Source: Ramlibacter sp. (lineage in GTDB: Bacteria > Pseudomonadota > Gammaproteobacteria > Burkholderiales > Burkholderiaceae_C). From it: a stretch of DNA of 43,699 nt. Positions within the stretch are counted from its first letter, which is position 1, and every line of letters starts with the position of its first letter. Positions 1 to 43,699 of the stretch are shown here, piece by piece. A program made the translations under genes and the position numbers. The stretch covers positions 1 through 43,699 of the forward strand of contig NZ_JARXAB010000113.1 in assembly GCF_029866045.1 (NCBI RefSeq). Reading direction: 5' to 3'. The notes below the pieces were generated by a model. That model made no database searches, had not been told where the DNA came from, and was given only the letters and a program-made list of their open reading frames with translations.

Positions 1-2715
1 ATTGGCGCGGCCTTCGGCCCGGCGCAGCAGGCCGCCGCTCCGGGGCAGGCGGTTGAACCTGCTGCCCCACCGGCGCGGATGCCGGGACGCGCTCCGCAGT
101 GGAGCCTCTTTCACTTTGCCAGCCAGCGCGAAGGCGCCGCCGCCGAAGACGCCGGGGCGGCCTATCGTTTGCTGATCGACGCCGCGTGTTTTGCCGACAC
201 CCACGGCTTTGCCGCGGTCTGGACCCCCGAACGCCACTTTCACGGCTTTGGCGGGCCCTTTCCCAACCCGGCGCTCATCTCCGCTGCGCTGGCCATGGTC
301 ACCCGCCATGTGCAGCTGCGCGCGGGCAGCTGCGTACTGCCCTTGCACCATCCGCTCACGGTGGCCGAGGACTGGGCCCTGGTCGATCGGCTCTCGGGCG
401 GCCGGGTGGGCGTGTCCTTCGCTGCCGGCTGGCAGCCGCAGGACTTTGTGCTCGCGCCGGCGGCGTGGGCAGGCCGGCGCCAGCAGATGTTCGAGGGCAT
501 CGACGCGGTGCGCCGCTTGTGGCGGGGCGAGGCTCTGGCCTGGCCCGGGCCTGAGGGACAAACGGTGACGGTGCGCACCCTGCCGCGGCCTGTGCAGGCT
601 GAATTGCCGGTGTGGGTGACGGTGGCTGGCAACCCGCAGACCTTTGCCGAGGCCGGCCGTGCCGGATGCCATGTGCTCACTCACTTGCTGGGGCAGTCGG
701 TCCAGGAGCTCGCCGAAAAGGTGGCGGTGTACCGCGCGGCCTGGGACGCTGCCGGCCATCCGGGTTGGGGCCAGGTGGCGCTCATGCTGCACACCTTTGT
801 CGGGGAGGACGAGGACGCGGTGCGCGAGATGGCGCGCGGACCGCTCAAGGCCTATCTGCGCGAGGCCATGGATTTGATTCGCCGGGCCGACTGGCGCTTT
901 CCTACCTTCGCGACGCCCACCGGTGGTGCTTCGCCCGCGACGCCGGAGGGCCAGGCGCTCCCCGCAGGCCAAACCGTCGTTCTCGCCGGGCCCGTCGGGC
1001 CAGCCGATGGTCTCAGCGAGTTCGCCGCGCGCCCGCCAACGCAGGAGGAGACAGAGGCCCTGCTCGATCACGCGTTCGAACGCTATTGGCGCAGCAGCGC
1101 CCTGATCGGTACGCCAGAGCGCTGTATGGGCCTGGTGGCGCAGCTCGCCGAAATCGGGGTCCACGAGATCGCGTGCCTGATTGATTTCGGTATCCCAGCC
1201 GACCAGGTGCTGGCGCACCTGCCCGACCTGCACCGATTGACGGAGCTGGCGCAGGCCAAGCTGGGGACAGGGACGGGGACGGGGACGACGCCGGTAGCAA
1301 GGCCCACCGCACATGCCGCGCAGTCTGCAGGTCGCGCCCTCTCGGTGGGGGCCGCGCTCACGCATCACCGCATCACCCACCTGCAATGCACGCCCTCGCA
1401 AGCGGCGATCCTGCTGGTTGACGAGGCGGGCCGGCAGGGGCTATCAGGGCTGTCGGCCCTGCTGGTGGGCGGCGAGGCGCTCCCGCCTACGATGGCCAGC
1501 GCGCTGTGCGATCAGGTGCCCGGTCTGGTGCTGAACATGTATGGCCCCACCGAGGCCACCGTGTGGTGCAGTGCCTGGGCGCTGCCTGCACGGGCAGCAT
1601 CGCGGGAGTCCGGTGGCATGCCCGGTGGCATGGCGGGTGACATGGCGGGTGACATGGCAGGGCAGGCCTCCGGGTCGATGGAGATCTCCCTGGGCCGTCC
1701 GCTGTCTAACACCGAACTTCACCTGCGCAACGCCTGGGGTCAGGAGTGTCCGGCCTTTGTCCCGGGCGAACTCTGCGTCTCGGGCGCCTGCCTGGCGCAG
1801 GGTTACCACGCGCGCCCCGCGCTGGACGCCGAGCGCTTTGTCGACGACCCCCTGCGCCCGGGCCGCCGGCTGTACCGCACCGGCGACCAGGTCCGGCGCG
1901 AACCGGACGGCCGCCTCGCCTTTCTCGGCCGGCTGGACCACCAGGTGAAGATCCGCGGGCACCGCATTGAGCTGGGCGAGATCGAGTCCGCGCTGGCCTC
2001 CATGGACGGTGTGCGCGAGGCGGTGGTGGTAGCCTGCCGCGACAGTGTGGGCGAGGCCTGGCTGCAGGCCTTCGTCACCCCGCGTCCCGGGCAGTCCCCC
2101 CAGCCTCTGGATCTGGCGCGCGCTCTAGGACGACAGCTGCCGGAGTTCATGCTGCCACGGGGTATCGCCCTGCGCGATGACTTGCCCAAGACACCCAACG
2201 GAAAGATCGACCGCCAGGCGCTGGTGGCAGCCAGTCGCACGGGCGAGCCTCGGCGGCTGATGCCATCGACGCCGACACATCAGCCACATCAGCCACATCA
2301 GCGACATCCCTCGCGGCCAGCGCCTGCGCTGGTGGCCAGCACGGTGACCCTGCCAGGCCGGGGGTGCTTGGCAGCGACTGCGAGCACACCGCAGGCGCTG
2401 GAGGCGCTGGAGGCCGTCGTGGCCCAGACCTGGCGCACGGTGCTGGGCCGGCAGGAGGTGGGACGCGAGATCAACTTCTTCGACCTTGGCGGTCACTCGC
2501 TGGCTGTCATCCAGGTGCAGCGGCGCCTGCGCGAGGCCTGCGGGGTCGAGATCCCGGTGACTGACATGTTCCGTTTGACCACAATTTCCTCGCTGGCCCG
2601 TCACCTCGCCGCGAACTCGGCGGCGACCGCTGCGCCCCTTGCAGCCAGCATGTTCTCCGTTGCGCAGGACCGTGCGATGGCGCGCCGCGCCTTGCGCAAC
2701 AGCCTTTCGGGCTGA
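1..2715 (+). CDS. NRPS, 5'-truncated: luciferase-like monooxygenase nested in a glycine-type adenylation domain, then carrier domain
   Basis: The frame is open at base 1, so the protein begins before the window; 904 residues are visible (numbered from base 1). After an Ala/Pro-rich linker, residues ~33-420 form an FMN-dependent luciferase-like monooxygenase of the natural-product type (WSLFHFA, FAAVWTPERHFHGFGG). An adenylation domain then resumes in mid-domain (HLQCTPS, GGEALPP, NMYGPTEAT, YRTGD, KIRGHRIELGEIE, NGKIDR, ~447-745), so the oxygenase is inserted inside it; the front half with the first core motifs lies outside. Aligning by eye to GrsA gives pocket residues Q278, L299, G301, M322, V330, W331 and K517, the glycine pattern. 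A peptidyl carrier domain ends the protein (FFDLGGHSL, phosphopantetheine Ser833). It probably loads and oxidises glycine on the carrier, then passes it to the PKS that starts 9 bases downstream. Linkers hold short in-frame repeats. Confidence 0.9.
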   Translation: MGAAFGPAQQAAAPGQAVEPAAPPARMPGRAPQWSLFHFASQREGAAAEDAGAAYRLLIDAACFADTHGFAAVWTPERHFHGFGGPFPNPALISAALAMVTRHVQLRAGSCVLPLHHPLTVAEDWALVDRLSGGRVGVSFAAGWQPQDFVLAPAAWAGRRQQMFEGIDAVRRLWRGEALAWPGPEGQTVTVRTLPRPVQAELPVWVTVAGNPQTFAEAGRAGCHVLTHLLGQSVQELAEKVAVYRAAWDAAGHPGWGQVALMLHTFVGEDEDAVREMARGPLKAYLREAMDLIRRADWRFPTFATPTGGASPATPEGQALPAGQTVVLAGPVGPADGLSEFAARPPTQEETEALLDHAFERYWRSSALIGTPERCMGLVAQLAEIGVHEIACLIDFGIPADQVLAHLPDLHRLTELAQAKLGTGTGTGTTPVARPTAHAAQSAGRALSVGAALTHHRITHLQCTPSQAAILLVDEAGRQGLSGLSALLVGGEALPPTMASALCDQVPGLVLNMYGPTEATVWCSAWALPARAASRESGGMPGGMAGDMAGDMAGQASGSMEISLGRPLSNTELHLRNAWGQECPAFVPGELCVSGACLAQGYHARPALDAERFVDDPLRPGRRLYRTGDQVRREPDGRLAFLGRLDHQVKIRGHRIELGEIESALASMDGVREAVVVACRDSVGEAWLQAFVTPRPGQSPQPLDLARALGRQLPEFMLPRGIALRDDLPKTPNGKIDRQALVAASRTGEPRRLMPSTPTHQPHQPHQRHPSRPAPALVASTVTLPGRGCLAATASTPQALEALEAVVAQTWRTVLGRQEVGREINFFDLGGHSLAVIQVQRRLREACGVEIPVTDMFRLTTISSLARHLAANSAATAAPLAASMFSVAQDRAMARRALRNSLSG
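1264..1287 (+). repeat. 6-bp in-frame microsatellite in the NRPS linker
   Basis: About four copies of a hexamer (gggac + a/g) encode a Gly-Thr run at the junction between the inserted monooxygenase and the rest of the adenylation domain. It is a flexible linker whose length could change without breaking the frame. Confidence 0.85.
1612..1659 (+). repeat. 12-bp x 4 in-frame tandem repeat in the adenylation domain
   Basis: Four near-identical 12-bp units encode GGMP-GGMA-GDMA-GDMA. They sit in a surface loop between the YGPTE motif and the SLGRPLSN region, a place where adenylation domains tolerate insertions. Confidence 0.9.
2278..2304 (+). repeat. 9-bp x 3 in-frame tandem repeat before the carrier domain
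   Basis: Three copies of catcagcca/catcagcga encode His-Gln-Pro/Arg units in the linker between the adenylation and carrier domains. Confidence 0.9.
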
Positions 2716-2724
2716 GGGCAGGCC

Positions 2725-5700
2725 ATGGAAAGTGCATCTGCCCCCTCTGGCTCGGTCGCGGTCGTGGGCCTGGCGGGGCGATTTCCCGGTGCGCCCGACT
2801 GGCGCACTTTCTGGCGCCTGCTGCGTGAGGGCCGTGAGGCCACCTGCTGGCTGGATGAGGCTGCCTTGCGCGCGGCTGGCGTGAGTGCCCGCGACCTGGC
2901 TGACCCCGCCTATGTGCCTGCCTGCCTGCCGCTGGCAGACATGGAGTGCTTTGACGCCCGCTTCTTCGGCATAAGCCCCCGCGATGCGGCGGTGATGGAC
3001 CCGCAGCACCGGCACTTCATCGAATGCTGCTGGGAGGCGATGGAGGACGCCGGTCATGTGCCTGGCAGTGGGCCAGGGCGCTTTCCCGGCGCCGTCGCGG
3101 TCTTCGGTGGTTGCGGGCTGCAGGCCTATTTCGCCCGGCACCTGCTGCCCAACGCGGAGTTGCTGCGGACCATGGGCCTGTTCCTGTTGCGCCACACCGG
3201 CAACGACAAGGACTTCCTCACCACCCGGGTCTCCTACCTGCTCGACCTGCGCGGGCCCAGCGTCGGCGTGCAGACGGCCTGCTCCACCTCCTTGGTGGCG
3301 GTGCACTTGGCGGCGCAGAGCCTGCTGGCCGGCGAGTGCGACATGGCGCTGGCCGGCGGCGTGAGCATCGAGCTTCCGCATCGCCAAGGCTACCGCCACG
3401 CGGCCGGCGAAATTCTCTCGCCTGACGGCCGGTGTCGCGCCTTCGATGACGCCGCAGCGGGCACTGTTTTCGGCAGCGGCGTGGGCGTGGTGGTGCTACG
3501 GCGCCTGCAAGATGCGCTGCGTGATGGCGATGCCATCTGGGCTGTCATCCGCGGCTCCGCCATCAACAACGACGGTCGCGCCAAGGCCGGCTACCTGGCG
3601 CCCAGCCAGGACGGTCAGGCCGAGGTTGCGGCCGAAGCCCTGGCGATGGCCGGCCTGCAGGCGGCCGACATTGACTACATCGAGGCCCATGGAACCGGCA
3701 CGCCCGTGGGCGACCCGATCGAGGTGGCGGCCCTGTCCCAGGCCTACGCGGGTGCGGCGCCTGGCGCCATCGGGCTGGGCTCGGTCAAGAGCAATATCGG
3801 GCATCTGGACACGGCCGCCGGCGTGGCCTCCCTGATCAAGGTGTGCCTGGCCCTGCGCCATGGCCAGTTGCCCGCGAGCCTGCACTTCCAAAGGCCGAAC
3901 CGTCGCTTCGGCGCCCATCTTCCGCTGCAGGTGCTCGCCGAGGCGAGAGCCTGGCCGTCCGGCGCCCGACCTCGGCGCGCTGCGGTGCACGCGCTGGGCG
4001 TCGGCGGCACCAATGCGCACCTAGTCCTAGAGGAGGCGCCTCGTCCACCCGCCACGACCCCCCGCCCTCTGTCTTGGCAGTTGTTGCCGCTGTCGGCGCG
4101 CACGCCCCAGGCCCTGGTGGCCCTGGAAGCGCGTTGGCAAGCCTGGCTGGCAGACGAAGCGGGCGATCCACTGGGTGCAGCGAATGCGGCGGGCCCGATG
4201 GAGTTGGCGGACCTAGTGGACGCGGCCTTCACCCTGCAGGAAGGGCGCATCCACCAGCCCTGTCGATCGGTCTGGGTGGCGCGTCATCACACGCAGTTAC
4301 GCAGCGCCCTGGCAGCGCCGGGCACGCAGGTCGTGTCTGCCCCGCCCATCGCAGGCTCGGTGGCGGAGGCGCCAGCGCGTCGGCTCCACGGGTCGGCGCC
4401 GGATGCGCCGCCGCCGGTGGCCTGGTTGTTCCCCGGCGCTGGCTCGCATCGACCGGGTGCCTGCCAAGACCTGCTGGCGCTGCCGGCCTTCCGCGAAGCA
4501 GTGCAGGCTTGCCTTGAAGCTTGGCCAGCCGGCGTCGCCCTCGAGGTGGCCGAGGGACTGCGGTCTGCTTGGCTGGGGGAAACCACTGGGCGCGGCCATG
4601 CTCACGTGGATGCCCAAGACCGCGACCCGGCCTGCGCGCTCGGGCCGGCGCAGCGACTCGCCGTCCAGCCCGTGGCCCCCGAAGGACAGACCTCGCCCCG
4701 GTTCGAATTGCCGGCGCTGCTGGTGCTCGAACTGGCGCTGGCACGCCTGTGGGAGGCGGTCGGCGTCACGCCTTGTGCGCTCATGGGGCACAGCGCTGGC
4801 GAAGTGGCCGCCGCCTGCGCCGCCGGGTTGCTGTCCCTGCCCGATGCGCTGGCGCTGGCCTGCTGGCGTGGCGAGTTGCTCGAGGCGGTCGGCGGCACCA
4901 TGCTCGCGGTCGAAGCGTCAGAGGTGCAATTGGCCCCTTGGCTGGCGCAGGAGGGCCTGGACCTGGCGGCCGTCAACGCGCCAGGACTATGCGCGATCTC
5001 GGGCTCGCCGCAGGCGCTGGCACGCCTGGCCGCGCACCTGCAGGGCCTGGGGATCGGGTCGCGTCCCTTGCCGGTGGCGGTTGCGGCCCACTCGCGCGCG
5101 GTCGATGGCCTGGTGCCTGTCCTGCTCGAGCGCTGCGCCGATTTGCGATCTTTGCCAGCGTGGCGGCCCTTTCTCTCGGCGCTGGACGGCGAGTGGATCC
5201 TGCCGGGGCAGACGCTGCCCCCCGATTACTGGGGGCGGCACCTGCGCCAGCCGGTGCGCTGCGCGCAGGCCATGGCGCGACTGGGGCATGACCATCCGGG
5301 CGCAGCCTGGCTCGAGTGCGGGCCAGGCCAGGCCCTGACCTCGCTGGCGCGCGCCAATGGCTGCGGCGAGCGGCTGCTTCTGGCCTCGGCGGGCCGGCCG
5401 CAGGAGGGTGGCGAAGACCTGCCTCACCTGCTGGCTGCCGCGGGCGCGCTGTGGTGCGCGGGCGTGCCGCTGCAATGGGAGGCGCTGCGGACCGGCCGGA
5501 CCGGCCGGCGAGTCTCCCTGCCCACTTACCCCTTCGAGCGGGTTCGGCACTGGGTCGACCCGCCTGCCAATCACCCCGATGACCTGCACGGCATGGCCGG
5601 GTCGGTGACGAGCCCGCCGGCCGAGCCCAGGCCCAGCGCTGCGACATCTGCCAAGGCAGGCGCGCTCGCGCCGGCTCCCCGCTTGCCCTTGGGGCCGGAT

Positions 5701-8700
5701 TGGTTCAGCCAGGATGTGTGGGAGTGCCAGCCGCTGCCGCTGGCGCCGACGGGCCACCCCGCTTGGCTCGTGCTGGGGGGTTCCTCAGCAGCAGGCGCAG
5801 GCATTCGCCGGGCGCTGGTCGCGGCCGGTGTTGAGTGCCTGCCGGAGGACGCGGGCCTGTCACGACACCCGCCGCCGGCGGTAGTGCTTCTTTTGGGTGC
5901 GCTCGATGGCGACAGCCCGGGTCCGCTCTGGCCCCCTTCATACGAGCGGGCTGAGGGGCAGGAGAGGCAGGAGAGGCAGGAGACGGTGCAAGGGCATCCA
6001 GGGCAGGTTGGACCGGAGCAAGCGGTCCCCGAGTCGGGCGCCCTGGCCGGCCTTCGGGCGCAGCAGGCCGCGGCTTTTGAGCCGGCGATCGGTCTGGCGC
6101 GCCAGTGGCTCGAGGCCGGCATCGAGGCGCCCTCGCGCTGGCTCTTCGTCACCGCGGGTGCCTTGGCGGTGTCGGGCCTGCCCCCGCGGTCACCCGCGCA
6201 GGCCCTGGCTTTGGGGCCAGCGCTGGTGATCCCGCGTGAATTGCCCGGTGTGCAGGCGCGGCTGGTCGATCTCGACCCCGATGCCGAGCCCGCCACCTTG
6301 GCCGACTGGCTGCGCTCGGAGGCCGCTGCGGATGCGGCTTGGGCTGACCCGCTTCCTTCGCCTGTGGTGGCCTGGCGGCAGGGCCAACGCTGGGTTCGTC
6401 GCCGCGCGACTGCGGCACCACCCGAGCCGGCCATGCCGCCGGGCCTGCGCTTGCGTCACGGCGGCATTTACCTGATCACCGGCGGACTGGGGGGCCTGGG
6501 CTTGACCCTGGCGAATTGGCTGGCGCGCCGTTGTGCGCCCCGGCTCGCGCTGGTCGGCCGCCATCCGCTGCCGACGGAGCGGCAGTGGGAGCTGCAGGCC
6601 CTCGAGGCCGCTGGCGCGCAGGTGCAGGTGTTTTGCGCCGACGTGTCCGACCCCGCCCAGATGGCCCAGGTGGTCCACACCTGCGCGCTGCGTTGGGGAG
6701 AGATTCACGGGGTCTTCCACGCAGCCGGCGACATGGGCGACGCGTCGCTGGCGCAGCGGCCACTGGCCGAGATGCGCCGCCTGATTGCGGGCAAGGCCGG
6801 TGGTGCGCTGGTGCTGGACCGCCTCTTGCCCGAGCCCATGGACTTGTTCGTGGTGTTCTCGTCGACCAGCGTGTTGCTGGGCCCGCCCGGTCAGGTCGAC
6901 TATGTGGCCGCCAATGCGGTGCTGGAATCGGTTGCCGCCCGCCGGCCAGACGGCTTGGCGATTCGCTGGGGCGTGTGGGCGGACCGGGGCATGGCGGCGC
7001 GGCGCGCCGGAATGGAGCAGACGCCGCCAGCGCCTGTCACACGGACCGGCGCGCGCCCGGCCCTGGGCGTGCAGGTCGATGCGCGCCCGCTCGAGGATGC
7101 GCACGCCAACGCGTACTCCCTGTTGGGTGTGCACTCCCATGCGCACCCCCTGCTGGATGCGCACTCCGACGCGCACCCCCTGCTGGGTGCGCGGGTCACG
7201 GCGACCGGCAGCCCCTGCTTCGAGGTGCTTCTCGCGCCCGACGCGCTGTGGTCGCTGCGCGAGCACCAGGTGGCAGGGCGCCCCGTGCTGCCGGGGACCG
7301 CCTACCTGGAGATGGCGCGGGCTGCGATGGCCTCCATCGAGACGGATGCGGCCATCCGGCGCGCCACCCGAACGCCGCGCAGGGCTGAAGGCCAGAACGA
7401 CGCGGCCTGGTTGGTCGTTCGCGACTGGGCCTGGGAGGCGGCGATGGTCTTTGCAGACGCACCCCGGCGCGTGCGCCTGACGCTCGATGCGGTGCGGGGC
7501 ACACAGGAGACGCACTCCAGGCCGGGTGCAGGCGATGCAAGCCGAGTCCATCCCATCAAGCAAGCCTGTGAGTCAAGCCCGGTATCCCCTGCGCCGACAG
7601 GCTGGGACCTGCGCATCGACAGCCTTGGCCCGGGCGAGACCACGTGGACCCGCCATGCGCGCGGTCGCCTGGCCTGGGTGGGCGCAGCGACAGATGCGGT
7701 CAAGGCGCCCCCTGCGAGGCGGGTGCCTGGCCCCTGGACGAGGGCGCAGGCACCCCAGGCGGCGCACCCCGCACTCACGCTGGGGCCGCGCTGGGATTGC
7801 CTGGAGGGCGTAGCGCGCGGGGAGCGCGTGCAGCGCGCGCAGGACACGGGCCACATGGCAAGCACGGAGCGAATGGGTGCGACCGAGGTCAACGGGTGGT
7901 CATGGGCCCGTCGCGACGTCGATGCATCGCCTGCGTGTCCCGCTTCGACGGTGCTGCCAGTCGCACGTCTGGCCCTCGCGTCCGAATTCGCACCCGACCT
8001 TGCGCAGTTCGCCTGGCACCCCGCGCTGATGGACATCGCGCTCACCATGGGCTTGCCGGCCCGTCAAGCCGGCGAGCGAAGCGAGCAGGCCGGGCAGGGC
8101 GATCAGGACGACCTCGTAGCCCTGCTCTATGCGCCGGTGGCCCTGGCTGAGGCCTGCCTGCCGCCGGCGCTGCCGGGGCGGCTGGTCAGCGTGTGCACCC
8201 GCAGGGAACGGCTCTCCGGCGGCCGGCTGTCGCTGGACGTGCAACTGCAAAGCACGGAGGGCCCGGTTCTCGGCTGGGTGCGGGGCCTGGTGCTGAAGCC
8301 GGTGGATCCCGCAGGGCTGGCGCGCCAGGACACGCCGCCCCCGGGCGCCAGCGTGTTCGCCATCCGGGCCCTGCAGGCGCTGGTGGCGGGCGGCATCCGC
8401 GCCGAGGAAGCGTCTGCCGTCTTCGAGCGGGCGCTCGGATCGGCTGCGCCGCTGGTCACCGTGTCGTCGATGGACCTGGCCCGCTTGCAGGAGCGGTTCT
8501 CGCCTCCTGTTGGCGGAGCGCTTTGCGTTGGTACCGAAGCAGCCACGCGGTTGCTGCCAGGAAGGGCGGCAGCGCTGGATGGCTCGCCCATGCCGCCCGT
8601 GCCAGAGGGGGCATGCCGGCCGGCTTCGCAGGTCCGATCAGACGTTCCCGCTCCTTCGGCAGCCGCCCTCACGCCGGTCGAGGCCGCCCTCGCGCAGGCC

Positions 8701-10077
8701 TGGCGCGAACTGCTCGGCGTGGCGCAGCCCGGACCCGAAGACGACTTTTTTGCCCTGGGCGGCCACTCCCTGGTGGCGGTGCGCCTGTTCGCGCGCCTGC
8801 GCCGGGAGTTGGGCGTCGACCTGCCGCTGTCGACGCTGTTCGAAGCGCCCACGCTGGCCAGCCTGGCTGCGCGTGTGACGGCCGCACAGCCCGCGCCGTC
8901 GGCACCGTCTGCGCCGGCCACCCGAAGTGGCAGTGGCAGTGGCAGCGCCGCGCCGCCGACGGATCGTGCGCGTCCGGTGCCCGGCGCGCCAGGCGCTGCG
9001 CAGACAGATCCGACGGCGCATCAGAGCGTCGATCCGATCGGCGACGAAAGAGCCGATCAACGAGCCGATCAAAGATCTGGTCAGGCGTCCGATCACACCG
9101 CGGCTCCGAGGACACCCGCGCCCTGGTCCCCGCTGGTGAACCTCCGTCCCGGTCCCCGGCCCGCCGAAGGAACCCACCTCCCGAGCCGTCCGCCCCTGTT
9201 TTGCGTCCATGGCGCCGGCGGCAATGTGCTCAATTTCCGGCTCCTGGCCGACAAGCTCTCGCCCGACCAGGGCTTTTACGGCCTGCAGGCTCAGGGCGTG
9301 GACGGACGTCTGGCGCCGCTGCCCAGCGTCGAGGCGATGGCAGCGCAGTACCTCGCCGCCCTGCGCGAGGTCTGCCCCGAGGGGCCCTATCGCCTCGCGG
9401 GCTATTCGGCTGGCGGCGTGATCGCGATGGAGATGGCGCGCCAGCTCCAGGCCGACGGGCAGCGGGTTGATCTGCTGGCGATGATTGACACCCTGTGCCC
9501 GGTCGCCGCACGCCAGCGGCTGCCCTGGTGGCGGCGCCTGTGGCTGATGCGCCATTGGTCGCTGCGCTTCGCGCTGGGTTGGCCGGTGAGGCGCCTGCAG
9601 GGGCGAGGTAACAACGCTCGCCACGCGCAGGCGCTGGCCGCGCGCGCGCGCGGCGAGGCGCTGCCGCCCGAGCTGGCCGAGGCCGTGCTGTTTCGCAACT
9701 TCATCGAGGTGCAAGCGCGCTACCAGCCACCGGTCTGGAACGGCGATCTGCTGCTGATCAAGGCGCGCCAGGCCGAGGTGCCCTATCTGGCGGCCGGCCC
9801 CTGCCTGGGGTGGGAGCGTTGGGTACGAGGCCGCATCGAGAGCCGGGATGTGGGCGGTTCGCACTTTTCGGTGATGCGCGAGCCAGGGCTGGGCGAACTG
9901 GCCAACGCCCTCCAATCCGCACTGGATAAGCGCGATGGGGTACCGTATCGTCCATGGCCACCACGCACCGCCCCCCGTCCTCTTGGCAACTCGGCTGGCG
10001 AATGCTCCGGCGCGACTTGCGCGCCGGCGAGCTGGGCCTGGTGGTGGCAGCCATCCTCCTGGCGGTGGCGGCGCTGA
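2725..10077 (+). CDS. Type I polyketide synthase module, KS-AT-KR-DH-ACP-TE
   Basis: A 2450-residue modular PKS. Ketosynthase ~8-430 has Cys186 (TACSTSL), His322 (EAHGTGT) and His360 (SNIGHL). Acyltransferase ~560-900 has Ser690 in GHSAGE and VAAHS around His789; this is neither the usual malonyl HAFH nor methylmalonyl YASH signature, so the extender is not called. Ketoreductase ~945-1420 has TGGLGGLG, Ser1380, Tyr1393 and Asn1397 and looks active. A dehydratase-like double hotdog follows the KR (HxxxGxxxxP with His1514; HPALMD with Asp1770, but Thr where Gln/His is usual). ACP Ser2015 and a thioesterase with Ser2228 (GYSAGG), Asp2255 and His2380 complete it. It probably extends the chain from the upstream NRPS and releases the product. 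KR before DH is unusual. The last ~40 codons overlap the next gene in another frame and look non-native; the TE fold should end near residue 2400. Confidence 0.93.
7090..7209 (+). repeat. 30-bp tandem repeat between KR and DH of the PKS
   Basis: Four 30-bp units, decaying at the edges, encode the decapeptides [30 protein letters not shown] and [10 protein letters not shown]. The middle two are nearly identical in DNA. They form a His/Asp-rich linker joining the ketoreductase to the dehydratase-like domain. Confidence 0.88.
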
Positions 10078-12551
10078 CGGCCGTGGGTTTTTTCGCCGAC
10101 CGGCTGCAGGCCGGCCTGGCGCGTGACGCTCGCCAGCTGCTCGGGGGCGACGTGGTGGTGGTCAGCGGCAACCCGACGCCACCGCAGTTCGCCGCGCAGG
10201 CGCGGGCGCTAGGCCTGCAGGTGGCCGCCACCGTGTCCTTTCCCACCATGGCCCGGGCCGATGAGGCCCGCGGCGGCGCTACGCGGCTGGTGGCGCTCAA
10301 AGCGGTGAGCCCTGGCTACCCCTTGCGCGGCCGAGTTCGGGTGGCCCAGTCACCGGGTGAGGCGGGCGCGCCCACCGCTGAGATCCCTGCGCGCGGCGAG
10401 GCCTGGGTGGATGCCCCCCTGCTGGATGCGCTCGCGCTGCAGGTGGGCGACCTGATGGGCCTGGGCGATTCCCAATTGCGCATCAGCCGCGTGATCACCG
10501 CCGAACCTGATCGCGGTGCTGGCTTCATGAGCTTTGCGCCCCGGGTGATGATCCATGAGGGCGACCTCGCGGCCACAGGTCTGGTGCAACCGGCCAGCCG
10601 GCTCACCTGGCGGCTCGCAGTCGCTGGCGGGGACCCGGCGGTCAAGCGTTTCCAAGACTGGGCGCAAGCGCAGATCCAGCCCGTGACCGGTTCGTCGGCG
10701 ACGGCACCTGCTCGCGCCGCTGCCAATGCCCAGACTGAGGCTGAGTCGTCGCTGCGCGGCGTGCGGCTGGAGTCGATGGAGGCGGGCCGACCCGAGATGC
10801 GCCAGACCCTCGACCGCGCCAGCAAGTTCCTGCACCTGGTGGCCCTGCTGGCGGCCCTCCTCAGCGCGGTGGCGGTGGCCCTGGCGGCGCGCGGCTTTGC
10901 CAGCCGCCATTTGGATGACTGCGCCATGCTGCGGGTCCTGGGCCAGAGCCAGGCAGGCATCGCCCGGGCCTACGCCTTCGAGTTCGGCCTGGTGGGGCTG
11001 GCCGCGAGTGCTTTGGGTGTGGCGCTGGGCTTCGCGGTCCATTTTGTGTTCGTGCAACTGCTCGCCGGCCTGGTGGAGGCGACGCTGCCCCTGCCCGGCG
11101 CCTGGCCGGCCCTGTTTGGACTGGGCGTGGGCCTGACCCTGCTGGTCGCCTTTGGCTTGCCGCCGGTGCTGCAACTGGCCCAGGTGCCGCCGCTGCGGGT
11201 GATCCGCCGTGACCTTGGCGGTCTCAAGCCGGCCTCGTTGGGCGTGCTGGGCCTGGGCGTCGCCGGCTTTGCCGCGCTTTTGCTTGCCGCCAGCCGTGAT
11301 CCGGCGCTGGGCGGCATTGCGGTCGGTGGCTTCGCCGTCGCGGTGCTGCTGTTCGCCGGTTTGGCGGCGCTGGCCCTGCGTCTGCTGCGGCGCGCCGTCA
11401 ATGAGGCCACCGCGCCGCGCTGGCTGGTGCTGGCGACCCGCCAGGTCGCCGCCCGGCCGGCCTACACCGTGGTCCAGGTCAGTGCCTTGGCGGTGGGCAT
11501 GCTGGCCCTGGTGCTGCTGGTCTTGATTCGTACCGACCTCATCTCGAGCTGGCGCCGTGCCACCCCGCCCGACGCACCCAACCGCTTCGTGATCAATGTC
11601 CAGCCCGAGCAAGCGCAGGACTTTCAGCAGACGCTGGCACGCGCCGGCGTGGCCCGCTACGACTGGTACCCGATGATCCGTGGCCGCTTGCTCACGATCA
11701 ACGGGCGGCCGGTCTCGCCCGATCAATTTGACGACGACCGCGCCCGGCGTCTGGTGGACCGCGAGTTCAACCTCTCGCACAGCGCCGAGATGCCAGCCCA
11801 TAACCAGGTAGTGAGCGGCCGCTGGCAGCCAGGAGACGCCAGCGCGATCAGCATGGAAGAGGGTATCGCGCAGACGCTCGGTCTTTCGCTTGGCGACACC
11901 CTGGTCTTTGACATCGGCGGCCTGCGCCAGGAGTCGCGCATCACCTCGCTGCGCAAGGTGGACTGGGGTTCGATGCGGGCGAATTTCTTCGCCATGTACA
12001 CCGTCGCGCAGATGCCCAACTTGCCGGCCACCTACATCAGCGCCTTCCGCGCGCCGCCGCAGCCTGGCTTTGACAATGCCCTCGTGCGCGCTTTTCCGAA
12101 CATCACCAACATCGACATGAGCGCCACGCTCGGCCAGGTGCAGCGTGTGCTGGATCAGGTAATTCAGGCGGTGGAGTTCCTCTTCGGCTTTACCCTGGCC
12201 GCCGGCCTGGTGGTGCTCTTCGCCGCCATCACCGCCACCCGCGAGGAGCGGGCCCGCGAGTTCGCCATCATGCGGGCGGTGGGCGCCCGTGCCTCGCTGC
12301 TGCGGCAGGTGCAACGGGCCGAGCTGATTGGGGTGGGCCTGCTGGCGGGTTTTTTGGCCGCCTCGGTGGCCAGCGTGGTGGGCTGGGCGCTGGCGCGCTG
12401 GGTCTTTGACTTCAGCTGGAGGGTATCGCCCTGGGTGCCTCTGGGTGGTGCGCTGGCAGGCGCCCTGCTGGCCTGGGCGGCGGGCTGGTGGACCCTGCGC
12501 GAGGTGCTGCGCCAGCCGGTGGCCCAGACGCTGCGCCGCGCGGCGGAGTGA
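9954..12551 (+). CDS. FtsX/MacB-family ABC transporter permease, YbbP-like
   Basis: An 865-residue inner-membrane permease. A hydrophobic segment near residues 27-47 is followed by a large periplasmic domain, a helix cluster at ~285-480 (ending [10 protein letters not shown], typical of the family), a second soluble domain and C-terminal helices at ~740-850. [17 protein letters not shown] resembles the coupling region of FtsX-like permeases. E. coli YbbP works with the ATPase YbbA, but no matching ATPase gene is near, so it must use one encoded elsewhere or act otherwise; the substrate cannot be named. The start [21 protein letters not shown] lies 124 bases inside the PKS frame. It is preferred because [17 protein letters not shown] reads as a natural N-terminus before the first membrane segment. 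It belongs to the core block that follows, not to PKS chemistry. Confidence 0.85.
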
Positions 12552-12609
12552 GCGGCGGGCAATCGCGCAGAGTGGCGTTGCGCGGCGGCGGTTGCGGCCG
12601 CTGGGCGCT

Positions 12610-12663
12610 GCGGACTGATCAGGGCAGCTCGGCGCCGCGGACTATTCAGGGCAGCTCGGTGCC
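12610..12663. repeat. 27-bp tandem duplication at the 3' end of mtgA
   Basis: Two adjacent 27-bp units (12610-12636 and 12637-12663) differ at three positions. The second contains the last codons and stop codon of mtgA; the first is an apparent copy of that end placed in the gap to the convergent permease gene. No function is evident. Confidence 0.85.
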
Positions 12664-13374
12664 GCCCATGCGCCCGACGATCACTTCGGCCCGGCCGGAG
12701 AGATAGGGGGAGTTGGGCAGTTTTTCGAAGTAGCGCGGGCGCGGCAGCATGACGGCCAGGCGCGCGGCTTCGAAGGGTGAGAGCTGGGACACGCTCTTGC
12801 GGTAGTAGTGGCGCGCTGCGGCCTCGGCGCCGAACACGCCCTCACCCCATTCCACGCTATTGAGATAGATCTCGAGGATGCGCTCCTTGGACAGCAGTTG
12901 TTCAAGGGCGAAGGTCAGCACGATTTCCTGGCCTTTGCGCACCAGGGTTCGTTCGCCCGAGAGAAACAGGTTCTTGGCCAGTTGCTGGGTGATGGTCGAT
13001 CCGCCCATGATGCGGGGCTTGGCGTTACGACCGGCCTGCGCCCGCCGCGCCGCTTGCTGCTCGGCCCGCGCATTGCGCTGCCAGGCTTTTTCAATCGCGT
13101 CCCAGTCGACGCCGTCGTGGCTGGCGAAGCCGTCGTCTTCCGAGGCGATCACCGCGCGCTTGAGGTTGTCGGAAATGCGCGCGTAGGGCACCCATTCCTG
13201 GCGCCAGCGCAGGCCGTTTTTCCCCTCCTGGGCAATGCGCCAGGCTTCGGAGCGCTGGAAGGCGGTGGACTCGGGCGCGATCAGCGCCATCGTGGCGATG
13301 CGCAGCACGAAAAACAGCTGCAAGCCCAGCAGCCCCACCACCACAATCAGCAGCCAGCGCACCAGTGCTTTCAT
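12646..13374 (-). CDS. mtgA: Monofunctional biosynthetic peptidoglycan transglycosylase
   Basis: This 242-residue GT51 enzyme polymerises lipid II into glycan strands at the inner membrane. It has one N-terminal membrane anchor (~7-28), then the GT51 motifs: IASEDDGFASHDGVDWDAI with the catalytic Glu, GGSTITQQLAKNLFLS, RKGQEIVLTFALEQLLSKERILEIYLN, and VEWGEGVFGAEAAARHYY. An Arg/Gln/Ala-rich stretch (ARAEQQAARRAQAGRNAK) lies between the first two motifs. Length fits the family. It is downstream of the TonB-like gene on the same strand with 86 bases between them. In related bacteria I recall aroE between these two genes; it is absent here. Confidence 0.95.
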   Translation of the reverse strand: MKALVRWLLIVVVGLLGLQLFFVLRIATMALIAPESTAFQRSEAWRIAQEGKNGLRWRQEWVPYARISDNLKRAVIASEDDGFASHDGVDWDAIEKAWQRNARAEQQAARRAQAGRNAKPRIMGGSTITQQLAKNLFLSGERTLVRKGQEIVLTFALEQLLSKERILEIYLNSVEWGEGVFGAEAAARHYYRKSVSQLSPFEAARLAVMLPRPRYFEKLPNSPYLSGRAEVIVGRMGGTELP

Positions 13375-13460
13375 GCCTTCATGCCTTCCGACTCATGCCA
13401 AGCGGGTCCATGTCTATATGAGGATCCAGGGTCGCCTGGGGCTGGGACAGGCCCAGCGCC

Positions 13461-14429
13461 CTAGCGGCCGCTCATGCGGGTTTCCAGGGTCTCCTCCCGG
13501 GTGAAGCGAAAGCGCGAGACCACCACGATCTGGTCAGCCTGGCGGCGCATGCCCTCACTGAAGCGGGAAAAGGGTCCGGCGAGTCGGGCAATGGCCATCG
13601 CCCGCCGGTCGAGGTTGAGGTTACCCGAACTCTCGACCACCTCCGCGCCCAGCACCCGCCCGTCGTGGTTGACCGTGAGCAGCAGGGTCAGTTCGCCATA
13701 GAGCTTTTGCCCGGCCAGGGTCGGAAAGTTTTGCGTGCCGCGGTCCTCGATCCGCCGGCGCAGGGCGTCGTAATAGGTGGCGTAGATGGCCTCGCGGGTC
13801 GCCGGACTCACGAAGCGTTTGCGGGGACGGGCGTTTTCTTCCTGGATACGCCGCTCAATTTCGGCCAAGAGTTGCGTGAGCTGGCGGCGGCGCTGCTCGC
13901 GCTCGCGCGCCTGGGGGCTGTCGGCCTCAACACGCGGGTCGGTTGGGGGCAGGGTGGCCAGGGCTTGTTGCACCTGGGCCAGCAGGGCGGTCTGCTGTGC
14001 CTGCATTGCCGCGACGCGCTTTTGGGTTTCTTCCAGCGCATCGCCGTCCTGGGCTGTGGGCGAGGGCGGCAGTGGCGAGGTGGCCCGCCCGCGCTCAGCC
14101 TCGCCGCCGCCAGCGAGCGAGGCGTTGGCCAGGGCCTGCGGCTTGTCGACCCGCTCCTTGCTGCGGGCATTGACCAGCACCACCTCCAGGGGCGTGTCCT
14201 GGAAGATGCGGTCAAAGCGCTCCGGGTCGACGATGCGCAGGGTGAGAAGGGCCACATGCACCGCCACCGAAATGAGCAGGGCAATCTGCAGCGTGGTGAG
14301 GCGCAGCCGCCGCGGTGCCTGCGGCCCGGTGCCGCGGCTCTCCCCGAATTCACCGAATTCGCCAGGCTCGCCGGGCTCGCCCCGTTTGCGGCGATACAGC
14401 GCGCGGGTGACGAGCTCTCGCAGGCCCAT
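13461..14429 (-). CDS. TonB-family energy transducer-like protein
   Basis: This 322-residue protein has a cytoplasmic Arg-rich N-terminus with a small repeat (GEPGEPGEFGEFGE), one membrane helix (~46-65), a coiled-coil-like Gln/Glu/Arg-rich periplasmic stretch (~125-200) and a C-terminal TonB-like domain (YYDALRRRIEDRGTQNFP, GELTLLLTVNHDGRVLGAEVVESSG, LDRRAMAIARLAGPFSRF). By family it would transmit proton-motive-force energy to an outer-membrane receptor, but no exbBD or receptor gene is nearby and the Pro-rich TonB spacer is weak, so an envelope role unrelated to iron uptake is possible. It begins 15 bases after the stop of the upstream exoribonuclease gene, suggesting one transcript. Confidence 0.85.
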   Translation of the reverse strand: MGLRELVTRALYRRKRGEPGEPGEFGEFGESRGTGPQAPRRLRLTTLQIALLISVAVHVALLTLRIVDPERFDRIFQDTPLEVVLVNARSKERVDKPQALANASLAGGGEAERGRATSPLPPSPTAQDGDALEETQKRVAAMQAQQTALLAQVQQALATLPPTDPRVEADSPQAREREQRRRQLTQLLAEIERRIQEENARPRKRFVSPATREAIYATYYDALRRRIEDRGTQNFPTLAGQKLYGELTLLLTVNHDGRVLGAEVVESSGNLNLDRRAMAIARLAGPFSRFSEGMRRQADQIVVVSRFRFTREETLETRMSGR

Positions 14430-14444
14430 AGCCCTCGCCCGGTT

Positions 14445-16517
14445 TCAGCCTGCTGCCGGCGCGCTGCTGGGGGTCTCACCAGCGTCGGCTTCGGACAGGT
14501 CCACCGCAATCGCCAAGGGGCCGGCCACTGGCTCGTCATCGTCGGCACCGTCATCCTCGGCACCTGTGGGCAGGGCTTCGGCATCGAGCCGCTCGCTCAC
14601 CGTGCCGCCCAGGTCCAGGGCAATCTCGTCGACCGCGCCCAGACGCACCCGCACCCGCGCGCCGCGTGGCAGGCCGTTCGTGCCCATCACCGGAAGCACC
14701 AGGGGCAGGGTGTCGGCGCGGACAAGCCCCTCTTTGAACACGGTCGCATCGAGCTCCTGGATGCCCCGCTGCGCCAGGTAGCGAAGTGTCCAGAAGCGCT
14801 CCATCCCCGCCTGGTAGGCGTTGTAGGTCGAGTACGCGGCGTCGAAGCTGGAGATGATGGAGAACAGTTCTGCATCCTTGGGCTTGAAGGGCGCCGCTAG
14901 GGCGGCGGTGCGCCCGTGGCGCGCGGCGGCGATGATCTGCCACTGGTTCACTAGGTCGGTGTAGCGGCGCAGGGGCGAAGTGCTCCAGGCATAGCACTTG
15001 ACCCCGATACCGGCATGGGGCGCCGGCTTGGTCCCCATGCGCACCTTCACGCCCGGTGCCAAACTGGCCTGGCTGCGGTAGATGGCGGGCACGCCCAGTT
15101 CTGCTAGCCACTGGCCCCACTGGCTGTTGGCAAGAATCATGGCCTCAGCCACGATCAGGTCGAGCGGCGCGCCGCGCCGGCGCACGCTGATCTCGACCTG
15201 CTCCTGGCCCGAGGGTTCATCACCCGCCGCGTCGACCAAGCGGAAGTTGTAGTCGGGCCGGTTGAAGGTTTCGGGCTTGCCCCGCACCACCTCGCGCAGA
15301 CCCTTGAGATGGCGCGCCAGCCGCCACAAGAAGGACAACTCGGGCCGCAGCGAGGCCGCAGGCTCGGGCACCGGATCGCCCTCGTACTCGGGGTTGCTCG
15401 GGTCTTCCAGCCAGGGCTCGGTGATGGTGGCGTCGAGTTTGTCGTGACGCAGGTTGTGGGCAATGGCCACCCGCTCCAGCCGGGTGTCGGCACCCTGGAT
15501 CGCCAGGGTGGCCTCGTCAAAGCGCACGTAGAGCGAGACGGCCGGGCAGTCGCGCCCCTCTTGCAGGGTGTAGGCCTGTACCACCGCGTCGGGCAGCATG
15601 GTGATCTTGTGCCCCGGCATGTAGACGGTGGACAGGCGCTGGCGCGCCACCTGATCCACCGCGGAGGCAGGTGCCAGCGCCAGGCCAGGCGCGGCGATAT
15701 GCACGCCCAGGGTGACGGTGCCCGAACCCAGGCCCTGCACCGACAGCGCGTCGTCGATCTCGGTGGTGGCCGAGTCGTCGATGGACCAGGCCGGCACCGG
15801 TGCCAGCGGCAGTTCGTCGGTGATCGGGGGCGCCTCCAGGGGGGGGAATCCGGTGCCCTTGGGGAAATGCTCGAACAGGAAACGCTTCCAGTGGAACTGG
15901 TAGGCCGATTCGATGGCGCCTGCTTGCCGAAGCAGGTTCAGCGGTGCCAGCTGGGTGCTGCGCGCGGCCTCGACCACCGCCTTGTATTCGGGCGAGTTCT
16001 TGTCCGGCTTGAACAGGATGCGAAAGAGCTGCTCGCGGATCGCGTCGGGGCATTGGCCGGCGGCCAGCTCGCCGGCCCAGCCATCGATCTGGGCCTGGAC
16101 CTGTTTTTTCTTTTCGATGGCGGCCAGAGCCTGCTGCACGATCTCGGCCGGCGCCTTGCGAAAGCGCCCTTTGCCGGCGCGCCGAAAGTAGTGCGGCGCC
16201 TCGAACAGGCGCAGGAGGGCTGCCGCTTGTTGCTCGAGGCTGGCCTGGGCGCTGAAGTACTCGCGCGCCAGGTCGGCGAAACCGAACTCTTCTTCGGGCG
16301 CGAATTCCCAGGCCAGCGCAAGCTCGATCTCGGCGGCCACGCGCTGGGCGCCTGCAAGCAGGTCGGCGGGGCTGGGCTTGTCGAAGCGCAAGAGGATGTG
16401 GGCGGACTTGACCTTGACCCGCTTGCCGGTCTCAAGCTCCACCTGGGCCGAGGCCTCGGCCTCGGACAGCACGCGGCCGGTGTGAAATTTGCCGGCGTCT
16501 TCATACAGAACGAACAT
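14445..16517 (-). CDS. RNB-domain (RNase II/R-like) 3'-5' exoribonuclease
   Basis: This 690-residue exoribonuclease degrades RNA from the 3' end using the RNB catalytic domain. The active-site cluster is WSIDDSATTEIDDALSV near residue 250; STVYMPGHKITMLPD and YAWSTSPLRRYTDLVNQWQ are further RNB hallmarks. The N-terminal ~240 residues lack an obvious cold-shock domain and resemble the region found in betaproteobacterial RNB proteins; an S1-like region lies near the end (ARVRVRLGAVDEIALDLGG), followed by an acidic tail. The start MFVLYEDAGKFHTGRV lies 6 bases after GACAAT on the coding strand, so translation may be leaderless. It heads a minus-strand group with the TonB-like gene and mtgA and is divergent from rodA. 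Confidence 0.93.
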   Translation of the reverse strand: MFVLYEDAGKFHTGRVLSEAEASAQVELETGKRVKVKSAHILLRFDKPSPADLLAGAQRVAAEIELALAWEFAPEEEFGFADLAREYFSAQASLEQQAAALLRLFEAPHYFRRAGKGRFRKAPAEIVQQALAAIEKKKQVQAQIDGWAGELAAGQCPDAIREQLFRILFKPDKNSPEYKAVVEAARSTQLAPLNLLRQAGAIESAYQFHWKRFLFEHFPKGTGFPPLEAPPITDELPLAPVPAWSIDDSATTEIDDALSVQGLGSGTVTLGVHIAAPGLALAPASAVDQVARQRLSTVYMPGHKITMLPDAVVQAYTLQEGRDCPAVSLYVRFDEATLAIQGADTRLERVAIAHNLRHDKLDATITEPWLEDPSNPEYEGDPVPEPAASLRPELSFLWRLARHLKGLREVVRGKPETFNRPDYNFRLVDAAGDEPSGQEQVEISVRRRGAPLDLIVAEAMILANSQWGQWLAELGVPAIYRSQASLAPGVKVRMGTKPAPHAGIGVKCYAWSTSPLRRYTDLVNQWQIIAAARHGRTAALAAPFKPKDAELFSIISSFDAAYSTYNAYQAGMERFWTLRYLAQRGIQELDATVFKEGLVRADTLPLVLPVMGTNGLPRGARVRVRLGAVDEIALDLGGTVSERLDAEALPTGAEDDGADDDEPVAGPLAIAVDLSEADAGETPSSAPAAG

Positions 16518-16523
16518 GCCCGG

Positions 16524-16529
16524 ATTGTC
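16524..16529 (-). promoter_or_regulatory. -10-like element of the RNB exoribonuclease gene
   Basis: GACAAT on the minus strand ends 6 bases before the start codon. Transcription from it would begin at or next to the ATG, giving a leaderless mRNA. No clear -35 box is seen. Confidence 0.4.
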
Positions 16530-16573
16530 CCACGCAGGCTGGACAGGACGGGGCTACTCCTGACGCCAGCGGC

Positions 16574-16579
16574 GATAAT
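16574..16579 (+). promoter_or_regulatory. -10-like element of rodA
   Basis: GATAAT, one mismatch from consensus, is followed by 8 bases (tcggggcc) and the rodA ATG. The same hexamer, spacing and a very similar spacer precede mpl. This suggests leaderless transcription; no good -35 box is seen. Confidence 0.45.
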
Positions 16580-16587
16580 TCGGGGCC

Positions 16588-17742
16588 ATGCCCGCCGTCA
16601 TCGAAAAACCCTCCCTGTTGCAACGGGCCGCACCTTTGGTGCGCGGGTTCGATGGCCCCTTGGCCTTCGCCGTCTTCATGCTCGCTTGTGCCGGCCTGCT
16701 GACCATGTATTCCTCCGGCTTCGACCACGGCACGCGCTTCGTGGACCATGGCCGCAACATGCTGATTGCCGGCTTTGTCATGTTCGTCATCGCCCAGGTG
16801 CCACCCCAGCGCCTGATGACGCTGGCGGTGCCGCTCTACACCTTGGGCGTGGCCTTGCTGGTGGCGGTGGCCTTGTTTGGCATCACCAAGAAGGGGGCCA
16901 AGCGTTGGGTCAGCGTTGGCATCGTCATTCAGCCCAGCGAGATCCTCAAGATCGCGGTGCCGCTGATGCTGGCCTGGTGGTTCCAAAAACGCGAAGGCCA
17001 GATGCGGCCGCTGGACTTCCTGGTCGCGGGCCTCCTTTTGGCCATTCCGGTGGGGCTGATCGTCAAGCAGCCTGACCTGGGCACCGCCCTCCTGGTGCTG
17101 GCGGCTGGCCTTTCGGTGATCTTTTTTGCGGGCCTGTCCTGGCGCCTCATCATCCCGCCGGTGCTCCTGGGGCTGCTCGGCATCATCTTGCTGGTGGTGT
17201 TCGAGGCGCAGCTGTGCGCGCCTGGGATGGACTGGCCGCTGCTGCATGACTACCAGCAGCAGCGGGTGTGCACCTTGCTCGACCCCGGCAAGGACCCGCT
17301 GGGCAAGGGCTTCCATATCCTCCAGGGCATGATCGCCATCGGCTCCGGCGGTATCTTCGGCAAGGGTTTCATGCAGGGGACGCAGACCCATCTGGAGTTC
17401 ATCCCCGAGCGCACCACCGACTTCATCTTCGCCGCCTTCTCTGAGGAGTTCGGGCTGCTGGGCAACCTGTTCCTCATCGCGGGTTTTGTCGCTCTGGTGC
17501 TGCGCGGCCTGACGATTGCCTCCGAGGCCTCGACCGTCTTCTCCCGCTTACTGGCGGGCGCAGTGACCATGATTTTTTTCACCTATGCCTTCGTGAACAT
17601 GGGCATGGTGAGCGGCATATTGCCGGTGGTGGGGGTGCCGCTGCCCTTCATCAGCTATGGCGGTACCGCCATGGTGACCTTGGGCCTGGGCCTGGGGATT
17701 CTGATGTCCATCGCCCGCAGCAAGCGGCTGGTGCAGACATAA
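16588..17742 (+). CDS. rodA: Rod-shape peptidoglycan glycosyltransferase RodA
   Basis: This 384-residue polytopic SEDS-family membrane protein polymerises peptidoglycan during elongation together with a class B penicillin-binding protein. About ten membrane segments are visible. Family hallmarks are KKGAKRWVSVGIVIQPSEILK, the conserved loop KQPDLGTALLVLA, DPGKDPLGKGFHILQ, IPERTTDFIFAAFSEEFGLLG and VGVPLPFISYGGTAMVTLGL. Length is normal. In many relatives rodA closes an mreBCD-pbp2 operon; here none of those genes is adjacent. Its stop codon falls within the -10-like element of tldD, which begins 7 bases later on the same strand. Confidence 0.95.
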   Translation: MPAVIEKPSLLQRAAPLVRGFDGPLAFAVFMLACAGLLTMYSSGFDHGTRFVDHGRNMLIAGFVMFVIAQVPPQRLMTLAVPLYTLGVALLVAVALFGITKKGAKRWVSVGIVIQPSEILKIAVPLMLAWWFQKREGQMRPLDFLVAGLLLAIPVGLIVKQPDLGTALLVLAAGLSVIFFAGLSWRLIIPPVLLGLLGIILLVVFEAQLCAPGMDWPLLHDYQQQRVCTLLDPGKDPLGKGFHILQGMIAIGSGGIFGKGFMQGTQTHLEFIPERTTDFIFAAFSEEFGLLGNLFLIAGFVALVLRGLTIASEASTVFSRLLAGAVTMIFFTYAFVNMGMVSGILPVVGVPLPFISYGGTAMVTLGLGLGILMSIARSKRLVQT

Positions 17743-17743
17743 T
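17738..17743 (+). promoter_or_regulatory. -10-like element of tldD overlapping the rodA stop
   Basis: CATAAT includes the TAA stop of rodA and ends 6 bases before the tldD ATG, which would allow a leaderless tldD transcript in addition to read-through from rodA. Confidence 0.35.
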
Positions 17744-17749
17744 CGTCTG

Positions 17750-19210
17750 ATGATTTCCCGCGAACCGACCCTCGAACGCCTGGACACCGCCCGGCGCCTG
17801 CTGCTCGAGCCTTTTGGCCTGACCGAGTCCGACCTGACACGCGCCCTGGGCGAAATCACCTCGCACCGGGTTGACGACGCCGACCTCTATTTCCAGTACA
17901 CCCGCAACGAGGGCTGGAGCCTGGAGGAGGGCATCGTCAAGACCGGCAGCTTCAGCATCGACCAAGGGGTGGGCGTGCGTGCAGTGAGCGGCGAAAAAAC
18001 TGCCTTCGCCTACTCCGACGACATCTCGCTGGCCTCCCTCCTCGACGCCGCCCGCACGGTCAGGGCCATCGGCGCAGCCGGCGGCAAGGCCCGGGTCAAG
18101 ACCCCGGCGCGCAAGGTGGCCGCCAGTCGCTCGCTCTATGCGGGCCTCGACCCGATCGCCACCCTGGACAGCACCGCCAAGGTCGAGCTTCTGGGCAAGG
18201 TTGAAAAGCTCGCCCGCGCCCGTGACCCGCGCATCGTGCAGGTCATGGCGGGTCTCGCTGCCGAATGGGACGTGATCATGGTGGCCCGCGCGGACGGCAC
18301 CCTCGCCGCCGATGTGCGCCCGCTGGTGCGGCTGTCGGTGAGCGTCATCGCCGAGCAGGCGGGCCGGCGTGAGTCGGGCGCTGCGGGCGGCGGCGGCCGC
18401 TTCGGCCTGGCCTATTTTGACGACGCCCGGATCACCACCTATGTGGATGAGGCGGTCAAGGCTGCCCTCACCAACCTCGAGTCACGTCCGGCCCCGGCTG
18501 GCGAAATGACCGTGGTGCTTGGCCCCGGCTGGCCCGGCGTCTTGCTGCACGAAGCCATCGGCCACGGCCTCGAAGGCGACTTCAATCGCAAGGGCTCGAG
18601 CGCGTTCTCCGGCCGTATCGGTCAGCGTGTGGCCGCCAAGGGCGTCACCGTGCTCGACGACGGCACCATTGCCGACCGTCGCGGCTCGCTCAACGTCGAC
18701 GACGAGGGCCATGCCAGCCAGCGCAACGTTCTCATTGAGGACGGCATCCTGCGCGGCTACATCCAGGATTCGCTCAATGCCCGCCTGATGGGTGTCAAGG
18801 CCACCGGCAACGGTCGGCGCGAGAGCTATGCGCACATTCCCATGCCGCGCATGACCAACACCTACATGCTCAGTGGCGACAAGGCGCCCGAGGAGATCGT
18901 GGCCAGCATCAAGAAGGGGCTGTACGCCACCAACTTCGGCGGCGGCCAGGTCGACATCACCTCGGGCAAGTTCGTCTTTTCCGCCAGCGAGGCCTACTGG
19001 GTCGAAAACGGCAAGATCCTCTACCCGGTCAAGGGCGCCACCCTGGTCGGCAACGGCCCGGACGCGCTCACTCGCGTGTCCATGATCGGCAACGACATGG
19101 CGCTCGACTCCGGTGTGGGTACCTGCGGCAAAGAAGGTCAGAGCGTGCCGGTGGGCGTGGGCCAGCCCACTCTGCGCATCGACGGACTGACCGTCGGCGG
19201 TACCGCCTAA
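17750..19210 (+). CDS. tldD: TldD metalloprotease subunit
   Basis: This 486-residue cytoplasmic zinc metalloprotease acts with PmbA (TldE) in a heterodimer that degrades unfolded peptides. The metal-binding HEAIGHGLEGDF motif lies near residue 266, followed by FSGRIGQRVAAKGVTVLDDGT and the C-terminal RRESYAHIPMPRMTNTYM and GKEGQSVPVGVGQPTLRI regions that characterise TldD. Length fits. In E. coli, TldD/PmbA removes the leader peptide of modified microcin B17, which matters because a microcin B17-like operon lies about 12 kb downstream. tldD itself is a widespread housekeeping gene, so proximity alone proves nothing. No pmbA is visible in the window. Confidence 0.95.
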   Translation: MISREPTLERLDTARRLLLEPFGLTESDLTRALGEITSHRVDDADLYFQYTRNEGWSLEEGIVKTGSFSIDQGVGVRAVSGEKTAFAYSDDISLASLLDAARTVRAIGAAGGKARVKTPARKVAASRSLYAGLDPIATLDSTAKVELLGKVEKLARARDPRIVQVMAGLAAEWDVIMVARADGTLAADVRPLVRLSVSVIAEQAGRRESGAAGGGGRFGLAYFDDARITTYVDEAVKAALTNLESRPAPAGEMTVVLGPGWPGVLLHEAIGHGLEGDFNRKGSSAFSGRIGQRVAAKGVTVLDDGTIADRRGSLNVDDEGHASQRNVLIEDGILRGYIQDSLNARLMGVKATGNGRRESYAHIPMPRMTNTYMLSGDKAPEEIVASIKKGLYATNFGGGQVDITSGKFVFSASEAYWVENGKILYPVKGATLVGNGPDALTRVSMIGNDMALDSGVGTCGKEGQSVPVGVGQPTLRIDGLTVGGTA

Positions 19211-19310
19211 CGCGGGCGCATCGCTACGCCTGAGCAAAAGCCGTGTTGTTCAGTTCTCTCGGAAGGTCGCGCTTTCACACAGGCGGTTGCGCAGGCGACA
19301 CCCCTGCTGG
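19211..19310. other. Gap between tldD and the aroG regulatory region, no feature seen
   Basis: No convincing open frame, terminator or repeat was recognised here. The gap between tldD and aroG totals 322 bases; the rest of it is the attenuator described in the following entries. Confidence 0.5.
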
Positions 19311-19338
19311 TCTGACCGTCCGTTTTGTGTGCTAAATT
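19311..19338 (+). promoter_or_regulatory. Putative promoter of the aroG leader
   Basis: TCTGAC, 16 bases, then TAAATT resembles a -35/-10 pair. The -10 ends 7 bases before the ATG of the leader peptide, so the leader would be translated from the very 5' end of the mRNA. Confidence 0.45.
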
Positions 19339-19345
19339 GCCTCTC

Positions 19346-19420
19346 ATGCCTTGCCACAGCGTTTTCTTTTTTGGCTACTTTTGGTACTTCTCCAGCCCCA
19401 CCGGCGGCCGAGAGACCTGA
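19346..19420 (+). CDS. Aromatic-amino-acid-rich leader peptide of aroG (attenuator peptide)
   Basis: A 24-codon frame starts MPCHS, continues VFFFGYFWYF and ends SSPTGGRET before TGA. Eight of nine consecutive residues at 7-15 are Phe (5), Tyr (2) or Trp (1), the products of the pathway that aroG opens. This is the composition of pheL/trpL-type attenuator peptides. No Shine-Dalgarno is seen; the -10-like TAAATT is 7 bases upstream, suggesting leaderless translation. The codons just before the stop (19400-19407) contain accggcgg, which is also the antiterminator strand. A ribosome reaching the stop would cover it, whereas one stalled at the Phe/Tyr/Trp codons would leave it free. The logic is inferred; the frame, codons and complementarity are read directly. 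Confidence 0.82.
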   Translation: MPCHSVFFFGYFWYFSSPTGGRET

Positions 19421-19464
19421 GCGCACCAAAAAAACGCACTCAAGAATCCCGAAAAACCGCCGGT
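19400..19464 (+). promoter_or_regulatory. Antiterminator pairing of the aroG attenuator
   Basis: Bases 19400-19407 (accggcgg) are perfectly complementary to 19457-19464 (ccgccggt), the core of the terminator's left arm. The two pairings exclude one another: this 8-bp helix would block the terminator. The right arm of the terminator repeats the same ccccaccggcgg found in the leader, so both compete for the one left arm. Confidence 0.75.
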
Positions 19465-19484
19465 CCCCACCGGCGGTTTTTTTT
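19452..19484 (+). terminator. Intrinsic terminator (attenuator) upstream of aroG
   Basis: A perfect 13-bp stem (aaaaaccgccggt with accggcggttttt) closed by a CCCC loop runs into eight consecutive T residues, a strong Rho-independent terminator on the plus strand. It lies before the aroG start and not after any gene, so its role is conditional termination. Confidence 0.88.
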
Positions 19485-19532
19485 CGCCCCTTGCAATCCC
19501 TCTCGAATCACAACTTGAACAGGAGCCCCCCG

Positions 19533-20651
19533 ATGTCCGCCAAGCCCACCACCGATACCTCCTGGTATGCGAACCCCGTCGACAAGACCAGCCAGACCGA
19601 CGACCAGCGCATCAAGGACATCACTGTGCTCCCACCGCCCGAACACCTCATCCGCTTCTTCCCGATCGCCGGCACGGCGGTGGAGCGGCTCATTACAGAC
19701 ACCCGCCGTCGCATCCACAACATCATGAGCGGCAAGGACGACCGCCTTCTGGTGATCATCGGCCCCTGCTCCATCCACGACCCGGCCGCCGCCCTCGACT
19801 ACGCCCGCCGGCTCAAGCCTTTGCGTGAGCAGTACGCCGACACGCTCGAGATCGTGATGCGGGTCTACTTCGAAAAGCCCCGCACCACGGTCGGCTGGAA
19901 GGGCTTGATCAATGACCCCTACCTCGACGAGAGCTACCGCATTGACGAGGGCCTGCGCATCGCCCGCCAGCTCCTCATTGAAATCAACCGCCAGGGACTG
20001 CCCGCTGGCAGCGAGTTCCTCGACACCATTTCGCCCCAGTACATCGGTGACCTGATCTCCTGGGGCGCCATTGGCGCACGCACCACCGAGAGCCAAGTCC
20101 ACCGTGAACTGGCCTCGGGCATCTCGGCGCCGATCGGCTTCAAGAACGGCACCGACGGCAACATCCGCATCGCCACCGACGCCATCCAGGCGGCAGCCCG
20201 TGGCCACCACTTCCTCTCCGTCCACAAGAATGGCCAGGTCGCCATCGTGCAGACCCAGGGCAACAAGGACTGCCACGTCATCCTGCGTGGCGGCAAGGCG
20301 CCCAACTACGACGCGAGCAGCGTCGCGGCTGCCTGCAAGGACCTGGCCGCTGCGGGCCTGCCCCCCAGCCTGATGGTGGACTGCAGCCATGCGAACAGCA
20401 GCAAGCAGCATGAGAAGCAGCTCGATGTGGCGGTCGATATCGCCCAGCAGCTCGCCGCGGGCTCACGCAGCATCTTTGGCGTGATGGTCGAGAGCCACCT
20501 GGAGGCTGGCGCTCAGAAGTTCACCCCTGGCAAGGACGAGGTGAACAAGCTGGTCTATGGCAAGAGCATCACCGACGCCTGCCTGGGTTGGGAGCCCTCG
20601 CAGCAGGTGCTGGCGCTCCTGTCGGAGGCGGTCCGCAAGCGGCGCGCCTGA
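19533..20651 (+). CDS. aroG: 3-deoxy-7-phosphoheptulonate (DAHP) synthase, class I
   Basis: This 372-residue enzyme condenses phosphoenolpyruvate with erythrose 4-phosphate, the first step of the shikimate pathway to Phe, Tyr and Trp. Class I (AroF/G/H) motifs are clear: VIIGPCSIHDPAAALDYA, RVYFEKPRTTVGWKGLINDP, GSEFLDTISPQY, DLISWGAIGARTTESQVHR, GFKNGTDG, DCSHANSSKQ and GVMVESHLEAG. The start MSAKPTTDTSWYANPV is chosen because AGGAG lies 7 bases upstream; an in-frame extension to 19287 would run through the attenuator and is rejected. Expression is probably controlled by the upstream Phe/Tyr/Trp leader and terminator. Which aromatic amino acid feeds back on the enzyme cannot be read. Confidence 0.95.
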   Translation: MSAKPTTDTSWYANPVDKTSQTDDQRIKDITVLPPPEHLIRFFPIAGTAVERLITDTRRRIHNIMSGKDDRLLVIIGPCSIHDPAAALDYARRLKPLREQYADTLEIVMRVYFEKPRTTVGWKGLINDPYLDESYRIDEGLRIARQLLIEINRQGLPAGSEFLDTISPQYIGDLISWGAIGARTTESQVHRELASGISAPIGFKNGTDGNIRIATDAIQAAARGHHFLSVHKNGQVAIVQTQGNKDCHVILRGGKAPNYDASSVAAACKDLAAAGLPPSLMVDCSHANSSKQHEKQLDVAVDIAQQLAAGSRSIFGVMVESHLEAGAQKFTPGKDEVNKLVYGKSITDACLGWEPSQQVLALLSEAVRKRRA

Positions 20652-20702
20652 AGACGCGGCCCTTGGTGGGTCGGGGGTGACCGCCCAGTCCTGCGTGCGT
20701 TC

Positions 20703-20732
20703 AGCGCGCGCTCGTCAATGACGCGCGGCGCT
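20703..20732. terminator. Possible bidirectional terminator hairpin between aroG and mpl
   Basis: agcgcgcgc pairs with gcgcggcgct through nine base pairs and a one-base bulge, around an 11-base loop, between the convergent ends of aroG and mpl. There is no T tract, so the call is weak. Confidence 0.3.
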
Positions 20733-22201
20733 CAGTGCGCCAAGGCCGCGAGCAGCTTGGCGTGAATGCCACCAAATCCGCCGTTGCTCATGCAAAGAAT
20801 CTGGTCGCCTGGCCGGGCGGCGGCCACGACCTGGCGGACCAAGGTGTCGATGTCGGCCGCGACCTCGGCACGGGTGCCCATGGATGCCAGCGCCTCCCGG
20901 GCGTCCCAGTCCAGCCCGCCGGCGTGGCAAAACGCCAGATCGGCCTGCTCCAGGCTCCAGGGCAGCTGCGACTTCATCGTGCCCAGCTTCATGGTGTTAG
21001 AACGGGGTTCAAACACTGCCAGGATGCGCTGACCCGGCGGCAGTTGCCGACGCAGGCCGTCGACCGTGGTGCGGATGGCGGTGGGGTGGTGGGCGAAGTC
21101 GTCAAAGACCGTGATCTGCTTGACCGTGCCCCGGTTTTCCATGCGGCGCCGGACGTTCTGGAAGTCGGCAAGCGCTGCCGCGGCGACCTCGGGCGCCACA
21201 CCCACATGCTCGGCCGCGGCAATGGTTGCCAATGCGTTGAGCTGGTTGTGCACCCCGGAGAGCGTCCATTCCACCCGCCCGACCGGGCGGCCCTGCCGCA
21301 AAACTTCGAAGGCATGGGGCTCGCCCTCGGCACTGAAGTCGCTCACCGCCGCGCCGAAGCTGCGCACCTCGCTCCAGCAGCCCTGGTGCAGCACCCGGGT
21401 CAGGCTTTCCTCGAGGCCGTTGACCACCAGCCGACCCGAGGCCGGCACGGTGCGAACCAGGTGGTGGAACTGCCGCTCGATCGCCGCCAGATTGTCAAAA
21501 ATGTCGGCGTGGTCGAACTCCAGGTTGTTCAGGATGGCGGTGCGCGGCCGGTAGTGGACGAACTTGCTGCGCTTGTCGAAGAAGGCGGTGTCGTACTCGT
21601 CGGCTTCGATCACGAAGAGCGGACGCCTGTCCGTCGGGGCCGCGCCGGGGTTCGGCGTCGGGCCGCTCCGAGGTGAACCAGCCCTCTCGGGAGGTCGCGA
21701 ACCACGCAAAGCCGGGAGCGTGGGGGCGCCGAGCCTGGCCGACACGCCGAAGTTCATGGGCACCCCGCCCACCAGAAAGCCCGGCGCCAAGCCGGCGCGC
21801 TCCAGCACCCAGGCCAGCATGGACGTGGTGGTGGTCTTGCCGTGGGTCCCCGCCACCGCCAGCACATGGCGCCCTTGCAGCACGTTTTCCAGCAGCCACT
21901 GCGGCCCGCTCACATAGCGCTGCCCAGACTCGAGGATGGCCTCCATGAGCGGGAATTTGGGGCTGCCGTCCGGGAGCCGGGCGCGGGAAACCACATTGCC
22001 GATCACCCAGACATCGGGCTGAAGGGCCATTTGGTCGTCGCCGAAGCCTTCGATCAGGTCGATGCCCAGCGCCCGCAACTGGTCGCTCATGGGGGGGTAG
22101 ACACCGGCGTCGCAGCCAGTGACCCGGTGGCCCGCCTCGCGGGCCAGCGCGGCCAAGCCGCCCATGAAGGTGCCGCAGATGCCCAGGATATGAATGTGCA
22201 T
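20732..22201 (-). CDS. mpl: Murein tripeptide ligase Mpl
   Basis: This 489-residue Mur-ligase-family enzyme joins recycled L-Ala-gamma-D-Glu-meso-DAP to UDP-N-acetylmuramic acid in cell-wall recycling. It begins MHIHILGICGTFMGGLAALA (nucleotide-fold start typical of Mpl), has the ATP loop VAGTHGKTTTTSMLAWVLE, EADEYDTAFFDKRSKFVHYRP, NNLEFDHADIFD and FDDFAHHPTAI. A Pro/Arg/Gly-rich stretch of roughly 35 residues (LPALRGSRPPERAGSPRSG onward) interrupts the loop before FVIEADEYD, where I recall relatives having only a few residues. It looks like a surface-loop insertion. GATAAT lies 8 bases before the start on the coding strand. Confidence 0.93.
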   Translation of the reverse strand: MHIHILGICGTFMGGLAALAREAGHRVTGCDAGVYPPMSDQLRALGIDLIEGFGDDQMALQPDVWVIGNVVSRARLPDGSPKFPLMEAILESGQRYVSGPQWLLENVLQGRHVLAVAGTHGKTTTTSMLAWVLERAGLAPGFLVGGVPMNFGVSARLGAPTLPALRGSRPPERAGSPRSGPTPNPGAAPTDRRPLFVIEADEYDTAFFDKRSKFVHYRPRTAILNNLEFDHADIFDNLAAIERQFHHLVRTVPASGRLVVNGLEESLTRVLHQGCWSEVRSFGAAVSDFSAEGEPHAFEVLRQGRPVGRVEWTLSGVHNQLNALATIAAAEHVGVAPEVAAAALADFQNVRRRMENRGTVKQITVFDDFAHHPTAIRTTVDGLRRQLPPGQRILAVFEPRSNTMKLGTMKSQLPWSLEQADLAFCHAGGLDWDAREALASMGTRAEVAADIDTLVRQVVAAARPGDQILCMSNGGFGGIHAKLLAALAH

Positions 22202-22209
22202 GGCCCGGG

Positions 22210-22215
22210 ATTATC
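22210..22215 (-). promoter_or_regulatory. -10-like element of mpl
   Basis: GATAAT on the minus strand, then cccgggcc, then ATG: the same hexamer and 8-base spacing as upstream of rodA, pointing to leaderless transcription. Confidence 0.45.
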
Positions 22216-22302
22216 GGCGCGGGCGCTGCCCGGGCTGGGGCGCTTGGTCCCAAAAGGTGGCCGGTGCATGACCCTGCGAGGCGGACGGGCGCCCGGGGCG
22301 TG

Positions 22303-22308
22303 GACAAT
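22303..22308 (+). promoter_or_regulatory. -10-like element of the conserved hypothetical gene
   Basis: GACAAT is followed by 7 bases and the ATG at 22316. This spacing favours that start over the in-frame ATG at 22307, which overlaps the hexamer itself. Confidence 0.35.
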
Positions 22309-22315
22309 GCCGAGT

Positions 22316-22927
22316 ATGGAAAGTGTCGCCCAGGAAATTGCCGCCGCCGCGGCCCGCCTCGTCGTCGAGGAGGGACTGGAGTGGGGGCCGGCCAAGCGCC
22401 GCGCCCTCAAGGTGCTCGGCCTGGGCCCGCGCACCGCCTTGCCGGCCAATGACCTGGTCGAGGACGCCGTCCGCGAGTACATCGACATCTTCTGCGCCGA
22501 CACCCAGCCCGCCGAACTGGCCGCCCTGCGCCGCCTGGCTGCGGTCTGGATGGAGCGCCTGGCCGAATTCCGCCCCCATCTGGCCGGTGCGGTCTGGCAC
22601 GGCACCGCCACCCGGCTGTCCGACGTTTACCTTCAACTGTTTTGTGACGATCCGAAGTCGGCCGAGATCACCCTGATCGACAAGGGTGTGGCCTTCGAGG
22701 CGCGCAGCGTCAATGGCTTCTTGGGCGAACCGGTCGATGCCCTGAGCGTCTCGGCCCGGTGTGCCGAGTTGGGGGAGTCCATCGGGGTTCACTTGCTGAT
22801 ACACGATCTGGGCGACCTGCGCGGCGCCTTACGACCCGACGCTCGTGGCCGGCCGCCCCGGGGTGACCTGGCTGCCTTGCGCGCGCTGATGACAATGGAT
22901 CTGGAGGCTGGCCATGTCCAGCGTTGA
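22316..22927 (+). CDS. Conserved hypothetical protein, divergent from mpl
   Basis: A 203-residue soluble protein, mostly helical at the N-terminus (MESVAQEIAAAAARLVVEEGLEWGPAKRRALKVLG), then PANDLVEDAVREYIDIFC, a Trp-containing helix and a mixed C-terminal half (YLQLFCDDPKSAEITLIDKG, GVHLLIHDLGDLR). I do not recognise a catalytic motif and assign no function; my impression is of a family kept next to mpl and tlpA in related bacteria. The stop overlaps the start of the next gene by 14 bases, so the two are probably translated together. The start could instead be 22307, adding MPS. Confidence 0.75.
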   Translation: MESVAQEIAAAAARLVVEEGLEWGPAKRRALKVLGLGPRTALPANDLVEDAVREYIDIFCADTQPAELAALRRLAAVWMERLAEFRPHLAGAVWHGTATRLSDVYLQLFCDDPKSAEITLIDKGVAFEARSVNGFLGEPVDALSVSARCAELGESIGVHLLIHDLGDLRGALRPDARGRPPRGDLAALRALMTMDLEAGHVQR

Positions 22928-23480
22928 TGACCGCGCCGGGCAGAGCCTGTCCACGTCAAAGCGGCGCTGGTTGCTCGGTGGCGCGGCCTTGGCCGCTACT
23001 GCCGCCGGCGCCGGCCTGGCGGTGTGGCGGTTGCAACCTGGCAAGCCTGTGCCGGCGGCGGTTCAGGCCTTATGGCGTCTGAGCCTGCCTACCCCCCAAG
23101 GGACACCCTTGGCCCTGGCAGAGCTCCGGGGCCGGCCGATCTTGCTGAACTTTTGGGCCACCTGGTGCCCGCCATGTGTGGAGGAAATCCCGCTTCTCGA
23201 CGCTTTCTATCGTCAAAATTCGCCAAATGCATGCCAAGTGCTTGGCGTGGCTATTGATCAGGCTGCCTCGGTGCAGCGCTTTCTGGCTCGTAGCCCGGTC
23301 AGCTTCCCTATCGTGCTGGGCGGTCTGGAGGGTAGCGAGCTCGCCCGCAGCTTTGGGAATGAGTCGGGTGGTCTGCCGTTTTCCGTCATTTTGGGAGCAG
23401 ATGGCGGCATTATCGACAGAAAAATGGGGCAATTAACCCCGGAGCTGCTCGCCCGCTGGCAGCAAGCCGCACGCACCTGA
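22914..23480 (+). CDS. TlpA/ResA-like membrane-anchored thiol-disulfide oxidoreductase
   Basis: A 188-residue thioredoxin-fold protein held in the membrane or exported by an N-terminal segment (KRRWLLGGAALAATAAGAG; the twin Arg could suit Tat, but a Sec anchor is equally likely). The redox site is WATWCPPCVEEIP near residue 84, with the cis-Pro loop GLPFSVIL near 158. By family it reduces or shuffles disulfides in the periplasm, for example in cytochrome c maturation; the partner cannot be told from here. In relatives I recall aroQ directly downstream, before accB; it is missing here. Confidence 0.9.
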   Translation: MSSVDDRAGQSLSTSKRRWLLGGAALAATAAGAGLAVWRLQPGKPVPAAVQALWRLSLPTPQGTPLALAELRGRPILLNFWATWCPPCVEEIPLLDAFYRQNSPNACQVLGVAIDQAASVQRFLARSPVSFPIVLGGLEGSELARSFGNESGGLPFSVILGADGGIIDRKMGQLTPELLARWQQAART

Positions 23481-23593
23481 GCCCTGATGCCGGGCTTTTG
23501 ACCGTCCCGACCCATCGCCTGTTCGGATGCGGGCGGCGCTGAATGAGGACCTACTGCCTCACCCGCCATCATTTCCTGTCAAATCGGTCCAGA

Positions 23594-23610
23594 TAGCCCT
23601 TTTTGGGCTA
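23594..23610 (+). promoter_or_regulatory. Hairpin in the accB upstream region
   Basis: tagccc and gggcta form a perfect 6-bp stem around ttttt, about 50 bases before accB. It may be part of a promoter, a leader structure or a weak terminator for the tlpA-like gene. No convincing -35/-10 pair was found in the 182-base gap. Confidence 0.35.
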
Positions 23611-23662
23611 CATTCGCCCTTCGATTGCGATTGCTTACGAATGACGGAACCCGGGAGCGCCC

Positions 23663-24118
23663 ATGGACCTGCGAAAACTCAAGACTTTGATCGACCTGGT
23701 GTCGGAATCCAACGTCTCTGAACTGGAAATCACCGAGGCCGAGGGCAAGGTCCGCATTGTCAAGGGGCAACCGGCCGTCGTCCAGGTGGCGGCTCCCGTG
23801 GCCGCCCCTGTAGCAGTGGCTGCTCCGGCCCCCGCGCTGGCCGCGCCCGCTGCCGCTCCGGCTGCCGCCCCCGAGGTGGCCGCCGGCCACGCGGTCAAGT
23901 CGCCCATGGTGGGCACCTTCTACCGGGCCTCCAGCCCCGGCGCCAAATCCTTTGTCGAGGTTGGCAGCCAGGTCAAGGAGGGGGACACCATCTGCATCAT
24001 CGAGGCGATGAAGATCCTCAACGAGATCGAGGCCGACAAGTCCGGCACCGTCACCCAGATCCTGTGCGAGAACGGCCAAGCCGTCGAGTACGGTCAGCCC
24101 CTCCTGATGATCGAGTGA
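23663..24118 (+). CDS. accB: Biotin carboxyl carrier protein of acetyl-CoA carboxylase
   Basis: This 151-residue protein carries biotin between the carboxylase and transferase halves of acetyl-CoA carboxylase, the first step of fatty-acid synthesis. It starts [16 protein letters not shown], has an Ala/Pro/Val-rich hinge (~35-75), then the biotinyl domain [14 protein letters not shown] with biotin attached to Lys117 in [16 protein letters not shown] Shine-Dalgarno precedes the ATG. The stop TGA overlaps the accC ATG (TGATG), so the two subunits are translationally coupled. Confidence 0.97.
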
Positions 24119-25467
24119 TGTTCAAGAAAATTCTGGTCGCCAACCGCGGCGAGATCGCCCTGCGCATTCAGCGGGCTTGCCGCGAGATGGGCGTGACCGC
24201 GGTCATGGTCTATTCCGAGGCCGACCGCGACGCCAAATACGTCAAGCTCGCCGATGAGGCCGTCTGCATCGGCCCGGCCCCTTCGCCACTGAGTTACCTC
24301 AATGTGCCGGCCATCATCTCGGCCGCCGAGGTGACCGATGCCGAGGCCATCCACCCCGGCTACGGCTTCTTGTCCGAAAACGCCGACTTTGCCGAACGGG
24401 TCGAGAAAAGCGGCTTCCAGTTCATCGGACCCTCGCCCGAATCCATCCGGATCATGGGCGACAAGGTCTCGGCCAAGCAGGCCATGATCAAGGCGGGCGT
24501 GCCTTGCGTGCCCGGGTCCGAGGGCGAGCTCCCCGAGGATCCGGTGCAAATCCGGCGTATCGCCAAGGCCGTCGGCTACCCGGTCATCATCAAGGCCGCC
24601 GGCGGCGGCGGTGGCCGCGGCATGCGGGTGGTGCACACCGAGGCCGCCCTGATCAATGCGGTGCAGATGACGCGTGCCGAAGCCGGCGCCGCCTTTGGCA
24701 ATCCTTCTGTCTATATGGAGAAGTTTCTCCAGAACCCCCGCCACGTCGAGATCCAGATCCTGGCCGACAAGTACCGCAATGCGGTCTACCTGGGGGAGCG
24801 CGACTGCTCGATGCAGCGACGCCACCAGAAAGTCATTGAAGAGGCGCCGGCGCCGGGCATCCCCCGCAAACTGATCGACAAGATCGGCGACCGCTGTGTG
24901 GCCGCCTGCAAGAAGATCGGCTACCGGGGCGCGGGCACCTTTGAGTTCTTGTACGAGAACGGTGAGTTCTACTTCATCGAGATGAACACGCGGGTGCAGG
25001 TCGAGCACCCGGTCACCGAAATGGTCACCGGGGTGGACATCGTCAAGACCCAAATCCGCGTTGCTGCCGGTGAAAAGCTCCCCTTCGCCCAGCGCGACAT
25101 CCAGATCCGCGGCCACGCGATCGAATGCCGGGTCAACGCCGAGGACCCCTTCAAGTTCACCCCCTCCCCAGGCCGCGTCACCCTGTGGCATGCGCCGGGC
25201 GGGCCGGGCGTGCGGGTCGACTCTCACGTCTACAACAACTACTTCGTGCCGCCCAACTACGACAGCATGGTCGGCAAGATCATCACCCACGGGGACACCC
25301 GGGAGCAGGCAATGGCGCGCATGCGCACCGCCTTGCTGGAAACGGTGGTCGAGGGCATCCTGACCAATATTCCGCTGCACCGCGAACTGATGGTCGACGC
25401 CAAGTTCATGGCTGGCGGCACCAACATCCACTACCTTGAGGAGTGGATGGCGCAGCACAAGCGCTGA
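24118..25467 (+). CDS. accC: Biotin carboxylase of acetyl-CoA carboxylase
   Basis: This 449-residue ATP-grasp enzyme carboxylates the biotin on AccB using ATP and bicarbonate. Motifs are [35 protein letters not shown], the glycine-rich ATP lid [60 protein letters not shown] and [13 protein letters not shown]. Length is standard. The start is the ATG within the accB stop, matching the family N-terminus; an in-frame upstream extension inside accB is rejected. Confidence 0.97.
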
Positions 25468-25473
25468 ACGCCA

Positions 25474-26376
25474 TTGCCGAAAGCTGCCTTCTTGTACGAA
25501 CTGCGCTTGCTGTGCCCGGAGGACCGGGTTGACATCCTCGCCGAGGCGCTCGACGCGCTGGACGCGCTCAGCGTGTCGGTGGAGGACGCGGACGCCCACA
25601 CCGAGGCTGAGCAAGCCTTGTTTGGGGAGCCCGGCATGCCGCCGCCCAAAGAGGGCTGGCAGCGCTCCCGGGTGATTGCGCTGTTTCCGGACGAGGCCGT
25701 CGCCCGCGAGGCCGCTGCGTTGCTGCCACTGCAGGATTTTTTTGCTGGCTGCACCGTGCTCGAGGTAGCCGCCTTGCCCGAACAGGACTGGGTGCGCCTC
25801 ACCCAGTCGCAATTCGACCCGGTGGAGATCACCCCCGAGTTCTGGATCGTGCCCACCTGGCACGAGCCGCCCGCGCAGGCGCGCCAGGTGATCCGGCTCG
25901 ACCCGGGCCTGGCCTTCGGCACCGGCACCCACCCCACCACCCGCATGTGCTTGCGCTGGACCGCCACCCACCCGGTCGCCGGCCAGCGCGTGCTCGACTA
26001 CGGCTGTGGCTCCGGCATCCTGGCCATTGGCGCGGCGCGCTTCAGCGCGGGTGAGATCGACGCGGTCGACATCGACCCTGCGGCAGTTCGGGCCACACAG
26101 GACAACGCCCAGGCCAATGCCGTCGCCCTGCGTGCCGGCCTGCCGGATGCGGCCCGCGGCGAGTACGACACGGTGCTGGCCAACATCCTGGCCACGCCGC
26201 TCAAGGTGCTGGCGCCCCTGCTCTGCGCGCATGTGAAGCCCGGCGGCCACCTGGTGCTGGCCGGCATCCTGGAGCGCCAGGCTGAAGAACTCCAGGCGGC
26301 GTACGCGCCCTATCTGGCCCTGGCGGTGTCTGACCGCATGGACGGCTGGATCCTGATGACCGGTCGCCGGCCCTGA
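25474..26376 (+). CDS. prmA: Ribosomal protein L11 methyltransferase PrmA
   Basis: This ~300-residue SAM-dependent enzyme methylates ribosomal protein L11. The N-terminal substrate-recognition domain (LYELRLLCPEDRVDILAEAL) precedes the methyltransferase core: LDPGLAFGTGTHPTTRMCLRW, VLDYGCGSGILAIGAARF (SAM loop), VDIDPAAVRATQDNA and YDTVLANILATPL. There is no ATG at the 5' end. The frame can start at TTG 25474 (six extra residues) or at TTG 25492, which gives MYELRL and matches the usual PrmA N-terminus better; neither has a clear Shine-Dalgarno. It follows accC by 6 bases, so it is probably read from the acc transcript. Confidence 0.93.
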   Translation: MPKAAFLYELRLLCPEDRVDILAEALDALDALSVSVEDADAHTEAEQALFGEPGMPPPKEGWQRSRVIALFPDEAVAREAAALLPLQDFFAGCTVLEVAALPEQDWVRLTQSQFDPVEITPEFWIVPTWHEPPAQARQVIRLDPGLAFGTGTHPTTRMCLRWTATHPVAGQRVLDYGCGSGILAIGAARFSAGEIDAVDIDPAAVRATQDNAQANAVALRAGLPDAARGEYDTVLANILATPLKVLAPLLCAHVKPGGHLVLAGILERQAEELQAAYAPYLALAVSDRMDGWILMTGRRP

Positions 26377-26427
26377 ACCGGTGATGGGGCCTCGACCCGG
26401 AGCCGGGGTCTGCCAGCGTCCACTCAC

Positions 26428-26433
26428 TAAAAT
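26428..26433 (+). promoter_or_regulatory. -10-like element of the DUF3426 gene
   Basis: TAAAAT ends 9 bases before the ATG, in the 66-base gap after prmA. It fits the leaderless pattern seen upstream of rodA and mpl. Confidence 0.4.
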
Positions 26434-26442
26434 CAAGGCGCC

Positions 26443-27573
26443 ATGAGCCTGACCACCCGATGCCCCGCCTGCGCGACCGTGTTCCGGGTGGTGCCTGACC
26501 AGCTCAAAGTATCGGGAGGCTGGGTTCGTTGCGGTCGTTGCAGCGAACTGTTTGACGCCCGGGCGACGCTTTCCCCCCAGGTTCCGGTGGTCAGCGAGGT
26601 GGTCGAGCCCGCTGCGGCGGGAGACGCTGCCCCGGTGGCGGATACGCCAGAAGTTCAGGAGGCACCCGAGGCGGCAAAGGTGCCAGAGGTGGCAGAGGTA
26701 CCAGATTTGCCGGAGGCCTCCGAGATCCTGGTGGCGCTCGAAGCGCCGGAGGCTGCGCTGCCTGTCGTGCCAGCCGCAGACAACACGCCTGAGAAGGAAG
26801 CGACCGCCCAGGCTGTGGACGGGTCGCCAGCCGAGCCTGTGCTTTCTGCCGACCCGCCTTTCGATCGGGAGGCTGCGGCCACCGACATGCGCGAGCCCAC
26901 CTGGGCCGACACGCCGGGTACCGCACCGGATACTGTGCCTGTTGCTGCGAATGTTTCCGCGCTGAGTGCCCCGCCTTCGGGCCCTGTCGATTTAGCCCCA
27001 GGCAATGGCGCCGGCACGACCCCTCGGGATGACAGCCTCGAAGTGCTCGACAAGGTCTCCTTCATGCGCCGGGCCCGCCGCCATGCCTTCTGGCGCAAGC
27101 CGGTCGTCCGCGCCGGCCTCGCGGTTCTGTCCGTGGTCCTGGCACTTGCCCTGGGTGGCCAGGTGGCCTATGAACACCGCGACGAGCTGGCCCAACGCCT
27201 GCCCGTGCTCACGCCGCTCTTGTCGGCCCTGTGCCAGCCCCTGCAATGCCGGATTGGCCCGCCGCGGCGCATCGAATCCATCACCATCGAAGCCTCGGCC
27301 TTCTCGCGTCTGCAGCCCGACGCCTTCCGCTTGCAGTTCACGCTGGCCAATGCCGCGTCGATGCCCGTGGCCTTGCCGGCGCTGGAGCTCACGCTCACCG
27401 ACACCCAGGACCAAGCGGTCATTCGCCGGGTGTTGCAGCCCGCCGAACTGGGCCCTGACGCCCCTGTGGCCTTGCCCGCAGCCGCCGAATGGGCCAGCGC
27501 CGTCACCCTCACCGTCGCCCCTGCAGCCGCTGGTACCGTGACCGGCTACCGGCTGTTGGCCTTCTATCCCTGA
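26443..27573 (+). CDS. Zinc-ribbon and DUF3426 domain membrane protein
   Basis: A 376-residue protein of unknown function. It opens with an MJ0042-type zinc ribbon (CPACATVFRVVPDQLKVSGG then CGRC, two CxxC pairs in the first 35 residues), followed by ~160 residues of acidic Pro/Ala/Val/Glu-rich linker with loose EVPEV-type repeats. One membrane helix (~222-244, AGLAVLSVVLALALGG) leads to a C-terminal DUF3426 domain (CQPLQCRIGPPRRIESITIEAS, LELTLTDTQDQAVIRRVLQP). The topology suggests a cytoplasmic metal-binding head and a periplasmic tail. Genes like this commonly follow prmA in betaproteobacteria, as I recall. Confidence 0.9.
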   Translation: MSLTTRCPACATVFRVVPDQLKVSGGWVRCGRCSELFDARATLSPQVPVVSEVVEPAAAGDAAPVADTPEVQEAPEAAKVPEVAEVPDLPEASEILVALEAPEAALPVVPAADNTPEKEATAQAVDGSPAEPVLSADPPFDREAAATDMREPTWADTPGTAPDTVPVAANVSALSAPPSGPVDLAPGNGAGTTPRDDSLEVLDKVSFMRRARRHAFWRKPVVRAGLAVLSVVLALALGGQVAYEHRDELAQRLPVLTPLLSALCQPLQCRIGPPRRIESITIEASAFSRLQPDAFRLQFTLANAASMPVALPALELTLTDTQDQAVIRRVLQPAELGPDAPVALPAAAEWASAVTLTVAPAAAGTVTGYRLLAFYP

Positions 27574-27606
27574 CCCTCCCCGCCGCGCACCGGCAAGAAA
27601 GAACTC

Positions 27607-28488
27607 ATGGCCGCCGTAATCTGTGGATCACTCGCCTTCGACACCATCATGAACTTCGAGGGCCGCTTCGCGCAGCAGATCCTGCCCGAGCAGCTTCACA
27701 TCCTGAACGTGTCCTTTTTGGTGCCCACCCTGCGGCGCGACTTCGGTGGCTGCGCGGGCAACATCGCCTATGCGCTGAAACTGCTCGGAGGCAAGCCCTT
27801 GCCCATGGCCACCGTGGGCAATGACGGCGACGACTACCTGGCGCGGATGAATCAGCTTGGCATCAGCGCCGAATTTGTGCGCAAGGTGACCGACACCTAC
27901 ACCGCCCAGGCGATGATCATGACCGACCTGGACAACAACCAGATCACTGCCTTTCACCCTGGCGCGATGATGCAGGCCCATGTCACCCGTATCGAGGCGC
28001 GCCCCGACATCAAGCTGGGCATCATCTCGCCCGACGGCCGCGACGCCATGCTCCAGCACGCCGAGCAATTCAAGGCCGCTGACATTCCCTTCGTGTTTGA
28101 CCCGGGCCAGGGCCTGCCCATGTTCGACGGCAAGGAACTGGCGAACTTCATCGACCAATCCACCTGGGTCACCGTGAACGACTACGAGGGCAAGATGCTC
28201 TCCGATCGCACCGGCCTGGACAGCGCCGCCATCTCGCGGCGTGTGCAGGGCTTGGTCGTGACCCTTGGCGGCGAAGGCTGCGAGGTCTGGATCGATGGCG
28301 AGAAGACCCTGGTGCCGCCGGTCAAGGCCAACGCGGTGGTCGACCCCACCGGCTGCGGCGACGCCTGGCGCGGCGCGCTGCTGTTCGGGCTGGAGCAGGG
28401 CTGGTCACTGGCCCGCTGTGCGGCGCTGGGCAATCAGGTCGGTGCGGTCAAGATCGCCAGCCGCGGACCACAGAACTACACGCTTTGA
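27607..28488 (+). CDS. PfkB-family carbohydrate (ribokinase/adenosine kinase-like) kinase
   Basis: A 293-residue soluble sugar or nucleoside kinase. The first PfkB signature is GGCAGNIAYALKLLGG (~45-60); the second, with the anion hole and catalytic Asp, is DPTGCGDAWRGALLFGLEQG (~250-270). TDLDNNQITAFHPGAM and ISPDGRDAMLQHAEQ fit the adenosine-kinase-like branch, but substrate cannot be fixed from sequence. AAGAAAG lies upstream of the ATG. The gene ends beside a hairpin repeat array shared with the convergent SDR gene. Confidence 0.9.
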   Translation: MAAVICGSLAFDTIMNFEGRFAQQILPEQLHILNVSFLVPTLRRDFGGCAGNIAYALKLLGGKPLPMATVGNDGDDYLARMNQLGISAEFVRKVTDTYTAQAMIMTDLDNNQITAFHPGAMMQAHVTRIEARPDIKLGIISPDGRDAMLQHAEQFKAADIPFVFDPGQGLPMFDGKELANFIDQSTWVTVNDYEGKMLSDRTGLDSAAISRRVQGLVVTLGGEGCEVWIDGEKTLVPPVKANAVVDPTGCGDAWRGALLFGLEQGWSLARCAALGNQVGAVKIASRGPQNYTL

Positions 28489-28492
28489 TGGA

Positions 28493-28638
28493 GGCGGGGC
28501 AAGCCCCGCATTGATCCGAAGGGCGGCAGGTCAAGCCCCGCAAGGACTCGGAAGGTGGCGGGTCAAGCCCCGCATTGATCGGAAAGGCGGCGGGTCAAGC
28601 CCCGCATTAATCGGAAAGGCGGCGGGTCAAGCCCCGCC
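28493..28638. repeat. Five-copy ~32-bp tandem hairpin repeat
   Basis: Units of 28-34 bases at 28493, 28521, 28555, 28586 and 28618 share the core ggtcaagccccgcattgatc. The first unit holds a perfect hairpin (gcggggc-aa-gccccgc); the others keep gcggg/cccgc. The last unit runs into the stop codon and final codons (GGA) of the SDR gene, so the array looks like repeated duplication of that gene's 3' end. It may act as a bidirectional terminator between the two convergent genes. Confidence 0.88.
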
Positions 28639-29400
28639 GCGGGCATGCGTCACGCCGCCGTCGACCACCAGCGTTTCGCCCACCACGTAGTCACCAGCCC
28701 GCGAGGCCAGATAGATGGCCGCGCCGGCCATGTCTTCGTCGCAGCCCACACGGCCAATGGGGATGCGTGAGGCGACCTCCTCGCCGTGGTCGCGTGCTTC
28801 CTTGTTCATCTCCGAGGGAAAGGCACCGGGTGCGATGGCGCTGCAGACAATGTTGTCCTCGGCCAGACGCAGCGCCATGCGGCGGGTCAGGTGGATGAGC
28901 CCGGCCTTGCTCGCAGCATAGGAATAGGTCTCCCAAGGGTTGACCGAGACGCCGTCGATGGAGGCGATGTTGATCACCTTGGCCGGCTGCTTGGCGGCCG
29001 CAGCCTTGAGCAGCGGATGCAGGGCCTGGGTCAGGAAGAAGGGCGCCTTCACATTGACGTCCATCACCTTGTCCCAGCCCTTTTCGGGGAAGGTCTCGAA
29101 GGCTTCGCCCCAGGCGGCGCCGGCGTTGTTCACCAAAATGTCCAACTGGCCTTCGCGACGGCCGATTTCCGCAGCCAGGGCGCGCACAGCCTCGACGCCA
29201 GAGACGTCAGCGGGCAGGGCGACGCAGGTGCCAAAGGCAGACAAGGCCTGGGCGGTGGCCTCACAGTCGGCCGCCTTGCGTGAACTGATGTAGACGCGGG
29301 CGCCTTGCTGCAAAAAGCCGCGCGCGATCATTTGGCCGATGCCGCGCGAGCCGCCGGTGATGAGGGCCACGCGGCCCTGAAGAGAAAAGAGGTCGTTCAT
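28627..29400 (-). CDS. Short-chain dehydrogenase/reductase (RhlG-like)
   Basis: A 257-residue classical SDR that reduces a carbonyl or oxidises an alcohol with NAD(P)H. It has the cofactor loop TGGSRGIGQ (16-24), SSRK (suggesting NADPH), NNAGAAWG, catalytic Ser in NIASIDGVS and YSYAASK with the catalytic Tyr and Lys, then APGAFPSEMNK and GETLVVDGG. The sequence resembles RhlG/3-oxoacyl reductases; the substrate is not certain. The C-terminus GVTHARGGA and stop lie within the repeat array. Confidence 0.9.
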   Translation of the reverse strand: MNDLFSLQGRVALITGGSRGIGQMIARGFLQQGARVYISSRKAADCEATAQALSAFGTCVALPADVSGVEAVRALAAEIGRREGQLDILVNNAGAAWGEAFETFPEKGWDKVMDVNVKAPFFLTQALHPLLKAAAAKQPAKVINIASIDGVSVNPWETYSYAASKAGLIHLTRRMALRLAEDNIVCSAIAPGAFPSEMNKEARDHGEEVASRIPIGRVGCDEDMAGAAIYLASRAGDYVVGETLVVDGGVTHARGGA

Positions 29401-29607
29401 GAAACATGGGCGGGTTGACTGTGTGTGCGCAGGATAGCGCCTGAGCTGTGGCCCGGTACATCACCTGCGGGACAGTTTGTCGTGTCAGTCAAAACAGACT
29501 TTGAATCTGCCAGGTGCTGGCAAATTCCTCGTCGGCCACATCACCAATGGCCATCGTGTTGAACCTCCGACTGACCAGGCCACCAGCCTCCTCCCGCGTC
29601 GCTCTCA
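29401..29607. other. Divergent intergenic region between the SDR and the synthetase-like gene
   Basis: This 207-base region should hold promoters for both divergent genes, and possibly for the peptide operon downstream. TTGACT at 29415 and TTGAAT at 29501 resemble -35 boxes, but neither has a convincing -10 at proper spacing. No small gene was recognised. Confidence 0.4.
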
Positions 29608-30987
29608 ATGCCCGACCTGTCCTATCTCTTTACCGACCTCCGCGGCTTTCTCATGGGCGTCAACCGCCTGGGGGAGGCCCCGCCCTCCGAGACAAGCCCG
29701 TGGCCGCGCGCCAGCGTGTCAGGCGCGCTCATTCCGGGCTGGGAAAGTGATGCCAATTCAGACCTTCAACTGATCGCTGATCCGCAGTCCGTGTTTGTCG
29801 ACGGCCTGGCCGGGGATCATCGGTTCACCTTCGCACAGCCCGTTCTCCCTGGGCAGGCCCTGGGCAGCTACCCCAAGGATGTGCGCGCTGTCGCCACCCG
29901 CGCCGAGGCCTGGTTGCGGGACACCGGCCTGGCCGACGAAGCCCGTGTGGGCATCGAGCTCGAGTTCCACCTCTTCAAGGGAATCCGCTTTGCGACCTCG
30001 ATGCACCAGAACCTGGTCGAGATCCAGAGTCAAGATGGGTGGGACAACAACGCCGCCGAATTGGGCACCGGGTATCGGGTTGGACACCGCTCGATGCAGT
30101 ACCACCTGGGGCCGACGGATTCCTTCGCCCCGCTGCGCGAAGCCATGGGCCGACGGATCGCGGGTCTGGGCATTGCCGCCACCCACCACGGACATGAGGC
30201 CGGCCCCAGCCAGCAAGAGATCGCGCTGGCACCAGTTGGCCTGCGTCAGGCGGCTGACCAGATCCAACTGGTCAAGCACTTGGTCCGCACAGAGGCCATC
30301 GCCGCCGGCATGACAGCCACTTTCATGCCGCGGCCCCAGGCCTATGCCGAGTCCAATGGCCTGCACATCAACTTCTCGCTCTGGCGCGATGGACGCAATG
30401 TGTTTTTTGATCCCCATGCGCCCTCAGGGCAAATGCGGCTCAGCCGGACGGCCCTGGGGTTCATTGCGGGGGTGCTGCGTCATCTGCGGCCGCTCAATGC
30501 GCTGACCAACCCCACCGTCAACAGCTACAAGCGCCTCAATCACTTTTACTCGCTGATGCGCCCGGCCGGTTGGGGCCTTCACAACCGCACCTGCGCAATC
30601 CGCGTGCCCCACTTCGACGGGCCGCAGGATTGCCGCCTTGAAATCCGTTTTCCCGACGCCTCGGCCAACCCCTACCTGGCCTTGGCGGCGCTGCTGTGCG
30701 CAGGGGTCGATGGCATCCGCCAGGAACTCGCTCCGCCAGAGGCGGAGTCGGCGGCGCACAAGTGGTACGAGGCGCCTTTTCATGCTGGCCATTGCCACCC
30801 TCAGGCCATGGCCCCCGACCTGCGGGTGGCGCTGGAGGCCTTGGTCAATGGCCATGGCTTTCTCACCGGCTCGGGCGTTTTTCAGCAGGCCCTTGTGGAC
30901 GCACTGGTGCAGGACGCGAGCTTTTTTTGGCACTGGGCTGCAACCACGCCAGCGCCTCAGGAGTACCAGGTTTTTTTCGGACATTGA
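29608..30987 (+). CDS. Glutamine-synthetase-family ATP-dependent glutamate-amine ligase
   Basis: A 459-residue GlnA-fold enzyme. Visible motifs: VGIELEFHLF (metal-binding Glu), TTHHGHE-type GHEAGPSQQEIAL, ESNGLHINFSLW (compact form of the NGSGMHxHxS loop), NALTNPTVNSYKRL, and the substrate/ATP Arg block CAIRVPHFDGPQDCRLEIRFPDASANPYLALAALL. It is close in size to GlnA or PuuA but diverges around the NG-H loop, so it may glutamylate an amine or peptide and not ammonia. It ends 93 bases before the peptide precursor on the same strand. That raises the possibility of a tailoring, supply or self-protection role in the peptide system; a separate metabolic role, for example in polyamine use, is equally open. 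Confidence 0.85.
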   Translation: MPDLSYLFTDLRGFLMGVNRLGEAPPSETSPWPRASVSGALIPGWESDANSDLQLIADPQSVFVDGLAGDHRFTFAQPVLPGQALGSYPKDVRAVATRAEAWLRDTGLADEARVGIELEFHLFKGIRFATSMHQNLVEIQSQDGWDNNAAELGTGYRVGHRSMQYHLGPTDSFAPLREAMGRRIAGLGIAATHHGHEAGPSQQEIALAPVGLRQAADQIQLVKHLVRTEAIAAGMTATFMPRPQAYAESNGLHINFSLWRDGRNVFFDPHAPSGQMRLSRTALGFIAGVLRHLRPLNALTNPTVNSYKRLNHFYSLMRPAGWGLHNRTCAIRVPHFDGPQDCRLEIRFPDASANPYLALAALLCAGVDGIRQELAPPEAESAAHKWYEAPFHAGHCHPQAMAPDLRVALEALVNGHGFLTGSGVFQQALVDALVQDASFFWHWAATTPAPQEYQVFFGH

Positions 30988-30989
30988 GC

Positions 30990-31009
30990 GCTGCTGCCGT
31001 CAGAGCAGC
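30990..31009 (+). promoter_or_regulatory. Hairpin after the synthetase-like gene
   Basis: gctgct and agcagc form a perfect 6-bp stem with an 8-base loop just after the stop codon. There is no T tract, so it is at most a weak terminator or an RNA processing or stability element. Confidence 0.35.
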
Positions 31010-31039
31010 CATGCCAGGCTTGCGCATGTCGCGCGAGGG

Positions 31040-31055
31040 CGTGCCGTGCGGCACG
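31040..31055 (+). promoter_or_regulatory. Hairpin upstream of the precursor gene
   Basis: cgtgcc and ggcacg form a 6-bp stem with a GTGC loop, followed by tttgactt and the precursor's Shine-Dalgarno. It may separate expression of the precursor from the upstream gene or stabilise the precursor mRNA. Confidence 0.4.
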
Positions 31056-31065
31056 TTTGACTTCG

Positions 31066-31073
31066 AAAGGGAG
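31066..31073 (+). promoter_or_regulatory. Strong ribosome binding site of the precursor gene
   Basis: AAAGGGAG lies 7 bases before the ATG at 31081. It decides the start: the in-frame TTG at 31057 would add eight residues (MTSKGRFL) and place this site inside the coding region. Confidence 0.8.
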
Positions 31074-31080
31074 ATTTCTG

Positions 31081-31278
31081 ATGAGTGTTCAGCAGATCGA
31101 ATTCGGAAAAGTCGTTTATGAGTCCCCCATGCCAGCCAGCCCGCAGGGCGGCGGCGGCGGTGGTGATGGCGGCGGTGACTCTGCCGCCGCCGGCTGTGGC
31201 GGTTGTGGCGGCAGTGGCAGTGGGAGCGGCGGGTGCGGTGGCAGCGGCAGTGGCGGCTGCGGCTCCAACGAGGCCTGA
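31081..31278 (+). CDS. Microcin B17-like azol(in)e peptide precursor (McbA-like)
   Basis: A 65-residue ribosomal peptide precursor. The leader (~1-22) begins MSVQQIEFGKVVYES; Glu7-Phe8-Gly9 and hydrophobics at 11-12 align position for position with what I recall of the McbA leader (EFGVVL), where Phe8 docks on the synthetase. The core is a Gly spacer (six Gly, interrupted by Asp29 and Asp33), an AAA turn and the segment GCGGCGGSGSGSGGCGG followed by SGSGGCGSNEA. Cys39, 42, 52 and 60 could become thiazoles and Ser45, 47, 49, 55, 57 and 62 oxazoles. All ring sites are separated by at least one residue, so no fused bis-azole can form, unlike microcin B17. It is followed by McbB-, McbC- and McbD-like genes in mcbABCD order. 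Strong Shine-Dalgarno upstream and a 14-bp hairpin just downstream suggest high precursor expression. Activity and target are unknown. Confidence 0.92.
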   Translation: MSVQQIEFGKVVYESPMPASPQGGGGGGDGGGDSAAAGCGGCGGSGSGSGGCGGSGSGGCGSNEA

Positions 31279-31286
31279 TGAAACCA

Positions 31287-31318
31287 GCCGGGCGCGGGTC
31301 TTCTGGCCTGCGCCCGGC
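31287..31318 (+). promoter_or_regulatory. 14-bp hairpin between precursor and modification genes
   Basis: gccgggcgc pairs perfectly with gcgcccggc, extended inward by gggtc/ggcct (two G-U pairs) to a TTCT tetraloop. It starts 8 bases after the precursor stop and ends 11 before the next ATG. No T tract follows. Such structures in peptide operons often protect the short precursor message or allow partial read-through; that role is inference. Confidence 0.75.
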
Positions 31319-31329
31319 AAAGGCGTCAC

Positions 31330-32250
31330 ATGAACAATTTTCGCGTCCACCCCTTTCATCTCCAGGATCGACCCGATGGCCCCCTGCTGGTGACCTCGCG
31401 CCGAATCATTGAACTCGCGTCCGCTCCCCTGGCCTCCTTCCTCCGCTGGCTGGCCGACGATTCCGCGGCCGGTACCCGTCCCCACATCGTCCGAGCGCGC
31501 CTGGAGGCGCAGTTGCTGTCCGAAGGTCTGTCGGTCGACAGCGCCCTGGCCTTTCTCACCTCACACGGTGTGCTCCAGGATTTGGGCTTGCTGGGGACGC
31601 GGTTGTCCTGTTTGACCGTGTTTTCAAGGGGTGAGCCCATCGCGGCGGAGTTTGAGTCGCAGTGCCGCGAGGTTCTACCCCTGATGCTTCGGCACCTCTC
31701 GCTGCCGTCCGATCTCAACGCCGCCAGCACGCCACCGCCTCACGCGGGGGGCGGTCCCGAACTGTGCCTGCTGCTGCTGGAAGACTACGACGAGCCCTCG
31801 GCGCAGACCTTCCACCGTTGTCTGCGCCAGATTCCCGAGGCGGCAGGCCTCGTCGTCTGGTTTCGACTGCGCGCCTTGTGCATCAGCACCCTCTACGTCC
31901 CCTCGCAAGGAACCCCCTGCCACTTCTGCGACATGGGTTGGGAGGGGCGGGCCCGCGCCAAGACGCCTGGCACCCATGCCTTGGCCAAACTGCTCGGGGG
32001 GTTCGAGGGCAGCAATTCCCGAGCACCGGGTGCGCGTCTGCTGCGGCCTGCCGACCGCACGGTGGCCGCGGCCTACCTGGTTCATCTGGTCGAGGGCCTC
32101 ACCGCCTTGTCACCGCAGCCCCTGCTACAGGATGCAGTCACTGTGCGCCGTGAGTTGCTGATCGACGGACTCACCCTGACCCAGCAGGCTTCAGCCCACT
32201 GGCCGGGATGTGATTGCCAATTTGAGTTTCTGGCGGGGCCCTCCGAATGA
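31330..32250 (+). CDS. McbB-like E1-homologous/leader-binding subunit of the azoline synthetase
   Basis: A 306-residue protein, near the ~295 I recall for McbB. In microcin B17 synthetase McbB binds the precursor leader through an N-terminal winged-helix-like domain and supports the McbD cyclodehydratase; it is E1-like without an ATP site. Here the N-terminal ~100 residues (FHLQDRPDGPLLVTSRRII, SVDSALAFLTSHGVLQDLGLLG) fit a winged helix, and a zinc tetrad is visible as Cys197/Cys200 (PCHFCDMGWEGRARAKT) and Cys294/Cys296 (WPGCDCQFEF). The start has AAAGG just upstream, at the foot of the hairpin. Its stop overlaps the next start (ATGA). The assignment relies on these cysteines, size, position and neighbours. 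Confidence 0.82.
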   Translation: MNNFRVHPFHLQDRPDGPLLVTSRRIIELASAPLASFLRWLADDSAAGTRPHIVRARLEAQLLSEGLSVDSALAFLTSHGVLQDLGLLGTRLSCLTVFSRGEPIAAEFESQCREVLPLMLRHLSLPSDLNAASTPPPHAGGGPELCLLLLEDYDEPSAQTFHRCLRQIPEAAGLVVWFRLRALCISTLYVPSQGTPCHFCDMGWEGRARAKTPGTHALAKLLGGFEGSNSRAPGARLLRPADRTVAAAYLVHLVEGLTALSPQPLLQDAVTVRRELLIDGLTLTQQASAHWPGCDCQFEFLAGPSE

Positions 32251-33065
32251 ACCCGAGGCCTGCATTGGCGCACCAGCGCTACTCTGAGTTGGCTGACGAA
32301 GCCGTCTGTCTGGACGTGCTGGCATTCAATGCGCACGCCCACTACGCGCTATTGCCGCAACTGGGGCATGCCGTTCGCTTGACCCACCTTTCCGACGCGC
32401 ACTTGGCGAACCTCGTTTTTCGTGAGTCAGACGTGGCCGGTTGCGGAGAGCGCATCCGCATCGATACCGTGGTCGGGGAGGGCGTGGCATGGCGGCAGCC
32501 GTCGCCTGCGCGCTTCGACCCGGCACCGCTCGGGTTCGCGGATGTCTTGGACCTGCTGGCCCGCACCCTGGTTTCGCAGCCATCACAGCCCGGTACGGCG
32601 CGCATGCCCTATCCCTCGGGTGGTGCCCTCTATCCGGTGCTCCCCTTTCTTTGCAGAACCTCCCATGCCGTTACAGACTGGCCTGCGGGGCAGGATATTT
32701 TTCAGGTCCTCCCCTTCAGCCGCAGCCTGAACCCGTTGCCCGTGCGTGCCGATGCCTCCACGCTCCTGGCGGCGCTCTCCGGTGACGCCGCAGGCACGCT
32801 GGGCCAGCCCGCCTTTGCCCTTGTCTACGCGGTGCATCTGGACAAAGCCCTCTTCAAATACCGGCACCGCGGATTTCGACTCGCCCAGATGGAGGTGGGC
32901 TCCATGTACCAGCGTGTCACCGAGCAGGCCCAGGCCGTGGGGCTGGCCAGTCGGGTGTGGGCTGGCTTCAGTGACTGCCGCGTGGCGTCCCGCCTGGGGA
33001 TCGATGCCACACAGCTGCTGCCCATGGTGGTCCAGTTTCTGGGTCAGCCGGCCAAGCCATGCTGA
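32247..33065 (+). CDS. McbC-like FMN-dependent azoline dehydrogenase
   Basis: A 272-residue nitroreductase-fold enzyme, the same length as I recall for E. coli McbC, that would oxidise thiazolines and oxazolines to thiazoles and oxazoles. Family features are ARMPYPSGGALYPVLPFLC (FMN-binding SGGALYP, ~120), FQVLPFSRSLNPL, LFKYRHRGFRLAQMEVGSMYQ with Lys204-Tyr205 matching the conserved catalytic Lys-Tyr pair of these dehydrogenases, and a C-terminal GLASRVWAGFSD. It overlaps the McbB-like gene by four bases and precedes the YcaO gene by 7, implying coupled translation. Its presence predicts aromatic azoles in the product. Confidence 0.9.
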   Translation: MNPRPALAHQRYSELADEAVCLDVLAFNAHAHYALLPQLGHAVRLTHLSDAHLANLVFRESDVAGCGERIRIDTVVGEGVAWRQPSPARFDPAPLGFADVLDLLARTLVSQPSQPGTARMPYPSGGALYPVLPFLCRTSHAVTDWPAGQDIFQVLPFSRSLNPLPVRADASTLLAALSGDAAGTLGQPAFALVYAVHLDKALFKYRHRGFRLAQMEVGSMYQRVTEQAQAVGLASRVWAGFSDCRVASRLGIDATQLLPMVVQFLGQPAKPC

Positions 33066-33072
33066 GCACACC

Positions 33073-34290
33073 ATGCTGAGATTCCCCGGTGATGGATGGA
33101 GCCAGCCGGCCCGGGTGGTGCTCGACGCCACCCTGGGCACGCGCAGGCCGCGCTATGCCTGGGCCACGAGCCGAACGGGTGCCAGCGCCAGCGGCTCGGG
33201 CCTGGCTGCCGACAGTCTGGTCCGCACGCTGGGCGAGTATTTTGAGCGGCGGCATTTCTATCACGAGGTGCGCGGACAAGCGCAGGGAACGCTGGACGCC
33301 TGTCGCCAGAGCGAGCCCGGCGAGAGCCTGGTCGATGATTTGCACCACGCCCTGGCGCAGACCTGCCAGCCCGATCACCTCAGCCTTTTGCGGCAGCATG
33401 CATTCCGTCTCAGCCCTGTCGTCCGGCTGCCGGAGTGGCGCGCGGTGTCGGCGCCCACCGTGCTGTTTTCCGTCGGCGGGCCGGGCCTGGAGGACGACTC
33501 CGCCTACCTGCCTAACCGGGACACCACCGGCTGTGCCGCTCACTTCGATTTGGCTCGTGCCTTGCAGGGCGCGATGCGCGAGTTCGTGGAGAGGCAGTAT
33601 TTGCTGCGCTATTGGCTGGTGGGCGCAGGTGGCCGCGATGTCACGCCGGCCGCACTGGCCGGTCTGTGTCCGCTGGGTACCCTGCTGGCGCAACACCTGG
33701 CCCAGCGGGGTGAGCTGCGTTTCATTGAACTGTCCTTGGGGGAGGTCGCTGCGGCCATCGTGCTGGCGGTCTATCGCGGCGAGCCAGATGGGCCGGTCCG
33801 TTATTGCGTCGGTCTGTCCTGTACCGCTGAGATCGGCTCTGCTGCCGATCGGGCGCTGCGAGAGCTTTGGCAAAGCCATGTGTTTCTGACCAATATGGCC
33901 GAACCCGGCGCCGAGGCACTGGTGCACGACCGCTATCACCGCTATTTCATCGAGTGCAACACCAGGGACACGGCGCGCGAACTCCTGGCTGGAGCGCCGT
34001 ACGCCGACGCCGAGGCCAACGGCCGCTTGGGTGCCCCCCAGGCTGGCACCTGCTCTCAGAGCGACGAGGCGTTCGCCGCCTCGGTCTACCGCCGCTTTGG
34101 CCCCTTGCTGGCCTACATCGCGCAGACCACCGTGCTGCATCGACGGATCTGGTGCGTGCGCGTGCTGAGCCCGCGGGCCTTCCTCCATCTGGATAACGCT
34201 TCCCACTTCAACCTCGACTGCGCCTTCTCGCGTGACTTCGCCGCCCTGATCCGTCCGGAGCGCCTGGCCAGGATGGTGCCCTTTCCCTGA
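33073..34290 (+). CDS. McbD-like YcaO cyclodehydratase
   Basis: A 405-residue YcaO-family enzyme that would use ATP to activate the peptide backbone and cyclise Cys and Ser side chains into azolines. YcaO ATP/Mg motifs are SGSGLAADSLVRTLGEYFERRHF (~38-60, first acidic cluster), TTGCAAHFDLARALQGAMREFVERQ (~150-175) and SCTAEIGSAADRALRELWQ (~257-275). The C-terminus RMVPFP is a shortened form of the Pro-rich tail important in azoline-forming YcaO enzymes. The start ATG 33073 gives the family length; the frame continues upstream into the previous gene with no stop, and that extension is rejected. Together with the two preceding genes it completes a B-C-D synthetase. Confidence 0.9.
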   Translation: MLRFPGDGWSQPARVVLDATLGTRRPRYAWATSRTGASASGSGLAADSLVRTLGEYFERRHFYHEVRGQAQGTLDACRQSEPGESLVDDLHHALAQTCQPDHLSLLRQHAFRLSPVVRLPEWRAVSAPTVLFSVGGPGLEDDSAYLPNRDTTGCAAHFDLARALQGAMREFVERQYLLRYWLVGAGGRDVTPAALAGLCPLGTLLAQHLAQRGELRFIELSLGEVAAAIVLAVYRGEPDGPVRYCVGLSCTAEIGSAADRALRELWQSHVFLTNMAEPGAEALVHDRYHRYFIECNTRDTARELLAGAPYADAEANGRLGAPQAGTCSQSDEAFAASVYRRFGPLLAYIAQTTVLHRRIWCVRVLSPRAFLHLDNASHFNLDCAFSRDFAALIRPERLARMVPFP

Positions 34291-34311
34291 GCGCCTATTC
34301 GTCCCACCCCG

Positions 34312-35421
34312 ATGACCCGCTGGAATGAGAACCTTGTACCCCGCACGGCTGGCGGCCTATCGGTCGTCGCGGCAGGCCCGCAAGACCTGCCCTGCGTGAG
34401 CCGGCTCTTTACGCGCTACCTGGCGACGACTGCTTTCAGTGAACACGGCCCGGACGCGGCGCGCCTGCAGGCCTGGCTGCACGAGATCCTGAGCTCGCAC
34501 CTGTGGCTGGTGCTGCTGCTTCGATCGCCCCAGTGCGAGTGCGAGGGCGAGGGCGAGTGCGAGGGCGAGGGCGAGGGCCGGGGTCAGGTGCAGGGCTTCG
34601 CGCTGGCGCAATACGGGGGCTATGAGGTCGACCCAGAGCAGAGAATCTTGCGCTGCCGGCACCTGTATGTCGATCCTTCGGTGGCCTGCTCTTTGCGCTC
34701 TGCCAGCGCACTGCTCGTCGACGCCCTGGTCGAGGCCGCCCGGCGCAGCCCGCAACTGGTCGACGTTTTCCTGATCACCTTTGGCGCCCAGCGGCTCGAC
34801 GCCTTGCGCCGCGCCTGCGAGCGGCGGGGTTTTCGCAGGATCGGGACCCAGCATCTCGGTTTGTGCACGCAGGCGCCACGCCTGCCGAATGGTCCGCGTC
34901 CGCCACCCCGTGCTGTGGAACTGCCTTCGGGTCTGCATCCGATTGCATCGCGCCAGGAAGTCGACGCCGCTCTCTATCGGCAGTTGCGGCGCCAGGCCGA
35001 GGCCTTCTTCCGTGAAAGCGGCCGCACGGGTCTGGGGCCGATCGAACTCGACCTCGACCGGCTGATCGCGCAGGCGCTCAGACCCGATTCCCGTGGGCGC
35101 CCCGCCGCCTTGCTGGCCCTGCGAGACGGCCAACTGGCCGGCTTCATTGCAGCCGCCCCCGCATGGCTGGCGCCTCTGGAGTGGCGTCTGTTGCAAAGCA
35201 GCTTCTTCTACGTGGACCCCGCCCATCGCGGCGGCCGGGTGGGGCTGTCGCTGTTCGAGGGCCTGTCGCGCTTGGCCGCCAGCCACGGATTCGAAGGCGT
35301 GTACCTCGGGACCTCGGGCGAAATCCAGACACCGCGTACCTGCCGCCTGCTGGCGCTGCGCGGATACCGCCATCAGGGTGATGTGCTGGCGTTGCGGCTG
35401 CAGACTTCGGCGGGCGCGTAA
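34312..35421 (+). CDS. Tandem GNAT acetyltransferase-like protein in the peptide operon
   Basis: A 369-residue protein with two GNAT-like halves. The first (~20-185) has a strand-turn pattern around FALAQYGGYEV and HLYVDPSVACSLRSASALLVDAL but no clean CoA loop. The second (~200-365) has SSFFYVDPAHRGGRVGLSLFEG, close to the RxxGxG/A acetyl-CoA pyrophosphate loop with Arg at the third-Gly position, then LGTSGEIQTPRTCRLLALRGYR. It lies between the YcaO and exporter genes, 21 bases after the former and 5 before the latter. Candidate roles: acetylating the product or its N-terminus as tailoring, or acetylating for self-immunity. Residues 75-89 are an unusual CECEGEGECEGEGEG run that interrupts the first half. 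Confidence 0.75.
   Translation: MTRWNENLVPRTAGGLSVVAAGPQDLPCVSRLFTRYLATTAFSEHGPDAARLQAWLHEILSSHLWLVLLLRSPQCECEGEGECEGEGEGRGQVQGFALAQYGGYEVDPEQRILRCRHLYVDPSVACSLRSASALLVDALVEAARRSPQLVDVFLITFGAQRLDALRRACERRGFRRIGTQHLGLCTQAPRLPNGPRPPPRAVELPSGLHPIASRQEVDAALYRQLRRQAEAFFRESGRTGLGPIELDLDRLIAQALRPDSRGRPAALLALRDGQLAGFIAAAPAWLAPLEWRLLQSSFFYVDPAHRGGRVGLSLFEGLSRLAASHGFEGVYLGTSGEIQTPRTCRLLALRGYRHQGDVLALRLQTSAGA
34534..34578 (+). repeat. Hexanucleotide microsatellite in the GNAT gene
   Basis: Forty-five bases of tgcgag/ggcgag hexamers encode alternating Glu with Cys or Gly. The unit is a multiple of three, so copy change alters protein length but not frame. Confidence 0.9.
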
Positions 35422-35426
35422 GCCGC

Positions 35427-36704
35427 ATGAAGCGTCCCGCCGGCCTGCTGCACCTGGTCTGGATCAGCCTGGCGCTGATGCTGGCCGGCTTGGTTGCAGG
35501 TGCGGCTTGGCTGCCCATCGACCAGGTGGTCCGTGCGCCCGGGGTGGTTTTGGCCACCGAACTGGCCAGCCCGCAATGGGCGCCCTTGGCCGGTCGCATC
35601 GCGCAGGTGCATGTCAAGGACGGCGATCGGGTCCGGCGTGGCGAGCGGCTCGTCACCATCGCGCCAGAGCCCTCTCTGCCTGCGCTGGACGAGGCCCGGC
35701 TTCGCTGGGTGCGCGCGGCCGCGCTCCATCGCGCCTATGCCGGCGCCGCCGCCCGGCAGATGGGTGCAGCGCCGCAGGAGGTGGCAGAGCCCGATGACGA
35801 AGCCATCGCCTTGGCCGTTTCACGCAGCGTCGAGGCGCAGCGCGCGCAGCGCCACGCGCAGCGGCTGGCGCAGGAGCGCGACTTGGCGGAGGCACAGGCC
35901 GCCCTGGCGGTCGAGGAGGCTGGGCGCAGGCGCGCACTGGCCCTGCTGCCCCTGGCCCGGGAGAAGGTGGTCAGGCATGAGAAGTTGGCGCTTGAGGGCT
36001 TTCTCTCCGAGACGGCACTGCTGGCGCTGCGGCAGGAGATGGTCGAGTCGCAGGAGCAGGCCGGACTCGCGGAGGCCCGGGTGCTGCGCGCAACCGAAGA
36101 CCTGGCCCGACGCCGTGCGACCCAGGCCCTGCTGCTGGCAGACCAGCGCCGCACCTGGGCCGAACGCAGCGAGGAGGCTCAGCAGTCTTACCTGCTTGCG
36201 CGGCGTGAGTGGTTGCGGCTGCGACAGCTTCATGCCGGCGGCGCAGTCGAGGCGCCCATTGACGGTGTGATCGAGCAGATGTCGCCGCAGCTGGCAGGCA
36301 ACCTCCTTCGCGCGGGCGATCGGCTGATGGCAATTGCGCCTGACGCGGCGCGCTACGAGATCCAACTGCGGGTGCGCAACGAAGACTTTCCCTTTGTCCA
36401 GGTCGGGCAGGCGGTGGAGGTGAAGTTCGATGCCTATCCCTATACCGTCCATGGCACTTGGCCCGCGCAGGTGCTGCGCTTGATCCGCGAGCCACTGCCT
36501 TCCCCCGAGGGCATCGCCGACTACACCGTGGTGGCGGCGTTTTCTGAGGCTGCCGCTCCCACGGGCTTGGCCGCTGGCCTGCCCCCGCTGCGCACCGGCA
36601 TGAAGGTGCAGGCCGATGTCGTCGTCGGCCGCAGGCTACCGCTGGAGATCTGGCTGGACCCCTTTATCCGTCTGGGGCGCGAGGCGCTACGGGAGCATCG
36701 GTGA
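35427..36704 (+). CDS. HlyD-family membrane fusion protein of the peptide exporter
   Basis: A 425-residue periplasmic adaptor for an ABC exporter. One N-terminal membrane helix (~8-30) is followed by a lipoyl-type half (SPQWAPLAGRIAQVHVKDGDRVRRGERL), a long Ala/Glu/Arg-rich coiled coil (~80-285), the returning lipoyl half (GGAVEAPIDGVIEQMSPQLAGNLLRAGDRL) and a beta-barrel region with VRNEDFPFVQVGQAVEVKFDAYPY, an HlyD hallmark. It would link the inner-membrane ABC protein to an outer-membrane TolC-type channel, which is not encoded here. Its stop overlaps the GTG start of the ABC gene by four bases. Confidence 0.92.
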   Translation: MKRPAGLLHLVWISLALMLAGLVAGAAWLPIDQVVRAPGVVLATELASPQWAPLAGRIAQVHVKDGDRVRRGERLVTIAPEPSLPALDEARLRWVRAAALHRAYAGAAARQMGAAPQEVAEPDDEAIALAVSRSVEAQRAQRHAQRLAQERDLAEAQAALAVEEAGRRRALALLPLAREKVVRHEKLALEGFLSETALLALRQEMVESQEQAGLAEARVLRATEDLARRRATQALLLADQRRTWAERSEEAQQSYLLARREWLRLRQLHAGGAVEAPIDGVIEQMSPQLAGNLLRAGDRLMAIAPDAARYEIQLRVRNEDFPFVQVGQAVEVKFDAYPYTVHGTWPAQVLRLIREPLPSPEGIADYTVVAAFSEAAAPTGLAAGLPPLRTGMKVQADVVVGRRLPLEIWLDPFIRLGREALREHR

Positions 36705-38539
36705 GCGCCAGCGGACAGTCCCCTGATCCTGCTCTGGTCGGCTGGCGGCCCGAGCGACTGGCCTGCACCGTGCTGGCCACCTTGTTATCCCTGGTGGCGC
36801 TCATGCCGGCGCTGACCGTCGGCCTGATCCTTGACCGTGTCATTCACACCCGGGCGATGGCCACGCTGGCGGCGGTCCTGATCGCCTTCCTGTTTTTCCA
36901 TCTTTGCGAGCTGGTGTTTGCCTGGCTCAACGACCGTCTGCTGCTTCACATGAGCCAGGCCGTGGCTGCGCGGGAGGAGGATGCTTTTTTGGCGCGCCTG
37001 GCCCGCCTTGGCTATCAGGATCTCGAGTCGCTCCCGCCAGGCCTGGTGCAGGAGCGGTATGCGGCACGCAGCGGCGAAGTCCGCTTTCTGATTGACTGGG
37101 CGGTGGGCCGGGTGGCGCTGGGCGTTGGGGCGGGCGTCACCGCCACGGCTTTGCTTCTGGTACATGCCGGTCTCGGTGCGATGGTGCTGGCGATGAGCAT
37201 GGCCTATGGGCTGCTGCTCCTGGCCGCCCAGGGCCCACTGCGGGATGCCGCGCGGGCGGTGCAGGCACTGCGCGACAAGCTCGCCACCACCGCACAGGAG
37301 GCGTTTGCCGGATCGCCCACGCTGCGGGCGCATGGCGCGTGGAGCGCGTGCTTGCATCGCTGGCAGAGAGAGCGGCAAGGGCACGACGCAGCGGTGGACC
37401 GTCATAGCCAACGGGTCCTGCGCCGCAACCTGATCGGGCTGGCCTATGAGCGTCTGACCCAGGCCGCCATTTTGGGTCTGGGCGCGATGGAGGCCATGGA
37501 GGGTCGCCTGTCCGTTGGCCAGTTGGTCATTCTGAATTTGCTGTTCAGGCAGTTCTCTGGCCAGTTGCGTCACATGGCCCAGTTGATCCAGCGGCGCGTC
37601 GTCTATCAGGCCTCGCGGCGGGCCGGCGCGGCCTTTTGGGAGACCCTGCGTGCGGACGCGCCGGCCGCTGATCGGGGGGGCGATGACGAACCCTGCGCTG
37701 TGCGCGGTTCGGGTGCGAACTCGGCTCACCAAAGAGCGAACTCCGAGGCCTACCCCGCCCTGACCGTGCGCGATCTCGGGTTCAGGGCGCCAGAGGGCCA
37801 GTGGGTGCTGCGCGGCCTCGATTTCGGATTGCCTGCGGGGGCAACCTTGGGCTTGGTCGGCGCTTCTGGTGCTGGCAAGTCCACCTTGCTCAAGTTGCTC
37901 TGCGGCTTGTACCGGCCAACGCAGGGCGGCGTCTGGCGCGAGGGCCTTCCATGCGATCGAATGCCTGGCAACGTTTATTTGTCCCAGAAGGAGTATTTGT
38001 TTGGCGGCACTGTGGGCGACAACATCCTCTTGGGCCGGCCAGCGTCAGGCGCAGGCCCGGATTGGCTGCTCAGTGAGTTGGACTCGCCACCCGACCGCAG
38101 ACGCGACGTGTCCGGCGCCCGGGCCGACGGCACTGGGCCCACCACCACGTCGGGCGGGTTGGATCGCCTGCCGCAGGCGAGCGATGTGGCCTCCGGCCTG
38201 TCCGGTGGGGAGCGCCAGCGCGTTTTTCTGGCGCGGGCCCTGCAGTCCACCCAGGCGATGGCCTCGACCGGCCTCTTCCTCGATGAGCCAACCACCGCAC
38301 TTGACGCGGCCCGTTCCCAGGCGGTCGCGAGCCGCATGTGGCGGGCGGCCCGCGAGGTCAATCTGCTCGTTTTTGCCACCCACGACCTGGCCTTGGCGGC
38401 CGAGGCCGACTACCTGCTGTGGCTGGCCGAGGGCAGGCAGCTGGCCTTCGGGCCGAGCCAGGTGGTGCTGGCGGCCTGGCGCGCGCAGGCCGGTGTGGGC
38501 AAGGACACGGCCACGGCCACAGCCGAGGCCGCGGTCTGA
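36701..38539 (+). CDS. ABC exporter, fused membrane and ATPase domains
   Basis: A 612-residue half-transporter with about six membrane helices (~20-320) and a C-terminal ATPase: Walker A LVGASGAGKSTLLKLLCG (Lys393), Q-loop VYLSQKEYLFGGTVGDNIL, signature LSGGERQRVFLARAL, Walker B GLFLDEPTTALD and the switch His in FATHD. There is no N-terminal C39 peptidase, so it cannot remove the leader itself; cleavage must be done by another protease such as TldD/PmbA. The start is GTG at 36701 in a GTGA overlap with the HlyD stop. Microcin B17 is exported by the smaller McbE/McbF pair, so this is a different exporter type. The gene ends one base from the convergent livM-like gene. Confidence 0.92.
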   Translation: MSASGQSPDPALVGWRPERLACTVLATLLSLVALMPALTVGLILDRVIHTRAMATLAAVLIAFLFFHLCELVFAWLNDRLLLHMSQAVAAREEDAFLARLARLGYQDLESLPPGLVQERYAARSGEVRFLIDWAVGRVALGVGAGVTATALLLVHAGLGAMVLAMSMAYGLLLLAAQGPLRDAARAVQALRDKLATTAQEAFAGSPTLRAHGAWSACLHRWQRERQGHDAAVDRHSQRVLRRNLIGLAYERLTQAAILGLGAMEAMEGRLSVGQLVILNLLFRQFSGQLRHMAQLIQRRVVYQASRRAGAAFWETLRADAPAADRGGDDEPCAVRGSGANSAHQRANSEAYPALTVRDLGFRAPEGQWVLRGLDFGLPAGATLGLVGASGAGKSTLLKLLCGLYRPTQGGVWREGLPCDRMPGNVYLSQKEYLFGGTVGDNILLGRPASGAGPDWLLSELDSPPDRRRDVSGARADGTGPTTTSGGLDRLPQASDVASGLSGGERQRVFLARALQSTQAMASTGLFLDEPTTALDAARSQAVASRMWRAAREVNLLVFATHDLALAAEADYLLWLAEGRQLAFGPSQVVLAAWRAQAGVGKDTATATAEAAV

Positions 38540-38540
38540 C

Positions 38541-39512
38541 TCAGGCCCGCGCCGCCAAACGCTGCCGTTCTCGCCAGGCGATCAACTCGCCAACCATTCC
38601 CTTTCGGAAGGCCAGTACGCACAGGACAAAGATCGCGCCGATGATCACGGTCACCCAGGCGCCCACCTTGTCGGCCAGCAAGTTTTGCAGGCCGACCACG
38701 ATGCCCGCACCCAGCACCGGGCCGAAGAGGGTGCCCACCCCGCCCAGCAGGCTCATGAGAATGACCTCTCCGGACATGGACCAGTGCACGTCCGAAAGCG
38801 TGGCAAAGCCCATCACCAGGGTCTTGAGCGACCCCGCCAAACCAGAGAGCGCCGCTGAGAGAACAAAGGCCAGGAGTTTGTAGCGGTCTACCTCGTAGCC
38901 CAGGGAGATGGCGCGCGGTTCGTTCTCGCGGATCATCTTGAGCACCTGCCCGAAGGGCGAGGTGACGATGCGGCCAATGGCCAGGAAGCAGGCCAGGAAG
39001 ACGGCCAGCACCACGTAGTACAGCGTGAGGTCGTCCTGCAGCGGCAGCAGACCGAAGAGGGCGCCGCGCCCAACGCCTTGCAGCCCGTCTTCGCCACCGG
39101 TGAAGGGCGCCTGCAGGCATAGGAAGAACACCATCTGCGCCAGGGCCAGGGTGATCATCGCGAAGTAGATGCCTTGCCTGCGGATGGCCAGCAGACCCAT
39201 GCCCAGCCCCAGGAGCGCCGCTACCGCCATGCCCGCCAGCAACGCGACCTCGGGTGTCCAGCCCTGGCTCTTGATGCACCAGCCGGTCACATAGGCGGAA
39301 AAGCCGAAGAAGGCTGCGTGTCCAAAGGACAGCAAGCCTGTAAACCCGAGGAGCAGGTTGAAGGCGCAGGCGAAGAGCGCAAAGCACAGCAGCTTCATCA
39401 CGAACACTGGGTACAGGCCCAAAAAGGGCGCGGCCAGTGCCAGGGCCAGCAGGCCGGCGTAGGTAGCCCGGGTGAGGGCGCGGTCTGTGGCGGTATCCGA
39501 TATACGCTTCAT
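38541..39512 (-). CDS. livM: Branched-chain amino acid-type ABC transporter permease LivM
   Basis: This 323-residue inner-membrane permease is the second membrane subunit of a liv-type uptake system. It has about nine helices with GFTGLLSFGHAAFFGFSAY, AIRRQGIYFAMITLALAQM and SPFGQVLKMIRENEPRAISLGY, the last two being LivM hallmarks. The start MKRISDTATDRAL is chosen: it follows the livH stop by one base, whereas the longer frame to 39575 would overlap livH. It is the last gene of the operon on this strand. Confidence 0.93.
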   Translation of the reverse strand: MKRISDTATDRALTRATYAGLLALALAAPFLGLYPVFVMKLLCFALFACAFNLLLGFTGLLSFGHAAFFGFSAYVTGWCIKSQGWTPEVALLAGMAVAALLGLGMGLLAIRRQGIYFAMITLALAQMVFFLCLQAPFTGGEDGLQGVGRGALFGLLPLQDDLTLYYVVLAVFLACFLAIGRIVTSPFGQVLKMIRENEPRAISLGYEVDRYKLLAFVLSAALSGLAGSLKTLVMGFATLSDVHWSMSGEVILMSLLGGVGTLFGPVLGAGIVVGLQNLLADKVGAWVTVIIGAIFVLCVLAFRKGMVGELIAWRERQRLAARA

Positions 39513-39513
39513 G

Positions 39514-40398
39514 TCAGGCCTCTTTTCCAAACAGACCTGCAGGCCTGTGCACCAGCACGATGGCCATGATGACAAAGACCACCACGCTCGAGGCCTCGGG
39601 GTAGAACACGCGGGTCAGACCCTCCACCACCCCCAGGCCCAGGCCAGTGACGACCGAGCCGAGGATGGAGCCCATGCCGCCAATCACCACCACCGCAAAG
39701 ACGACGATGATCAGGTTGGAGCCCATGAGCGGCGTGACCTGCACGATGGGGGCCGCCAGCACGCCTGCCAGCGCTGCCAGTGCGGCGCCGGCACCGTAGG
39801 TAAGCATGACCATCAGCGGCACGTTCACCCCGAAGGCCTGCACCAGCTTGGCGTTCTCGGTTCCGGCGCGCAGGTAGGCGCCCAGCCGGGTGCGCTCAAT
39901 CAGGAACCAGGTGCCGAGGCAAACGACCAGGGAAGCCACCACAACCCAGGCCCGGTAATTGGGCAGGGTCATGAAGCCCAGGTTCGTGGCGCCCTGCAGC
40001 AATTCGGGCACCGGGTAAGACTGGCCGGAGACGCCGAAGCGCTCCCGCAACAGCCCCTCGAGGATCAGGGACAGGCCGAAGGTCAGGAGCAAACCGTACA
40101 AGGGGTCCAGCCCATACAGCCGCTGTATCAGCAGGCGCTCGATCAGCATCCCCAGCGCGCCCACGAGGAGCGGCGCCAGCACCAGCGCCAGCCAGTAATT
40201 AATCCCCAGCCAGTCCAGCAGCAGCCAGGCGACGAACGCGCCCAGCATGTAGAGGGCGCCGTGGGCAAAGTTGACGATGTCGAGCAGGCCGAAGATCACC
40301 GCCAGGCCCAGCGAGAGCATGGCGTAGAACGCGCCATTGACCAGGCCCAGCATCAGCTGGCCGAGGAAGGCCTGGTGGGGAATGCCGAAAATTTCCAT
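39514..40398 (-). CDS. livH: Branched-chain amino acid-type ABC transporter permease LivH
   Basis: This 294-residue permease is the first membrane subunit, with helices throughout: GLVNGAFYAMLSLGLAVIFG, IVNFAHGALYMLGAFVAWLL (LivH hallmark), RTRLGAYLRAGTENAKLVQAFGVNV and VVVIGGMGSILGSVVTGLGL. It pairs with LivM to form the pore. It follows the binding-protein gene by 27 bases. Confidence 0.93.
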   Translation of the reverse strand: MEIFGIPHQAFLGQLMLGLVNGAFYAMLSLGLAVIFGLLDIVNFAHGALYMLGAFVAWLLLDWLGINYWLALVLAPLLVGALGMLIERLLIQRLYGLDPLYGLLLTFGLSLILEGLLRERFGVSGQSYPVPELLQGATNLGFMTLPNYRAWVVVASLVVCLGTWFLIERTRLGAYLRAGTENAKLVQAFGVNVPLMVMLTYGAGAALAALAGVLAAPIVQVTPLMGSNLIIVVFAVVVIGGMGSILGSVVTGLGLGVVEGLTRVFYPEASSVVVFVIMAIVLVHRPAGLFGKEA

Positions 40399-40425
40399 GT
40401 TGTCGCAGTGAGGTTGCCCCCGGCC

Positions 40426-41655
40426 TCACTTTTTCACCAGCGCGCACTTGGACTCGGCCAGCGGGGTGAAGGCCATGTCGCCGCTGAGCTTGGACACCAG
40501 CTTGTAGTAGTCCCAGGGCGTGGTCGACTCTTTCGGGCTCTTGACCTGGTACAGGAACATGTCGTGGATCACCCGGCCATCGGCGCGCAGGCTGGCGTTG
40601 CGGTGATAGAAGTCCGACATCCTGTTCTTGCGCAGGTGGTCCATCACCGTGTTGGCGTCGGTGGTGTTGACCGCCTTGACCGCCTGGAGGTAGTTCATGG
40701 TCGCCGAATAGTCGGCGGCCTGGAGAGAGGAGGGCATGCGCTTGTACTTTTCGAAGAAGCGCTTGGCGAAGGCGCGGCTTGCATCGTCTTGGTTCCAGTA
40801 CCAGCTGTCGGCCAGTTGCAGGCCCTCGGTCGTTGCCAGTCCCAGGCTGTGGACGTCGTTGATGAAGACCAGCAGACCGGCCACCTTCATGCCCTGGGTG
40901 ATGCCGAACTCTTTGGCCGCCTTCATCGCGTTGATGGTGTCGCCGCCAGCGTTGGCCAAGGCCAGGATCTGGGCCTTGGAGCCTTGGGCCTGCAGCAGGA
41001 AGGAGGAGAAGTCAGACGCATTGAGCGGGTGACGCACCGCCCCCACCACGGTGCCGCCGTTGGCCTTGACCACCGCCGACGCGTCGGCCTCGAGCGAGTG
41101 GCCGAAGGCGTAGTCGGCGGTGAGGAAGTACCAGCGCGTGTTGCCTGCCTTCACCAGCGCGGTACCGGCTACCTTGGCCAGGGCCACCGTGTCGTAGGCG
41201 TAGTGGACGGTGTAGGGCGAGCAGTCCTCGTTGGTCAGGCGCGACGACCCGGCGCCAATGACGAAGTAAGGGCGCTTCTTCTCGGCCGCCACCTTGGCCA
41301 TGGCGATCGCGGCGCCCGAGCTGGTGCCACCCACCAACATGGCCAGGCCGTCTTTGTCGATCCACTCGCGGGCCTTGGCACTGGCCACGTCGGCCTTGTT
41401 CTGGTGGTCGGCGCTCAGCACCTCGATGTTTCGCCCGAGCACCTTGCCGCCAAAGTCTTGCACTGCCATCCGCACCATCTCTGCGCCGGCGGGGCCGTCG
41501 ATGTCGGCGTAGAGGCTGGACATATCGGTGATGAAACCGATACGTACCGGGCCCTGCGCCGGCTGGGCACCGGCCGGGGCTGCACACAGGGCGCCGAGGA
41601 GGCCGATGAAGCCCAGGCTCAGGGCGAGGGTGGCCGCACGTGTTGTGTTGTTCAT
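40426..41655 (-). CDS. Periplasmic substrate-binding protein of the liv-type transporter
   Basis: A 409-residue type I periplasmic binding protein with a Sec signal peptide (MNNTTRAATLALSLGFIGLLG, cleavage likely after AGAQA-like AGAQ near residue 31). Mature motifs include VRIGFITDMSSLYADIDGPAGAEM, LVGGTSSGAAIAMAKVA, YFLTADYAFGHSLEADA and PLNASDFSSFLLQAQGSKAQ. By family it may bind amino acids, amides or aromatic acids; the ligand is not predictable by eye. AAGGAG precedes the ATG on the coding strand, fixing the start; the in-frame extension into the CT-rich leader is rejected. Confidence 0.92.
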   Translation of the reverse strand: MNNTTRAATLALSLGFIGLLGALCAAPAGAQPAQGPVRIGFITDMSSLYADIDGPAGAEMVRMAVQDFGGKVLGRNIEVLSADHQNKADVASAKAREWIDKDGLAMLVGGTSSGAAIAMAKVAAEKKRPYFVIGAGSSRLTNEDCSPYTVHYAYDTVALAKVAGTALVKAGNTRWYFLTADYAFGHSLEADASAVVKANGGTVVGAVRHPLNASDFSSFLLQAQGSKAQILALANAGGDTINAMKAAKEFGITQGMKVAGLLVFINDVHSLGLATTEGLQLADSWYWNQDDASRAFAKRFFEKYKRMPSSLQAADYSATMNYLQAVKAVNTTDANTVMDHLRKNRMSDFYHRNASLRADGRVIHDMFLYQVKSPKESTTPWDYYKLVSKLSGDMAFTPLAESKCALVKK

Positions 41656-41673
41656 GGGGAGCTCCTTGGGTGG

Positions 41674-41856
41674 ATCGAAGGGAAGAGGGGAGGGTTCAGG
41701 GCTGAACGCAGGGACGAGGCGGGACGGGTGGGGAGCGAGAGGGGAGCGAAAGGGGAGAGAGAGTGGAAAACGAAGGGAGCGGGATCGAGGGGTGGGAGAG
41801 CGGGGGGGGGAGAGGGGTGGGAGAGAAGTAAGTGAAGGTGCAGGTGACAAGGGGAG
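41674..41856. other. Purine-rich/pyrimidine-rich asymmetric tract between livF and the binding-protein gene
   Basis: About 180 bases are almost wholly G and A on the plus strand (runs such as gggagcgaaaggggagaga and nine consecutive G after 41801), hence CT-rich in the transcript of the liv operon. No hairpin, gene or repeat unit is clear. It could form triplex DNA or an unstructured CU-rich mRNA leader of the highly translated binding protein. Confidence 0.75.
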
Positions 41857-41896
41857 CTATTGCCAGGCCCCTGCACTCGCCCAGAGCCTCCATTCG

Positions 41897-42712
41897 CTAC
41901 ACGCCCAAAAACTCCTGCAACATGCCCAGGTTGGCCTGCAGTTCGTCCTGGCGGAATTCACGCACGATCGCCCCGCGCTCCATCACGTAAAAGCGGTCTG
42001 CCAGGGGGGCGGCGAAACGGAAGTTTTGCTCCACCAGCAAGGTGGTGTAACCACGGGCCTTGAGCCGCAGGATCACTTCGGCAAGCTTTTGCACGATGAC
42101 CGGTGCGAGGCCCTCGGAGATCTCGTCGAGCAGCAGCAGCCGGGCGCCCGTGCGCAGGATGCGCGCCACCGCCAGCATTTGCTGCTCTCCGCCCGACAGT
42201 CGGCTACCCGGGCTATTGGCGCGCTCGGCGAGGTTGGGGAACATGGCGTGGATCTCGGCGACCGGCATGCCGCCCGGCGCAATGACCGGCGGCAGCAGCA
42301 GGTTCTCCTGCGTGCTCAGGCTGGCGAAGATGCCGCGCTCCTCGGGGCAGTAGCCCAGCCCCAGGCGCGCCACCTGGTGCGGCGCCAGCCCGATGGCTTC
42401 CTGGCCGCACACGCGGATAGACCCGCGGCGGCGACCCACCAGACCCATGATGGCCCGCAAGGTGGTGGTGCGGCCGGCGCCGTTGCGCCCGAGCAGGGAC
42501 ACCACCTCGCCCTCGCGCACGCTCAGGTTGACCCCGTGCAGCACATGCGACTCGCCGTACCAGGCGTGCAGGTCGGTGAGGCGCAGCAATTCGCGGGCAG
42601 AAGTGCCTGGCGCAGGCGGCGAGGATGCGTCGTCCGACGGCGCAGGACCCCAAGACGGGTCCTGCGTCTGCTGCAGGCTCGGGTGCGGATTCGGGCGTAA
42701 GGTCTGGCCCAT
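41897..42712 (-). CDS. livF: Liv-type ABC transporter ATPase LivF
   Basis: This 271-residue ATPase is one of the two that power the liv transporter. A ~40-residue Pro/Ser-rich N-terminal extension precedes the ABC core: LLRLTDLHAWYGESHVLHGV, Walker A GRNGAGRTTTL, signature RLSGGEQQMLAVARIL, LLLLDEISEGLAPVIVQ and LLVEQNF. The invariant Walker A Lys is Arg here (codon at 42470-42472). I recall GRNGAGRTT in LivF of other Burkholderiales, so it may be a lineage trait and not a defect. It lies 2 bases after the livG stop. Confidence 0.92.
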   Translation of the reverse strand: MGQTLRPNPHPSLQQTQDPSWGPAPSDDASSPPAPGTSARELLRLTDLHAWYGESHVLHGVNLSVREGEVVSLLGRNGAGRTTTLRAIMGLVGRRRGSIRVCGQEAIGLAPHQVARLGLGYCPEERGIFASLSTQENLLLPPVIAPGGMPVAEIHAMFPNLAERANSPGSRLSGGEQQMLAVARILRTGARLLLLDEISEGLAPVIVQKLAEVILRLKARGYTTLLVEQNFRFAAPLADRFYVMERGAIVREFRQDELQANLGMLQEFLGV

Positions 42713-42714
42713 GA

Positions 42715-43500
42715 TCAGTGCGCTCCTTGCAGCGCGGCCTGGGCGCCAGCGGCGGCGCCCATATAGGCCTCGACCACCTGCGGGTCGCGGGAGACCTCCG
42801 CGTACGGCCCGTCGGCGATCACCGCACCGCGCTGCAGCACGGTGATGCGGTCGGCGATCGAGGACACCACCTTCATGTTGTGCTCCACCATGAGGATGGT
42901 GCGGCCGGTGGAGACCTTCTTGATCAGCTCGGTGACGCGGCCGACGTCCTCATGGCCCATGCCTTGGGTGGGCTCGTCGAGCAGCATCAGGTCGGGCTCC
43001 AGAGCCAGGGTGGTGGCCAGCTCCAGGGCGCGCTTGCGCCCGTAGGGCAGATTGGCGGCGAGCTCGTCAGCGAAATTCTGCAGGTCGACCTCGGTCAGCA
43101 GCTGCAGCGCCCGCTCGTGCAGGCCGTGTAGGGAGAGCCCAGGCTTCCAGAAGTGAAAGGAGGTGCCCAGCCCACGCTGCAGGCCTGCGCGCACGTTTTC
43201 CAGAACGGTCATGTGCGGGAACACCGCCGAGATCTGGAACGACCGTACGATGCCCCGGCGCGCGGTGCGCGCAGGCGTGTCGCGGGTGATGTCAATACCG
43301 CGGTAGTGAATGGCCCCGCGGGTCGGCTGCAGGAACTTGGTGAGCAGGTTGAAGAAAGTGGTCTTGCCGGCGCCATTGGGGCCGATGAGCGCGTGGATGT
43401 CGCCACGGCGCACCTGCAGGTCGACCCGGTCGACCGCCACGAAACCCTTGAAGGCTTTGGTGAGGCCCTGGGTCTCCAGAATGTATTCGTCGGATGGCAC
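42715..43500 (-). CDS. livG: Liv-type ABC transporter ATPase LivG
   Basis: This 261-residue ATPase partners LivF. Motifs are YILETQGLTKAFKGFVAVD, Walker A GPNGAGKTTFFNLLTKF, RGIVRSFQISAVFPHMTVLENV, LPYGRKRALELATTLA (signature region), LMLLDEPTQGMG and MVEHNM. The start is GTG at 43500 (VPSDEYILE), preceded on the coding strand by AAGGGGAG at good spacing; the longer ATG start at 43590 adds a low-complexity extension and is less likely. First gene of the operon. Confidence 0.92.
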   Translation of the reverse strand: MPSDEYILETQGLTKAFKGFVAVDRVDLQVRRGDIHALIGPNGAGKTTFFNLLTKFLQPTRGAIHYRGIDITRDTPARTARRGIVRSFQISAVFPHMTVLENVRAGLQRGLGTSFHFWKPGLSLHGLHERALQLLTEVDLQNFADELAANLPYGRKRALELATTLALEPDLMLLDEPTQGMGHEDVGRVTELIKKVSTGRTILMVEHNMKVVSSIADRITVLQRGAVIADGPYAEVSRDPQVVEAYMGAAAGAQAALQGAH

Positions 43501-43699
43501 CCGCTCCCCTTTTCGACCAAAAGGGAAGCGCCTGCTCCCCAGGGGCCGAATGTAGGGGGAACCGTTGCATTCAGGGGGGGCCGAGGCCACTGCTGGCCGA
43601 CTGGGGCCCGCGTTTTAGGCCCTTCCCCCGGTAGATCTAACAGGGCTACATGTTTCGCCGGTACTGTCCGCCGACTTCGAACAGGGCGTTGGTGATCTG
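43501..43699. other. Region upstream of livG, nothing clear
   Basis: This should carry the liv operon promoter, but no convincing -35/-10 pair, operator or gene was recognised before the window ends. Confidence 0.4.

Follow-up and report, generated by a model that had tools for sequence, protein, structure and literature searches.

The analysed window comprises 43,699 nt of the forward strand of contig NZ_JARXAB010000113.1 from a draft genome of Ramlibacter sp. (GCF_029866045.1; 93% complete, 5% contaminated). At 31081-38539 it carries seven genes, all on the + strand (Table 1). The original prediction had described this region as a Gly/Ser/Cys-rich precursor of 65 residues, followed in A-B-C-D order and with overlaps or tiny gaps by three synthetase proteins, then by a tandem GNAT, an HlyD protein and a fused ABC exporter. 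Coordinates and profile matches agree with this description: 4-base overlaps join B to C and HlyD to ABC, and the remaining gaps measure 5-51 bases (A-B 51, C-D 7, D-GNAT 21, GNAT-HlyD 5).

Table 1. Features of the putative azole peptide operon
Feature	Position	Strand	Basis or remark
Probable ribosome-binding site AAGGGAG	31067..31073	+	7 bases upstream of precursor ATG; read directly
Precursor (A), 65 aa	31081..31278	+	Orthologs in L002 and L003; likely orthologs P0037 and P0038
RNA hairpin, precursor/enzyme intergenic	31287..31318	+	14 pairs, 4-base loop
McbB-like partner protein (B), 306 aa; leader binding, cyclodehydratase partner (by homology)	31330..32250	+	TIGR04424, PDB McbB, hhalign
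McbC-like dehydrogenase (C), 272 aa; azoline to azole (by homology)	32247..33065	+	PDB McbC, TIGR03605
McbD-like YcaO cyclodehydratase (D), 405 aa, ends MVPFP	33073..34290	+	PDB McbD, PF02624, alignment
Tandem-GNAT protein, 369 aa; candidate tailoring or self-protection	34312..35421	+	PF00583, predicted fold, family
HlyD-type periplasmic adaptor, 425 aa	35427..36704	+	TIGR01843, PF13437
Fused ABC exporter (membrane domain + ATPase), 612 aa, GTG start	36701..38539	+	PF00664, PF00005

An identical AAGGGAG stands ahead of the precursor in the two related loci L002 and L003. The hairpin between precursor and enzyme genes, composed of 12 Watson-Crick and 2 G-U pairs, is likewise found in all three loci; the segment 31279-31332 reaches -36.4 kcal/mol (z -6.2), with z values of -5.6 in L002 and -4.6 in L003. 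Since no T-run follows downstream, we do not call this structure a terminator. It may instead set the dosage of precursor over enzymes, and because such a stable hairpin separates the precursor gene from the enzyme genes, the precursor is probably produced in excess. Between 30700 and 38900, a scan for sigma-70 promoters found none (0.5 expected from shuffles), while 9 terminator-like sites were detected versus 5.4 expected (sd 2.7), none of them at the A-B hairpin. Rfam at gathering scores gave nothing in the window.

Among the synthetase proteins, C matched McbC of the solved microcin B17 synthetase with E 1e-47 and D matched McbD with E 1.5e-37 (PDB sequences). Protein C equals McbC in length (272 aa) and keeps its Lys-Tyr pair as K204-Y205, presumably with the same role; its TIGR03605 score of 64.6 bits lies under the NCBIfam cut-off of 78.4. 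Protein D is a YcaO protein (PF02624, 67.9 bits, cut-off 25.7), and its MVPFP C-terminus, as in McbD, is present in 14 of 14 alignment rows. B resembles McbB far less closely than C resembles McbC or D resembles McbD, the match being weak by sequence and clear by profile: B matched TIGR04424 over its full length with 61.4 bits, missing the curated cut-off of 65, and reached E 0.005 against PDB McbB and 97.8% in a profile-profile hhalign comparison, with no Pfam match whatsoever. Its cysteines C197, C200, C294 and C296 align with McbB cysteines, which we take to be zinc ligands. A further McbB profile match of B was discarded as circular because half of its rows were McbB relatives, and a joint alignment of B, C and D together with its scan gave nothing further. 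The presumed zinc cysteines of McbB, the Lys-Tyr pair and length of McbC and the YcaO motifs of McbD, all of which had been claimed beforehand, were recovered. In NCBIfam and Pfam, no family unrelated to azoline formation gave a better alignment.

The predicted precursor consists of a leader with an IEFG motif, a Gly spacer and a core at residues 38-62, i.e., a leader and a Gly/Ser/Cys-rich core are encoded beside the enzyme genes, as is characteristic of McbBCD-type systems. IEFG is unchanged across all five precursors compared, and EFG is also present in the leaders of two enterobacterial McbA. Within residues 38-62 each of the ten Cys/Ser is preceded by Gly, an arrangement reached in 102 of 100,000 shuffles, and nine of these ten sites are conserved. 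The precursor matched no leader family, neither nitrile-hydratase- nor Nif11-like, in Pfam or NCBIfam up to E 0.05, and comparison with PDB sequences gave weak low-complexity matches only. Its calculated neutral monoisotopic mass is 5598.25 (5467.20 without Met); nine azoles would lower this to about 5418.0 or 5287.0, and ten to about 5398.0 or 5266.9.

The operon might encode genuine microcin B17, carried by a new host, i.e., a gyrase poison with immunity conferred by the GNAT or the exporter alone. Synthetase and gene order are the same, and the core is Gly-rich with four Cys; furthermore, products of P. syringae relatives are described to act on gyrase (PMC7136475, in part), and a fragment of microcin B17 from which one bis-heterocycle is missing is still active according to the excerpted text of PMC3622597. 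However, adjacent Cys/Ser/Thr do not occur in the last 45 residues of three precursors tested, versus three in each of two enterobacterial McbA, and consequently no fused bis-azoles would be formed. The same excerpts state that small bis-heterocyclic compounds inhibit supercoiling at 50-500 uM while single rings hardly do so, that none of those small compounds stabilised the gyrase cleavage complex, and that removal of C-terminal residues abolished the cleavage activity of microcin B17 (PMC3622597); the window precursor ends in SNEA and not in a Ser-His-Ile tail. In addition, no McbG was found among the seven genes, and the pentapeptide-repeat profile PF00805 had 0 matches in the genome, which is a draft of 93% completeness, so that McbG could sit in a gap. 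A ribosome-targeting peptide, comparable to klebsazolicin or phazolicin, would fit the suggestion made in a section of PMC7136475 that mcb-like clusters without a pentapeptide gene have a non-gyrase target, with translation as one candidate. However, the last 40 residues of the window precursor contain no Lys/Arg, compared to 3 in the phazolicin precursor, gene order and exporter are different, and the four cysteines kept in B are all missing from the McbB-like protein of phazolicin. As McbG, bis-azole sites and charge are missing, both readings were marked down: we regard a ribosomal target as unlikely and the gyrase poison as decidedly unlikely.

The genes following D point to tailoring and export. 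The tandem GNAT matched PF00583, and its fold is supported by the predicted structure. Catalytic GNAT acyltransferases carry the acyl-CoA loop motif R/Q-x-x-G-x-G/A; in the C-terminal domain this loop is canonical in one of nine family members and non-canonical in the other eight, which weakens the idea of acylation. Like the hairpin and the absence of bis-azole sites, this odd loop was not part of the original prediction. No GNAT partner was detected for the four most distant McbD homologs. One McbD relative (P0020) comes from Cupriavidus basilensis. The HlyD adaptor matched PF13437 and TIGR01843, the latter with 166.8 bits and thus under the cut-off of 208.65. For the ABC exporter, the best NCBIfam matches were NHLM and LssB exporters, far under cut-off (140 bits versus 853 for the top match, NHLM_micro_ABC1), and Pfam gave no C39 peptidase match. 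Outside the operon, TldD is encoded on the same contig and PmbA (TldE) on a different one, each scoring above its NCBIfam cut-off, and TolC-family OEP domains are present in the genome. There is no recognisable immunity gene.

All seven frames are intact in L002 and L003 as well, with dN/dS of 0.02-0.27, and thus the operon is not a product of chance. For the precursor, dN/dS amounts to 0.024 versus L003 and 0.096 versus L002, with 24 silent and 2 replacement codon differences between window and L003; judged from these codons, it is under purifying selection. A decaying or non-functional remnant could be envisioned insofar as all three DNA loci stem from draft or MAG assemblies and the GNAT loop is mostly non-canonical, yet seven open frames per locus at such ratios make this scenario highly improbable. 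In another scenario, the azole peptide is not an antibiotic but is exported for signalling or to bind a metal, and a receptor or the metal would hold its core constant. In its favour, two distant relatives (putatively linked McbD 64% and 52% identical) have almost the same core while leader and enzymes diverge, and the same metabolic neighbours lie beside the locus in all three loci seen. However, none of the seven genes was recognised by NCBIfam or Pfam as encoding a receptor, a two-component system or an uptake function, core conservation is also compatible with an antibiotic that has a single target, and the rarity of the clade (seen in 3 of 60 genomes from this genus, our own included) equally fits an accessory weapon. 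We therefore consider this scenario improbable.

Beyond our own genome, no further locus was found in 399 genomes of the family, 399 of the order and 369 of the class, nor in 299 genomes of a second Burkholderiales family searched without a positive control; as these four scans scored the first 4-6 candidates per genome, misses are possible. Scanning 398 genomes of the phylum with the McbB model returned our own genome only. Weak matches in genomes G025 and G026 (51 and 59 residues) were judged to cover YcaO proteins only in part and were set aside. No McbD relative turned up on viral contigs and no GNAT relative on plasmids; 137 McbD matches were obtained from plasmids, all below 60% identity, three of which were inspected. 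The GlnA-like neighbour had only homologs of 36-38% in 8 congeners.

Taken together, the functional antibacterial or signalling peptide of the original prediction is best regarded as putative. The best explanation of the locus as a whole, which we hold to be quite probable, is that this chromosomal operon directs the synthesis of an McbBCD-type linear azol(in)e-containing peptide, which would be tailored, exported and act as a narrow-spectrum antibacterial, with a target that is not the gyrase site. By homology, the McbB-like protein would bind the leader, probably via the IEFG segment, the YcaO protein would cyclise up to ten Gly-preceded Cys/Ser of the core and the McbC-like dehydrogenase would oxidise them, yielding isolated thiazoles and oxazoles, nine at conserved sites. 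As in microcin B17, the housekeeping TldD/TldE protease would trim the leader up to the rings. The tandem GNAT may then acylate the freed N-terminal Gly, similar to goadsporin, or protect the producer, while the HlyD/ABC pair and a TolC-type channel would export the product across both membranes. The antibacterial role, proposed by analogy only, would most likely be exerted inside related bacteria, and the target is most likely not the microcin B17 gyrase site. One might speculate further on a separate betaproteobacterial azole class with isolated, Gly-spaced thiazoles/oxazoles that hits neither this gyrase site nor the ribosome, and in which a tandem GNAT fold lacking ordinary acetyl-CoA chemistry serves as N-terminal Gly acyltransferase with another donor or as peptide-binding immunity protein; we find this rather doubtful.

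This betaproteobacterial operon, rare but well conserved, should make and export a small azole peptide related to E. coli microcin B17. Given a core, exporter and accessory protein different from those of microcin B17, the target may well differ too. To our knowledge, few McbBCD-type peptides have known targets, namely gyrase and the ribosome. In this clade, the core hardly varies and lacks bis-azole sites, the exporter is type I-like and a tandem GNAT is linked, which suggests a new product and perhaps a new target as well. The short core and compact operon make co-expression and mass spectrometry feasible.

Among the systems already described, microcin B17, encoded by mcbABCDEFG on plasmids of Enterobacterales, has the A-B-C-D order and McbB/C/D homologs in common with our locus, and shares a Gly-rich precursor, an EFG-containing leader and core Cys mostly preceded by Gly. 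However, window McbD falls outside the enterobacterial clade, and after mcbD, microcin B17 continues with McbE (membrane), McbF (ATPase) and McbG, in place of which tandem GNAT, HlyD and fused ABC are found here, just as the predicted difference in export and tailoring required. NHLP and Nif11 azole systems use an HlyD-type adaptor with an ABC exporter. This adaptor/exporter type, including that of Burkholderia NHLP, is shared with our locus, as the top exporter match reflects; in contrast, the window precursor lacks a leader-family match and the exporter scores far below its family threshold. In goadsporin, an acetyltransferase adds the acetyl group. Its likeness to our system, by description and not alignment, lies in an azole peptide with N-terminal acetyl group, and does not extend to its dehydroalanines (PMC5303826, in part). 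Pseudomonad microcin B17-like clusters comprise the McbABCD core, mostly without mcbG, as far as described in PMC7136475 and PMC8719888; the pertinent part of the latter lists McbE- and McbF-like proteins and leaves GNAT/HlyD unmentioned, a contrast that thus concerns descriptions. Phazolicin and, by description, klebsazolicin combine a three-part azole synthetase with an exporter, as here, while phazolicin differs by Lys/Arg in the core and the order phzEACBD (excerpt of PMC6783444). The claim that no example is described in this background held among the matches listed for open-licence PMC literature. Judged from its sequence, the system belongs with the linear azol(in)e peptides of the McbBCD type; it is not microcin B17 proper, since no McbE/F-type pair, McbG or adjacent Cys/Ser was found.

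Based on homology, the operon is what the original prediction had called it, a microcin B17-like azole peptide operon with a different exporter and accessory gene. Its C protein aligned over 252 residues with the solved McbC (1e-47), and D matched McbD along residues 12-405 (1.5e-37). For B, a single-sequence search against McbB returned 0.005 and the TIGR04424 model 61.4 bits, below the curated cut-off of 65; by profile-profile comparison, B corresponds to McbB over residues 4-297 (97.8%, E 1.2e-12), and four of its cysteines align with those of McbB. In contrast, the McbB-like protein of the phazolicin producer has all four of them replaced. At E 0.001, the genome contains no YcaO match other than D, whose MVPFP terminus was invariant in all 14 rows of an alignment comprising the query and 13 of 16 McbD homologs (P0008, P0010 and P0015 omitted). 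In a McbD tree of 17 rows, the window falls within a 10-row group (support 89/89), separate from the enterobacterial rows (100/99); the placement of the homologs P0020, P0021 and P0022 is not settled, and the phazolicin row forms a long branch of unsure position.

The precursor comprises the leader MSVQQIEFGKVVYESPMPASPQ, a Gly-rich spacer and the core. Within core residues 38-62, Gly precedes all ten Cys/Ser, which 102 of 100,000 shuffles of those residues equalled. EFG, found in two enterobacterial McbA leaders, is likewise present in the window's leader. The precursor gene was compared with its counterparts in two related loci: in L002, 5 codons differ silently and 2 by replacement (dN/dS 0.096), and in L003, 24 silently and 2 by replacement (dN/dS 0.024). 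A leader-half query (residues 1-40) recovered two further precursors, P0037 and P0038, out of 5 candidates, the latter at an E-value of 0.25, which is weak taken alone. The longest contig is 10196 for P0038, the McbD homolog P0018 and the GNAT homolog P0033, and 4968 for P0037 and the homologs P0013 and P0031; equal contig sizes, the sole basis for linking these proteins, are strong evidence but not proof. IEFG and almost the entire core, including nine Cys/Ser, are invariant among the five precursors, even though the window's McbD is just 64% identical to P0013 and 52% to P0018.

The window is a complete contig of a draft genome of 3.85 Mb (182 contigs, completeness 93%, contamination 5.1%). 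Seven genes fill the operon: B and C share 4 bases, as do HlyD and ABC, and the remaining gaps are 51, 7, 21 and 5 bases. AAGGGAG lies 5' of the precursor gene in all three loci. The A-B spacer contains a 14-pair stem (two pairs G-U) with a 4-base loop and no T-run 3' of it. The whole spacer folds at -36.4 kcal/mol (z -6.2), a stability equalled in 0 of 200 shuffles. An identical stem is present in L002 (z -5.6) and L003 (z -4.6); because it does not vary across loci, it lacks covariation support. Such elements raise precursor above enzyme levels in peptide operons.

Coordinates of the operon and of features observed around it
Feature	Position	Strand	Observation
Monooxygenase-adenylation and type I polyketide synthase genes	window 1-10077	+	first gene: MupA/Atu3671-family luciferase-like monooxygenase domain fused with the latter half of an adenylation domain for amino acids (203-409 of the 409 profile positions)
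TldD	window 17750-19210		NF008006, 672 bits (cut-off 513)
Glutamine-synthetase-like gene	window 29608-30987	+	ends 93 bases 5' of precursor
Azole peptide operon	window 31081-38539	+	seven genes
Repeat in GNAT gene	window 34535-34578		hexamer GCGAGG, about 7 copies, encoding a Glu/Gly/Cys stretch; shortened in L002, missing from L003; unit preserves frame
D start within C end	L003:3104-3110		7-base overlap; 7-base gap in window

Of 60 genomes from the genus, 3 encode the operon's C protein: its own and those of two congeners, G006 and G1202, where the same locus is present. Samples of the family (399 genomes), order (399), class (369) and phylum (398, McbB model) gave matches in its own genome alone, and a second Burkholderiales family (299 genomes, no positive control) gave zero. 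For all of these samples except that of the phylum, scoring covered the first 4-6 candidates of each genome, so some loci may have been missed. At least 16 McbD homologs at 1e-3 were present among 7,996 candidates scored from 5.8 billion proteins; one, P0020, is labelled Cupriavidus basilensis. All three loci with DNA are flanked upstream by the glutamine-synthetase-like gene and downstream by a permease of the urea/branched-chain type, consistent with chromosomal inheritance of the locus within the group. The former gene scores 293 bits, far under the GlnA cut-off of 429, and a comparison with 8 congeners gave only homologs at 36-38%; together with the transporter, it might be part of a pathway for amines or amides. 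Elsewhere on the contig, the monooxygenase-adenylation gene is followed by a type I polyketide synthase gene. The reading frame of the former has no stop before the edge of the contig, and the missing first half of its adenylation domain may therefore sit upstream, with the monooxygenase splitting the domain.

In E. coli, the modified leader is trimmed by TldD/TldE (PMC5810440). TldD is encoded on the same contig and PmbA (TldE) on another (NF008268, 492 bits, cut-off 438). These proteases are common, occurring in 60% of bacterial genomes (PMC5810440), so their presence is permissive and no evidence of a link to the operon. Export is predicted to proceed through HlyD and the fused ABC protein, which has no C39 match; TolC-family channel domains are encoded at other sites of the genome, with 10 matches spread over five contigs.

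No adjacent Cys/Ser/Thr occur in the last 45 residues of three precursors tested, whereas two enterobacterial McbA have three pairs each, and small bis-heterocyclic compounds inhibited gyrase supercoiling, which single rings hardly did (PMC3622597). This argument against gyrase is not decisive, because stabilisation of the cleavage complex was seen with none of the small compounds, and a fragment of microcin B17 minus one bis-heterocycle retained activity (PMC3622597). For McbG, the genome (93% complete) gave no PF00805 match, the same search being positive in 9 of 14 control genomes; a review considers it likely that mcb-like clusters lacking the pentapeptide gene act on a different target (PMC7136475).

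Microcin B17 clusters are listed for E. coli and Pseudomonas, and NHLP clusters for Burkholderia, by Cox 2015 (PMC4603692), while Travin 2020 covers lactazolicins and pseudomonad clusters (PMC7136475). Judged by titles and abstract openings, none of the literature matches listed seems to describe the present gene set; supplementary tables could list it. With chemistry, activity and target putative, as read from sequence, the system is of a known kind, the McbBCD type, from which it departs in what is new: its exporter, its accessory gene and its core.
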